Source: a virus | DNA length: 49,487 nucleotides | Reading direction: 5' to 3' (one strand) | Virus record (IMG/VR): IMGVR_UViG_3300009182_000091 | Location: 1-49,487 of that record | Shown: piece by piece, positions 1-49,487 of the stretch | Numbering within the stretch: position 1 is the stretch's first letter | How the letters are laid out: every line of letters starts with the position of its first letter | Program-made: the position numbers and the translations under genes | Notes under the pieces: generated by a model | What the model saw: only the letters and a program-made list of their open reading frames with translations | Databases searched by the model: none | Told to the model about the DNA's origin: nothing

Positions 1-243
1 AATGTTTATAGACTGCACTGCGTTAGCGGCAAGACCGGCATTTACTACTGCACCAACTGCGATAGCAGTAGAAGTTACCGCATTTGCTGCTATCTGTGCA
101 GACGTAACAGCGTTAGCAGCAATTTTTGCAGATGTAACTGCATCCGCTGCAAGTTTTTCATTGACTACTGCGTTAGCAGCAATGATGGTGCTTGTCACCG
201 AGTTGGCAGCAAGCTGAGCCTCTGTAACAGCGTTAGCAGCAAT
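1..243 (-). repeat. Degenerate 30-bp tandem repeat encoding decapeptides
   Basis: About eight 30-bp units in frame with the fibre gene. Each encodes a variant of (I/L)AANAV(T/V)xxx. The core GCTGCTAACGCTGTTAC recurs with synonymous changes, so the repetition is kept at protein level and is not a recent slippage product. Confidence 0.8.
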
Positions 244-525
244 TTTTATTGTCGAGATAGCGCCGTCAAAAATCTTAGATTCGGTGACAATAAGGTCTTG
301 AATCTGAGCAGAACCAACAGAACCACCTGCGATAAGTGTACCGTCGATGATTCCAGGCAAGATTGAGCCTTGTGTAACAGCTTCTTGCTGAATGTGAGTA
401 GCACTAATAGTGTTAGCTGAAATCTTACGAGCAGCAGGTCTAGTTTCTAGGTTGTATAGACGGTTGTCTATGTTTGAAATGTTACTGTTTAGAGTGTTTT
501 TAGAGCGATAACGTCTACTTGCCAA
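1..525 (-). CDS. Tail fibre / tail-tip protein, N-terminal part (runs off the left edge)
   Basis: The frame is open for 175 codons from a TTG at 525 to the window edge with no stop, so only the N-terminus is seen. The TTG overlaps the end of the hub gene by 11 bases and follows an AGGCGG ribosome-binding site at six bases; no ATG or GTG fits as well. Residues 1-35 look like a short helical segment. Residues 95-175 are eight decapeptides of the type IAANAVTSAQ, a pattern common in trimeric phage fibres where it builds repetitive shafts. The position directly after the hub gene supports a tail-tip role. The receptor-binding end lies outside the window. The fibre call is inferred from repeat style and gene order. 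Confidence 0.72.
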   Translation of the reverse strand, partial: MASRRYRSKNTLNSNISNIDNRLYNLETRPAARKISANTISATHIQQEAVTQGSILPGIIDGTLIAGGSVGSAQIQDLIVTESKIFDGAISTIKIAANAVTEAQLAANSVTSTIIAANAVVNEKLAADAVTSAKIAANAVTSAQIAANAVTSTAIAVGAVVNAGLAANAVQSINI

Positions 526-3500
526 TTTGGTCCGCCTGCCACTCTGGTACTAATGAAAGTGAAATCTTCTCTGGAAAGCTTGAACCATCTGGCACAGATA
601 CGTTTATACTGTCAATTTTTCTAATCATGACATCTCCACGTGGTTCTAGGTCGTTTGTCAAACGTTGCTGAATAAACTGGTCGTCAACAACAAGTGTACA
701 CCAGTCTCCAGGCGAGTAACTTCCGACTGCTGGAGTAATAGAGCCATTTACTGATACTCTTATCTTCATGTCTGGCGGTTTAGCCTCAGCAAGATACCGC
801 TGTGCGTAACTGTACAGTAAGTTTTCGTCGTATATGTCCTGGTCAGTGTGGCTGTCATCTAGCAAAGGCCATCCAGTCATCGTTCCACTCGTCGGGTTTA
901 GTAGGCTTGTGTCTACTGCAACTGCGTATGGCTGGCTTGCCCCATCACCTAGTTCACCGATGTTTCCAACCATGAAGAATCTTGTCGCTGAGTTCTCAGC
1001 TGATTCGTCAATTGAAAGGTCGCTAATGTTTCCAGGAAAGTTGAACACTATTTGGTCTGCGCCGAATGCACTTGGAGGAGCAAATGTTCCCAGGTAAAGA
1101 ACTCCACCTGGTAAAGCAGAAAGATATGACTGAAGACTATCAGGAATGATAGGCAGCAAGACAAAGACTCGCTTGAATGTGTTTGTATTAGGGTCGTACG
1201 AACAGTCGACTCGATACTCAAAGCCATTGATTACGTCTGAGTACTTATCTAGTTCCTCACCAATACTTCTTGTTTCGTATCCACGAAAGTTTATAGGCAA
1301 GGTCTGAGTCTGAGAGAATCCAGCTGATGAAAAATCAAACAGCATGTCTGAGTTGTTAGTGTACCCACCGTAGGTTCCATAGTGGATTTGTGGGTTAGAA
1401 GTGGCACTAGCAAAGCCGAATGCTCGTCGTGATGCTTGGTCTCCTGTGCCTGATACTGTGTACTGTAATCCAGCACCTGCAGTAATTGTGGCAGCCAAGC
1501 CAGTGCCACCAAAAGCGCTTCCAGAAGTAGCGATTCCAGTCGGGTTAGCAATCGCGTTTTCTACTGTCTTCTTAGCCGTTGGGCTGATAGTGTAACTAAA
1601 CTTGTTAGTACTAACACTGGTTATTGTGGCATTAGTGACGTTGAAGTAAGGGCTAAGAACTGTTGTGTTTCCAGTAATGGACTTAGAACTAACAGCTACA
1701 CGAAGATTCGGGTACGTAGTAGTGCTTTTTTGATAAGTCAATGATGTTCCGCTTGGAGTAGACACGACGTTACCGTTAGTCACATTGAAGATTCCATCTA
1801 CGACTGTAGCCACTCCGCTTATTGACGTCCTAGTTCTATCAACTGTGTAAGGCGTAGAGGTCACAGTAAACGTTGTGTTATTCGCACTAACAACGTCGTA
1901 CTCGTTTTCAACTGAGTCGATAAGACTTACTGTAGTGGCATCGGCTGTTACTGCAGTATTTTCAGCACCGCTGGCCTTCCAGAAAATGTGTGTTGCATCT
2001 ACAGATGATACAGTCCACGTGCCATTGACTCCGTAGCTGTATGCTGCTGCGACTGTTCCAGGACTTGACACCGAGGTTCTGTTGCCTGAGTACTCAATTT
2101 TGTCGTCATACTGTAAAGTGTAGTCGTCTACAACCTTAGTAACTTTAAATCGACCATTCTTAAAATAACCTGACCCAATTGGTGATGTCCAGCTAGTGGT
2201 CAAATACACACCGGCTTTTAATCCATGTTTAGCGCCAAATTGAATGTTGACTAGGCTATATGTTTTTACATCTGGCTTTGCAGCTTTTCCGTGTTTTGCC
2301 ACTAAGGTCGGAGTTAGTGTCTTAGTAGTCTTGTACCCGGTGACAGTAATTTTGTCGTTAGCTTTAACATTGTGATTGAGTGGCGCAGTTAGACGCACTA
2401 TCTTGTTGTAGATGTAAACTTCGGTACACGAGACTGTACGCCGTGTGACGCCGCTTACCGTGACTTTATCAGCGACAGCAATGTTATGAGTAGCCGAGGT
2501 TGTAAAGACTAATGAATTAGTTGCGTATGTAAACGCGTATCCTGTAATTGCATACGTGTCTTTTACACCTGTAATTGTTACTGTGTTGCCGACTATTAAG
2601 TTATGCGGTGTGGCGGTATCTACTGTGAATGTAGCAATAGAGTTGGCTATACTCATTTTGCCGGTTGTAGTTTTAGTTAGGTCGGTGACACCTGAAACTG
2701 TTACTGTTCCTCCTAATGAATAGCCGTGGGCTTCAGCTGTAGTAAGCGTTGCAACGTTCGCATTGAGCTGGCGAGCAACCACAGTAGTGGTGTCGTACAG
2801 ACCGCTTACATCTACTGTCACAGACGCGTTTACAGTTCCTAATCCGTGATTTTCTGATGTAGCGATTTGGACTATGTTGTTTGAAGACTGACGGTATTGA
2901 ACTAGTGCGTAGGCGGTAGCCGTAGTACTGGTGAGTGTTCCGCTAGTAGTGGAACTGCTTTTTATTGTAAAACTTGACGCGTCTCTTGCGATTATTCTGC
3001 TGAGAGCTCCGCTGTTGATTGAGACGTACTGCCCGACCGAGAAGGCATTTGCACACTGGTAAACTGCTGTAGTTCCATTTGCAGATACAGAAGTAACTGT
3101 TTTATTTTTTAGAACAGCTGTGGTTACAGTTCCTGGAGACAGTGTAGTTAGGCCTTCGCTGTTCTTGGTGCCGGTGCTGTACTCAAAAGATGACTTAGTT
3201 GGAATGTTTGTCACTTTAACTGTGCCATCAAAACGATTAGTACTTCTAAGTGGATTGTCTAGACCTTCTAGCGTCACAGACTGGCCAACGTATAAACCAT
3301 GAGGTGATTCAGTTGTAACAAGCGCAGTTCCTCCACTGAGTGTTCTGCTCGTGGCTCTAACATAGACCGGGCTAGTTGCAGCGTAAGTTATACTTCCACC
3401 ACCACTGTCATAGGTTACGTTTGTTCCTGACACCGAGGTTACTGTTTGGTATCCATCAAAGTTTGTGCCTACGTTAAATACTTGGAACTCTTGGCCTGGA

Positions 3501-4309
3501 ATCAGAGTCGGAGTTGCATTCATCGTTATAGTTGCAACGCCGTCTGTTATTCCACGGTTTGTAATCGCTAACGTTGTGTTCTTTGACGGCTCTATTTCGT
3601 TGTTTGGAAAAGTAGTTCCATTAAAGTCTTTAGACACTGTGCTAATAAGTGAGCGCACGTAATCGTAGGTGTTAGTGTGCACATCGATAGTGACAGCTGG
3701 ATAGGACCCGTCTGGCAAGGTAACTGAAGACAATGTCTGTGTCGCCACTGAAACTGCACTTGCAGTAAAAGTCGCCACTTTAGTGGTGTCGTCTGCAATA
3801 GAGTCTGCAGAGAGCTTGTAGTATCCGTTGTATTTAAAATAATTTATGTCGCTCATAATGATGTGGACAGTAGAGTCCTCATTTAATGTGTAGGTCATTC
3901 CATAACTAATGGTTGCTGTTATTACTCCACCTGACACTGAAAGATCGGCAGTAAAACTATTGTGCCAAGTTCTCCATGCGCGGCGATGGTAAAGATAACT
4001 TGTAAACTCAGAGGCGCTAACATCTAGCTTCTTGGAAATAACATCGTACGTTCTTCCCCAGATAATTCCGCCCCAGACGCAGACACCATTTCTAACCACA
4101 TACAGCGCAGTTTTACCAGGTAGAGTCGTGTCGTAGACTCCAAGTTTTGCAGTGTCAGGTGTAATTCCGATGCTACCGCTAAAAGAACCTGCACCTTTTA
4201 GCGCGCGCTCGTAGGTGACGCCTTTAAACGGGATTTCACCGAAGACTTTATTGGTGAGCAAATCAGCCGTAAAGTAGCGATAGGAATAAGTTCCATCGTT
4301 ATTTGCCAT
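515..4309 (-). CDS. Baseplate hub / minor tail protein with a large beta-repeat insertion
   Basis: 1,264 residues. Residues 1-235 (GEIPFKGVTYERALKGAG, then a WGGIIWGRTYDV segment) and about 970-1264 (RGYETRSIGEELDKY, then VPEWQADQ at the end) resemble the two halves of siphovirus hub proteins of the Gp37-like type that sit under the distal tail protein. Between them about 700 residues consist of Thr/Val/Ser-rich beta modules with the recurring core HGxxVGxxVTVxG. The family is normally far shorter, so the middle looks like an insertion. Gene order (tape measure, Dit, this gene, fibre) agrees. The ribosome-binding site is weak (GGAAAG). No peptidase motif was recognised, so a lytic role is not claimed. 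Confidence 0.75.
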   Translation of the reverse strand: MANNDGTYSYRYFTADLLTNKVFGEIPFKGVTYERALKGAGSFSGSIGITPDTAKLGVYDTTLPGKTALYVVRNGVCVWGGIIWGRTYDVISKKLDVSASEFTSYLYHRRAWRTWHNSFTADLSVSGGVITATISYGMTYTLNEDSTVHIIMSDINYFKYNGYYKLSADSIADDTTKVATFTASAVSVATQTLSSVTLPDGSYPAVTIDVHTNTYDYVRSLISTVSKDFNGTTFPNNEIEPSKNTTLAITNRGITDGVATITMNATPTLIPGQEFQVFNVGTNFDGYQTVTSVSGTNVTYDSGGGSITYAATSPVYVRATSRTLSGGTALVTTESPHGLYVGQSVTLEGLDNPLRSTNRFDGTVKVTNIPTKSSFEYSTGTKNSEGLTTLSPGTVTTAVLKNKTVTSVSANGTTAVYQCANAFSVGQYVSINSGALSRIIARDASSFTIKSSSTTSGTLTSTTATAYALVQYRQSSNNIVQIATSENHGLGTVNASVTVDVSGLYDTTTVVARQLNANVATLTTAEAHGYSLGGTVTVSGVTDLTKTTTGKMSIANSIATFTVDTATPHNLIVGNTVTITGVKDTYAITGYAFTYATNSLVFTTSATHNIAVADKVTVSGVTRRTVSCTEVYIYNKIVRLTAPLNHNVKANDKITVTGYKTTKTLTPTLVAKHGKAAKPDVKTYSLVNIQFGAKHGLKAGVYLTTSWTSPIGSGYFKNGRFKVTKVVDDYTLQYDDKIEYSGNRTSVSSPGTVAAAYSYGVNGTWTVSSVDATHIFWKASGAENTAVTADATTVSLIDSVENEYDVVSANNTTFTVTSTPYTVDRTRTSISGVATVVDGIFNVTNGNVVSTPSGTSLTYQKSTTTYPNLRVAVSSKSITGNTTVLSPYFNVTNATITSVSTNKFSYTISPTAKKTVENAIANPTGIATSGSAFGGTGLAATITAGAGLQYTVSGTGDQASRRAFGFASATSNPQIHYGTYGGYTNNSDMLFDFSSAGFSQTQTLPINFRGYETRSIGEELDKYSDVINGFEYRVDCSYDPNTNTFKRVFVLLPIIPDSLQSYLSALPGGVLYLGTFAPPSAFGADQIVFNFPGNISDLSIDESAENSATRFFMVGNIGELGDGASQPYAVAVDTSLLNPTSGTMTGWPLLDDSHTDQDIYDENLLYSYAQRYLAEAKPPDMKIRVSVNGSITPAVGSYSPGDWCTLVVDDQFIQQRLTNDLEPRGDVMIRKIDSINVSVPDGSSFPEKISLSLVPEWQADQIGK

Positions 4310-4355
4310 GTTGTCTTACTTTCCGTATCGGTCTCTTAGGATAATCTTATCATTT

Positions 4356-7300
4356 TTAGCCGATCCAACCGGAGCGAAACTTCACCTCTAGTGTTCCGGT
4401 AGTATTGCTTCCGGCATCGGTAATCTTGATTGTGTTGACGCCTGGCTGAATAACAATCCAGTCAACTAGTGTGTCTAGCAGCTCGCGACTTCCAGTAGTG
4501 TTGTTGTTCAAGAACACATCACGATTATAGGTGTCTATTACCATGAATTCATTGTTAGTCAAAGTAACTGTTCCTGTCGCTGCAGCGTACGCGTAATCTG
4601 CTGAGGCGCCTGTGTAAACATAGGTCAAGTCTAGAGTCGTTGAACTTGTGAAGTTGACAGCTTGGACTACAAAAGTTCCATCAAAACTGTTTCCAACTGA
4701 GGCTATGGTAACGCTGTCTCCGACAGCTAGTTTATAGTTAGTAGAAACTGAAACTGTTGCATACTTGACTCCGTCGGTAGTGACACGCTTTACTGCAGTC
4801 ACCGGGCCTAGGCTTAGTCCAGCTGCGCTTAGCGCACTAAGCATCTTTATGCTTTGGTTAGTGGTTGTGTTCTTGATTACACTGTTTGCAGTAAACGGTC
4901 CGGTGACTGTCATCAATGCGCATACGTTAGTGTTGCCGATGTTGTTGAACGTTGCACTTCCACCTGAGGTAATAGTTGACTTTGTAAAGCCTTCATCTAC
5001 AGTAGTGTCATAGTGGTACTTGATTGGGTCAGGTGCACGAAGTCCCACGGAGAAGTCCATACGACCACGAGCATTCACAACATCGATAGTCGGCTGGCCG
5101 CTCAAACGAACTTGAGCGCCTTTTACCGGCGACTCGTCGGCTAGTAGCCAGCCTTTAGTGCGTACAAGGTCTATGGCCTTTACAAGTTTGTTTCTTGCAG
5201 CATCTATGTACGAAGCGTCAGGCGGCAGGATTGACCCCTTGAGCTCAATTTGCCTTGCCGTGTATCTACCAACTACGTCGTAGGAACCGTCTCCAAGACC
5301 GCGTGGTAGGTCCTGAATGTCGCTCTGGGTCTGTCCCCACCAGCCATTAATTCCTGTGCAGACCCAGACAATCGAATCCTCATCAATAGTGTTTAGGATT
5401 AGTCCGTTTATGTTCACATCGGCATTTAGCTGCATACCTGTAAGGTGAGGGTATGGAACAGGACGTAAGGCGTTATTGACCTTTGTAGTTTCTTGGCCTT
5501 GGCTAAAGTCGTCTGTGTACTCATTGACATAGGCAGATGCTTCTAGCATTGCAGCGTCAATCAAGAACTTCTGTCCTGCAGTTCCAGCGGTAGGCTGGTA
5601 CAGTCGTATCTGTGCAATTACAGCATCTGCAGGAGCAACAGCAGTTACAGCTAGTCGTACCCAGCCTTCGTCGCTGACCATTGGTATAAGTGCGCCGGTA
5701 GCAAACGAGAGCTGTGTACCTGTAAAGTCGTACCAGTAGAGATAAAGCCTAAGTGAAGAGGCTTCTTGCCCAACTGGAATTTTTACATATAACGACGCAG
5801 AATAAGTTGTGCCTGGAGCAATTGCTGTAACACTGCCGTCAAAATAAGAAGTCGGTGTAGAACTTGCTTCAAACACTGCACCATCAAAATAAGCCTGAGT
5901 ACCGCTTGCTGGCGTGGCGGTTGAATAAAATACAAGACCTGCCGTTACCGCTCCGAGAGGAGCAGTTGCCGTGACGCTTATGCGAGTCCAACCTGAAGAC
6001 GTGACTGTCTTAGATGTTCCGTTTATAGTTGAAAAACTAGAGCCACCGCTGTTTCTCCACTCAATGCCTGCGTAGTACGAAACCGCAGTGTTGACGTCAC
6101 GGACATAAATAGAAGAAGTGTACGTGACACCAACAGTTACCGCCGTCCACGCAAAAGCCACACCTGAGTTAAATATTCCAAAGGTTCCAAAACCGTCCGC
6201 GGTAACTAAGGCCGATTTAGTTCCAATGTAAAACTGAGACGCTGAAGCAACTGCAGATATAGAGTTAAGAGACCCCCAGCTAGGATTAGCAAGATACTGC
6301 TGGACGCTAGTACTTGCGTTAGCAGTGCCAGACCATGCATAAGTTAGATTAGCTGCAGCCGTTGTGCTGCCATCAAAGTATGACTTAAGCTGAGAAGACT
6401 GTTCTACTAGTAACTGGTCGTAATAAAAGACATCTCCCGCTGACGGGTTAGTGACAAGCTCTATTTTCATAGTGGTTAAGTCAGAAGGCATAGTATAAGT
6501 TCGGCTTATTCTAGTCCAAGTTCCTGCCGTAACTGAAACTGCCGTAGATGGGTATAGACTACCAGAACCAGTGCCGAGCGTCATAAATAAAGAAACAGTT
6601 TGTGCACGACTAGCGTACACATATACTGAGGCGGTATAAGTTTTGCTTGCAAAAGTTGACCCATTAGCAAAAAAGTCTGATGTTAGATTAAGTTGGCTCG
6701 CTCCTGTTCCTTGGTACACATTAACAGCATACGAGTAAGAACCGCTTTGCTTGTCTGCACTAGTTCTGTATCGACCGTATGCCAAGTTTCCTGGGTTGTA
6801 TCCAGAAACCCAACCATCAACCATGTTTGCAACTTGATTACTTGTTGAAGCATCAGCGGTTCCATTCCATGTGTAAGTGAAGTCACCTGCTGCAGTCGTT
6901 GACCCGTCAAAATACGTATTAACTGAAGAACCTGCTTCAAGCATAGCAGCGTCTATGTAAACCTGTGAACCATACGCAGCTGTTGAAGGAACTACTAGTA
7001 CAAGTGAAGCACCTGTTGCAGCAGCGGCTCCAGCTCCAGACGGAGCAACGCCAGTGACGCTAATTCTTGTCCAAGAACCGGTAGAAATAGCTGTTGCAGT
7101 ACCACCACTAGTACTTATGTAACCTCCGCTGCCACGCCAGTCAATATTTACATAAATGTTTCCACCGAGGCTTAGGTCTTTAACATATAAAGAACCAACA
7201 TAAGTAGTTCCAGCAGTGACGGCCGTGTTATAGGAATAAGTGGCGAGATTGCCAGAACTACTAAGGCTTGTCACTAAACCGCTATAAGTACCTAGATAGC

Positions 7301-8270
7301 TCGTTGTAGAACTTCTAGCAACGATACTTTTTGCCAAATCTGCTGAGTAGTTAGGTGCAGCAGAGTATTGCTGTAGACTTGTGCTTAAGTTAGTGGTGCT
7401 AGACCAGGCATAAGTAAACTCATTAGCAGCAGCGGTGTTCCCATCAAAGTAAGGCCTAGTCGTTGATGCTAGGTCTATCAGAACGGCGTCTAGGTAGAAA
7501 GTTTTTCCTACAGCAACTGTCGCGCTGTTTAGTACATAAAAAGTGTAGTTTTGAGCAGTAGTCGTGGTAAATGTAACTGAAAGTCTTTCCCAAGTATCGT
7601 ACAAAGTCGCGTTTGTAGATGTCACTGCAAAGCTGGTTCCTTGAACGCTAAGCTGTGGTAGAACAGAACCAGTTGGAGTGTAGACGTACGCAGAATAAGT
7701 GTATGTTGTAGTAGCAGGCAGGGAAAGTGCGTATCCGGCACCATTGTTTGTTCCACCTGTACCAGCGGCGTACGTGACAAGCAAACTTTGACTGCCGACG
7801 TATTTTTGCGCAGTAGACACGGCAATACTGGCAGTATTTGGTGTTGCTCCAGCACCAAGCCAACCATTCGTAGGAGTAGTAGCGTGTTCAAAACTTGGGT
7901 TTGTGCACAAGTTAATTCTGCTAGTAGTTGTAGTAGAAGTTGCCGCAAAGTTTGGGTTAAGAATTAGATTAGTGCGAATGGTTGCCGTGCTAGACGATGC
8001 TTCAAAACCAGGGTTAGTCGCTAAGTTAGTTCTAGCAGTGGTTGTGGCAGTAGTGTCTTCAAAGCTTGGATTGCTGATTAGGTTTGTAGTTGCAGCTGAT
8101 GACCATGCCACACCAGCTGAAGCAATTGCTGGCTTAGTCACTTCTAGACATGTGCTGCCAAAGAAGCCATCCGTTGTGCTACGAACAAACGAAGTTCCAC
8201 TTCCAAGAGCGGACCATCCGGTAGTGTCTGTCTTAAACGACGGGTTACCTATAAGGTTTATACGACTCAT
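4356..8270 (-). CDS. Distal tail protein (Dit) with N-terminal carbohydrate-binding-like repeats
   Basis: 1,304 residues. The C-terminal part (about 925-1304: YPHLTGMQLNADVNINGL, GVNTIKITDAG, ending KFRSGWIG) has the look of a siphovirus distal tail protein. The N-terminal 920 residues hold short NPSFE/NPGFE stubs (residues about 9, 67, 86, 105, 124) followed by repeats of roughly 178 residues, each ending YFDG(S/N)xTA (Y at about 274, 453, 630, 809) and most running into TYxWxGTAxASTS. The NPSFE...GW starts and W(T/E)R(I/L)SVT strands are typical of CBM4/9-like jelly-rolls. 'Evolved' Dit proteins carrying carbohydrate-binding modules are known in other siphoviruses. One VGDSVTI module sits near residue 1200. 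The start ATG overlaps the tape-measure stop (ATGA), which implies translational coupling. Confidence 0.78.
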   Translation of the reverse strand: MSRINLIGNPSFKTDTTGWSALGSGTSFVRSTTDGFFGSTCLEVTKPAIASAGVAWSSAATTNLISNPSFEDTTATTTARTNLATNPGFEASSSTATIRTNLILNPNFAATSTTTTSRINLCTNPSFEHATTPTNGWLGAGATPNTASIAVSTAQKYVGSQSLLVTYAAGTGGTNNGAGYALSLPATTTYTYSAYVYTPTGSVLPQLSVQGTSFAVTSTNATLYDTWERLSVTFTTTTAQNYTFYVLNSATVAVGKTFYLDAVLIDLASTTRPYFDGNTAAANEFTYAWSSTTNLSTSLQQYSAAPNYSADLAKSIVARSSTTSYLGTYSGLVTSLSSSGNLATYSYNTAVTAGTTYVGSLYVKDLSLGGNIYVNIDWRGSGGYISTSGGTATAISTGSWTRISVTGVAPSGAGAAAATGASLVLVVPSTAAYGSQVYIDAAMLEAGSSVNTYFDGSTTAAGDFTYTWNGTADASTSNQVANMVDGWVSGYNPGNLAYGRYRTSADKQSGSYSYAVNVYQGTGASQLNLTSDFFANGSTFASKTYTASVYVYASRAQTVSLFMTLGTGSGSLYPSTAVSVTAGTWTRISRTYTMPSDLTTMKIELVTNPSAGDVFYYDQLLVEQSSQLKSYFDGSTTAAANLTYAWSGTANASTSVQQYLANPSWGSLNSISAVASASQFYIGTKSALVTADGFGTFGIFNSGVAFAWTAVTVGVTYTSSIYVRDVNTAVSYYAGIEWRNSGGSSFSTINGTSKTVTSSGWTRISVTATAPLGAVTAGLVFYSTATPASGTQAYFDGAVFEASSTPTSYFDGSVTAIAPGTTYSASLYVKIPVGQEASSLRLYLYWYDFTGTQLSFATGALIPMVSDEGWVRLAVTAVAPADAVIAQIRLYQPTAGTAGQKFLIDAAMLEASAYVNEYTDDFSQGQETTKVNNALRPVPYPHLTGMQLNADVNINGLILNTIDEDSIVWVCTGINGWWGQTQSDIQDLPRGLGDGSYDVVGRYTARQIELKGSILPPDASYIDAARNKLVKAIDLVRTKGWLLADESPVKGAQVRLSGQPTIDVVNARGRMDFSVGLRAPDPIKYHYDTTVDEGFTKSTITSGGSATFNNIGNTNVCALMTVTGPFTANSVIKNTTTNQSIKMLSALSAAGLSLGPVTAVKRVTTDGVKYATVSVSTNYKLAVGDSVTIASVGNSFDGTFVVQAVNFTSSTTLDLTYVYTGASADYAYAAATGTVTLTNNEFMVIDTYNRDVFLNNNTTGSRELLDTLVDWIVIQPGVNTIKITDAGSNTTGTLEVKFRSGWIG

Positions 8271-11200
8271 CCGCGAGCTCCTCTACGCATTTGAAGTTGA
8301 AGCACACGACCGACTTCAGCAGCAAGTTCAACGGTGTCCATTCCAGGACTCGAGTTGACACTTATCGAAATGTTGACATCTCCACTAGACTGTGCTCCTG
8401 CCATACGAGCAATAGCCTGGTCAGGGTAACTGCCGTTGTTGACAGCGTTTAGTAGTGGAAGATACTTCTTTGTCGACAGGGCGTTGACAACAAACTCACC
8501 AGATGAAATCATTGCAGGAATCAGGTCGTCACGAGGACCACCACGGCCAACAGCGTAACCTGAACCGTTTACATATTTTGCGATGCCGCCGTTTGCAAGT
8601 TTAAGAAGTCCGCCGTCTTTCTTTTTCTTGAAGGCATCAACAATAGACTGGAATGCGCTACCCCAAGTGCTCCCATCAAACAGGTTAAAGCCCTTAGGCT
8701 TATTTTTTACGTCAAAGTCTACAGGAATCTTTACTGTACCAGGCTTGAGTTTAGCAACAGCATCTTGAACCTTAGTTTTTCCAGTTGCAATGCCGTCTAC
8801 AAGTGTTTGTGCCCAGTGAGCACCATGCTCTTTGACACCTTCGTCGTAGATTGCTTTCCACGTAGTTAAAGTTTTCTGTGCTTCTGTGACTGTTAGCGCC
8901 TTTGAAGTCATGCCCTCGGATAGGGCCAAAGCAGCCTTAGCACCTACTGTTGAAAAAGCTGTCTGAATTACACTTGCCTGATTAGATATACCAGTTGCTG
9001 CACCACTGGAAGCTGTTGCGGCCGCAGCTTCAAATGATGCTCTAGCACGTTCAATAGTTTTGGTGCCTCCGTCTACCATCTTCTGTGCTAGCTGTGCTGC
9101 AATCTTCGGGTCCATAGCGCTAAGACCTTTGATAGTAGCGTCACCGGCATTGTGCGCAGCTAGGTACAGAAGATTGTTTTGGAAGGCAGCAGCTTCTCTA
9201 ACTTGCCTGTTCTGCTCTTTTAAGAACTTGTCTAGAGAAACTTTTCCATCTGTGGTAGCAGCGTCAATTGCGTCGGAGTAGCTTATCATTTTGCCGGCTG
9301 CATCTGTGATGCCCTTGGCTAGGTTTTCAGCTGCGACCCTGTTGTTCTCCATTTGAGCAGCGCCTTTACCCTGAGCCAAAGTGACCAGAGTCTGCTGCCG
9401 CTCTTGTTCAGTCATTGCTGCGGTGTTGATACCTAGACTTGTCGCTAGCTCCTGAATGTCTGTTTTATAGTCAGGCATTGTGTCAAGAAGTGCTGATACG
9501 GCTTCATCATTATCTCCGAGAGCTACACTCATTTCCTGGAAGCGAGCCTGAGCAGCAGGCATGTTGCTTTGAGCTAGAGTACTGAGTTGAGAGCCAACTT
9601 TTTTAAGTTGACCGGCCATCTGGTCAAACTCAGCAACCATTGCTCGGCTACCAAGATAGTCACCAGCTTGGTTGAACCAAGGAGCTTTAGTGTAACTGTT
9701 AAGTTTAACCACAGCAGCACCCAAGTCTTTGCTACCTACAGCTGCAATTTTTATAGTCTTATTCGCATCGGCCCATTGGGTAGTCCAACTGCTGCTAGGC
9801 AGTAGGTCGACAAAGTTGACGGATTCCAATGACTTTCTTAGTGTCACTGCACCGTCTACACCGGTGAGTAGCGAGTTCCTAATTTGGTCACCGGACATTG
9901 CTGCATCTAGTCTTGCCTGCTTAAACGCCTCGTCCAGTTGAACAGCAACATCGAGAAGAACTCCGGCTGCCATTGCCCAGCCGGCACCTTTAGTTAGTTT
10001 TGAGAAGAATCCGTTTTTAGCAACGTTTGCAGTTTTAAGTGCTGCTTCGTTTTTAGCAACGGCTGTAGTTTGCGCTTCAGCTGCTAACGTGGCTCTGCCT
10101 TGGGCGGCTTTTAGTTCAGACTGGCCTAGCACAGCCTTTTGTGCAGCCACGTTTTCACGCTCAATGGCTAGTGCTAAGTCTTGCTCAGCTTTAGTTTCTC
10201 GCATGACTGCGGCAGTGTATCTATCTGCTGCGGCGGCTCTCTCTGCGTCGCTTGCTGTTCCGGACTGATTGACCTTCATTGCCTCAGCTTCAGCAATGTT
10301 AGCCTCATTTACAGCTAGTGCTAGCTTGTCCTCAGCCTGAGTCCTAGCATTAGTCGCTTGCAATAATCTTGCTCGCTGAGCAGCAAGGCTTGCCTCAGCC
10401 TTTTGAACTCCAAGAGTGGCTTTGTCTAATGCAATGTTAGCAGCCTGAAGAGCTTTTGTAGTTTTTGCTGCCTCTGCGTTAGCAGTCTTTACGCGGTTAG
10501 TTTCACCAAACAGCGCATTCATTCCTCGTGTCACTGATTTTAGTTGGCCAATGAAGTAATTAAAGATAAACTGTGCACCCTTGAATCCAAAAATAAGAGC
10601 AACTATTGCACCATGGAATACGCCTAGAACGTCTAAAACAGGTTTTAGTGCATTTAGCACATTGGTGACAATGTCTACAAGTCCAGAAAGAGTTCTAAAG
10701 AATGTGCTCGCAGCACCAGAATCAGATAGAGCAGCAATAAACTTAGTTAGACTTACAAGAAGCTGTGCAAGAGCAGGCTGAGTCTTAATAGATTCTTGAA
10801 GAATAGTTTGAATAAACGGAGTCGCTTGTTTTAGCGTCTGCCAGAATATCTTTGTTTCAGGAGCAGTTCCTAACTCCTTGAACACATGTAAAACACCACC
10901 TATTGTGGTGAGCATTTCCTTTGTATTAGCCGCAGCTCCAAGGAAATACGATTGAGATTTACTCTGCCCGGCAACTGTGTTCATTTCACGCCATTTGCCT
11001 GTAGCTGTCTGAAGGAAATTCAGCATTAGTTGGCCGCCACTTGTTGGGCCAAAGTTAGCCTTTATCAGACCGCCTAACCCTGAGAACACATTTCCAGCAA
11101 TTTTACCGAACTGTGCTGCAAGCTCACCGGCGCGGTTGAAAAACTTAGTTAGTGAACCGTCCTGGAGACCTTTAGTCACAAAGTTGTTAAACTTAGTTGA

Positions 11201-12619
11201 AATAGTTACCAGCCAGCCGGCAAACTTTTCTGTTAGCGGCGCAGCGGCTTTAAGTATTCCAAGCATTCCACTAAAAGCGTTTCCAGCAGCTTTACCAAAG
11301 CTAGATAGCACGGTACGCGATGTGGAGACAAATGAGTCCATTCGACCGCGAACTGTTGCGGTATCAAAGATGTCAACAAAGTTTTTAGTTGCATCTCCCA
11401 TGCCGAGAGCTAGCTGGTGAATGTTACCCTTTAGCGCAGGAAATGCCGGTCCGTGGATTAGTCTATCTAGTTGCTGCTGTAATACTGGTAAGAATCCAGA
11501 AGCTGCCGCTTCCTTTAGTGCTTGAAACTCTGGATGCATCTTTGCAAGATATCTAGCAAACTCTTTCTGCGTCACAGTGAGCTTCATTAGCGCTGCGTTA
11601 GCTTGCTCAGCTCCTGCAGTTTGAGCTCGTCTTAGTGCACGCTCCGCTGCAGCCTGAGACTGAAGTGCGTCACGTAGAGTTTTGTTTAGGTCTAGCTCGG
11701 CATTGTTTCTTGCATTTGTCGCATCGCGGACAGATTCGATACCCATGATTCCAGTTTGTGCAACACGGTCTTGCTCTTTACTGGTAACTTCTGCATTTGC
11801 CTTTGACCTGCGAAAGGCTAGTTCAGCCTCCTGGTACTGAAGCATAGCCTGTCTACGAGCCATGCTGCTAGGCGGCATATCCTGAACACGGGCAAGAGTC
11901 AATCTTGCCTTTTCAAGGTTTAGACTTGCACCTGTCTCATCTAGCGCAGCTTGTTCAGCTTCAAAGCCAATCTGCCGCATTTGTTCACGGCCGTCTTTAA
12001 TGGCATTATTTAGATTATGTTGTGCCTCTTCAAGGCGCTTATGTGCAGCTGCTAGGCTTTCATCGTTGCGCTGAATGGTTTGTGCTAAGGCACGTTCAGC
12101 ATCTTGCTGCGCTCTTGCTCGTTGTACGCCACCTGTAGGGTTTGCTAATGTGCTTGCTGCAGCACCGACACCGGACAGCGCTAGTTTAGCAACTGCAAAT
12201 CCTGCTTTCAGTCCGGCAAAAGCGCCTACTACTGCAACTAACGAAGCTGCAGCACCACCAGCGACTCCGATTAGAGAACCTAAACCTCCGACTAGAGAAG
12301 ATACGCTGCCAGATAGAACACCAATACCGCCTTGAGCAATGTATCCAGCCTTGCTCAAGGCCATCATCTTTTCACGAGCCTTATCAGCTCCAGGAGCAAG
12401 CGACTCTAACTTGTTTAGAATTTCATCAAAGCCGCCGCCTTTGCTGCCTCCACCACTGGCCATTCCTTTTTCAAGGCCGCGACTTATATCTTGTCCAGCC
12501 TTTTGACCGATGCCTTCGGCACCGCGAAGTTTGTCCTTTAGGTCTCTCTCAAAACCTTCAGTAATTACGCGCGCAATGAGCGTAATGCTACCAACGTTAT
12601 TAGCGCCGCCGATGGCCAT
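8267..12619 (-). CDS. Tail tape measure protein
   Basis: 1,450 residues, the expected position after the tail chaperones. A Gly/Ala-rich hydrophobic stretch (about 95-150) is followed by long Ala/Gln/Lys/Glu-rich helical segments with heptad character (about 165-360 and 690-860). The C-terminus has the familiar GGxAxYVNG...SSGEFVVNA pattern seen at the end of many siphovirus tape measures. At about 0.15 nm per residue (the usual rule) the length suggests a tail near 200 nm. The ribosome-binding site is strong (AGGAGG). No transglycosylase or peptidase motif was noticed. Most plus-strand frames across this gene are shadows of it. Confidence 0.93.
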   Translation of the reverse strand: MAIGGANNVGSITLIARVITEGFERDLKDKLRGAEGIGQKAGQDISRGLEKGMASGGGSKGGGFDEILNKLESLAPGADKAREKMMALSKAGYIAQGGIGVLSGSVSSLVGGLGSLIGVAGGAAASLVAVVGAFAGLKAGFAVAKLALSGVGAAASTLANPTGGVQRARAQQDAERALAQTIQRNDESLAAAHKRLEEAQHNLNNAIKDGREQMRQIGFEAEQAALDETGASLNLEKARLTLARVQDMPPSSMARRQAMLQYQEAELAFRRSKANAEVTSKEQDRVAQTGIMGIESVRDATNARNNAELDLNKTLRDALQSQAAAERALRRAQTAGAEQANAALMKLTVTQKEFARYLAKMHPEFQALKEAAASGFLPVLQQQLDRLIHGPAFPALKGNIHQLALGMGDATKNFVDIFDTATVRGRMDSFVSTSRTVLSSFGKAAGNAFSGMLGILKAAAPLTEKFAGWLVTISTKFNNFVTKGLQDGSLTKFFNRAGELAAQFGKIAGNVFSGLGGLIKANFGPTSGGQLMLNFLQTATGKWREMNTVAGQSKSQSYFLGAAANTKEMLTTIGGVLHVFKELGTAPETKIFWQTLKQATPFIQTILQESIKTQPALAQLLVSLTKFIAALSDSGAASTFFRTLSGLVDIVTNVLNALKPVLDVLGVFHGAIVALIFGFKGAQFIFNYFIGQLKSVTRGMNALFGETNRVKTANAEAAKTTKALQAANIALDKATLGVQKAEASLAAQRARLLQATNARTQAEDKLALAVNEANIAEAEAMKVNQSGTASDAERAAAADRYTAAVMRETKAEQDLALAIERENVAAQKAVLGQSELKAAQGRATLAAEAQTTAVAKNEAALKTANVAKNGFFSKLTKGAGWAMAAGVLLDVAVQLDEAFKQARLDAAMSGDQIRNSLLTGVDGAVTLRKSLESVNFVDLLPSSSWTTQWADANKTIKIAAVGSKDLGAAVVKLNSYTKAPWFNQAGDYLGSRAMVAEFDQMAGQLKKVGSQLSTLAQSNMPAAQARFQEMSVALGDNDEAVSALLDTMPDYKTDIQELATSLGINTAAMTEQERQQTLVTLAQGKGAAQMENNRVAAENLAKGITDAAGKMISYSDAIDAATTDGKVSLDKFLKEQNRQVREAAAFQNNLLYLAAHNAGDATIKGLSAMDPKIAAQLAQKMVDGGTKTIERARASFEAAAATASSGAATGISNQASVIQTAFSTVGAKAALALSEGMTSKALTVTEAQKTLTTWKAIYDEGVKEHGAHWAQTLVDGIATGKTKVQDAVAKLKPGTVKIPVDFDVKNKPKGFNLFDGSTWGSAFQSIVDAFKKKKDGGLLKLANGGIAKYVNGSGYAVGRGGPRDDLIPAMISSGEFVVNALSTKKYLPLLNAVNNGSYPDQAIARMAGAQSSGDVNISISVNSSPGMDTVELAAEVGRVLQLQMRRGARG

Positions 12620-12644
12620 GAGAGGACCTCCTTCCTAAGTTATG

Positions 12645-12986
12645 CTAGTTTATTGGTGCATCCAAGATGTCACCAAATGGTGCTACTGCGTCTGGGTTGA
12701 AGTTTGTAGGTGGTACATAGGTCCTTGTTCTAGGATTAAATGGATTTATCGGAGCCTCAGGTTCAGCAGGTAACTGCCCCAATTCATCGTCAAGATTCTC
12801 TAATCCTCTATCTCCTGATGCGGCGCTGCCGTAAGCATATTTCTGGCCATAGAGGTCCTCGTAGATAGTTCTACGCATTCCGTCTCTAACCTCAATAAGT
12901 TCTGGAGAAAGTCCACGGACCTCATCTTCAAAGAAGTAATGAATAACATCTAGCATTTCAGATGCTTCCATTTCTTTGAGGTTCAC
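12645..12986 (-). CDS. Tail assembly chaperone, second reading frame (T-type)
   Basis: 113 codons from GTG at 12986. It lies between the G-type chaperone and the tape measure, where siphoviruses keep the frameshifted chaperone extension. The frame stays open upstream of the GTG back to about 13082. The residues just upstream (VDLWPYVNGKGLVHG) read like coding sequence joined to NLKEMEASEMLDV, while the GTG itself lacks a convincing ribosome-binding site. I therefore infer that the real product is a fusion made by a -1 shift from the preceding gene; the listed start is only the first in-frame start codon. The C-terminal third is Pro/Asn-rich. Confidence 0.75.
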   Translation of the reverse strand: MNLKEMEASEMLDVIHYFFEDEVRGLSPELIEVRDGMRRTIYEDLYGQKYAYGSAASGDRGLENLDDELGQLPAEPEAPINPFNPRTRTYVPPTNFNPDAVAPFGDILDAPIN

Positions 12987-13027
12987 TCCGTGTACCAGAC
13001 CTTTACCGTTTACGTATGGCCAGAGGT

Positions 13028-13085
13028 CTACTGCCCAGCGGAGGAGAGCTCTGGCTGCTCTTCCGGGCGGGTAGTGTACTCCTCA
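13028..13085 (-). other. Candidate -1 frameshift window of the tail chaperone pair
   Basis: Overlap of the two chaperone frames, bounded by the TGA of the downstream frame (13083-13085) and the TAG of the upstream frame (13028-13030). Any -1 slip must happen inside. I see no canonical X-XXY-YYZ heptamer; the nearest candidates are a CCCGGAA run and a TCCTCC run. The site is therefore undefined and the shift itself is an inference from reading-frame continuity. Confidence 0.45.
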
Positions 13086-13378
13086 ACAAGCCAGCCAATA
13101 ATTTCACTTAGAGTTTCAACGGATACAATCCGGTCCTTGCTGGTAAGCAAGTCATCAAAGCGTTTGTAGCTCTCGTCTTCTAGCACACTTACAAAGAACT
13201 TGCCGATGAATTTTGCTGTCTGACCTGGAGAATTGTCGTCTCCGTTGTTTGCTAGGTCAAGCATCAATTTTCCCTGAACCTGAGGAAGGCAGCGGAATTC
13301 TTCACCGTGAAGTTTGAATGTTAGTGGTTCTTTCTGGTCTCCGTCTGCGCCGGTGCCAAAGTCTTTAAATCGGGTCAC
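13028..13378 (-). CDS. Tail assembly chaperone, first frame (G-type)
   Basis: 116 residues (FKLHGEEFRCLPQVQGKLML ... LSEIIGWLVEEYTTRP). Size, acidic character and position two genes before the tape measure fit the siphovirus tail chaperone that binds the tape measure during tail polymerisation. It starts with GTG at 13378, overlapping the TGA of a 16-codon ORF (AAGTGA). No good ribosome-binding site precedes the GTG, so translation is probably coupled to that small ORF. Confidence 0.8.
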   Translation of the reverse strand: MTRFKDFGTGADGDQKEPLTFKLHGEEFRCLPQVQGKLMLDLANNGDDNSPGQTAKFIGKFFVSVLEDESYKRFDDLLTSKDRIVSVETLSEIIGWLVEEYTTRPEEQPELSSAGQ

Positions 13379-13425
13379 TTTAGTTCTCTTTCTGTTAGAT
13401 ATGTGTAATCGTCTGATAGAAGCAT
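13375..13425 (-). CDS. Possible 16-residue leader peptide coupled to the tail chaperone
   Basis: ATG at 13425 sits five bases after a clear AGGAG, reads MLLSDDYTYLTERELK and ends in TGA overlapping the chaperone GTG. It is too short to judge by composition. Support comes from the strong ribosome-binding site and the overlap geometry; the alternative is that the AGGAG is fortuitous. Confidence 0.4.
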   Translation of the reverse strand: MLLSDDYTYLTERELK

Positions 13426-13447
13426 TTTTGCTCCTACACCAATCGTA

Positions 13448-13846
13448 TTATGGTATGAAGTAAACGAGTTGGTCTGCAAGGAACCTGTTAGGCTTAGTTC
13501 CAGGGTGGCGAACACGTCTAGCGTAAACAACTTGCGCTCCTCGAGTGAATCGCAGAACCTTTGTTCCCTGCTTTGGAGTAATAATGTGTGGACGAGTCCC
13601 GTTGTGGTGGATTGCAGCAATGCGATGCATCGTCCAGATAGTCAAGTACTGGCCAGTAGAATTCGTTAGATGAGACATACGAATGCTTCTACGAAGCGAA
13701 CCGGTCTTTACTCCAACTTGACGTTTCGCGGCATTTAGCGCGAGCTCTCCACGCTTCTTTAGCCAGCGGCCAATTTCTCCACGGTCACCATTAAGCTCGT
13801 AGCCTAACTTTGTCTTGTCAATGTTGATTACTAAATGGTCTGGCAT
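13448..13846 (-). CDS. HK97 gp10-like tail completion / neck protein
   Basis: 132 residues. The arrangement KKRGELALNAAKRQVGVKTGSLRRSI, then IHHNGTRPHIITP and a final basic stretch RRVRHPGTKPNRFL, is the familiar pattern of gp10-like proteins ('VxTGxLRxSI ... GTxPHxI ... HPGTKPxxFL') that take part in head-tail joining. Length fits the family. The start ATG overlaps the TAA of the preceding gene (TAATG). Another minus-strand frame, 13375-13620, covers part of it and is a shadow except for the small ORF described separately. Confidence 0.82.
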   Translation of the reverse strand: MPDHLVINIDKTKLGYELNGDRGEIGRWLKKRGELALNAAKRQVGVKTGSLRRSIRMSHLTNSTGQYLTIWTMHRIAAIHHNGTRPHIITPKQGTKVLRFTRGAQVVYARRVRHPGTKPNRFLADQLVYFIP

Positions 13847-14352
13847 TATGGAACCGCCATGGTTATCTGCAATGTTGTGGATTGGAGTCCACCCTCAGGC
13901 TCTCCAACTTCAACAGTGGCAAGAACTCCTGGACCGTAGCCAGAAGAGTCCCATTGGTCTAGTAGGTTTACAGACTGCATTAATACCCAGGCATCAATCG
14001 CAGCGTATGCTGCTACTTGTTGAATCTTGCTTGTACTAGGAGGTTGGCCGTTCTGGCCGACAACTGGAACCTCTCTAGCAACAGAGATAGTGAGAGTGGC
14101 CGTTCTTGGAACGTTACAGCGCTGCGGACTGTTTATCTCTGCACCGACCGGGCCTAAATACATCTGAATAAATGAAACTACAACTTGCTCGCAGTCTACA
14201 GCTGGCTGCCCCATTGTCCAATAACGTCTGTTTGGCAACGAGACGTTATACGACTGGTAAATTGCCTCAACTCGCTCTAAAACACCGTCAAGCATCTGCT
14301 TTAGGTTTAGTGCGTCTTCGGCCACTCCTGAGATATCAATAGTGGTAGCCAT
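13846..14352 (-). CDS. Probable tail terminator / neck protein
   Basis: 168 residues. It lies between the head-tail adaptor and the gp10-like protein, the usual place of a tail terminator in siphoviruses. Visible features are an N-terminal helix-rich part (LKQMLDGVLERVEAIY) and a C-terminal beta part with VLATVEVGEPEGGLQ, where the family makes a strand before the last helix. The assignment is positional; I did not recognise a diagnostic motif. The start is weakly supported by AAGTAAG upstream. Confidence 0.55.
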   Translation of the reverse strand: MATTIDISGVAEDALNLKQMLDGVLERVEAIYQSYNVSLPNRRYWTMGQPAVDCEQVVVSFIQMYLGPVGAEINSPQRCNVPRTATLTISVAREVPVVGQNGQPPSTSKIQQVAAYAAIDAWVLMQSVNLLDQWDSSGYGPGVLATVEVGEPEGGLQSTTLQITMAVP

Positions 14353-14361
14353 CAGTTATTC

Positions 14362-14598
14362 TTACTTAGTAGCTTCCTTGGTCGGCTCAGCTACCTTAAC
14401 TTCTTCGACAACTTCTTCGACAACTGGTTCAACAACAGGCTCAACTACTGGCTCGACAACTGTTTCAACAACTGGCTTAGCCGGCTTTTCTGCCTTCTTG
14501 CTAACGACTTCTTCAGCCTTCTTAGCTTCAACTACAGGAACTACAGGCTTTGACAAGTCGTGCATGTCTGTAGCGGTGAAGTTTGTTTGATATAACAT
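14362..14598 (-). CDS. Small acidic Val/Glu/Pro-repeat protein
   Basis: 78 residues, made largely of VVEPVVEP and EEVVEEV repeats after a short N-terminus (MLYQTNFTATDM). It lies 16 bases after the adaptor gene and ends just before the next start, so it fits the operon. Possible roles are a flexible virion appendage or a linker peptide, but no function can be read from the sequence. The repetitive DNA (GTTGTCGAGCCAGT-like units) also produces an open frame on the other strand, which I regard as a shadow. Confidence 0.6.
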   Translation of the reverse strand: MLYQTNFTATDMHDLSKPVVPVVEAKKAEEVVSKKAEKPAKPVVETVVEPVVEPVVEPVVEEVVEEVKVAEPTKEATK

Positions 14599-14614
14599 TT
14601 TTACTCTTTTCTTT

Positions 14615-15721
14615 TTAGGAGGTGTACATCTTGATTGTTAGGTTTCCAGAGCCAATTTCTGCAAGCGACTCAACACCGTTAACGGTCTTGCTAGCATACA
14701 AAGTCCAGCTCCCTGGGTCAACCATTCCCAATACCGATTGCGCTGTTGCATAAGGAATTGAGAAATCTACTCGTGACGGACTAATTAATACTACATACGC
14801 AGAATCCACAGTGACTGACTTGTTTCCACTCCAGTTGCGGACTATCACCTTAGGGCTCCAGCCAACTTGGTCAACAAAGATAGTGGTGTCTAGTCCCTTG
14901 CCGACAGTGCTAAACTGTGCTGGCGCACCGCTTAGACTTACGATGTCCAGCAGTGCATTAGCTGTAAGAGGTGCAGTTTTTGGTGTGTAGCGACGAGCAC
15001 GCGGTGCATCAGGTGAGAATACTTTTGCACGTGCCTTTGCACCGTCTGGGTTCGCTGATTTTAGGAACAAGTCGATTGCGTAAAGTCCTGTTCGAAGCTC
15101 AGCGATAAAGTCTTGGCTGTCAAGCAGTGTGTAGCTGACACCTTGGCGAGCAACAGATGTGACACGCTGAGGAAGCATGCAGTCGTCGTCACCTGCCCAA
15201 AGTTTTGCAAATTCAATAGCCAGTGTACGCGCAGCCATCTTACCAGCGGTTGGAACTGGAACTCCGTATGAATACGTGACTTCTACGTTACACGGCGTCC
15301 ACAGCACTCCAGTCGATGCCTGGATAGTTGAATGGTCTACCAAGTAGTAGGAACTTGGGTCTAGTACTTGTCCATCGCGTGTACGAATTGCATGAATCTG
15401 GGTCACTGGACGCCCACGCAACTTGATGCGCGATTCAGGTGATAGACCGTCTGAAACTAATTCAGCGTACTGGTTAAAGTCGGAGATTGGAAAGTTGTAC
15501 GCTTCTCCGTTGATTAGAGATGCCGAATAGTTTTTTGATGAAGCTCCAAGGCGGTAACTTCTGTTAGCACACACGTATTTTTCTGTAACTGTCGTTATGC
15601 CGTTAAAGCGTCTTCCTGACATTGTCCACATGAGATACGACGCAGCTTCAACTGCTTCCTGTGCATACTCAGTGTTTGAGTACTGCCCAAGGTCACTTGC
15701 CGTAACCCAAAGACCAGTCAT
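14615..15721 (-). CDS. Head-to-tail adaptor with C-terminal Ig-like extension
   Basis: 368 residues. The N-terminal 200 (TASDLGQYSNTEYAQEAVEA, SGRRFNG, then helices with ARTLAIEFAKLWAG) resemble phage head-tail connector/adaptor proteins of the gp6/gp15 kind, which dock on the portal. Residues about 245-368 form a separate beta-rich part (GLDTTIFVDQVGWSPKVIV ... WTLYASKTVNG) that looks like an added Ig-type domain. The start follows GAGG. It is the first gene after a strong hairpin terminator. Confidence 0.72.
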   Translation of the reverse strand: MTGLWVTASDLGQYSNTEYAQEAVEAASYLMWTMSGRRFNGITTVTEKYVCANRSYRLGASSKNYSASLINGEAYNFPISDFNQYAELVSDGLSPESRIKLRGRPVTQIHAIRTRDGQVLDPSSYYLVDHSTIQASTGVLWTPCNVEVTYSYGVPVPTAGKMAARTLAIEFAKLWAGDDDCMLPQRVTSVARQGVSYTLLDSQDFIAELRTGLYAIDLFLKSANPDGAKARAKVFSPDAPRARRYTPKTAPLTANALLDIVSLSGAPAQFSTVGKGLDTTIFVDQVGWSPKVIVRNWSGNKSVTVDSAYVVLISPSRVDFSIPYATAQSVLGMVDPGSWTLYASKTVNGVESLAEIGSGNLTIKMYTS

Positions 15722-15740
15722 TGTAAAACCTCTATCTTAG

Positions 15741-15789
15741 TAAAACGGGCGACACGTCTATGAAATTGTTCAATAAGACGTGCCGCCCG
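15741..15789 (-). terminator. Long-stem terminator after the tail-tube gene
   Basis: On the minus strand CGGGCGGCACGTCT pairs with AGACGTGTCGCCCG (14-bp stem with one wobble) around a 16-base AT-rich loop, followed by TTTTAC. It lies just after the stop of the gene ending at 15803 and before the adaptor start, so it probably trims or attenuates the abundant structural transcript. Confidence 0.75.
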
Positions 15790-15802
15790 ATTATTTTTGC
15801 TA

Positions 15803-17359
15803 TTAGGCGGTTGGGTCCTCGTTAGACTTGATAACGCGGTCAACTGCATAGTCAGGGTTGAAGCTGATGTTTCCAGGAACGTTGTATCCAGTTGTAGTTG
15901 AAGTACCTGCTTGACCAGATGAAACAGAAGCACCTGCAAGAGCACTAGTGGTTGTAATTGCAGTACCACGTGTGACCTGTACGACAGCTGCAGTAGATGG
16001 AGTTTCAGTAGCGTTAGCAGTGTGAGTAACAGCAACAGTGAAGCTGTTAGTTGTTACTGCAGTAATTGCCGAAGCAGTCACATTGAACTGAGTCGCAGTG
16101 AATCCTGTGACGGTAACTAGCTGTCCAACTACCAAGTTGTGCGCAGTAGATGTGTAGACAGCGGCGGTTCCAGCAGCGTTTTCAGTAGCAACTGTAGCTG
16201 ATACACGACGAGCAACTGAGATACCGGCACCTGAAGTACCTGACAGAGCAGTGAATGTACCGTTGAAGATGTTACGAGTCACAACTGCAGTAGCGCTGTT
16301 AACCAGAGTAGTGCTTACAGCTGTAGCATTTGCCTTCGCATAAGTGATGTCGTTTGTTGACACCGTTGCAACACCGTAAGTACCGTCAAACGCGCTATCA
16401 CCAATCGACACAATAATCTTGTCACCAACAACAACACCGTGTCCTGATGCAAGAGTAAGCGTCACAGTAGTTGTTGTAGCAACCTTGTTAGTAACCTGGT
16501 AAGTTGCGTCAGCATTTCCAACTGTCAGCAAGTCACCGACACTGTATGTGTGGTTAGCTGTAGTGTTCAATGTGATTGCACCAGCAGTAGTGATTGCTGT
16601 GTCCTTGAGGGTGTAGTTGATACCATCAAGTGAAGTAACAGCTGTGTACTCTGGGCTACCAAGCTCAGTAACACCTTCACCAGAGTAGTTCCAGGTGTAG
16701 AAGCCCTTTAGACCTAGTGGCGCGTAAGAAGCACGTGCGTAAGAGTACGGACGCTCTGCCGCAGTCGGGAACTCCCAGCGACCGTCAATACCTGACTTGA
16801 ACTGAATGTTTCCTAGACCGTAGCCTTCGAATGTGGTCGCAAGCATGCCGTTTTCGATGACGCGGTCACCTGACTGGCGGAGCTTAGCGTATGGGAATAC
16901 CCACTGGAAGTAAGGAAGCGTAGTAGCCTTCTTGCCATCCTTGATAGCCCATGACCAGCACTCAATCGCTACACCGTAACCTGCTGGGTCATCGCCTACA
17001 GCTGGAGCTGCCCAACCGATTGACTGGTTGTTAGTTGATGCGAATGTTCCAAGGTTCTTACGGAGGAGCAGACCACCTGAGATTAGGTTAGTAAGTTCTG
17101 GGTCTGGCTCACAGATAGCAAGTTCTAGCTTGATACGCTTTAGCGTGTCTGGAGACTTGTATGTAACGCAGACTGCGCCGTTCGCTGACTTCTCAGTGAT
17201 TTCGTCGCCTTCTTCGTATTCTGGTGTGAACGAGACACGCATGAAAGCTGATGTCGTGTAGCTGTCACCAGGTGAATTTAGTAGGTTACCAGAAGAATCC
17301 AGACGAGTGACGCGAATTGACACACCCTGGATGCTTGCTGCATAGTCTTGAGTAGGCAT
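15803..17359 (-). CDS. Probable major tail (tube) protein with C-terminal beta modules
   Basis: 518 residues. Residues 1-240 (RVSFTPEYEEGDEITEKSAN, LTNLISGG, WVFPYAKLRQSGDRVIENG, YGLGNIQFKSG) resemble tail-tube subunits of actinophages. From about 250 on there are at least three Val/Thr-rich modules, including STAHNLVVGQLVTVTGF and SGHGVVVGDKIIVSI, like those in the neighbouring virion proteins. Tail tubes often carry C-terminal Ig-like decorations. The ribosome-binding site AAGGAG lies nine bases before the ATG. It sits further from the chaperone genes than usual, so another abundant structural role is possible. Confidence 0.62.
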   Translation of the reverse strand: MPTQDYAASIQGVSIRVTRLDSSGNLLNSPGDSYTTSAFMRVSFTPEYEEGDEITEKSANGAVCVTYKSPDTLKRIKLELAICEPDPELTNLISGGLLLRKNLGTFASTNNQSIGWAAPAVGDDPAGYGVAIECWSWAIKDGKKATTLPYFQWVFPYAKLRQSGDRVIENGMLATTFEGYGLGNIQFKSGIDGRWEFPTAAERPYSYARASYAPLGLKGFYTWNYSGEGVTELGSPEYTAVTSLDGINYTLKDTAITTAGAITLNTTANHTYSVGDLLTVGNADATYQVTNKVATTTTVTLTLASGHGVVVGDKIIVSIGDSAFDGTYGVATVSTNDITYAKANATAVSTTLVNSATAVVTRNIFNGTFTALSGTSGAGISVARRVSATVATENAAGTAAVYTSTAHNLVVGQLVTVTGFTATQFNVTASAITAVTTNSFTVAVTHTANATETPSTAAVVQVTRGTAITTTSALAGASVSSGQAGTSTTTGYNVPGNISFNPDYAVDRVIKSNEDPTA

Positions 17360-17377
17360 TTACCTATTCTCCTTTTG

Positions 17378-18523
17378 TTAGTTAGTCAGCGTCAAGTCGA
17401 CCTTGACGCCTAGGTGGATGGATGTATCAAAGTAAACTGCGGCTGCCCGAGTCGCCTTGATTCTCATGTCATTCTTGTTGCCAGTGACGTCATAGCCTTG
17501 AGCTAGGTTGTCATTTACCACGTCTGGTTTTCCGAGATAGACTCGAACTTCACCTGACGCGTAAATCCATTTGTAGCGGCTATCCGCCTGCATTTGAGCT
17601 GTTCCGCCTGTGGACGCTACTGATGTTACATCTGTTGCTGTTTTAGCGTAGTTGATAGTTTTTCCAGCAGTACCAGTTGTTGTTGTATAAGTACCATTGA
17701 ACGTAGCGTCAACACCTGTGACAATTACAGTGTCACCTACGGCAAGTCCGTGGTTGTTTGCTGTAGTAAGTGTCACAACGTTTGAGGCAAGAGCCTTATT
17801 AGTAACGTTTACAACTGGTCCGTTACCTGAATAGCCAGAGCCGACTACTAGTGGAGTGCCACCAAATGTTTGTAGATGCTGACGAAAACCTTTAGAATCG
17901 TAGGTATCAAATACCATTTGATTGTAAGAACTAAGAACAGCGGCAGTGTCGCGAGTCATGTGAATCCAACCCTGCTCACCGCCAGAAGAGTACTGACCGA
18001 TTTGATACTCAAGAACACTAACGCCGTGCTTTACTGAGATTGCAGCACCGTTTGTTGCAGGGTCTGCGACTGCACCGGCTGAGGTACGTCCTGGAAGAAT
18101 GGTGACAGATGCACCTTTTGTAAGATACGGGTTTACAAGGTCTGTGCCTGTTCCTTGAAGTGCAACCGAGCCGTCCCAAAGTTCTAGCTCAACAGCTTTC
18201 TGTGTGCAACCTTCTAGCTGACGAATAACTCTAGCGAAACGGTCTACACCAGGAGCGCCGAATGTAGAGGCGTAGTCTTCTGCCTCAATAAAAAATGGTA
18301 TGTGGTAACTGTACCTAGCAGCGCCAGGATTATTGTCTACAACGTATGAAGTCGTGCTTGTTTCGTCCCAGTTACGGACGTAGTTAGGAGTGGTCTCCCA
18401 CTGTTGGTAAAATCCGCGAACCCACTTTTCTTCTTCTTCTGGATTTTGTGGTTCGAAGATAGAAAATAGCCCAAAGGCGGAAGGAACGATTTTCGGTGCA
18501 TCAAAACTGCCATCGAACGCCAT
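17378..18523 (-). CDS. Virion structural protein next to the capsid gene, function uncertain
   Basis: 381 residues. The conserved body (WVRGFYQQWETTPNYVRNW, RFARVIRQLEGCTQKAVELE, LQTFGGTPLVVGSGY, KWIYASGEVRVYLGKP) resembles a protein found directly after the major capsid gene in some actinophages; I know of no assigned function. Residues about 240-311 hold one copy of the shared module (NHGLAVGDTVIVTGVDATFN), inserted in a loop between VGSGYSGNGP and the DSRYKWIY strand. A minor capsid or capsid-decoration role is inferred from position. Confidence 0.6.
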   Translation of the reverse strand: MAFDGSFDAPKIVPSAFGLFSIFEPQNPEEEEKWVRGFYQQWETTPNYVRNWDETSTTSYVVDNNPGAARYSYHIPFFIEAEDYASTFGAPGVDRFARVIRQLEGCTQKAVELELWDGSVALQGTGTDLVNPYLTKGASVTILPGRTSAGAVADPATNGAAISVKHGVSVLEYQIGQYSSGGEQGWIHMTRDTAAVLSSYNQMVFDTYDSKGFRQHLQTFGGTPLVVGSGYSGNGPVVNVTNKALASNVVTLTTANNHGLAVGDTVIVTGVDATFNGTYTTTTGTAGKTINYAKTATDVTSVASTGGTAQMQADSRYKWIYASGEVRVYLGKPDVVNDNLAQGYDVTGNKNDMRIKATRAAAVYFDTSIHLGVKVDLTLTN

Positions 18524-18563
18524 GGTTTTCCTTTATCTATAAAATCTAAGATTCTTATTGTCA

Positions 18564-18621
18564 GGGTGACCTCCGAAGAGGCCACCCCAACAAAAGAGTT
18601 TTGTTCGACTATAGGTCGAAC
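18564..18621 (-). promoter_or_regulatory. Pair of hairpins at and after the capsid stop codon
   Basis: GTTCGAC-CTATA-GTCGAAC (18603-18621) is a perfect 7-bp stem enclosing the capsid stop codon. It is followed by GGGTGGCCTC-TTCG-GAGGTCACCC (18564-18587), a 10-bp stem with one mismatch closed by a TTCG tetraloop. No long T-run follows, so this looks more like an attenuator or mRNA-stabilising 3' end than a classic terminator. Confidence 0.55.
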
Positions 18622-20909
18622 GATGCTGCAGAAGCAGACGGTGTTACAAGAGCTGCGGCAGCTCCAGTTACGTTGATGGTTGAGGTAACGACTAGAGATT
18701 CGATACCGACCTTTGCAACGTTCTCGAATGTTTCGATGAACATCTTGTAGTCGTTGGTGCCAACTAGGGTGCTGTCACGGATGATTCCAAGGTCTAGGTT
18801 TCCGCCGTCTAGGAACAAGAATGTACCTTCAGCGAACAAGAACCAGCGGAATGTGTCAGGGAACTCAAGCATTGCACCGGCGCTTTGGGCACCGAATACA
18901 CCGTTGTTTGAGCTGTCATCTAGGTGAACAACAACGTCAACGTTTAGAGATGACATGAAGCCTTCAATCTCTGCTCTTGATGCAGACAGAGTACCGTCAC
19001 CTGGCATTGCCAAGGTTAGGTCAGCTGCGATAACATCTAGAACCCATGCCGGCATGATTGCCTTCAGACGAGTCTGAGGGTCAAGACGGTGGCGTGAACG
19101 GTATGCTGCACATGCGCGACGTACCTGAACTAGGAAGTCACGAGCAACACCGAAGTTGTTAACTGATGTGACTGCAGTAGAACCGGCAGTAATCTTCGCT
19201 AGCAAGTTGTCCTCTGCCTCACGAGCGTGCTGTACTAGAGCAAGTTCGTTGTGACGAGCAATCAACTCTGGGTAAGCACGAGTAGCCAAGTTACCAAACT
19301 GTAGCTGTAGTGTTACAGCGTCAGTTGCAACAGTGGTTTCAGTAGCTGCAGATACAGTGTATGAACCTTTTGTTGTAACTGGAGTAGCTGTACCAGCTGC
19401 TGTTGTAGTACCAGTGATGTCAGCAACACCTGTCGATGAGAACGAGATGCTTGTTGTAGTCGAGTCAGTGACAGTAACACCCTTTAGAGCAGCTAGGTTA
19501 GTGATACCTGTGGTACCAGCAAAGTCAACCTTTGCACCTACTGGAATTGTGTTGCTTGTTACTGTAATCGTGTACTTACCACCTGAAGCAGCAGCTACTG
19601 TCTGAGTAGGAACTACCAATGCAGTTGCACCGTTGTAACCGTACTGGTCGATACCTGATGTCCAGATACCTACAGCACTGTCGTATGTGCTACCTGCGAA
19701 GCTAGGTGGAACGATGAAGCGGATACCGCCACGGTCAGCCTGGAAGCGTGGCAAAGAGTCACGAATTGGGCGGATTGTGGTAGAACCGATTGCAAAGATG
19801 TCATACTTTACTTCGAACGGAGTAGAGATACCACCAGAAGCGATAAGTGCCTCAGGTCCTGCTACTGCCTGAATCTTAGTCCAGTTTGATTCTGCATCGG
19901 TTGTCAGAGTGCGTGCCTCTGGGTACGAGGTGGTGAAGGATGCAACGATATGCTGCTCTCCGTCTCCTCCGTTGACACGGCGAAGCGAGTGGATACGCTT
20001 TTCCATAGCTGATGCTACTTCGCTCAAGTTGTCGATTGTGCTGCCGGCTGTGTAGCCAGGGATGTCGGCACCAGCGGTAATTGCTACTGGATTCTTCTCT
20101 ACTACCTGAACTACAGGCTGACGGTCAGCTGGAGCCTCGAAAGGCTGTTCTGCTGTGGCGGTCACTGGGGCCTGCTCTTCCTGCTGAACTTCTTCAGCAA
20201 TTGTGGTTTCTTCTGGGTTTGTTTCTTCGGCAGACGCAGTTACTGCGGCTTCCTCAGCGGCTGGGGTCTCAATAACCTCAGCAGTGGTTGTTGTTTCGGT
20301 CGAAAGCTCTAAACCTTCTACCACAGTAGCAGACGCTTCGATGGATTCGACTGAGGCTTCAGCAGGATTTTTGTCCTTCTTGTCCTCAGTAGTCTCTTCC
20401 TCTGGAGTCTCCTTAGCCTCTTCCTCTGGAGTACCTTCCTCAACCATGCCAGGCTGTTCAGCTGGCATATCTGTTGGGGTTTCTACTACAGGGGTTTCTT
20501 CGGCCGGAGCCTCGGCGGGAGCGTCTTTAGGAGTGCCTTCAGCCATAGCTGCTTCATCAGCGGCTACATACTCGGCAGCAACTTTTTCAGCTGGGGCGGC
20601 GTCCTCTACAGGAGCCTCCTCGGCAGGAGTTGCTTCTCCATCAACATTTCCATCTTCGTTTCCCTTTACGCGATCAGCTGCAGCGGCTGCCTGTGTGGCT
20701 AGCTCCTGTGCGGCTGCTTCGCGACGCTTTGATTCGCCCTTGCAGGCGTCAAGCATATCGGCAAGCGATGTCATAGCGTCAACTGACTCGGCAGTTGGGT
20801 CAGTGCTTGAGACTGAGTCGAACTCGGCGACAATTGACTGCTGCAGCTCGGCGATTTGTTCATCGCTTAGCTGCGACAGGTTGTCGACCTGTGACTTAAT
20901 CTGGTCCAC
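18609..20909 (-). CDS. Major capsid protein with N-terminal scaffold-like arm
   Basis: 766 residues. Residues 1-275 are Glu/Ala/Pro/Thr-rich, beginning with a helical segment (LSDEQIAELQQSIVAEFDSV); this resembles the delta/scaffold domains removed by prohead proteases. From about 285 an HK97-fold capsid protein follows: FEVKYDIFAIG, IRPIRDSLPRFQADRGGI, then the VRRACAAYRSRHRLDP helix, LKAIMPAWVLDVIAADL, FRWFLFAEGTFLFLDGG and LGIIRDS. An extra beta module occupies about 434-520 between GATALVVPTQ and VTLQLQFGNLATRAYPEL. GTG start at 20909 after a strong AAGGAGG. The protease lies immediately upstream in the operon. Confidence 0.9.
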   Translation of the reverse strand: MDQIKSQVDNLSQLSDEQIAELQQSIVAEFDSVSSTDPTAESVDAMTSLADMLDACKGESKRREAAAQELATQAAAAADRVKGNEDGNVDGEATPAEEAPVEDAAPAEKVAAEYVAADEAAMAEGTPKDAPAEAPAEETPVVETPTDMPAEQPGMVEEGTPEEEAKETPEEETTEDKKDKNPAEASVESIEASATVVEGLELSTETTTTAEVIETPAAEEAAVTASAEETNPEETTIAEEVQQEEQAPVTATAEQPFEAPADRQPVVQVVEKNPVAITAGADIPGYTAGSTIDNLSEVASAMEKRIHSLRRVNGGDGEQHIVASFTTSYPEARTLTTDAESNWTKIQAVAGPEALIASGGISTPFEVKYDIFAIGSTTIRPIRDSLPRFQADRGGIRFIVPPSFAGSTYDSAVGIWTSGIDQYGYNGATALVVPTQTVAAASGGKYTITVTSNTIPVGAKVDFAGTTGITNLAALKGVTVTDSTTTSISFSSTGVADITGTTTAAGTATPVTTKGSYTVSAATETTVATDAVTLQLQFGNLATRAYPELIARHNELALVQHAREAEDNLLAKITAGSTAVTSVNNFGVARDFLVQVRRACAAYRSRHRLDPQTRLKAIMPAWVLDVIAADLTLAMPGDGTLSASRAEIEGFMSSLNVDVVVHLDDSSNNGVFGAQSAGAMLEFPDTFRWFLFAEGTFLFLDGGNLDLGIIRDSTLVGTNDYKMFIETFENVAKVGIESLVVTSTINVTGAAAALVTPSASAASFDL

Positions 20910-21029
20910 TGTTCCTCCTTAGGACAGTTGTCGTGAGTGGATTTCACTCACTTGCTGTTGGTCCAAAGTAAAGGGACTCCACACATTTGCGTGCAGGCAC
21001 TCCACCCTGTTTTTTATTGTATATTGCTT
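20910..21029 (-). promoter_or_regulatory. 5' leader of the major capsid gene
   Basis: A 120-bp gap, large for this operon. On the minus strand it has a possible -10 (TACAAT, near 21016-21021), two direct copies of GTGGAGT, a 7-bp stem (GTGAGTG-AAATC-CACTCAC, 20933-20951) and then the AAGGAGG ribosome-binding site. This is consistent with a separate promoter and/or stabilised leader boosting capsid synthesis. No convincing -35 was found. Confidence 0.35.
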
Positions 21030-24000
21030 CTAAGTTAGTAATCGGAGCATTTTGCTGAGTTCAGCAGAGATGTTGCTCTGCGTCATCAGCTGTCCGCCAG
21101 ATAAATAACTTTGAAGCCCTGCGGTTGCCTGGTCGGCTTCCTTTTTGCCAATACGCTTTTCCACGCGTGCCATCATGTCCTTAGTCAACTTCTGCAAAGG
21201 AGCTGGCAAGTCAGTGAAACGCATCTTCTTAGTATCATGGCCGAACGGCAATGGCGAGTTTGCCACCGCAGTTCCAAGTTGTGCAGTTGCCAACTGAATG
21301 TTTTCCAGCGAGTCCCTGTTTAAGGCACCGGTTTCCATCCTGTGGACAGTGTCCATAAGCTGAGATGCTGCACGAGCCGAGGCAACATAATGCCCTGAAT
21401 CGTGCAACTTCTCAACTCTTTCTGCAAGTTTTTGCTCATTAGTTAGGCCTGCAGCACCAAGAGAATCCTTGAGAACTGCTAATACCTTACGGAACTTACC
21501 CTTTGAGTCACGCGGCTGAGTCTCGAAGGTGTACTTAGTACGACCTTCATCTACTGGCTCAGCCGCGAATGCTTTTCCCAGGCTCTCCTGGGCAGCTGCA
21601 ACTCGTGCCTTTAGGTCACTAGCGCTTGCACGCAATGAATCCTTTGCAGTTGGGCTCTTCCAGTTGTCTGGAATAAGTTCTGGCTTTTTGAGTTCGTTAG
21701 CTCGCTTGATGATTAGGTCCTTTACAGCCTTTTCCTTTCCAACTGGTGCACGACCGTACGCATGAATTGCGTTCTTTAGGTCTGCCACGTTGCGGATTGG
21801 ATAAGAGCCGTCTGGCATTGCGTGACCTTTATCAGCAAGCTTCATACGAGTCTCGTGGTTGATTACTTCAAAGTACGCCTGGCTGTTCACACGGGTAGCC
21901 AATTCTGCTGCTTTTGCAGCTAAATCTGCTTTGCCACCAAACTGCTCTAGAGTCTTGATTCTGGCAGCCAATTCTGCGATTGGGTCTGACTTCATCTTGG
22001 CAAGTGTAGCTGCGCCTGCAGCAACTAGAGCCATAACTTGACCAGATGCGACACGAGCACGAGCAATCGGGAAGCCTGGCACGTTGACCTGGCAGACTGC
22101 AACTAACTCTAGTGAACCGCGGATTGGACGCCAGTCACCTGACGGTGCTGATGCACGAATTGCACGAATCTGCTCTGGTGTAGTGCCTGGACGTAGTGCT
22201 CCAGATACCCAGATTCCGTGAGCATCTTCGCCTGCAGAAACATCAGCAAACGATGACGCTGTGTCATCATAGTGCTTTACTGCCTCGGCTGCGCTAGCTT
22301 CGATTGAAGCGTGTCCGCCTGACAAGGTAAGCTGACCGACAGGAACATCGACACCTTCCTCGGTGCGGCATACGCCGGTGTGGAAATAAGCGTAGTTACT
22401 TTTGCTACGCGGTGGACGAGTGCCGAAGGCCATACCGATGTGGTCCACGTGCCAAGCTGCAATGTGGCCATAGACACGGCCGTCATCGTCAACGGTAAGA
22501 GGAGTAGGCTTGTTCAGCTTTGGATTCTCAAACCAGCTTTTTGGTGGGTTCATCGGAATAGCGCTAGCCGTGTATCCACAAGCCACAAGAGCTTCTGCAT
22601 CCAAGGCATCGACGTCGTCAACATAGATTCCGTCTGGAATCATGCTGTCCTCCTGATTGTTGTTTTGTTCTTCGTCATCGGCGATGACAATCTTGCATTC
22701 CTGGAATGCAGGCTTAGGTACAATCGTCACGCCCATGATTCTGGCTTTACTGACAACTATAGGATTTGCTACTATTTGTTCGTCTCTAGGCTCTTCAGAG
22801 CTTTCTTCAAGAGACTTAGACTTCTTTTCAGTTGCTTCAAACATGTCCATATCTGCTGAAACTCCACGAAGGAACCCGTTACGTACTAAACGTTCAGCTT
22901 CACGACCGTAAGCTCCACTGTCGAAGACACCATAAGCGTTTCCAATTCCCTGCTCAGTTCTTTCCATGTGGTCAATGCGACCAACTACTACTGAGCCTTG
23001 GTGGCCGTCAGCTGTTTTGATTTGCCACATTAGTGGAAGTGGGAGTTCACGAGTTGTGATGGAATCTTTTGTAAAGCTGCGACCATCGCCAGACTCCACG
23101 CCCTCTGGAATCACAAGTGGGATGCTGAACTTAGAACCGTTCATTCCAGCAGACGCAATCATGCCTAAGCGTTCCATACTTCGGTGAGCTTGAGCGTTCA
23201 ACTGAGAAATCTCCATGACTTCATCAAAGCTTCTGACAGATGCTTCCATCCTGTGGTGCTGCTGTGACCCTGTCCACATGCCTGTCATCTCATGATGACG
23301 AAGTGCGCAGTAGCCCTTGGCACGAGTTCCAAGGTACTTAGATAGATGTCTAACACAGCGAGTCCAGTCACCTGGAGTGTTCCAGCGGATTTTAGCCCCG
23401 CCCTTACCAACTGTCCAATAACGGCGAAGGTCTTCTGCGCGACCACGGTTGCGGTCCGCACCGCCTGCTGCAGTCATAGCACTCTTGCAACCTTCATCCT
23501 GAAGAAGCTCTTCGATTTCAGGTTCTGGAGTCCAGGCATGGTCGTATGCTTTATCTGTTTCAGCATGAATGTCATCGATAGTCATGAGCATGTCTTTGTC
23601 AGTGACCACTGTAGGAGTGCCGTAGTTCTTAGTTAGAACTTCTTCCATGATGAACTCTGTCACCTGGTTGTGCTTTCCACGGACAAGTTTAGCGTGAGTT
23701 GATGTGTACATGCCAGTTGCTTCCTTGTGGCGAAGCTGACAGTAACCCTTTGCGCGTACGCCTAGGTACTTTGATAAATACCGAACGCAGCGCTTCCAGT
23801 CTCCACCCTGACCCCAGCGAATCTTTGCGGCACCCTTACCGCGAACCCAGTATCTACGTAGTTTTTCAGCATTGCCTCTATTTTTATCAATGTTGTGAGC
23901 ACTAGGTGGACGAGCACCTGCGTACAGTGCATCTAATTCATCTTCACTGCGTGCAGCGGCAGCAAGAATAGCAGAAGGGTTAGGGCCAAATAGAACCATG

Positions 24001-26096
24001 AGAACCAAGTCAGGTGTGTATGCCGATGCAGTTACGCTGTCAGTTTGCTGTAGTACTGAAACTAGTGATTCATTGTCAAGCGGCACAACCGGTGGAGGAG
24101 TTGCTGAACGAAGGTCGTCCATGATTTTAGGATTACGGACCCACTTCTTGTCTTCGCGGGTGAACGTCATCGGCTCTGGATTTTTGGTGCTGACAGGTAC
24201 AACAGCGACAACATCCATAACTGCTCGTGGGTCGTCAGGTGATACACAAGCCAAGAACAGTGGCGGAACGTCACTTGTTTCTGGAGTGATTAGTACGTTT
24301 GCATCTTTTGTGACTGCAGTAGGTTCGCCTGCGCCGGTAACTGGCTGGTACCAAAGAGCATTAGGACTTGTAGTTTTTCCGCCTTGTGTCACAGTCTTGT
24401 TTAGCCACTTTGTCAGCATTGGATGCTTGTAAGCGTCTAGGACTAGCTTGCTACCAGTAAGATTTTGAAGTTTCTTTGCGAATGGAGAGTTTTCCATCGG
24501 AGTGACATCTAGTGTGTTACCAGGTGTCTTGGCATTAGGAGTTATACTCTTTAGAGGAGCAATCTCACCTTTCTGCGGTGAGTTAGATTCTGGATACGGT
24601 GCAACTGAGCCCTGGCGCTGTTCACTGACCCATGAAGGCCAGTCAGCGATGATTCCTGAGATGTCTTTAGGTGTAAGAGCAGGAAGTGTTCCAGGTATAG
24701 TTGCTTCACCCTTGTTGCTAGGAGTCCTAGGCTGGCCTAAAATACCAGTGGTGTCTAGCGGTTGCTGTTGCTGTTGCTGAGGGGTAGCCTGGTCTGTGGT
24801 TCCAGTAACATCTGCACGCTTAGTTGTGTTGATTGGCACTATCGAGCTTGTGCCATCTGCATGCTTTACTGTCGCCATGCCATTTGCTTTATCAAGTGAT
24901 GTGATTACACCAGGCTTACCGCCCTTGATGGTTACACTAGAACCGGCTGCAGCAAACTTTCCACCAGCGTCACGCTGTTGCTTTGATGCATTCTGTCCAC
25001 GTTCTTCAGTGGTGTACTTTCCATCACCAGCAGTCTGACCTGCAGGCGCTACAGTCACAGCGGCAACCATTGTGTAGTCTACCATTGCTAGGTCAATTTC
25101 ACCTGCAGCATTCTCAGCTAGAGCAGCTTCATGAGCATCTAGGTCATGTACTGAAACACACTTGTGAGGGTTCTGCTGTAGCATTGCTGAAATAATGACT
25201 GCCGAACCTGGGTCAATTGTGAAGTAATCCTTATCGACCAAATCGTAAGGGTCATCAAGTGCTTTATCATAGGTGTAAATGTCGCCGCTCAGGTGGCCTA
25301 GGTCGTCCCAGGTTCCATCGTCCCAGATGTAAACTTGCCCGTCTGTATCTACTTTGTAGAGACGGTCCATACCTGAACCGTCCATGCGAACACGAACTAG
25401 GAACTCAGGAGCGTCTACATCGTTGTAGCCGTTTTCAGCATCTATAGCCAGCTTGAAGTCGTCTATTTCAGCGTCATAGAGTTCTTCTGTTTCATACATT
25501 CTAGGTTGCGCATAGTAGTCATTTAGTGCATAGCCGTCGGCAGTTAGCGCCTTCTTGTTCTCACGCTCAACGATACTCTTAGACCAGCGCCAGCCGGCGT
25601 CTCCGCCCCATAGAGCCCATGCGATACGTCCGTTAGAAGGAAAGTTAGGTTCTCCAGGCTGGTAGCCTTTACCCTTTTTATCTACTTCATGACGAGGAAA
25701 GTACTTTGCAATGTGGCGAATCTTTTCAATACCAATTTGCCCACCTTTAGCGAGGGTGCGAGCTGTGCTCAAACCAACAGGCGTGCCTCCACGGTGGTGC
25801 TCCTTGTGCCACTCTAAAGACTTCTTTGCCTCATCTTGGACAGATGAAGGAATCGTATAGAGCCTGCCAGATGCAGTGATTACCTTTATGTTCAGTGTTG
25901 ATAATGCTCCATTAGCCAGTTCTATAACGGCTTCACTGACTGTGCAAGTTTTCTTGTCGCTCCACTTGCGTTTCTTTTTCATAGCAGTAGTTAGCCCGCT
26001 GTCTACGATTACGTTTAGGTCGGTGTCTACAATGACAGAGTTCTCACCGTGTTGAATCAGAGTGAGAGCGCCATCGTAACCGATGATTTCTGGCAT
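21030..26096 (-). CDS. Prohead protease polyprotein with accessory domains
   Basis: 1,688 residues from ATG 26096 (AAGGA five bases upstream, two bases after the previous stop; an in-frame ATG at 26180 would overlap that gene and is rejected). A segment at about 80-170 ends in PSNGRIAWALWGGDAG. A repeated module NRGxAExLRRYW...GDWxRCVRxLSKYLGxRAKGYC occurs twice (about 737-800 and 880-945). The U35/S78-like protease core is at about 990-1120, with candidate catalytic His1032 (TADGHQGS) and Ser1080 (LRGVSADM). Near 1435-1480 lies a small YPIRNVADLKNAIHAYGR domain of the DUF6582 type. The expected role is cutting the capsid scaffold arm. The length far exceeds usual proteases. Confidence 0.82.
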   Translation of the reverse strand: MPEIIGYDGALTLIQHGENSVIVDTDLNVIVDSGLTTAMKKKRKWSDKKTCTVSEAVIELANGALSTLNIKVITASGRLYTIPSSVQDEAKKSLEWHKEHHRGGTPVGLSTARTLAKGGQIGIEKIRHIAKYFPRHEVDKKGKGYQPGEPNFPSNGRIAWALWGGDAGWRWSKSIVERENKKALTADGYALNDYYAQPRMYETEELYDAEIDDFKLAIDAENGYNDVDAPEFLVRVRMDGSGMDRLYKVDTDGQVYIWDDGTWDDLGHLSGDIYTYDKALDDPYDLVDKDYFTIDPGSAVIISAMLQQNPHKCVSVHDLDAHEAALAENAAGEIDLAMVDYTMVAAVTVAPAGQTAGDGKYTTEERGQNASKQQRDAGGKFAAAGSSVTIKGGKPGVITSLDKANGMATVKHADGTSSIVPINTTKRADVTGTTDQATPQQQQQQPLDTTGILGQPRTPSNKGEATIPGTLPALTPKDISGIIADWPSWVSEQRQGSVAPYPESNSPQKGEIAPLKSITPNAKTPGNTLDVTPMENSPFAKKLQNLTGSKLVLDAYKHPMLTKWLNKTVTQGGKTTSPNALWYQPVTGAGEPTAVTKDANVLITPETSDVPPLFLACVSPDDPRAVMDVVAVVPVSTKNPEPMTFTREDKKWVRNPKIMDDLRSATPPPVVPLDNESLVSVLQQTDSVTASAYTPDLVLMVLFGPNPSAILAAAARSEDELDALYAGARPPSAHNIDKNRGNAEKLRRYWVRGKGAAKIRWGQGGDWKRCVRYLSKYLGVRAKGYCQLRHKEATGMYTSTHAKLVRGKHNQVTEFIMEEVLTKNYGTPTVVTDKDMLMTIDDIHAETDKAYDHAWTPEPEIEELLQDEGCKSAMTAAGGADRNRGRAEDLRRYWTVGKGGAKIRWNTPGDWTRCVRHLSKYLGTRAKGYCALRHHEMTGMWTGSQQHHRMEASVRSFDEVMEISQLNAQAHRSMERLGMIASAGMNGSKFSIPLVIPEGVESGDGRSFTKDSITTRELPLPLMWQIKTADGHQGSVVVGRIDHMERTEQGIGNAYGVFDSGAYGREAERLVRNGFLRGVSADMDMFEATEKKSKSLEESSEEPRDEQIVANPIVVSKARIMGVTIVPKPAFQECKIVIADDEEQNNNQEDSMIPDGIYVDDVDALDAEALVACGYTASAIPMNPPKSWFENPKLNKPTPLTVDDDGRVYGHIAAWHVDHIGMAFGTRPPRSKSNYAYFHTGVCRTEEGVDVPVGQLTLSGGHASIEASAAEAVKHYDDTASSFADVSAGEDAHGIWVSGALRPGTTPEQIRAIRASAPSGDWRPIRGSLELVAVCQVNVPGFPIARARVASGQVMALVAAGAATLAKMKSDPIAELAARIKTLEQFGGKADLAAKAAELATRVNSQAYFEVINHETRMKLADKGHAMPDGSYPIRNVADLKNAIHAYGRAPVGKEKAVKDLIIKRANELKKPELIPDNWKSPTAKDSLRASASDLKARVAAAQESLGKAFAAEPVDEGRTKYTFETQPRDSKGKFRKVLAVLKDSLGAAGLTNEQKLAERVEKLHDSGHYVASARAASQLMDTVHRMETGALNRDSLENIQLATAQLGTAVANSPLPFGHDTKKMRFTDLPAPLQKLTKDMMARVEKRIGKKEADQATAGLQSYLSGGQLMTQSNISAELSKMLRLLT

Positions 26097-26097
26097 G

Positions 26098-26817
26098 CTA
26101 GTCCTTTTTGTTGATGACACGGGCATACTTAAAGCCTGTGGCAGCGGATGCGGTAGTAGCAACTGGCTCATCTGCTTCATAGTTAGCCAAGTCGTCTGCT
26201 GTTAGTCCTTTGCTTTCTTTCTTATCAAAGAAGTCAACAAACTCTGGAGATACATACTCAATGTACATGTCGTCTAGCACGTCGCCGTTAGGGTCATCTA
26301 GAACTATCCATTTTCCATCCTTACGGATGTAAGTGACATCGGCTCCAGAATACACTAGATAGGTGACTTTGCCGTCGTTGTCATACAAAGCGTACAGCTC
26401 TTCCGGGCCGTAATCTTTAGCTGATTCAGGAGCTACATCAGCAGTAATTTCATTCATAAAAATCTCCTCTAGCGCTTCAGCCGGCACGGCGGTACCAGTC
26501 ATCGAAGCCCAAACTCCGTCTGAATCTTGGAACTTGCGTATTGTATAAATTGTACCTTGAGACTTAAATGTTATCTTTGAAGCAGATGCGTTTACCTTGA
26601 AGTCTTTAGCAGATTTTAGCGAGTATTCATTAGCACCTTCTACTCCACCAAGTCTAACACTGACTTCGTCTGGTGATTCATAAAGGACCACTGCGTAGAG
26701 TGAGTGGTGGCCAAGTTCACCCTCACTATCTTTACCTTCTAGAACTAACGGGCCGTAAGCGTACTGTGTTTCAGTATCACTTAACTTCTTTTCAGTCATG
26801 TCCACTATTTGTGCCAT
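26098..26817 (-). CDS. Uncharacterised acidic protein between the giant gene and the protease
   Basis: 239 residues, no recognised family. The middle (TIYTIRKFQDSDGVWASM; VTYIRKDGKWIVLDD) consists of short beta-hairpin-like strands with alternating aromatic and charged residues, partly like a segment near residue 250 of the next gene (VYIWDDGTWDDLGHL). The C-terminus is a short basic tail (KYARVINKKD). The ribosome-binding site is AAAGGAA. The operon position suggests a virion or capsid-maturation accessory role, which is inference only. Confidence 0.6.
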   Translation of the reverse strand: MAQIVDMTEKKLSDTETQYAYGPLVLEGKDSEGELGHHSLYAVVLYESPDEVSVRLGGVEGANEYSLKSAKDFKVNASASKITFKSQGTIYTIRKFQDSDGVWASMTGTAVPAEALEEIFMNEITADVAPESAKDYGPEELYALYDNDGKVTYLVYSGADVTYIRKDGKWIVLDDPNGDVLDDMYIEYVSPEFVDFFDKKESKGLTADDLANYEADEPVATTASAATGFKYARVINKKD

Positions 26818-26831
26818 CTCAGTTCCTTTTC

Positions 26832-29800
26832 TTACTTCGTTGTGTTCTTAGCAGCTTTGTAGTCAGGGCCTGTCATAACTACTGCTTCTAGAGGACGACC
26901 ACCAAGCTGGGTAATTCCCTTTTGGCGCAACTTTGTGATTACACGTGTACGCATGTCCTCGTCTTTAACCATTAGCACTGCAGCGTCATCGAAGCTTAGA
27001 CGTCCTTTGAACATCACCTCGTAGCCGCCTGGGACAGCTTGGTCAATCGGGCTCTTACCTACACGCTTTCCAAACTGGTCTCCCTTGTTGGCCCAGAAGT
27101 CTAGTCGCTGGAAGGTTCGCTCTGCATCAAACCAGAGTCCAGGTAGGAGACTACTGTTCTCAGAGTCTGTGTTAGACTTTGGAGTAGTGAAGACGTAGTC
27201 AGCGCCGCCAGTTTCAATGTCTCGACTGCTAGACTGCCCAGACGTTGGGATACCTTCACTCCAACGTACCGTGGTAGAAAGCAATCCACCTTGAGGAGTA
27301 GACACACGGTTAACGAAGTATTGCGCAACGCGGTCGCGTGCCTCTTCATCGGTTTCTCCTTGCTTAGCAGCTTGCATAGAGTAGCTGCTTCTTAAGGTGT
27401 GACGCAAAACTTTAATACCTGTCTTATTAGCAATCTTTTTTGCACTCTCTGGGTCAAGACGCATCTCAATACGGCCACCTGCACCAGTAGTAATAGTTAC
27501 GTTTTCAGGAGTAATTCCCCATGCGTCCTTGATTCTCTGAAGGCTTGCTGCGCGCTCAGAACCAGATGGGTTACTCTTCGGGTCAACCTTTTCATCTAGA
27601 ATACTCATTAGGCGGTTTTCAATCAGAATCTTGGCGTCTTCCTTAGTGCTTGGACGCACATCCTGAACACCTCCTGTATTTAGCGCTAGTGCTAGACTTT
27701 CTGGAGTCGAGTCTTTCTTAGGCGCAATAATCATTACCTTGTTGTGGTAAGCTCTAGGACCGTTTGAGCTGATTTTTGCTGAACCAGATGTGTGCTTAGT
27801 AGGAACGTCTGCACGAAGGAAGTGAATCTTAGTCCCGTCATCTAGAGTGATGATAAACGTTTGTCCATAGCCACTCTTGTATTTAGCACTACTTCCATTA
27901 AGAGACGGGACAAACGAGACTTTATCCCCGTCGACTAGGTTCTCAGGAACACTTAAGCCTGTAGTAGCTGAAACTCTAGGGTCGTTGTTCTGTATCATTT
28001 CTAGTAGTTTGTTTGCGAGCTCGTCGCCTGCCCAGCTAGTCAGCTTGTACTTCATAAGATAGGCATCTTTACCGTCTGTGCCTGTAGCCGCCATGATTCG
28101 AAGGTCCAAGTCTTCAACAGCATCAGCGTCTAGAGCAATAGAACCTCCAGCAAGACCAGAACCAGGTGTAGATACCTTAGTCAGCAACTCTTGTAGAGAA
28201 GGTGCACCTTCAAAGCCTGACTTGTCCCAACCTAGCTGGTCAATTTGCTGTGGCTTTGCACCGGCTCCGTTTTTTGGAACCGATAACTTACCAGATGGGG
28301 CCTTATTAGAGGTACCAGACTTAGTCGTGGCTCCAAAAGTAGGAAGGTTGTACTTGTCTGCATCAAGGTTCTTGAAGTATTTCTGTGCTACTTGGATGTT
28401 GTATATGTTCTTTTTATACTTAGTGTCCAACGCTGTTAGAGTGTTGGCTTTACGCTTCTTCATGCCGTCTGGATACGCAACTTTGATGTAGCCATCACTG
28501 CTATAGTTTTCTACGACAACACCAACATCGCCATTCTTGTCGACTACAAGATTCCTGAACCCAATCTTCTTGCCATTCTTGTCTTCTAGTGCAGGACCTG
28601 TCACTGGAAGCATCGGCTCTGAGTTCTTCTCAAAGTCTAGGTCTGCGACACCAGCGTAGGCGGCAGCGATTCCAGGAGTGAGATACTTTCCAGTTGCTGT
28701 TACTGTGTCAGGTGCAACTGAATCTTGTGAACCATCTTCCCAAATCATACGCATCTTGTTCGGGTCGCCGTATCCAGGATTGCGGTAGACACCGACTCTG
28801 CCGTTCTCGTCCTTGACAATGGCGCCAGGCTTGATTAGAGTTCCCGCTGAGTCGGTCTTGATAGAGTCTTTGTCCGGGTTAGTTGGGTCAGTGATAGGCT
28901 GAATTTCAGGTGCATCTGTGACATCTGGCAGAGTCATGAAATCAAAGGTAAACTTCTTAGGACCTGACGGTTTAGCAGGCTCAGCTTTTACCTCAGGAGT
29001 ACTTGGCTCAAAGTTGTTTGTTTCTAGTGCAGTTAGAGCCTCACTCTCTGCTTCATCACGGTCCTCTATGTCCATGTGTATCTGACTGAAGTCTGGACCG
29101 TTGAGGTCATAGACTACGTCCCATGTACCATTATTGTTTTTGACAACAATAACTTTTGATAGACTTCCGTCAGACTTACTGAACATAGTCATGTTTTCAG
29201 ATTTCTGCGGAATGAAAGTCTCTGCACTAGGAGCGTTAGGAGCGTTAGGAGCAGGAGTAGGTGACACAGGTTCTCCGCCAGAGCCGTTAGACTTAATCTG
29301 GTTGATAGACATAATCTTGATGACTCCACCGCTGTCAGGCTTAACCTTGACGTAGTTCGGGTCTTTCTGGAACCCAACTATTGTTCCAGTAATACCGTTC
29401 TTGCTGTGGACAACTTTGCTGCCCATCTTTCCAGCTGTGCCGTCAGACAACTGAACTGCCTGGCCACCTTCATTTACAATTTTTGTGGCACTAACAAGTT
29501 TTGTCATAGCATCGTTTAGGTCTGAAGTACTTTCAATTTTCCAGCCTGCCTTGAAGTTTTGGACTTGGTACTCTTTACCGTCATCACTCACAGTCATCAT
29601 AGCGACTGTTTCATCTTGCTCGTTCTTGACCATGATGAATCCAGTGTTACCAGCACCCTTTTCAGGTGAAGCCGTATAGCCGTCTGGTAGCTGTGACTGG
29701 ATAGACTGAGCCGTATCAGTTCTAACTTTCTCATCAGCTAGGTTTAGAAGCGTAGATTCTGGTGCAGCGACTGGAGTAGTTGGAGTTTCAACTTTAGCGG

Positions 29801-32800
29801 TTGTGCCTCCCTTAGGGCTAATTGAGTCTGCTTGGCTCTCAAGCTCCTTGGCTCCTTCAATGAGGTCTTGTATAGAGGAATCCTTTGTGCTCCACTCGGC
29901 TCCGTCTTCTCCTTCTGTTGAAGTTACTGCATCAACAAGTTCGTTGTACATTGCAGCAAGCTGGCGCAACTTCTTTGCACTCTCGTTAGTGTCTAAGTCT
30001 TTGCCTGACTTAATGTCATCTGCTATTTCACCTAGGTGAGACATAATCGACTCGCCAATTCCCTTTGAGTCCCAGCTGTGTTGAGCTACTCCAGGGTCGT
30101 ATTTTTCGTACGCGTTGTCAACTATTTTCTTGAGTGCGTCTCCTGTTATTGTGCTACTCGCTGACCCCTCCGAAGGCGCCTCTTCAGGCACATCGACTTC
30201 AGACGGCTTAAAGTTCTGGAGGGTGTAGTTCTTGCTAACTCCGTCTTCTTCACCAGTAAGGTTGATGTTGCCATTCTTAGGGTTAGTCCATACATAAGTA
30301 GGCGCGACAACACGCTCTTTGTCGTTGTACTTGAATGAAACTAGGTCACCGTTTTTGGCTGCATCTTCTAGCTGTGTCTTTAGACTATCGTTGTCGCCAT
30401 TTACATCTAGCTTCTTAGTCTTGCCAGATGAACCGGCTTCAGGGTTCTTTTTCTTAGCCGGCTTGTCGCTTAGACCGAACTTGTCAAGGATGTACTGACG
30501 ACGTGCTTTTAGCTTAGTCTTGAGTTCTTCCTGTTTAGCTGGGTCAGTGATAATTGAGTCTACTAGTTCATCTATCTGAGAAGTCGACAGGTTCTGAAGA
30601 ACCTTTGCGCTTTCTAACTTCTGTTCATCACTCATCTGGCTGAAGACTTTTGCAGATGGACGTGTGCTAGTCTTGTCTGTAAACGCATCTAGCTCTGGTA
30701 CTTCTTCACCAAACGCGCCACCCTTTGGAGAACCTTGAGCACGGAACAAAAGCGCGCCACCTGGGTCTACACGGACAGGTTCACCATTCTTATCTGTTAC
30801 TACGTTGTCGTAGTCTAGACCAATTACATCCCAGTTAGCAAGCAATGCGTCAATTGCAAAGCCTTGCTGTAAACGAGCCATGTACTCTTTGTTATTGAGG
30901 TTCTTCTTTAGGTCTTGCTTTGCGCCATCAATCATCGGCGAGTAGGTCACATCTATGCCGTCGGCATCCTTGCCAGCTAACACCTTTGCAGATGAGATTC
31001 CAGCTGCGTCATAAATCGCTGAGGCTAAACGTTCGTTTTCACCGTGAAGCTGCGACTTAGGAGCCTTGACGTAAACCTGTTCACCTGTTGCTGGATTCTC
31101 AAAGGTTCCGCCTGGGTTTGAACCTTTTTGACCGCCGACCTTTTTCCATTTAGACAGGTCTAGGCTGCCAGCTTGCTCTTCCTTGATTGTGTCAACGGTA
31201 ACAACGTTGTTCTTGTTTCCACCTTCTGCTGGAGTAAAACTATCTACAGAATCAGCAAGTTTCTTAATGTATTCGGTAAGAGCAACTGGTGCGCCTTCTT
31301 TGTAAAGTGCGTCGTGCAGTGAGTACAAATCTCCTGCAACAGCAATGCTGTTTGCACCATCTGATTCATCTAGGCTATCTAGAAGATTCTGGATTACATT
31401 CTCGTTGCCGCTAACACCCTTTAGCATTGGCTCGTAGCCAATGTCTTGCTTGTCAAGAATCATTGCAATACTCATGTCGGCACCAGTTACTAATGAACGA
31501 CTACCTCCGGTTTCTGCTAGCAATTTATCACTGTTATCACTGCTGAATGGGTTCTTTACCGTGTCTGTTGCTTGCTCAACTGGAGCTGGCTCTACAGGTG
31601 CGATTTCAGGTACTACCGACTTCTCATCAGCAATAACCTCGGCTTCTGTTTCAGGAGTAACATCTTTCTGATTCCTGTTGAAAATTACTGTCTCACCATT
31701 AGGGAAACTAACTGCACTATATTTTCCAGACTGCGCTGCCCACTGTGCGATTAGGTGCTCAACAGGCTCAGCCATGCTGTTGCCGCTTGCCTTTTCTTCT
31801 TCACGCTTTTTCTGGATGTAGTCAAACGCACCGCTAGCCCTTGTAGCAGCTAGACCAGCCTTAGTTTCAAGTTCTTTCTTATCGTTCTTGTAGACGATGT
31901 TGAGCTGCCTTGAATACTCGAAAGCAGGAATCTCAACTTTTAGTTTTGCAATTTCCTTTGCGTCAGGGTGTGTTGCCCAATACTCGCTAGCCATGTACTC
32001 GCTCATGCCGTAGCCGTACTCAGCTACAAACATTGCACCTGGAATTCCCCACTGGCTGCCGCCTAGTGTGTCCTTACCTTCTGGGTTGAATCCATTTTCG
32101 ATAATAGATTTTGCGTTTTCTGGAGTTGTCCAGTGGACTAGTTCTCCTGACTTGATGTCAGACCCATCCGTGATGATAGCAGCATAGTTCTTGTCAGGAG
32201 TTCCTGGCTTTCTAGCCTTCATGTCTGCTAGTAACTGTTCAGCTGCAGCCTTACCGTCACTGATTTTATGGCCCTCGCCAAAGAACTTTTGTGCAATTAC
32301 TTTGCCATTCTCATCTAGTAGCCTGGCAATTACTTCGTCTACCTTACCACCAACACCTCCGTTGTTTGAGCCTTGCTTATGGTGCCAAGTCTTAAGAGTG
32401 TAACCAGTTTCTGGGTCAGTAGCAATGACATCACCGTACCCGTCTATTTTCCAATCTGCAGCTGGAGCAGCTGGAGCCTCAGCAGGAACAACAATGTTAG
32501 CAGGTTCTGCCATCGTGTTCTCAAGCTCAGGATGATTCTCATAGAACTTTTTAATGAGTGCATCTTGAACTCTTTGAAGCTGCGCATTGCGCTGAGGCTT
32601 TACAGCTTTAGAAGTACGAGTTGCTGAGATTTCATCTATTACACGCTGAAGGTCTTCCTCATTACTAATCTTGCTAATGAGCTCACTTAGTGTGTCTCCA
32701 TTGAATGCTTTTCCAAGCTCTTCATCGATTGCAGCAATAGTGCCATCAGGTAGTCTTTCACTTACAGCAGAAAGGAACTCAATGTCAGGCTGTGCTTCAG

Positions 32801-35800
32801 TTGAAGCCTCGTTCTTGTCGAGTGCAGCGATACTACTCTTTAGCTCGCCGAATTTCTTCCATCGTGCCTTATCCAGTGCTGTTGGGAAGTCGACTGCCCA
32901 GCTGGTGTTGTACTCACCTTCACGGCTGTTCCAGTGTCCAGGTGATTTAGTGCGAAGCCAATCAAAAATCTCTTTTGACGGTGCGCCGGAGTTGATGAGC
33001 TTTGACAGGTCACCGTTCTCATTGTCGTATCCCTTTAGCGCATTTGTTACGAACTGAGGCTCGAAACCTTCAGGTGCAGCCGGAAGCCCGTACGCTGCAT
33101 TAATAATCGCCCATTCTTCTGGTCTTTGCGATTCATCTGCTGAAATGTACTTATAGCCAGTCGCAAACCCTGTAGGCGACATCGTCTTGTACTCATTCTT
33201 GATTTGCTGCTTGTTTAACGCAGCAATGATGTCATCACCGTTGCGTAGAGTTCCATCTAGGATTCCGCTACGTACCGTGTTTTCAGGGTCATTGCTGTCT
33301 GAGATTAGTGAAACAAGATTGTCTAGTGCAGACTGGTGCTCTTCTTTTGAAAGTGGAGTTATGCTTGCTTGACCTTGCTTTAGAGCGTCTAGCTTATCAC
33401 TCAGTGCTTTTGCTGTTTCTTCGCTCTTAGCTTTAGCATCTGCAGAAGACTGAGCCTCGCCCTCTGTTTTGTGGGCGTTTAGAGCTGAATTAAGAGATGT
33501 GCCTTCTTGACTGTAATCAGAGTACGATGAAGACGTGCCTTCCCAGTTTTTATTACCTTTGAGTAGGTCACGGATTTCCTGACTAGTAATCTCTCCACCA
33601 TTTGCAGTCTTCTCGTCAATGCTACGACGAATAGAACCATCTAAGTCAAACGGTGCAAGTTTCTCCTTGATTTTTGCTAGCTCAGGGTTAGTGTGCTGGT
33701 TTAGTGGGTCGCTACCGTCGGTTAGAGCAACTTTGGCCTTTGGCAAAACTTTTAGTTCATTGAACAAAGTATTGACACCGAACTTGTCAATTGAAGCAAG
33801 ACGGTCCATGTAGCCTTGACGCTCTTCGCTAGTCATGACACGCTCACGTAGCATAGAGCGAATCATTTCTGTTTGCTTTTTGCTAGGTCTGTTTATAGGG
33901 GCTACAGTCGACTTTGTCGCAGGCAGCGGCTGTGAACCATTTGCCTTTCCTTCACCGAACTTCTCAGCTGCGTCTAAGATATCTTTTTTAAGCTGGCTAG
34001 ACTGCTCAGGGTTTAGGTAACTAAGCATCTTACCGATGTTGCTCTTTAGTTCACCTTCGCTGCTAAACAGGTCAAGAACATCTTGCTTAGTAGCTCCTCC
34101 AAAATCTATAGCGTCTCTTAGCTGGAACTCTAGGTCGTACGGAGCGACCAGCATCTTAACTCTCTCTAGGAACGGGTCGCTATTTTTATTTAGCGGGTCT
34201 GTGCCTGGAGTAATTTGACTGCCCTTGCGAAATGGAAGCTTATACAACATGTTAATGATGTTGCTAGCCTCGCCAACAGTAGTACCGTTGTCTAGACTGC
34301 GAAGAATCTCTTCTCTCTGTTCCGGAGGTAGGTCTTTTTTGTCGACCGTGGTTCTAATCGTGTGTAACTGTAGTTTTGATGCTCGCTCGCGGTTTATACC
34401 TGTCCATTTAGTAACACGGAGCGGGTCTTCATTAGGGTCACTGTAGGTCTTGCCGGTCACTTCTTTGCCGACTATAAACTGGATTTTAGCTAGCGCAGAA
34501 GAGTTCTTCTCAGCGTTAAGCTGCTGGTCTTCTCCAGGTTTAGTGTATTTCCCTAGAGCTTCTATACCGGCATCGATGTCATCCATGGTAATCTCACCGA
34601 CAATACCGTTAGCACTGTGTAGTTCTTCTTCTCTCCAAAATGGAAATGCTCTTGAGGCTCTTGCTAGTTCATTCTGCACGTCAGGATTACTCTGGTCCAT
34701 GCTCTTTAGTTGTGTAATTCTCTGCTGCAGAGCTTCTCTAACTCTGGTTATTGCTTTGCTAGGAGCGTTCTGTAGCGGACCTGTTGACAACAACTCGTCG
34801 GTGCCGGTCTCTTTTTTGCTGGCTACAAACTTCTTTTCCTTAGGATTCCAGAATGTTCTCTTTTCTAGATTTCTTTGGGTAGGCCATCTAAACGGTTCAG
34901 CCGCTGCAGGTTTCGCAGTCTCAGATGCTGCAGCGTTAGAAGTAGAAACAACTTTTAGAGTGTTAGGCTCGTCTAGCACAGTTGTTTTTTTATCTTCAAA
35001 CGTGATTCGGTCACCGGTGTCCATTGAAAACTTTTTAGCGACAGTACGACGTGAACCATCTGGGAAGACAACGACATCGCCAACCTTGATTTCAGGGCCA
35101 GTCTTGTCAACAAGAGTCTCTTCTTGTGGAGTTGCCTTAGAGTCGGCTGCGTGAAGCTGCTGTAGAACACCAGCGGCTTCACCACGAGTCTTAGCGGAGG
35201 CTAAAGCATCCTTGGCTTTTGCAGCAATCTCAGGATTAGCAGAGTTAGAGAACTCTTCTAGAGCCTTTTTCTGGTTGTCTGTAGTCGGGTTATTAGGCGA
35301 GACAACATTCTTGAACTCAGCCATGCGTTCTTCATAACGCTTTTTCATTGCAGGGAAGTCTAGAAGACTGAGGTCTTTATTGTCTTCTTTTGCAGCGCGG
35401 TCAATGATTCTAGAAACCAAGTTGTAAGCATCTTCTGCATCACCGTCAGCTGAGTGCCAGTTAGCCGGTTCAAAGCCAAGGAAGTTAGCAACAGGACCTA
35501 GGCTAGTCGTGGCTTTGATTTCACCAGTCTTACGGTCAGGTGCCTTAGGACCGTCGGTTCCTGTTTCTGGGTCGTACTTAGGTAGAAGTGAAGCAAGGTC
35601 TTTAGAGTCGATGGTTCCAGCAATGTCCAGCTTTACGCCGGCATCGTCAGCCATACGCTTTAGAATCTCAACGTCGAAAGGAACGTTCTGACCGCCGAGA
35701 AGTGCGTTAGGGCCAATGAACGCCATAAACTCTTTAATAGCGTCGTCTTTACTCTTCTGCTGAGCTAGCCACTCTGGAGTTACTAGTGTGGTCTTTGGCT

Positions 35801-37631
35801 TTCCGTTTTCGTCTAGAACTCTGTTGCCGTTCTCGTCTAGAATGTCGCGACCTAGATTTTTTGCTGACCAGTCAGAGAGCTTACTCTCAGGGTTCGTGTA
35901 GACGTTGAAACGTCCAATAATCTTGCCGTCTTTTACCTTGACAGCACCAAGTTGGACAGAGTCGTTGGTAATGTCCTGACCATCGTAGTCAGCGATACCA
36001 GTGGTCTCAAAGTCAAAGTAAGTAACAGTCTGGCCTTGTAGACGGTCTTGAACATCTTTCCAGCTCTGAGCACCTTGCATAATGTTCTGGAATTCACCAG
36101 TGAAAGCACCAGGAGTCGGAAGACGAGTTCCGCTTGCATCCATAGTCGCAGACTGGAAGTCGATACCCAGGTTGTCTAGTGAGCCTGGAACGCTTGGTGC
36201 AGTAGAAGTTGATTCTGCTGCCGGCTTTACTTCTGCCTTTGGAAGTTGCTTCTGACGGACGTCGTAGATTCTTGCAGTCTTGTTGACCTCAAAGTATCTT
36301 TCCTTGCCAGTCTTTAGATTGCGAATCTTGATTCCGTACTTACCTGGGGCTTTGCCCTTGTAGATACCTAGAATCTCTTCTGTCGGAGGAAGTTCGTAAC
36401 TAGGGTCTGCTTGGCGCTTCTTCAGCATGTTCTCCTCGGCGCCCTTAATCGGGTAGTAGTCTGGGAGCAAGTCGCCTGTGTAGAGCTGGTCTACTCTAAG
36501 GTCCTTCTTTAGATAAGTTGCTGCTTCAGCCTCTGCTGGCTGCTCAGTTCCACTGCCGAACTCGTCGTCAGCTACCTTCTTGATGTGGGCCTGGATTGCT
36601 GGCCACTCAGCTGCATCTAGACCTTCAACTACATTACCGTTTTGGTCTTTTAGCTCGTACTTCAAGTCTCCTTTAGGAGTGGCGATAAAGCCATCTTCAG
36701 TTGCAAAGTCACCATTTGGAAGTTTCTTCCAGTCGCTTGGAGCTTCTAGCTTATTTGCTAGAAGGTCTTTGATGTCCTGTGCACGCTTGACTGTGCTGGC
36801 CTTACCAGCTGGAAGTTCGATTCCAGCTTTTTTCAGCTGGTCAGTTGTAAGAACTACACCTAGAGACTCAAAGTTGTCTAGGTTTACAGGAAGAATGTCT
36901 CCCTTCTTTAGACCTAGCGATGCGTCGTCTTCGGTGATGTAAAGTTCACCGGTGTTTGTGGTCGACGACCCGCCTACTAGAACACCTAGCTGGCTCTTTA
37001 CCTTACTTCCGAAGCGAACTAAGAATGAACCCATGTGGCCTTCAAAGGCGAAGCGCTTTAGACGGTCACGAAGCTGGCGCTTTGCACGAGCACTACGTGC
37101 AGCTGAAGAGTTTCCATCTGCGATAAGTGCAACAAGGTCAAGCGGAATGTCTCTGCCTGCAGCTTCTAGACGCGCTAGAGCATGCATACGCTCGAGTGAA
37201 CCGAACTCCATTGTCTGTATTGACGCGACTAACGGGCGAAGCTCTTCGGCAATCCTTGGGTCAGCAGACAGCCATTCGGCACGAGCTTCTGCAATAGCAG
37301 ATGCAGTTAGTCCTGAGCGCGCTGCTGAAAGCGGGTGCGAGATTGGAAGCAGGTCAAAGTGTTCTGCTTTTTCATTAGTACGAAGACCTAGAGTTGCTAG
37401 TGTGATAAAACGGTCAACTGCACGCTCGACTGCGAAAGCACGAGCGCTAGCATCGGTGTGAGGTGTGCGAGCAAGAACTCTGTCCGCTACAGTCAACGCT
37501 GCAGTAAGTGGAACACGGCGAGCAGGAAGCACACGCGCATTAGCAATAAGCACAAGCTCTGCTATGTGAACTCTAATGCTAGGAGTGTCATCAATCTCTG
37601 GCACGTTTGGGTTTTCGTATTCGCTACTCAC
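26832..37631 (-). CDS. Giant multi-domain (polyvalent-like) protein: exonuclease, kinase-like and ART-like parts
   Basis: 3,599 residues. The N-terminal 220 are helical and basic. Around 530-745 lies a full DEDDh 3'-5' exonuclease set: Asp540/Glu542 (YFDFETTG), Asp653 (GQNVPFDVEIL), His726/Asp731 (HSADGDAED). Around 1820-1990 a segment starting LVHWTTPENAKSIIENGF resembles ADP-ribosyltransferase-fold toxins. Around 2190-2400 a HipA-like kinase pattern occurs (VYVKAPKSQ, DALLANWDVIGLDYDN, VDPGG). Small SH3/KOW-like barrels appear near 850, 2930 and 3020, and a duplicated DPLNxxxxP segment near 1120-1340. The last 200 residues may be a second ART-like fold. GTG start overlaps the previous stop (TAGTG) after AGGAAGG. 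The position in the head operon suggests a virion protein delivered with DNA. Confidence 0.75.
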   Translation of the reverse strand: MSSEYENPNVPEIDDTPSIRVHIAELVLIANARVLPARRVPLTAALTVADRVLARTPHTDASARAFAVERAVDRFITLATLGLRTNEKAEHFDLLPISHPLSAARSGLTASAIAEARAEWLSADPRIAEELRPLVASIQTMEFGSLERMHALARLEAAGRDIPLDLVALIADGNSSAARSARAKRQLRDRLKRFAFEGHMGSFLVRFGSKVKSQLGVLVGGSSTTNTGELYITEDDASLGLKKGDILPVNLDNFESLGVVLTTDQLKKAGIELPAGKASTVKRAQDIKDLLANKLEAPSDWKKLPNGDFATEDGFIATPKGDLKYELKDQNGNVVEGLDAAEWPAIQAHIKKVADDEFGSGTEQPAEAEAATYLKKDLRVDQLYTGDLLPDYYPIKGAEENMLKKRQADPSYELPPTEEILGIYKGKAPGKYGIKIRNLKTGKERYFEVNKTARIYDVRQKQLPKAEVKPAAESTSTAPSVPGSLDNLGIDFQSATMDASGTRLPTPGAFTGEFQNIMQGAQSWKDVQDRLQGQTVTYFDFETTGIADYDGQDITNDSVQLGAVKVKDGKIIGRFNVYTNPESKLSDWSAKNLGRDILDENGNRVLDENGKPKTTLVTPEWLAQQKSKDDAIKEFMAFIGPNALLGGQNVPFDVEILKRMADDAGVKLDIAGTIDSKDLASLLPKYDPETGTDGPKAPDRKTGEIKATTSLGPVANFLGFEPANWHSADGDAEDAYNLVSRIIDRAAKEDNKDLSLLDFPAMKKRYEERMAEFKNVVSPNNPTTDNQKKALEEFSNSANPEIAAKAKDALASAKTRGEAAGVLQQLHAADSKATPQEETLVDKTGPEIKVGDVVVFPDGSRRTVAKKFSMDTGDRITFEDKKTTVLDEPNTLKVVSTSNAAASETAKPAAAEPFRWPTQRNLEKRTFWNPKEKKFVASKKETGTDELLSTGPLQNAPSKAITRVREALQQRITQLKSMDQSNPDVQNELARASRAFPFWREEELHSANGIVGEITMDDIDAGIEALGKYTKPGEDQQLNAEKNSSALAKIQFIVGKEVTGKTYSDPNEDPLRVTKWTGINRERASKLQLHTIRTTVDKKDLPPEQREEILRSLDNGTTVGEASNIINMLYKLPFRKGSQITPGTDPLNKNSDPFLERVKMLVAPYDLEFQLRDAIDFGGATKQDVLDLFSSEGELKSNIGKMLSYLNPEQSSQLKKDILDAAEKFGEGKANGSQPLPATKSTVAPINRPSKKQTEMIRSMLRERVMTSEERQGYMDRLASIDKFGVNTLFNELKVLPKAKVALTDGSDPLNQHTNPELAKIKEKLAPFDLDGSIRRSIDEKTANGGEITSQEIRDLLKGNKNWEGTSSSYSDYSQEGTSLNSALNAHKTEGEAQSSADAKAKSEETAKALSDKLDALKQGQASITPLSKEEHQSALDNLVSLISDSNDPENTVRSGILDGTLRNGDDIIAALNKQQIKNEYKTMSPTGFATGYKYISADESQRPEEWAIINAAYGLPAAPEGFEPQFVTNALKGYDNENGDLSKLINSGAPSKEIFDWLRTKSPGHWNSREGEYNTSWAVDFPTALDKARWKKFGELKSSIAALDKNEASTEAQPDIEFLSAVSERLPDGTIAAIDEELGKAFNGDTLSELISKISNEEDLQRVIDEISATRTSKAVKPQRNAQLQRVQDALIKKFYENHPELENTMAEPANIVVPAEAPAAPAADWKIDGYGDVIATDPETGYTLKTWHHKQGSNNGGVGGKVDEVIARLLDENGKVIAQKFFGEGHKISDGKAAAEQLLADMKARKPGTPDKNYAAIITDGSDIKSGELVHWTTPENAKSIIENGFNPEGKDTLGGSQWGIPGAMFVAEYGYGMSEYMASEYWATHPDAKEIAKLKVEIPAFEYSRQLNIVYKNDKKELETKAGLAATRASGAFDYIQKKREEEKASGNSMAEPVEHLIAQWAAQSGKYSAVSFPNGETVIFNRNQKDVTPETEAEVIADEKSVVPEIAPVEPAPVEQATDTVKNPFSSDNSDKLLAETGGSRSLVTGADMSIAMILDKQDIGYEPMLKGVSGNENVIQNLLDSLDESDGANSIAVAGDLYSLHDALYKEGAPVALTEYIKKLADSVDSFTPAEGGNKNNVVTVDTIKEEQAGSLDLSKWKKVGGQKGSNPGGTFENPATGEQVYVKAPKSQLHGENERLASAIYDAAGISSAKVLAGKDADGIDVTYSPMIDGAKQDLKKNLNNKEYMARLQQGFAIDALLANWDVIGLDYDNVVTDKNGEPVRVDPGGALLFRAQGSPKGGAFGEEVPELDAFTDKTSTRPSAKVFSQMSDEQKLESAKVLQNLSTSQIDELVDSIITDPAKQEELKTKLKARRQYILDKFGLSDKPAKKKNPEAGSSGKTKKLDVNGDNDSLKTQLEDAAKNGDLVSFKYNDKERVVAPTYVWTNPKNGNINLTGEEDGVSKNYTLQNFKPSEVDVPEEAPSEGSASSTITGDALKKIVDNAYEKYDPGVAQHSWDSKGIGESIMSHLGEIADDIKSGKDLDTNESAKKLRQLAAMYNELVDAVTSTEGEDGAEWSTKDSSIQDLIEGAKELESQADSISPKGGTTAKVETPTTPVAAPESTLLNLADEKVRTDTAQSIQSQLPDGYTASPEKGAGNTGFIMVKNEQDETVAMMTVSDDGKEYQVQNFKAGWKIESTSDLNDAMTKLVSATKIVNEGGQAVQLSDGTAGKMGSKVVHSKNGITGTIVGFQKDPNYVKVKPDSGGVIKIMSINQIKSNGSGGEPVSPTPAPNAPNAPSAETFIPQKSENMTMFSKSDGSLSKVIVVKNNNGTWDVVYDLNGPDFSQIHMDIEDRDEAESEALTALETNNFEPSTPEVKAEPAKPSGPKKFTFDFMTLPDVTDAPEIQPITDPTNPDKDSIKTDSAGTLIKPGAIVKDENGRVGVYRNPGYGDPNKMRMIWEDGSQDSVAPDTVTATGKYLTPGIAAAYAGVADLDFEKNSEPMLPVTGPALEDKNGKKIGFRNLVVDKNGDVGVVVENYSSDGYIKVAYPDGMKKRKANTLTALDTKYKKNIYNIQVAQKYFKNLDADKYNLPTFGATTKSGTSNKAPSGKLSVPKNGAGAKPQQIDQLGWDKSGFEGAPSLQELLTKVSTPGSGLAGGSIALDADAVEDLDLRIMAATGTDGKDAYLMKYKLTSWAGDELANKLLEMIQNNDPRVSATTGLSVPENLVDGDKVSFVPSLNGSSAKYKSGYGQTFIITLDDGTKIHFLRADVPTKHTSGSAKISSNGPRAYHNKVMIIAPKKDSTPESLALALNTGGVQDVRPSTKEDAKILIENRLMSILDEKVDPKSNPSGSERAASLQRIKDAWGITPENVTITTGAGGRIEMRLDPESAKKIANKTGIKVLRHTLRSSYSMQAAKQGETDEEARDRVAQYFVNRVSTPQGGLLSTTVRWSEGIPTSGQSSSRDIETGGADYVFTTPKSNTDSENSSLLPGLWFDAERTFQRLDFWANKGDQFGKRVGKSPIDQAVPGGYEVMFKGRLSFDDAAVLMVKDEDMRTRVITKLRQKGITQLGGRPLEAVVMTGPDYKAAKNTTK

Positions 37632-39049
37632 TAGCTAGCCCTTCCTCTGCGCGGCAGCAAATCTGCATCGCGACTTTCATAGAGATTTGTAGCAAGGTCC
37701 ACAACTCGCTCAAACGGTGATTCATCATCTTGTGTAGCACGAAGCCATGTTGCTCGTAAAGCTGGAATGAGCTCGTAGCCTAAGCCTGAAATCTCAGCGC
37801 ATGCAAGTAGCACGTGCTCTGGATTATCGTACTCATGTTCCTCACGGAGCTCGATAGTTAATTCAAGATAATCGTCTTCGACGTACGCACCTGCAGTCTT
37901 GCCCTTAGTCGAGCGAGGATGACCTGCTGGAAGAATGTCGTTGTCCTGCACGTAGTTAGCATTTGCAGGTTTACCTGTCTTCAACAAGTGCAGGTAAGCG
38001 TTTACACGTGCAAGTGCCCATTGGTCTCTGGTAATGCCAGTTCGATGTGAAGATGAATAAGCTCCAGCTCCACGACGGTAGACACGACGCAACTGGTTTA
38101 GAGTTACGTGATGTCCTTTCTTAGCACCTTGGTTATGTGATGCAACCTTGTTTCGTAGCACGGCTTCGGTTTGAGCAGAGAAACGTACAGGTAACTTAGA
38201 ACTGCCAGATGCAGAACCAGGTTTGTTTACCTTTGAGCCATGAATTCGGTCTTTTTTAGGTGCACGCTTAGACGGATTGGCAGCAGCCGTTACTGTCTCT
38301 TGCTTAGGTGAGTCTTCTGTAATCGGCCCGCCGACAACCCAGGCCGAACAAGTTCTTGAGGCAGCACACTTGAAATCAAAAGCTTCACAGTAACCAAGCT
38401 CGGCGGTGTCGATAGCGTCCCAAGCGTTTTGTGCACCAGAGTCTCCAGCAGCAAGACCACCTTCAATACAGTCTAGCATCTTAGGTGTGCGAATAAACAT
38501 GACACAAGTACCACAACGGCTCTTCTTAGCCTCAGTAACGGTCACAGACCAGCGGTTAGCCTTCTCAGCCCAGAACTCTTCGTTAGGTTCCTCAGGATTT
38601 AGAGGTCCATACTTTGCAACTTCAATTGCTTTCTCACGATTAGCAAGGTTTATAGCAATGTCTTGAGTCGCAGGTGGGCAGACGCTTTCTTCCTCGGCTG
38701 CAGCAACTACAGGTGCAAGGTTCTGCTTCTTGAACGGCTCGACTTCGACAGGCGCCTTGCTCGGGTCGACAACACCATCTGGTATTACTGCAAAGCGGCA
38801 ATAACCTTCTGGGTCAACATCAAAAGCAACGACGGCACATCCTTGGCCTCCACGATACAAGACACAGTTGCTGCATTTGACACCCATCTCAGCGTATGGA
38901 TTATCTGCAGGTTCATGGTAGTCGGCCCAGATTCCGGTCTGGTCCTCGTTGAACTTACCGTACTTGTCCGCAATTTGGATAAGTGCGCGGGCAAGGTCCT
39001 GTTCCTCAGGAACTAGATTTCCGTCGGCCTGTATTGGACTGTCTGACAT
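37631..39049 (-). CDS. Cysteine-rich virion-operon protein, possible metal or Fe-S binder
   Basis: 472 residues. Cys groups: CSNC, a Cys in GGQGC and GYC near residues 58-83 (spacing reminiscent of small high-potential iron-sulfur proteins), then CGTC, DC, GYC, KC and RTC at about 180-235 (GYCEAFDFKCAASRTCSAWV). A third region, RRVYRRGAGAYSSSHR...WALARVN, resembles a short conserved segment of phage proteins that often follow the portal. Cofactor and function are not established; metal binding is inferred from the Cys pattern. It ends on the start of the giant gene (TAGTG overlap), so the two are co-translated. Confidence 0.6.
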   Translation of the reverse strand: MSDSPIQADGNLVPEEQDLARALIQIADKYGKFNEDQTGIWADYHEPADNPYAEMGVKCSNCVLYRGGQGCAVVAFDVDPEGYCRFAVIPDGVVDPSKAPVEVEPFKKQNLAPVVAAAEEESVCPPATQDIAINLANREKAIEVAKYGPLNPEEPNEEFWAEKANRWSVTVTEAKKSRCGTCVMFIRTPKMLDCIEGGLAAGDSGAQNAWDAIDTAELGYCEAFDFKCAASRTCSAWVVGGPITEDSPKQETVTAAANPSKRAPKKDRIHGSKVNKPGSASGSSKLPVRFSAQTEAVLRNKVASHNQGAKKGHHVTLNQLRRVYRRGAGAYSSSHRTGITRDQWALARVNAYLHLLKTGKPANANYVQDNDILPAGHPRSTKGKTAGAYVEDDYLELTIELREEHEYDNPEHVLLACAEISGLGYELIPALRATWLRATQDDESPFERVVDLATNLYESRDADLLPRRGRAS

Positions 39050-39071
39050 GGTGAACCTCTTGAGATAGGGC

Positions 39072-39629
39072 TTAGTTTAGGTACTGCTCGTCTTCTGCTA
39101 CCATCATGTCTTCTACTGGAGGCGTCATGCCTTCCATGTCATTGTCTGCTGCAATAGGCTGCTTGTTCTGGTTTAGAGTAGCGCGAAGCTTCCAACCAAG
39201 TTTGCCATGGTCACCTTGCAAGTCAGCCATGATGTTTGCAATTCCCTGCTCACGGCAGTCTGTTGCAATGTCAAAGATGCTCTTGACGTGTTCGATGTAC
39301 ATGTTGTTTACTTCTAGAAGAGCTTCACACATGCTAATTGGGTCGTCACCTGCGTTGACGCTTGTGATACCACTCAGCGAAGCAAAGTCGCTAAGCAAGA
39401 AAGGTGCATCGTAGTCTAGCTGACGAATAAGCTCAGCAATGGTGTCAATATTCTCCTCGGCTTCTTCATAGATGTCACCAAAGAAGCTGTGAAACTCGGT
39501 GAAGTCGTGACCCTTGACATTCCAGTGGAAGCCGTGAGCTAGAAACTTGAATGCGACTGTTTCGCCTAGAAGACCAGTTAGCTCGCTAGCGAGTAGTTCT
39601 TTATGGTCAATGCCATCGTTTTCATACAT
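39072..39629 (-). CDS. Dps-like ferritin
   Basis: 185 residues, close to bacterial Dps length. The N-terminal half has the Dps signature: His35 and Trp36 (HGFHWNVKG), His47 (FTEFHSFF), Asp62 and Glu66 (NIDTIAELIRQL), matching all four ferroxidase-centre ligands known from Dps. The family forms 12-mers that oxidise and store iron and often bind DNA. An extra acidic Met-rich tail (about 160-185) is unusual. The gene sits between portal and cysteine-rich gene in the head operon, with AAGG seven bases before the ATG. It could be packaged in the capsid or act in the infected cell; the sequence does not decide. Confidence 0.85.
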   Translation of the reverse strand: MYENDGIDHKELLASELTGLLGETVAFKFLAHGFHWNVKGHDFTEFHSFFGDIYEEAEENIDTIAELIRQLDYDAPFLLSDFASLSGITSVNAGDDPISMCEALLEVNNMYIEHVKSIFDIATDCREQGIANIMADLQGDHGKLGWKLRATLNQNKQPIAADNDMEGMTPPVEDMMVAEDEQYLN

Positions 39630-39641
39630 GTTGTTTTTTCC

Positions 39642-41330
39642 TTATTCCTGGGTAGGGGTTTCTGAAGTTGGTGCTGGTGTTTCTGGTGCTGGTGCTTCTG
39701 CAGCAACAGGTTGCCCAGCTAGAACATCTGCCACACTCTGTGGCATCGGTGCTGGATTAGCGGCCTGACTTGCAGCGCGAGCTGCGTTCATAACTTCTGG
39801 AGCCAACGCGGCAAGCATTGACTCTGTCAGGTCAGGTGAGATAGCTGCCTTCTCAAAGAGAAGACGGAGTGCAATTTCCTTGGCGTCTGGTGCATCTGCA
39901 TCTGCGAAGCCGTGAGCACGGCGCCAAGTTTCAAAGCTGATTGCCATCTTGTCAAAGCCTGAGTCGGCGTCAGCTGCACGGTCGTTGCGAGTTGCAACCT
40001 GTGATGGGTCAAACCAAACAACAATACGGTCGACAGCTGCCTCGTCGAAGCCGTTAGCCTTTAGATACGGACGCAAGTATACAACTGTGATAGCGTCTGC
40101 AACAAGTAGCATTAGAGGTTCGATGTGTGCCTTGTAAAGTGCCTCATCGATTTGCAAAGCGTTTGAGTACTTGACGTTTGCAAGACCGGTGACGACATCC
40201 TTTGGAACGTCTAGACCCTGCAAGATTCTCTCTAGCACACGGTCTGCACGCTGAACAAGCGCGCCATCGAAACTACGCTCAAACTTGAACTGCTTGATTT
40301 TGTCACCAAGGTCAGCAGGTCCACGAATAATAAGTGGAACGACAGCGCTAGCTGATTCCTCATCACGAATAGGTGTGGTCATTGCGTCAACGAGCTGGTC
40401 TTCAAACTCGTCTTGCATTTCCTCTGGAGTCGGCTCAGTGTATTCACCATCGACATCATACGGGAATGCCGGGTCAGGACCTGCAGCAACCGAGAGACCG
40501 TCTGGCAAGTATAGAGCGCCAGCGTTTAGACGTGAACGTGCAGTTGCACGGAACGTACGGTTTAGAAGTAGAAGTTCAGCACAAAGGTCTAGAAGACCAC
40601 GTAGACTTGAATCGGCTTCTTCAGAGTAGCGAGGGTGAGCACGCCAGATGCGACCAACAAAAGAACCGTTTGGAAGCAAGATGTTACCTGATTTAGTAGA
40701 TGGCTGTGAGCCTCCAGCCATGCCGGTTTGGTCACGTCTAGGCTGGATGAAGTAGTTTCCTTTTTGGTCAATCAAAAGCTCGTCAACCGAGCGAATGTCC
40801 CAGCTCTCAGGAATCTGGTGACCGATACGTGGAGGAATCTGAACCAGGTAGCATTCACCTGTCACAGAAAGGTTTAGTGCAGCGTCACGTAGAAGACCGG
40901 CTTGGCCTCCGTAAGCTGAATCAAGACGAGTTAGCGCACGTTCAGCAGCAGCGCTCAGTCTAGGGTCCACAGATGGAACGTCACGAATCGGTGACGGTGC
41001 TTGAGCAGGATTATCAACGACTGCAGCATAGAGACGGATTCTAGAGACAACGTTTGAAACAAGGTTGAAAGCGTACTTGATTTCGCCGATAGCGTCGTAG
41101 TACTCCCAGGCTTCTGACTGCCAGCCGTTTATACCTGCAGTACGACGCATTCTGAAGCGCTCGGCTTCACCTTTGTCGGCAACATTTAGTTGGACAGCCG
41201 CAGCTGTGATACCGCGAGGTGTGTTGAAAGGAGCAACTGGAACTGAAGAGTAACTGCTTGATAAGCTGCCAACGATAGGGCGCTGAGGTTGAGACTGAGG
41301 CTGATTATCATCGCGCCTAAATACAGCCAT
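39642..41330 (-). CDS. Portal protein
   Basis: 562 residues, normal portal length. Recognisable features are EAWEYYDAIGEIKYAFNLVSN near residue 70, VTGECYLVQIP in the wing, then RILQGLDVPKDVVTGLANVKYSNALQIDEALYKAHI in the stem/clip region, and a variable Pro/Ala/Glu-rich C-terminal tail. It forms the dodecameric DNA channel at one capsid vertex. GAGGAG lies nine bases before the ATG. The downstream gene follows after 12 bases. Confidence 0.9.
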   Translation of the reverse strand: MAVFRRDDNQPQSQPQRPIVGSLSSSYSSVPVAPFNTPRGITAAAVQLNVADKGEAERFRMRRTAGINGWQSEAWEYYDAIGEIKYAFNLVSNVVSRIRLYAAVVDNPAQAPSPIRDVPSVDPRLSAAAERALTRLDSAYGGQAGLLRDAALNLSVTGECYLVQIPPRIGHQIPESWDIRSVDELLIDQKGNYFIQPRRDQTGMAGGSQPSTKSGNILLPNGSFVGRIWRAHPRYSEEADSSLRGLLDLCAELLLLNRTFRATARSRLNAGALYLPDGLSVAAGPDPAFPYDVDGEYTEPTPEEMQDEFEDQLVDAMTTPIRDEESASAVVPLIIRGPADLGDKIKQFKFERSFDGALVQRADRVLERILQGLDVPKDVVTGLANVKYSNALQIDEALYKAHIEPLMLLVADAITVVYLRPYLKANGFDEAAVDRIVVWFDPSQVATRNDRAADADSGFDKMAISFETWRRAHGFADADAPDAKEIALRLLFEKAAISPDLTESMLAALAPEVMNAARAASQAANPAPMPQSVADVLAGQPVAAEAPAPETPAPTSETPTQE

Positions 41331-41380
41331 GTGGGTTGACTCCTCGTCCTCTGCTAACGGAACAACAGGTGCTAGTGTTA

Positions 41381-41707
41381 CTAAGCATCAAGTCGTGCGG
41401 CTATTATTGCAGCAACAGCGCTCAAGGCTGGGATAAGCAAGAGCGCGACAGTTGCCGTTGGAATTATTGTATACGGAATAACAATAAGTGATGCGACCCA
41501 AATTGACATGCACCAGTTACATGTAAACAGGTAACCGAACCATGAGCGGTCAGGTGGGAACTTGTCAAAAAGTTTATTGCGTGGAACGTCAAAGATGTAG
41601 TCGGTCGTAATCAAGCGTGTGATGCGAAACACTGCTAACGCTAAAATTACGAGGGCTACAGGATTTAGTAGGTCGAAGTTTTCTGAAATGGTAAATGGAA
41701 GTGTCAT
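41381..41707 (-). CDS. Small membrane protein, DUF1360-like
   Basis: 108 residues. Two hydrophobic spans (PVALVILALAVFRI and SIWVASLIVIPYTIIPTATV, continuing into a third through LLLIPALSAVAAIIAA) flank a loop with RLITTDYIFDVPRNKLFD and CNWCMSIW, the pattern of DUF1360 proteins. The biochemical role is unknown. A holin-like function is conceivable, but the gene lies beside the portal and away from the lysis genes. Ribosome-binding site AGGACAGG. Confidence 0.7.
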   Translation of the reverse strand: MTLPFTISENFDLLNPVALVILALAVFRITRLITTDYIFDVPRNKLFDKFPPDRSWFGYLFTCNWCMSIWVASLIVIPYTIIPTATVALLLIPALSAVAAIIAARLDA

Positions 41708-41719
41708 TGCTACCTGTCC

Positions 41720-42112
41720 TTAGTTTCTGTTTGATGTAACTGAATCGATGCGACCGAATGGACGCCAACCGCGTAGGCGTGAACCACATGAGCAGTCTTC
41801 GCTTTTTCGGTATGCAACGTAAATCGGGCTAGATGAATCTCCAGGAATCGTCGTTAGTGTCGAGTCTGTAGAAACGTTTTTTGATAGCTGCGCAGTGGCT
41901 TGGTCATAAAGCTGGTTGAACACAACCAAAGGTCCTTCAGGCGAGTCAGTGGCAACGATAATACGTTCAGCAGTGACAATGACCCTTGACCTGTCAAGGC
42001 GGCGTGCATTTAGCACTGTCGCCGGGTTAGATGCTGTCAACTGGGACTCTTGAGTAGGTGCGACACTGGTCATTGAAACAACCGCTGGAAAGATGTCATG
42101 GATTATGTTCAC
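41720..42112 (-). CDS. Uncharacterised small protein
   Basis: 130 residues, family not recognised. The central part is beta-rich (SRVIVTAERIIVATDSPEG), and the C-terminus holds CSCGSRLRGWRPFG, which might bind a metal. GTG at 42112 overlaps the TGA of the HTH gene (GTGA), so it is translationally coupled. An internal ATG at residue 14 is an alternative start. Confidence 0.6.
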   Translation of the reverse strand: MNIIHDIFPAVVSMTSVAPTQESQLTASNPATVLNARRLDRSRVIVTAERIIVATDSPEGPLVVFNQLYDQATAQLSKNVSTDSTLTTIPGDSSSPIYVAYRKSEDCSCGSRLRGWRPFGRIDSVTSNRN

Positions 42113-42672
42113 GGTCGAGTAGGACTCTTTCTCTTTGGCTGTGCAGATGGACGGCCAAGGCGACGTGCCATGGCGCGGTACGTGACACCGGCAGCGTTTG
42201 CCAGCTCACGGATGGTTACTCCTGATGAGTACAGAGTCTTGCAGATGTGTGACATCTCACCATTCGCTAAAGCCGGCGAGGACATCGGTGCAACTCTAGC
42301 GCGATACCTTCTGGCGACAGGAGCCAACTCGGCGAGACGTTTACGGGCATCTTCAGGGATACCTGGAGAAACTCGCTTTGGTCTAGGAGCTTTCTGGTTT
42401 GCCCGTTCCTGGTAAGTTGGCGCCGTGACTGGAGAACTACTGTCAACGGTTGGCAACTGTGCCAAAACCCAGACGTGGACTGTGGACCGAGGCCTAGGCG
42501 GAGTCAATGACTCGCCGATGGTTTGAAGTGTCCAACCTTGCTGGTAAAGAACTGCGCATCGTTGGTGCAGCGTCTTGCCGGTAAGGGTGCGCAACAACGC
42601 GACCTCATGCCCTGGAAGACTTTGCCCTCTCGCCGGGCGACGCTCTACGTTTGCCATGACTTCATTGTACAC
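42109..42672 (-). CDS. Helix-turn-helix DNA-binding protein, possible small terminase or regulator
   Basis: 187 residues, basic. A clear HTH lies at about 145-175 (GVTIRELANAAGVTYRAMARRLGR) and a second HTH-like stretch at about 35-62 (LYQQGWTLQTIGESL), joined by a Pro-rich basic linker. Two candidates are the small terminase subunit (DNA-binding, near portal) and a transcription factor. The large terminase is 2.5 kb away across an inverted island. GTG at 42672 and ATG at 42657 are both possible starts; neither has an ideal ribosome-binding site. Confidence 0.65.
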   Translation of the reverse strand: MYNEVMANVERRPARGQSLPGHEVALLRTLTGKTLHQRCAVLYQQGWTLQTIGESLTPPRPRSTVHVWVLAQLPTVDSSSPVTAPTYQERANQKAPRPKRVSPGIPEDARKRLAELAPVARRYRARVAPMSSPALANGEMSHICKTLYSSGVTIRELANAAGVTYRAMARRLGRPSAQPKRKSPTRP

Positions 42673-43082
42673 CTCGATTGGGAAGTGTACACGAGGCCGG
42701 AAGAAACTTGTACAGAAGGAAAAGATGATACCTTAGGGTCCACTGCTCTTGGAGTCCAGGAAGGAAGTGGGTGTATTGGGACCGCGACGGAAACGTTTCG
42801 GGAGAAAAAAGGACTAAAGAGATTTTTTTGTGCGAATTTCCGGAAAACATGATTTCTAGTTACGAGATGCGAAACGAAAACTAAGAGCGCGAGACATCGC
42901 GAAGAAAAAGTTTGATGGAATTCTGACAGAGAAAAAAGTCTCGTCTAGTCTAGTCTAGTCTAGTCATAGTCTCTTCTATGAAGTCTCGTTTTTGTCGCGT
43001 CCATGAAAGGTCATGAAACTATGAAAAGTGTTGACTAAAGATTTGTCAAAGAATCTGAGACTAAAAGACTCGAAAAAAAGAA
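42673..43082. other. Non-coding divergent region between the HTH gene and the plus-strand island
   Basis: About 410 bp without a convincing gene. It holds three TGTACA palindromes near the HTH start (42666-42671 just inside it, 42686-42691, 42709-42714), the last two with 17 bases between them. A TATCAT (minus strand, 42725-42730) could be a -10. There is also a GTCTA pentamer tract and a purine-rich AT-rich stretch. It is probably the promoter/operator region for the leftward head operon; exact start sites cannot be read. Confidence 0.45.
42943..42965. repeat. GTCTA pentanucleotide tandem repeat
   Basis: 4.6 perfect copies of GTCTA within the non-coding region. No reading frame runs through it. 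It could be a simple slippage tract or a binding-site array. Confidence 0.85.
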
Positions 43083-43192
43083 TTATAACGAATTGGTAAC
43101 ATTGAGCGAAATTGTACATTTTGCTTCAGTTTTGTGATAGAGTCATTACATCAAGAAAACTTGATAAAACGACGAAATGAAAAGAGAAAAAA
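43083..43192 (+). promoter_or_regulatory. Promoter/leader cassette, copy A
   Basis: First of four related upstream cassettes. It contains TTATAACGAATTGGTAACA, then GCGAAA, a -35-like TTGTAC (43112-43117), TTGCTTCAG and a -10-like TGATAG (43135-43140) 17 bases after the -35. A leader hairpin ATCAAG-AAAA-CTTGAT (43150-43165) follows, then AAAACGACGAAA and a purine-rich ribosome-binding region before the ATG. Assignment as a promoter rests on the conserved 17-base spacing and the repetition before four genes. Confidence 0.7.
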
Positions 43193-43480
43193 ATGAACAC
43201 AAGCGAAAACATCAAAGACAACGTCTTTTACAACTCAAACCCTAACTTGAACTCACGCGCAGTTGCATTGTGGTCAATGGGAAACGTCGACATCAACGAC
43301 ATCGTCTGGTTGCATGGAATGAAGTATCGTGTTGTTGAAACTGAAGTCAGAATCCGTCGATTTGGAAAACTCTTCAAAAAGGGAATCAGAGTTGAATGTG
43401 TCAAAACTGGTCTTGGTTTCGGTGACATTCTTACCAACGCAAACGAGAGTTCAGACTTCAACGCAATTTGGGTTAGTTAG
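43193..43480 (+). CDS. Small uncharacterised protein 1 of the plus-strand island
   Basis: 95 residues, not recognised. The middle (MGNVDINDIVWLHGMKYRV, then VRIRRFGKLFKKGIRVECV) looks like alternating short beta strands with basic loops, in the style of an SH3/KOW-like barrel. That could bind nucleic acid, but this is a guess from the strand pattern. The gene is framed by cassette A and a GAAA-loop terminator, so it is an independent transcription unit opposite to the surrounding phage operons. Confidence 0.7.
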   Translation: MNTSENIKDNVFYNSNPNLNSRAVALWSMGNVDINDIVWLHGMKYRVVETEVRIRRFGKLFKKGIRVECVKTGLGFGDILTNANESSDFNAIWVS

Positions 43481-43495
43481 TAACCGCAAAAGATT

Positions 43496-43528
43496 TTGCT
43501 CACTCGAAAGAGTGGGCAATTTCTTTTT
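43496..43528 (+). terminator. GAAA-loop terminator after small protein 1
   Basis: TTGCTCACTC-GAAA-GAGTGGGCAA, a 10-bp stem with one G-T wobble, followed by TTTCTTTTT. Classic intrinsic terminator form. Confidence 0.88.
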
Positions 43529-43598
43529 GTCCGCAAACTCGAAGAATTTTTTTGTCCGCAAACGTAAAGAATTTTTTTAGTCCGCAAACTTGACGAAG
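43522..43598 (+). repeat. Three tandem 25-26 bp units containing TTTTTGTCCGCAAAC
   Basis: Units begin with a T-run and share GTCCGCAAAC (at 43529, 43554 and 43580), then diverge into short A/G-rich tails. Further GTCCGCAA copies occur at 43613, 43747 and 44275. They start inside the terminator T-run, so they may derive from duplication of the terminator's 3' end. Confidence 0.8.
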
Positions 43599-43785
43599 CC
43601 TCTCGAGCTCGTGTCCGCAAGAAGAAGAAAAAAGATCGGTTCGCGTCTCGAAGAAAAAAAGTTAATCGAAGAATTCATCGAACTCATCGAACTCATCTAC
43701 CGCACCGAATCGACCTCTCGAACGAGACCGCGTTGACTCGACTTGAGTCCGCAATCAAAAAGCCGCAAAAAGACTAGAAAAAATT
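43599..43785 (+). other. Gene-poor stretch with TCGA-rich repeats
   Basis: This 187-bp stretch holds CATCGAACT in 2.6 direct copies near 43675-43696 and many TCGA tetramers. A 41-codon frame (GTG 43611 to TGA 43736, with an amphipathic LIEEFIELIELIYR) is visible but has no ribosome-binding site or promoter of its own, so I do not call it a gene. It could be the remnant of an earlier small gene. Confidence 0.4.
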
Positions 43786-43897
43786 CTTTATAACAAAATG
43801 GTAACATTGCGCGAAATTGGCAAAAACGCTTCAGTTTCGTGATAGAGTCATTACATCAAGCAAATGCTTGAAAACGACGAAACGAAAAGAGACAATT
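43786..43897 (+). promoter_or_regulatory. Promoter/leader cassette, copy B
   Basis: Very close to copy A: TTTATAACAAAATGGTAACA, GCGAAA, -35-like TTGGCA (43817-43822), CGCTTCAG and TGATAG (43840-43845) at 17 bases, then GAGTCATTACAT. The leader hairpin has changed to CAAGC-AAAT-GCTTG (43857-43870), with both arms altered together. AAAACGACGAAACGAAAAGAG precedes the ATG at 43898. Confidence 0.72.
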
Positions 43898-44143
43898 ATG
43901 AATACACAAAAATGGGCACTTCTAAAAGAATCAGACGGCAACCGCGGAGCAAACGGTAAGAAGAAGGTTTACGAAATTCTTGTTGAAGGTAACAAGGTTA
44001 CTTTCAGTTGGGGAATGGCAGAAAAGACTTCACGTCAGAGTTCAGTAATCATCGCCGCAAACGAGAACGCAGCAATTTGGACCGCGAAGCAGAAAATGTG
44101 GGACAAGGTTTCAACTGGTTACGTGGTTGCTTACGCGGTGTAA
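43898..44143 (+). CDS. WGR-like domain mini-protein
   Basis: 81 residues from ATG 43898; a TTG at 43817 would place the promoter inside the gene and is rejected. Almost the whole protein matches the WGR pattern: VYEILVEGNKVTFSWGMAEK, then a helix AIWTAKQKMWDKV and GYVVAY. The last base of the WGR tripeptide differs (WGM). WGR domains bind nucleic acid or partner proteins in PARPs and several bacterial proteins; a stand-alone phage copy has no role I know of. It has its own promoter cassette and terminator. Confidence 0.8.
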   Translation: MNTQKWALLKESDGNRGANGKKKVYEILVEGNKVTFSWGMAEKTSRQSSVIIAANENAAIWTAKQKMWDKVSTGYVVAYAV

Positions 44144-44158
44144 GTAATCTCACGAAAG

Positions 44159-44189
44159 TCGCTCACGGAAACGTGGGCGATTTTCTTTT
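44159..44189 (+). terminator. GAAA-loop terminator after the WGR gene
   Basis: TCGCTCACG-GAAA-CGTGGGCGA (9-bp stem with one wobble) followed by TTTTCTTTT. Confidence 0.88.
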
Positions 44190-44339
44190 GTCCGAATGGA
44201 TGCAAACTTTCGCTTCAATCTTCGCCGCGTCTACGCGCCTTCAGACGGCGAGATGATGCGCGATGGAGATTCGAGTCCGCAAGCAAAAACTCGTGAACTT
44301 CACCGCGAAAAAAGATTCAAAAAGATTTTGAAAAAGATT
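44190..44339 (+). other. Spacer with a degraded-looking frame
   Basis: 150 bp. A frame from ATG 44196 (MDANFRFNLRRVYAPSDG) continues into the next promoter cassette and ends at 44378 without a ribosome-binding site. This argues for a relic or chance frame. One GTCCGCAA copy lies at 44275. Confidence 0.4.
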
Positions 44340-44422
44340 TGCGAATGTAGTGTACTTTGCTTCAATTACCCGCTATAATCGAATTATCAAGCACGCGCTT
44401 GAAAACGACGAAGGAGATTACG
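44340..44422 (+). promoter_or_regulatory. Promoter/leader cassette, copy C
   Basis: GCGAA, TGTACT (44351-44356), TTTGCTTCAA and a perfect -10 TATAAT (44374-44379) with a 17-base spacer. The leader hairpin is CAAGC-ACGC-GCTTG (44388-44401), then AAAACGACG and a strong AAGGAG before the ATG at 44423. Confidence 0.82.
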
Positions 44423-44716
44423 ATGACTGAAAACGAAATTAAATGCCACGGTTTTGGTGCGCACAATCAGTACGAAATGAACATGAAAAGAAACTACAAA
44501 AACAACTTTGAAACTTGGTGCGAACATTGCGCGAAGGCGATGGACGAGACCGCAGGTTGGTTAGTTCGCTGGAATTGGAAAACTGATTCTCTAGTTCCAT
44601 TCGAAAACGAGCAAGCAGACACCCAAATAAAAAGACTCGGAAACGAATGTGTAAAGAGGTTTCTAAGTTCGAAGGAAGAATACGAGTTCTTCGCGAAGCG
44701 AGCCGGCGAAGTTTAA
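44423..44716 (+). CDS. Small Cys/Trp-rich protein of the plus-strand island
   Basis: 97 residues from ATG 44423, chosen for the AAGGAG site; upstream in-frame starts fall inside the promoter. It has CHGFGAH near the start and WCEHCAKAMDETAGWLVRW, so four Cys/His positions could hold a zinc ion. No family recognised. Independent unit with cassette C and its own terminator. Confidence 0.72.
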   Translation: MTENEIKCHGFGAHNQYEMNMKRNYKNNFETWCEHCAKAMDETAGWLVRWNWKTDSLVPFENEQADTQIKRLGNECVKRFLSSKEEYEFFAKRAGEV

Positions 44717-44735
44717 AGTCGACCGCAAAAGGATT

Positions 44736-44764
44736 TCGCCTGCGAAAGCGGGCGATTTCTTTTT
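44736..44764 (+). terminator. GAAA-loop terminator
   Basis: TCGCCTGC-GAAA-GCGGGCGA (8-bp stem, one wobble) followed by TTTCTTTTT. Confidence 0.88.
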
Positions 44765-44798
44765 ATCCGGAAAGAGATTTTTCGGTAACAGAACCGTT

Positions 44799-44892
44799 AT
44801 AAATAATTTTAGCGAAATGGTGTATTTGCTTCAGTTTTTGCTGTATAATTGAACTATCAAGAAAACTTGATAAAACGACGAAGGAGATTCAC
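44799..44892 (+). promoter_or_regulatory. Promoter/leader cassette, copy D
   Basis: TTATAAATAATTTTAGCGAAA, TGTATT (44821-44826), TTGCTTCAG and TATAAT (44844-44849) with a 17-base spacer. The leader hairpin ATCAAG-AAAA-CTTGAT (44856-44871) is identical to copy A, then AAAACGACG and AAGGAG before the ATG. Confidence 0.82.
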
Positions 44893-45153
44893 ATGGACGT
44901 AAACGTAAAAGCAAACTCAAAAGCCGTAGCAGTAATCCGCGAGCTATCTGGACAGGACGCTTGTCACCGCGTAGGTTGCAGCGACTTGCAGAAGGCAAGA
45001 AAATTCAGCGATGTCTACTATGAAGAAACTGACTTAGCAACCGCAGAAGCAAACTTCAACGAAGACCTAGGTGAAGATGCTGGTTACGACGACCCTTGGA
45101 TTTGGTCAAGAGACGTGAAAGTTTATCCTTGCACTCTTGAAGTAAACAAGTAG
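44893..45153 (+). CDS. Small acidic protein of the plus-strand island
   Basis: 86 residues, not recognised. Strongly acidic in the second half (EANFNEDLGEDAGYDDPWIW), with three Cys (DACHRVGC, YPC). Own promoter cassette and terminator; convergent with the large terminase gene. Small acidic proteins encoded as separate phage units are often host-takeover or DNA-mimic proteins, but nothing here proves that. Confidence 0.72.
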   Translation: MDVNVKANSKAVAVIRELSGQDACHRVGCSDLQKARKFSDVYYEETDLATAEANFNEDLGEDAGYDDPWIWSRDVKVYPCTLEVNK

Positions 45154-45164
45154 TCACCGCAAAG

Positions 45165-45196
45165 AAAGCCTCCTCGAAAGGGGAGGTTTTCTTTTT
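45165..45196. terminator. Bidirectional terminator between the island and the large terminase gene
   Basis: GAAAGCCTCCTC-GAAA-GGGGAGGTTTTC, up to a 12-bp stem with wobbles. T-runs follow on the plus strand, and on the minus strand TTTCTTT follows the stem, so it can end transcripts arriving from both sides. Confidence 0.82.
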
Positions 45197-46611
45197 TAAC
45201 GGGTTCGGAAGATTCCTCCACCACCGTTTTTATTTCCGCCTCCTCGACCTAAGTCGACTCGACGATGACTAGGAGATTTTGCCGTAATTTTTCCTCCAGA
45301 GAATCCCGCAGGAGGTTTGATGAGAAGCGCGGTCAATGCGTGAACGAGAGCATCGATTCGGTCAGGAGATTTTCCTTCGCCTGGAATCCAAGAATACATT
45401 TGCGATTCTAAGTTCACGTGATAGCCGATGTGATGTACGCGACCTTGCTGATACGCGAGCGTAATTGGTTCTGCGCGTAACGCTTTTCCGTACTTCGAAT
45501 GAACTTCGAGGACCGTAACAGAAGGGTCGATTTGGTGAATTGCATTCTTCACCAACGCGCCTCCCTGATTTACTTCGGCGACAACCGGACATCCCCATTT
45601 CCTTGCCATGTCCACAACCTTTTGCGCCCAAACAGTCGGAGACCCGTGTATGGATGCATCTTCTAAGACCCATGCTTGACGCTTGTACAAGTCGCCTTCG
45701 GCCGTGGAAGAAACTACAACGATTCCGCACTCGTCTTTTGGATTTTCAGCAACCGAGGGGTCGACACCGATTAGGCGCAAAGGTGTGTGCGGGGGATACG
45801 CCATTTGCCTAGATGCCTCAATAATTTCTTCGGTCCACATTGCGCCGTCAACGTCGCTCAACATTTCACCGTAAAGTTCTTGTCTAGCTAAAACTGTTCC
45901 ATCATAGATTCCTAGCATAGTATCCAAGTAAGCGCTAGAAAGATTTCCAGAGTTGTCGAGCGTCGAGCCGCGAGTAACTTTTACAATGTCGCCTTTTTCA
46001 GATTCTTTGAGAAGAGAATACAGAATTGGCACGCGCTTAGGCGTTGTAGTTACCAATAGTTTTGGATGAGAGCCGAGACGAGTACCTACTCGCAAGTTGT
46101 CCCAAGCTGTCATTCCCGCAGCATCAGGAGTTTGTCTCCAAGCCGCAATCTCATCTCCCCAAGCGTGAGTGAATTGTGGACCACGTAGAGAGTCTGGTTC
46201 ATCGGCGGTGAATAGTGTTGCAGTATTTCCATTTGGCCATGTCAAACGCCGCTTAGACGGTTCGTAATGAGGTCTTTCGGACGGCGGAGTAACGTTCAAG
46301 ATTCCTGATTCACCCTCGACGATAACGTCACGAACGTCGGCCGCGGTACGAGCGACCAACGCAAAACGCCTTTGACCGGTGGTTGTGTACTTTGCTTCCT
46401 CTCGAACCCATTCAGATGCGAGCCTGGTTTTTCCAAACCCACGGCCTGCGAGTACTAGCCAAACGTTCCAGTCACCGAGAGGTGCTTGCTGCTCTGGACG
46501 GCCCCAGACAGACCAATCCCAAAGCAGAGATTCCGGGTCCATTCCAGAAAGAAGAATGTTTCTCTCTTCTTCAGGTAAAAGGGCTAATTGCTCCATTATG
46601 CTTTTAGCCAT
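45196..46611 (-). CDS. terL: Terminase large subunit
   Basis: 471 residues, typical length. ATPase: Walker A LAGRGFGKTR near residue 55 and Walker B with catalytic Glu in THAWGDEIAAW, followed by the coupling motif LLVTTTPKR. Nuclease: GVDPSVAEN, VVAEVNQGG and DRIDALVHAL supply the acidic residues of the RNase H-like fold. It pumps and cuts DNA at the portal. AGGAG lies five bases before the ATG. The last 30 residues are Gly-rich and basic. Confidence 0.95.
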   Translation of the reverse strand: MAKSIMEQLALLPEEERNILLSGMDPESLLWDWSVWGRPEQQAPLGDWNVWLVLAGRGFGKTRLASEWVREEAKYTTTGQRRFALVARTAADVRDVIVEGESGILNVTPPSERPHYEPSKRRLTWPNGNTATLFTADEPDSLRGPQFTHAWGDEIAAWRQTPDAAGMTAWDNLRVGTRLGSHPKLLVTTTPKRVPILYSLLKESEKGDIVKVTRGSTLDNSGNLSSAYLDTMLGIYDGTVLARQELYGEMLSDVDGAMWTEEIIEASRQMAYPPHTPLRLIGVDPSVAENPKDECGIVVVSSTAEGDLYKRQAWVLEDASIHGSPTVWAQKVVDMARKWGCPVVAEVNQGGALVKNAIHQIDPSVTVLEVHSKYGKALRAEPITLAYQQGRVHHIGYHVNLESQMYSWIPGEGKSPDRIDALVHALTALLIKPPAGFSGGKITAKSPSHRRVDLGRGGGNKNGGGGIFRTR

Positions 46612-46699
46612 CTGAACTCCTGTTTCTATTTCGTCTCATTGTCATCCTACACTAGGCCGCGTATCAGGGAAAAGATAAACGCCCGCAATCCTGCAGGCG
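46612..46699 (-). terminator. Terminator after the lysis genes and weak promoter for terminase
   Basis: CGCCTGCA-GGAT-TGCGGGCG (minus strand, 46680-46699, one mismatch) followed by TTTATCTTTT ends the leftward lysis transcript; the plus strand also has a T-run after it. Between it and the terminase ATG, TTTCCC and TAGGAT with 17-base spacing form a possible but poor promoter. Confidence 0.65.
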
Positions 46700-46715
46700 C
46701 TTTCTTTTTGTTAGA

Positions 46716-47228
46716 CTAAACGATTGCTCTTACGTTGATGTCTCCGGTGAAGAGAAGCGTAAAGGTTTCTGCGTCTACCGTTCCATCACCATTTAGATTG
46801 TTCTCGGCTTGGAACTTTGCAACAGCTGATTTGGTCATGTCGCCGTAGTATCCATCTTTATCGGCGGCCGCTTCCACGTAACCTAGTTCTGCTAGGCGTC
46901 GTTGCATGTGATGAACGCTTAGGCTCTTACGAGCGTAAAGGTTTTTGTAAACGATTTTGTCTAGGTAGACTTCGTCAACAAGTCCGTAACCTACAACCGC
47001 GGGACCCGCAGGAGTTGGTGCCAGTTCTTCAATGTCCGCAGTCGTTACTGAGACGGGGGTTGCGTATTTCTGTTCCTGCTTCACAAGGGCTGGTTTTGCA
47101 GGCGCCGGTTTTGGAGGTTCAGGAGGTTCGATTGGTTCTTGAACTTCTTTGACTTCTTCGACTTCTTTGACTTCTTCGATTACGGGTTCCGCAACGATTT
47201 TTTCTGGTTCTAGGTTTTCTTCACTCAT
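46716..47228 (-). CDS. Peptidoglycan-binding domain protein
   Basis: 170 residues. The C-terminal 70 (LSVHHMQRRLAELGYVEAAA, DGYYGDMTKSAVAKFQ, GTVDAETFTLLF) match the PG_binding_1 fold. The N-terminal 60 are a Glu/Val/Pro-rich linker (EEVKEVEEVKEV, EPPKPAPAKPA). No catalytic domain and no signal peptide. It follows the transglycosylase gene by five bases, so the two may act as a split lysin. A virion-associated role is also possible. Confidence 0.78.
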   Translation of the reverse strand: MSEENLEPEKIVAEPVIEEVKEVEEVKEVQEPIEPPEPPKPAPAKPALVKQEQKYATPVSVTTADIEELAPTPAGPAVVGYGLVDEVYLDKIVYKNLYARKSLSVHHMQRRLAELGYVEAAADKDGYYGDMTKSAVAKFQAENNLNGDGTVDAETFTLLFTGDINVRAIV

Positions 47229-47233
47229 GGTGA

Positions 47234-47821
47234 TTATCTTACTTTCTGCTTTGGTTGGTGAGTTACGATTCCAGGGTAATTGTACGATGACCGCTTATAG
47301 GGATTCACGGTCCAAGCGGACCAGTTGGTTCCCTTCCTGGACATCATAAAGGCAATCTTGCTGTTTGTTACAGGGTTAAACAAGTCTCTTACTGATTTTA
47401 GTTTGTATTTCTTCAACCTATCGGATTTCATTTCTCCGGACATGTTGATTTGGAAGAGGCCGTAACAACCTGAACTATTTAAGGACTTCGGTCTTCCAGT
47501 TGATTCACCTTTTGCAACTATCCAAGCGAGGCGGTGTTCTTTTCCTCTGAACCCAACTTCATACAGCAAATACGATAGCTCACGGTCCGTTAGCATCTTT
47601 TTGCTCGTGTACCATTTCATCGGTGTAGGTTTTATCAACGATGTAAGAGTCTTTACTGATTTTGGCTTTGCAACCTTCAACGGGCCTGGAGCTTGAACTA
47701 CTCGCATAGGTTTTGCAATAAGTTCAGGCTTCAGGTTTTCCGTCGGCAAAGGCGGTGGATTTAGCAGGCAAATACCAATAAAGAACGCTAGTATTCGCCT
47801 AATGCTTCGGTTCGTACTCAT
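47234..47821 (-). CDS. Lytic transglycosylase-type endolysin with N-terminal hydrophobic anchor
   Basis: 195 residues from ATG 47821 (GAAGAG upstream), overlapping the preceding gene by 23 bases; an in-frame ATG at 47881 is deeper in that gene. The start gives RSIRRILAFFIGICLLNPPP, a signal or SAR-type anchor. The catalytic part at about 100-180 has AWIVAKGESTGRP with the likely catalytic Glu, GCYGLFQINMSGEM and KIAFMMSRKGTNWSAW, as in SLT-like transglycosylases. It cleaves the glycan strands of the wall at lysis. Confidence 0.82.
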   Translation of the reverse strand: MSTNRSIRRILAFFIGICLLNPPPLPTENLKPELIAKPMRVVQAPGPLKVAKPKSVKTLTSLIKPTPMKWYTSKKMLTDRELSYLLYEVGFRGKEHRLAWIVAKGESTGRPKSLNSSGCYGLFQINMSGEMKSDRLKKYKLKSVRDLFNPVTNSKIAFMMSRKGTNWSAWTVNPYKRSSYNYPGIVTHQPKQKVR

Positions 47822-48191
47822 CCGCAAGCTCTTCGAGGAAACTTTCTCTAGCCCAACGTTTTTTCGCTGCTTCGTCTTCAACCATGTGCATGATTTCCCA
47901 GACCTGATGAAGTGCGTCTACGAATCTACGACCTCTGGTTTTTGTGACTCTGTTTTTGAAGTTGTCGTAATCCGCAACGGAGATTGCGTTCTCCATGAAT
48001 CCGTAAAGGTCTTGCTTGTGAACTACTGTTCTCCAAGAGTAGTCAGCATTTGGTGAGTACTCGATTTCGGTTTGAGACATGAGCGCTAACTCTTCTAGAG
48101 ATTGCTTGTCTCGCGCTCGAACCATCATGAATCTTTGGTCTTCGCGATGTGCAACCGCGCTAATGAATCCTGTTTCAGTGAATATCCACAT
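47799..48191 (-). CDS. Conserved phage protein of the MWIFTETGF type, unknown function
   Basis: 130 residues. The opening MWIFTETGFISAV, then MMVRARDKQSLEEL, NADYSWRTVV and ADYDNFKNRV, is a widespread pattern in actinobacteriophage and some actinobacterial proteins with no known role. Acidic C-terminus. Strong AAGGAG nine bases before the ATG. It sits in the lysis/early region. Confidence 0.8.
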   Translation of the reverse strand: MWIFTETGFISAVAHREDQRFMMVRARDKQSLEELALMSQTEIEYSPNADYSWRTVVHKQDLYGFMENAISVADYDNFKNRVTKTRGRRFVDALHQVWEIMHMVEDEAAKKRWARESFLEELADEYEPKH

Positions 48192-48230
48192 AAGGCATCA
48201 CTCCTTTTCTATTTTTGTCATTTGTCATTT

Positions 48231-48283
48231 GTGAAACTGGAAAGCGGAGGAGATTTTCCCCCGCCTTCCGAAGTTGCTTTCAC
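48231..48283 (-). terminator. Hairpin between the zinc-ribbon and MWIF genes
   Basis: Outer arms GTGAAA/TTTCAC and inner arms GGAAGGCGG/CCGCTTTCC (minus strand) form an extended interrupted stem. No strong T-run follows, so it may be an attenuator or RNA-processing site. Two TTTGTCA direct repeats lie beside it. Confidence 0.5.
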
Positions 48284-48285
48284 AA

Positions 48286-48879
48286 CTACATTTTGAATCC
48301 AAACTCTTTGCGGCATCTTGGACCGAGCTTTAGGTCTCGGCTGATTTGGTCAGTCAACTCCGCACCGCACTTGCCACAGCATTTGTGAACTTCACCAAAA
48401 AGCTGAGTGTACTTTAGAGGGTCTTTCTTCACCAAGTTGATTACCAATTCGGTGTCCTTGAAGCTAAGCTTCGAGCGGTTGAAGTTTCCAGGAGCTCCGT
48501 GTAGTCGACGCATGTAAAGAACGTTCATGTATTCACGAACTTCGATAAACAAGATGTCTCCGTTTACCTTCTCGTCGATTGCTAGGTCGATTTCGTCCAT
48601 CGGAACCGCGTACTTAGCTTTTGGAACTTCAGCTAGAAGGATTTGCATCTTGCCAACTGGAGATGGAGTTGCAGTTGAAGTTACTGAAGTTACTAGTGGC
48701 TTTGCAACGATAAGTTCGTCGATAAGCTTAGAAGCTTCCTTCTTGTCAAGCTGCTTGTCCGCAATCTTTGCTAGAACGGTTTTTGCGTTTGCCGTCTCGG
48801 TAAGGTTCTTCTTCTCGATTAGGTCTTGGATAAATTGAATCTGTTTTGGTGAAGCTTCAAAGAAAGTTGTAATCGTCAT
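48286..48879 (-). CDS. Zinc-ribbon protein (DUF6011-like C-terminus)
   Basis: 197 residues from ATG 48879, preceded by AAGG at five bases; an ATG four codons upstream (48891) lacks a site. N-terminal helical part PKQIQFIQDLIEKKNL...KKEASKLIDELI is a small domain seen in many phage and plasmid proteins. The C-terminus has CGKCGAELTDQISRDLKLGP and a final Cys (RCRKEFG), a zinc ribbon of the DUF6011 kind. The middle (about 80-150) is beta-rich. Probably a nucleic-acid-associated early protein; the function is not known. Confidence 0.75.
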   Translation of the reverse strand: MTITTFFEASPKQIQFIQDLIEKKNLTETANAKTVLAKIADKQLDKKEASKLIDELIVAKPLVTSVTSTATPSPVGKMQILLAEVPKAKYAVPMDEIDLAIDEKVNGDILFIEVREYMNVLYMRRLHGAPGNFNRSKLSFKDTELVINLVKKDPLKYTQLFGEVHKCCGKCGAELTDQISRDLKLGPRCRKEFGFKM

Positions 48880-48951
48880 TTTTGCCTTCATTCTTGAGGG
48901 TTTTCGTTTACCTCATGTATCTATTATACAGTGTTTTCTGCAGAATGTACA
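48880..48951 (-). promoter_or_regulatory. Minus-strand promoter and leader hairpin for the zinc-ribbon gene
   Basis: -35 TGTACA (48946-48951), 17-base spacer, perfect -10 TATAAT (48923-48928). The leader then contains TGAGG...CCTCA, a 5-bp stem before the start. It resembles the plus-strand cassettes in having TGTACA as the upstream box and a leader hairpin. Confidence 0.75.
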
Positions 48952-48991
48952 CTTCATTTGCACATTTTTTATAACTTTTTTGGATTTCTTT

Positions 48992-49162
48992 TTACGCGCG
49001 GTTTGCTAGCAAAGCCATAGTCACGGCCGCTAAGCCCAAAGAGACAGCGGCAGAGATAGCGTTAGGCAGGAAGATTCCAACCAAGATAGAAGCCACGGCG
49101 AAGACCGCAGCTAGGACCGCAGGCCAAATTAGTTCGCGTAGACGGGCAAGTAGTAATCTCAT
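48992..49162 (-). CDS. Very small two-helix membrane protein, holin candidate
   Basis: 56 residues, ATG 49162 to TAA 48992. Two hydrophobic spans, WPAVLAAVFAVASILVGIFL and AISAAVSLGLAAVTMALLA, with a basic N-terminus (MRLLLARLRE) and a short basic end. Strong AAGGAG five bases upstream. The ATG overlaps the stop of the preceding gene (ATGA). Size and topology fit a class II holin and the endolysin lies 1.2 kb downstream, but holin activity is an inference. Confidence 0.7.
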   Translation of the reverse strand: MRLLLARLRELIWPAVLAAVFAVASILVGIFLPNAISAAVSLGLAAVTMALLANRA

Positions 49163-49362
49163 TTTTTCTCCTTAGGGTGGACGACGCCCAGTAATGGACG
49201 GACGTGGTGTTCTTCATCAAAGTAAGGTTCAGTATCATCATAGTACTCAAGTTCATTGAAGTTACTAAAAGCGGCCTCTAAAAGAGTAACTACTATAAAT
49301 GCCGCAATTACGACGGCAATCAGAACTACTAATCCTAAAACTATTATAAATACTGGTTCCAT
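49159..49362 (-). CDS. Small single-span membrane protein
   Basis: 67 residues from ATG 49362 (GGGAG upstream; an earlier in-frame ATG at 49389 overlaps the previous gene). One strongly hydrophobic span (VFIIVLGLVVLIAVVIAAFI), then an acidic cytoplasmic or external tail (YYDDTEPYFDEEHH). Coupled by ATGA overlap to the two-helix protein, so the pair may work together, for example as holin and antiholin. Confidence 0.65.
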   Translation of the reverse strand: MEPVFIIVLGLVVLIAVVIAAFIVVTLLEAAFSNFNELEYYDDTEPYFDEEHHVRPLLGVVHPKEKK

Positions 49363-49364
49363 TT

Positions 49365-49487
49365 TTACTCTCCCTCTTCGCCTTGCCAAAGTTCAGGTCG
49401 AAGTTCATCGTCGAATCTGTCACCGCGATAGGAGTTTGAGCCGAAAGCAATGTCTTCATTCTGTATCAACTTATCAAGAGAAAGAAC
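49365..49487 (-). CDS. C-terminal end of an unidentified gene (runs off the right edge)
   Basis: Forty codons of an open frame ending in TAA at 49365 (NSYRGDRFDDELRPELWQGE is visible near the end). The stop lies two bases before the next start, so it fits the operon. Too little is visible to name a family. Confidence 0.55.
   Translation of the reverse strand, partial: VLSLDKLIQNEDIAFGSNSYRGDRFDDELRPELWQGEEGE

What the first reader, a model, noticed from the sequence alone, without database searches (positions are those of the whole stretch)
26832..37631. 3,599-residue polyvalent-like protein in the head operon
One uninterrupted 10.8-kb gene, over a fifth of the window, between a Cys-rich protein and the prohead protease. 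It contains several unrelated enzyme-like parts separated by small beta-barrels. Phage and conjugative-element 'polyvalent proteins' (described by Aravind and colleagues) are believed to be delivered with DNA and to attack or shield against host functions. This domain combination would make a very large example.
Basis: partly seen in the sequence, partly recalled or inferred. Interest (0 to 1): 0.88.

Follow-up and report, generated by a model that had tools for sequence, protein, structure and literature searches.

The report
Giant multi-enzyme phage head cargo protein
A virus of actinobacteria carries one huge, cysteine-free protein that strings together a DNA-trimming enzyme, a kinase and a toxin-like fold, encoded among the head genes; it looks like cargo that is packed in the virus head and shot into the bacterium with the DNA.

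Summary
The ORF is real: 26832-37631, MINUS strand, 3,599 aa, no internal stop, identical in two other IMG/VR contigs. It lies in an actinophage head operon (portal, Dps-like, Cys-rich gene, giant, 239-aa gene, protease polyprotein, capsid) and belongs to a family of giants, up to 5,188 aa, in that slot. Modules supported: DnaQ-type exonuclease with all five catalytic residues; CtkA/HipA-fold kinase with intact active site; WYL-like barrel; a C-terminal domain with DarT-like (ADP-ribosyltransferase) fold, the last only suggestive. Close relatives differ in the presence and place of whole modules, DnaQ included. Two new clues favour packing and ejection. It has 0 Cys in 3,599 aa; the family has 0.34 per 1,000 against 3-7 in portal, capsid, protease and terminase, like ejected proteins of N4, T7 and P22 (but scaffolds and tape measures are Cys-free too); its DnaQ and kinase modules lack Cys, homologues elsewhere do not. 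An RDxxG[RK]F tag plus small barrel near the N-terminus is shared with the protease polyprotein (degenerate in this copy). Best reading: a polyvalent-type virion effector, a new variant of a known kind. Packaging, delivery and targets are inferred, not shown.

The parts
26832..37631 (-). Giant gene, 3,599 aa, GTG start, 0 cysteines
37077..37589 (-). Conserved N-terminal domain, residues 15-185
   Evidence: DSL-LC01 37%; 35 non-redundant sequences including W itself; no Pfam match at E<=10
36792..37076 (-). Degenerate RDxxG[RK]F tag (RDRLKRF, from residue 189) and following small barrel, residues 186-280
35124..36200 (-). Exchangeable cassette, residues 478-836, absent from close relative L020/L100
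35307..36029 (-). DnaQ-type DEDDh 3'-5' exonuclease module, residues 535-775 (D540, E542, D653, H726, D731)
31647..32159 (-). Possible ADP-ribosyltransferase-like segment, residues 1825-1995 (by eye only, unconfirmed)
   Evidence: no significant Pfam, PDB or phage match; mostly low-confidence model
30462..31169 (-). CtkA/HipA-fold kinase, residues 2155-2390 (K2189, E2200, D2268, N2276, D2289 invariant in 44 sequences)
30177..30428 (-). WYL-like barrel, residues 2402-2485
29793..30194 (-). Mobile segment, residues 2480-2613, absent from L020; W 2497-2620 is 73% identical to L021 2672-2795, where it lies on the other side of the kinase
27648..28235 (-). N-part of the conserved C-terminal domain, residues 3133-3328, fold not assigned
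26847..27428 (-). DarT-like (ADP-ribosyltransferase) C-terminal fold, residues 3402-3595; invariant S3467, D3471, Y3479, R3509, D3518, G3521; nearly invariant R3456, E3538
37631..39049 (-). Cys-rich head-operon protein, 472 aa, 12 Cys
39072..39629 (-). Dps/ferritin-like protein
   Evidence: Pfam Ferritin 9.8e-16
39642..41330 (-). Portal protein
   Evidence: 71% identical to the DSL-LC01 portal
26098..26817 (-). 239-aa head-operon protein, 0 Cys
21030..26180 (-). 1,716-aa protease polyprotein with RD motifs at residues 403 and 1557
18609..20909 (-). Major capsid protein
   Evidence: PHROG 777 3.4e-70
45196..46611 (-). Terminase large subunit

Best explanation
The gene encodes a polyvalent-type virion effector of an actinophage. 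Inferred course: (1) it is made late with the head proteins; (2) its N-terminal region, with the RDxxG[RK]F tag and barrel that the family shares with the protease/scaffold polyprotein, takes it into the procapsid; (3) being free of cysteine it can be threaded, at least partly unfolded, through portal and tail with the DNA; (4) in the cell its modules act at once: the DnaQ exonuclease trims 3' ends of nucleic acid, the CtkA/HipA-fold kinase phosphorylates host targets, and the DarT-like C-terminal domain ADP-ribosylates host nucleic acid or protein. The middle is an exchangeable set of cassettes between a conserved N-terminus and a conserved domain at or near the C-terminus. Shown: gene, modules, catalytic residues of exonuclease and kinase, conserved operon slot, cassette exchange, Cys purge, shared tag. 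Inferred: packaging, ejection, activity, targets.
For: Slot: of 74 non-redundant kinase-bearing ORFs, 56 loci hold a portal homologue, always upstream, and 43 a protease homologue, always downstream (many loci are cut short). Modules; Pfam over 29 large proteins of the set (26 with the kinase) finds ART, UvrD helicase, NUDIX, WYL and KTSC, PHROGs over 15 of them add Alt-like ART and RNA ligase. Exchange. Cys: 65 in 191,529 aa over 67 actinophage giants (29 with none) against portal 4.58, terminase 7.21, protease 5.76, MCP 3.06 per 1,000; Cys is the only residue far off (0.05 of the level in other proteins; the rest 0.65-1.37). Nine ejected proteins of N4, T7 and P22: 2 Cys in 7,257 aa, against 141 in 17,151 for 31 others. 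Module-matched: DnaQ 0 in 5,060 aa in giants against 27 in 2,116 aa free-standing; kinase 0 in 15,277 aa against 65 in 14,875 aa in bacterial genomes. PMC2784036 (passage) states that N4 vRNAP is injected, has no Cys, and that this could matter for entry. Tag: 48 of 71 giants and 25 of 29 ORFs that match both protease-polyprotein queries, 0 of 51 portals, 0 of 21 terminases, 0 of 21 MCPs. Of 190 other long ORFs, 11 have the tag near the N-terminus, with 2 Cys in 14,375 aa. MuF-family domains (Phage_Mu_F 6, Phage_min_cap2 2) among 25 bacterial-genome proteins with this kinase.
Against: No virion proteomics for this phage; the only 'particle associated' label I saw is a GenBank note on a distant kinase-bearing protein (Yersinia phage fHe-Yen8-01), and no paper on that phage was found. 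Scaffolds (T7 gp9, P22 gp8), tape measures, half of the MCPs (10 of 21) and the 239-aa family (0.96 per 1,000, 5 proteins) are also Cys-poor or Cys-free, so Cys loss is not proof of ejection. The gammaproteobacterial phage homologues are less depleted (1.31 per 1,000, 4 proteins), and 35 of 71 kinase domains in bacterial genomes also have no Cys. 23 of 71 giants lack the strict tag and W's own copy is degenerate. No HExxH metallopeptidase is present, the processing enzyme that the polyvalent model expects. The DarT link is weak: Z 6.8, no Foldseek hit at E<=0.001, hhalign 70% falling to 10.6% without two divergent members.
Confidence: 0.62

Rival explanations
1. Internal head protein that is packaged but stays in the capsid: a giant core or scaffold-like protein whose enzyme domains act during assembly or are vestigial.
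For: Tag and barrel shared with the protease/scaffold polyprotein; scaffolds of T7 and P22 also have 0 Cys.
Against: Catalytic residues of the kinase are kept in all 44 aligned sequences and those of DnaQ in W; enzyme modules turn over quickly, which suits an arms race better than architecture; the protease polyproteins, which should stay behind, are not Cys-poor (5.76 per 1,000 over 44).
Confidence: 0.18
2. Late cytosolic multi-enzyme protein that is never packaged, merely co-transcribed with head genes, acting on host or on superinfecting phage.
For: Operon position alone does not show packaging.
Against: Cys purging of the modules tested and the shared tag have no obvious reason in the cytosol; the same kinase is fused to MuF, a virion protein, in some bacterial-genome homologues.
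Confidence: 0.12
3. Weapon against eukaryotic grazers (the 'Trojan horse' idea proposed for ADP-ribosyltransferases of freshwater phages in PMC6802176).
For: That paper reports 24 freshwater phages with VIP2-like ADP-ribosyltransferases, some predicted to infect actinobacteria (passage).
Against: No part for entering eukaryotic cells was recognised in the family scans; DnaQ, helicase and NUDIX partners in relatives fit bacterial targets; the kinase module also occurs in Gordonia phages from soil.
Confidence: 0.04
4. Assembly chimera that fuses unrelated genes.
For: The very unusual length.
Against: Identical ORF in two other contigs, a 3,091-aa relative with 88% identity in the kinase and a 3,289-aa gene in DSL-LC01 in the same slot.
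Confidence: 0.01

Closest known systems
Polyvalent proteins of phages (Iyer et al. 2017, PMC5512222)
   Same: Very large chain of disparate enzymes encoded among late head genes of a portal-terminase phage; ART, helicase and NUDIX modules in relatives; kinase fused to MuF in some bacterial-genome homologues.
   Different: None of the catalogued domains was found here by Pfam. HipA, DarT and DnaQ are not mentioned in the main text of that paper (find; supplements not read). It lacks an HExxH metallopeptidase and is purged of Cys. The paper's own kinase family is described as lacking the C-terminal subdomain; whether the kinase here is the same family could not be tested.
Coliphage N4 virion RNA polymerase (gp50, 3,500 aa)
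   Same: Similar size, encoded with virion genes, 0 Cys; packed and injected (PMC2784036 passage).
   Different: No RNA polymerase domain detected here; different modules.
Actinomycetia phage DSL-LC01 WJZ48510 (3,289 aa, hypothetical protein)
   Same: Same operon slot; shared N-terminus, kinase, C-terminal domain and WYL-like barrels.
   Different: No DnaQ match; different middle; 2 Cys.
T4 Alt and Alt-like head ARTs
   Same: 5 of 15 scanned members of the set match PHROG 802, Alt-like ART (the answer does not say which).
   Different: The window protein itself has no Pfam or PHROG ART hit.
DarT DNA ADP-ribosyltransferases
   Same: C-terminal fold (Z 5.8-6.8, six top rows); the nearly invariant E3538 aligns with the conserved DarT Glu.
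   Different: No Pfam DarT hit; no macro-domain match in the 127-kb record G212; sequence link weak.
H. pylori CtkA / HipA-like / CotH kinases
   Same: Fold (Z 16.9 CtkA, 14.5 CotH, 12.6 HipT) and active-site residues (roles recalled).
   Different: About 17% identity; embedded in a virion-operon giant.

Membership tests
Polyvalent proteins (PMC5512222) | Two or more domains of unrelated biochemical activity in one chain | tested here: met
   DnaQ and kinase
Polyvalent proteins (PMC5512222) | Encoded next to late virion genes of a portal-terminase phage | tested here: met
Polyvalent proteins (PMC5512222) | Contains a catalogued polyvalent domain (MuF, ART-HYD2, zincin and so on) | tested here: inconclusive
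   None in the Pfam scan of the whole protein (E<=1) or of eight pieces, seven from the window (E<=10; only below-cut-off hits to unrelated families); relatives match ART, and bacterial-genome kinase proteins match MuF and ART
Polyvalent proteins (PMC5512222) | Enters the host with the DNA | not testable with these tools
   Indirect only: Cys purge
N4-type virion RNA polymerase | T7-like RNA polymerase domain | tested here: not met
   No RNA polymerase family in Pfam or PHROG scans
N4-type virion RNA polymerase | No cysteine | tested here: met
DnaQ-type DEDDh exonucleases | D-E-D-H-D catalytic residues in order (motif recalled) | tested here: met
   family match
CtkA/HipA-like kinases | Fold with ATP-site Lys, Glu and Asp/Asn/Asp catalytic set (set recalled) | tested here: met
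DarT | DarT fold | tested here: inconclusive
   Z 5.8-6.8 for the six top rows, next row 4.0, under the tool's own Z 8 caution; hhalign 70%, or 10.6% with 9 of 11 members, best of 25 decoys 5.8%
DarT | Match to Pfam DarT (PF14487) | tested here: not met
MuF polymorphic toxins | N-terminal MuF domain | tested here: not met
   residues 1-344, no Pfam match at E<=10
WYL domains | Match to Pfam WYL | tested here: inconclusive
   Not in W itself; W 2415-2472 aligns with L054 810-869, where WYL matches below its cut-off at E 0.0026

The most novel reading that the evidence does not exclude
These long actinophages use a general cargo code for proteins fired through the tail: an RDxxG[RK]F tag with a small barrel, shared with the scaffold/protease polyprotein, loads the cargo into the procapsid, and strict removal of cysteine lets it pass the tail and refold. 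Enzymes captured into the cargo slot are purged of cysteine, so the pair of marks can be read from sequence alone to predict ejected effectors. The cargo here delivers a kinase, an exonuclease and a DarT-like transferase that may ADP-ribosylate host DNA from the first moment of infection.
Probability: 0.35. Interest if true: 0.86.

Novelty: new variant of a known kind. Interest (0 to 1): 0.68.

Why it matters
The giant takes up about a twelfth of the 127-kb record that holds it, and its counterparts in DSL-LC01, Zooman, Phendrix, Forza (gp78) and Sixama (gp73) are annotated only as hypothetical proteins. Conserved ends, swapped enzyme cassettes, a cysteine purge and a tag shared with the protease polyprotein give such genes a concrete and testable role as ejected cargo, and would give a sequence rule for finding ejected effectors in uncultured phages. 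The phages carry whiB (19 of 19 actino-type records, 0 of 3 gammaproteobacterial ones), so the hosts are very probably actinobacteria.

Tried and rejected
Single-sequence searches of IMG/VR with three pieces found only near-identical contigs; profiles were needed. PDB profile searches with the C-terminal and kinase alignments gave no credible relative (one ribosomal chain at E 0.057). The segment 1825-1995, which I read by eye as an H-Y-E type ADP-ribosyltransferase, got no support from Pfam, PDB or phages and a mostly poor model, so it is not claimed. A KOW/SH3 barrel model was seeded partly with W's own segments at wrongly guessed places, so its high scores mean nothing; only the unseeded 2741-2788 hit counts, and it is weak. 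Self-protection enzymes: ADP-ribosylglycohydrolase in 2 of 22 records and macro domain in 3 of 22, none in the 127-kb record G212 that holds the same giant. The BFVD search of the C-terminal model gave nothing at E<=0.001. N-part of the C-terminal domain: only weak matches of mixed folds, Z 4.0 or less. The free-standing DnaQ control counts 13 of 27 fetched loci: 4 were dropped for short alignments and 10 had no hit to the giants' model. The ejected and other lists for N4, T7 and P22 were picked by hand; that T7 gp14-16 and 7.3 and P22 gp16 are ejected is recalled. UvrD helicase was found only inside giants, apart from one weak hit in Mecenats66, so no helicase-matched Cys control was possible. 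The decoys were run only with the motif removed.
Full report
WHAT IS THERE. The ORF runs 26832-37631 on the minus strand, 3,599 aa, GTG, no internal stop. The window is an IMG/VR virus record; the same ORF is present at 100% in two other contigs, one of them 127 kb. The upstream gene's stop overlaps the start as TAGTG. In transcription order: terminase, further genes, portal, Dps/ferritin-like (Pfam Ferritin 9.8e-16), Cys-rich protein, giant, 239-aa protein, 1,716-aa protease polyprotein, major capsid protein, tail genes. The nearest named phage by terminase is Actinomycetia phage DSL-LC01 (73%), followed by Microbacterium and Gordonia phages. DSL-LC01 has a 3,289-aa 'hypothetical protein' in the same slot. 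Its paper (PMC10611076; passages only) predicts an actinobacterial host; the passages I saw do not discuss that gene. whiB is present in 19 of 19 actino-type records and in 0 of 3 gammaproteobacterial ones.

A FAMILY OF GIANTS. The kinase profile (A1) found 563 encoding stretches in viral contigs, of which 80 loci were kept. After removing duplicates there are 74 kinase-bearing ORFs, named phages included; complete ones reach 5,188 aa and one cut by the locus end is at least 5,912 aa. Of the 74, 56 loci hold a portal homologue (always upstream), 43 a protease homologue (always downstream), 24 a Dps-like and 22 a terminase homologue; many loci are too short to show all. Wherever matched, the N-terminal domain (W about 15-340) is at the N-terminus and the C-terminal domain (W about 3130-3590) at or near the end of its ORF; the kinase and DnaQ lie between them in varying order (DnaQ before the kinase in W and L064, after it in L046 and L054). 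Not every kinase ORF has both ends: L023, L034, L061, L065, L087, L096 and the named Gordonia and gammaproteobacterial phage proteins match W in the kinase region only. In some loci the chain is split into separate genes (N-terminal part in L044; C-terminal part in L080 and L082).

CASSETTES. The close relative L020/L100 (3,091 aa) matches W at 58-80% over its main segments but lacks W 478-836, which holds DnaQ, and W 2480-2613. W 2497-2620 is 73% identical to L021 2672-2795 although the other matched parts of the two proteins are 37-51% identical, and it lies after the kinase in W and before it in L021. This looks like recent exchange of modules.

MODULES. DnaQ: Pfam RNase_T 1.8e-8, PHROG 192 1.6e-13, a PolC exonuclease structure at 6.6e-5 over three weak stretches; D540, E542, D653, H726 and D731 are in place. 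Kinase: AlphaFold model with block pLDDT mostly above 90 in this domain; Foldseek top seven rows all CtkA, best 4.2e-7; VIA Z 16.9 over 223 residues at 3.6 A for CtkA, 14.5 for CotH, 12.6 for HipT; K2189, E2200, D2268, N2276 and D2289 are invariant in 44 aligned sequences. C-terminal domain: model pLDDT 83.7, pTM 0.83; six DarT chains lead at Z 5.8-6.8 over about residues 3400-3595 and the next row is 4.0, but Foldseek alone has no match at E<=0.001 (DarT1 8baq 0.17, probability 0.80) and the tool warns that Z under 8 may be only a common arrangement. A profile comparison with 11 DarT sequences fetched through PF14487 gives 70%, with E3538 opposite the conserved DarT glutamate; without the two most divergent DarTs it is 10.6%; the best of 25 unrelated or reversed profiles is 5.8%. 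I call it DarT-like, not DarT. WYL-like barrel. Over 29 large proteins of the set (14 + 15 members; 26 with the kinase, three kinase-less ones from Zooman, Forza and Sixama; some cut to 5,000 aa) Pfam finds RNase_T in 9, ADPrib_exo_Tox in 10, UvrD helicase in 6, NUDIX in 5, WYL in 3 and KTSC in 3 (the answers do not say which members, but one search places ART, NUDIX, RNase_T, helicase and KTSC together in L054). PHROGs for 15 of the 29 add Alt-like ART, DNA helicase and RNA ligase.

SAME KINASE IN BACTERIAL GENOMES. 74 loci among 84,980 species genomes. Of 25 proteins scanned, Pfam finds Phage_Mu_F in 6, Phage_min_cap2 in 2, ADPrib_exo_Tox in 9 and ART in 3 (counts are per family and may share members). 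MuF is described as a head component fused to packaged effectors in PMC9503650 (section 27 read). So the kinase travels with virion-type domains outside actinophages too.

THE CYSTEINE PURGE. W has 0 Cys in 3,599 aa; at the rate of the window's other ORFs (51 in 10,894 aa, the Cys-rich gene left out) the chance is about 5e-8. Over 67 non-redundant actinophage giants: 65 Cys in 191,529 aa, 29 with none; portal 4.58, protease 5.76, terminase 7.21, MCP 3.06, unclassified ORFs 6.36 per 1,000. Against 437 other ORFs p is about 3e-18, without correction for kinship, and Cys is the only residue that stands far out (ratio 0.05; the others 0.65-1.37). Yardstick: nine ejected proteins of N4, T7 and P22 have 2 Cys in 7,257 aa, and 31 other proteins of the same phages have 141 in 17,151. 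Module-matched: DnaQ in giants 0 in 5,060 aa (22 sequences) against 27 in 2,116 aa (13 free-standing domains); kinase 0 in 15,277 aa (66) against 65 in 14,875 aa (71 in bacterial genomes, 35 of them with none). The idea is not mine: PMC2784036 (one passage) says of N4 vRNAP that the lack of cysteine could be important for entering the host. Against a simple reading: T7 and P22 scaffolds, tape measures (W's own putative one: 0 in 1,450 aa), 10 of 21 MCPs and the 239-aa family (1 Cys in 1,046 aa) are also Cys-free or Cys-poor, and the four gammaproteobacterial homologues have 1.31 per 1,000.

THE RD TAG. A motif R[DEG]xxG[RK][FWY] followed by a small barrel lies near residue 200 in most giants that have it: 48 of 66 ORFs with a complete 5' end have it within the first 350 residues, where 0.017 per whole giant is expected by shuffling. 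W has a degenerate copy (RDRLKRF) that the strict pattern misses. By class it is in 48 of 71 giants, in 25 of 29 ORFs that match both protease-polyprotein queries (30 of 52 over all ORFs that match either), in 19 of 464 unclassified ORFs, and in 0 of 51 portals, 21 terminases, 21 MCPs, 16 Dps-like and 42 Cys-rich proteins. The unit in giants and the one in the middle of the protease polyprotein align at 96.9% probability, and at 47.9% with the motif removed, against at most 1.1% for nine decoys run with the motif removed; a second copy near the end of the polyprotein shares the motif only (64.7 and 87.5% with it, 0.2% without). Of 190 other ORFs of 400 aa or more, 11 have the tag within the first 80 residues; they hold 2 Cys in 14,375 aa (10 with none), against 5.22 per 1,000 in 125 untagged ones, 5.23 in 31 protease polyproteins that carry the motif inside, 7.07 in 13 protease-class ORFs without it and 1.55 in 10 others with it elsewhere. 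In 10 of these 11 cases a kinase giant lies in the same locus. So the tag at the N-terminus and the Cys purge go together, while the tag alone does not bring the purge. My reading, inferred: the tag marks what goes into the procapsid, the purge marks what leaves through the tail.

COMPARISON. Polyvalent proteins (PMC5512222: abstract, sections 5, 6, 9, 10, 32 and 33 and word finds) are large multi-domain proteins, encoded by phages near late virion genes, thought to enter with the DNA. The protein meets the marks that gave a clear answer, but no catalogued domain was found in it. HipA, DarT and DnaQ do not occur in that paper's main text (its supplements were not read), so the module set appears new to the class as far as the main text shows. 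That paper describes its own kinase family as lacking the C-terminal subdomain, in phages of Verrucomicrobia-Chlamydia and Bacteroidetes; some of the genome loci here are from Verrucomicrobia, and I could not test whether the two families are one. Whether the RD tag is in print was not searched. Three searches on ejected proteins and cysteine (listings) gave one relevant paper.

VERDICT. A new variant of a known kind, with a testable cargo rule as its most novel part.

Noticed in passing
window 39072-39629 (-): A Dps/ferritin-like gene sits between portal and giant; Dps-like homologues occur in 24 of 74 giant loci. A DNA-protecting ferritin in a head operon may itself be virion cargo, but it does contain Cys.
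   Followed up: partly
window 37631-39049 (-): A Cys-rich protein (12 Cys in 472 aa) overlaps the start of the Cys-free giant; hits to the Cys-rich queries occur in 51 of 74 loci, some of them in other head proteins, and a DSL-LC01 relative is annotated as a high potential iron-sulfur protein.
   Followed up: no
L023, L034, L037, L040, L041, L042, L044, L045, L085, L096: A second long, nearly Cys-free, RD-tagged protein (764-2,007 aa, some cut by the locus end) lies in the same locus as the kinase giant; a likely second cargo.
   Followed up: partly
window 21030-26180 (-): The prohead protease is part of a 1,716-aa polyprotein that is split into several genes in DSL-LC01 and in Gordonia phages.
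   Followed up: partly
window 8267-12619 (-): The putative tape measure (1,450 aa) also has no cysteine, as do those of DSL-LC01, Zooman and Phendrix.
   Followed up: partly
L013 612-1616; L195, L196: Gordonia phages Sixama and Forza encode an ADP-ribosylglycohydrolase near the terminase, possibly protection against their own ART cargo.
   Followed up: partly
L052, L053, L093: Some giants carry two copies of the kinase domain.
   Followed up: no
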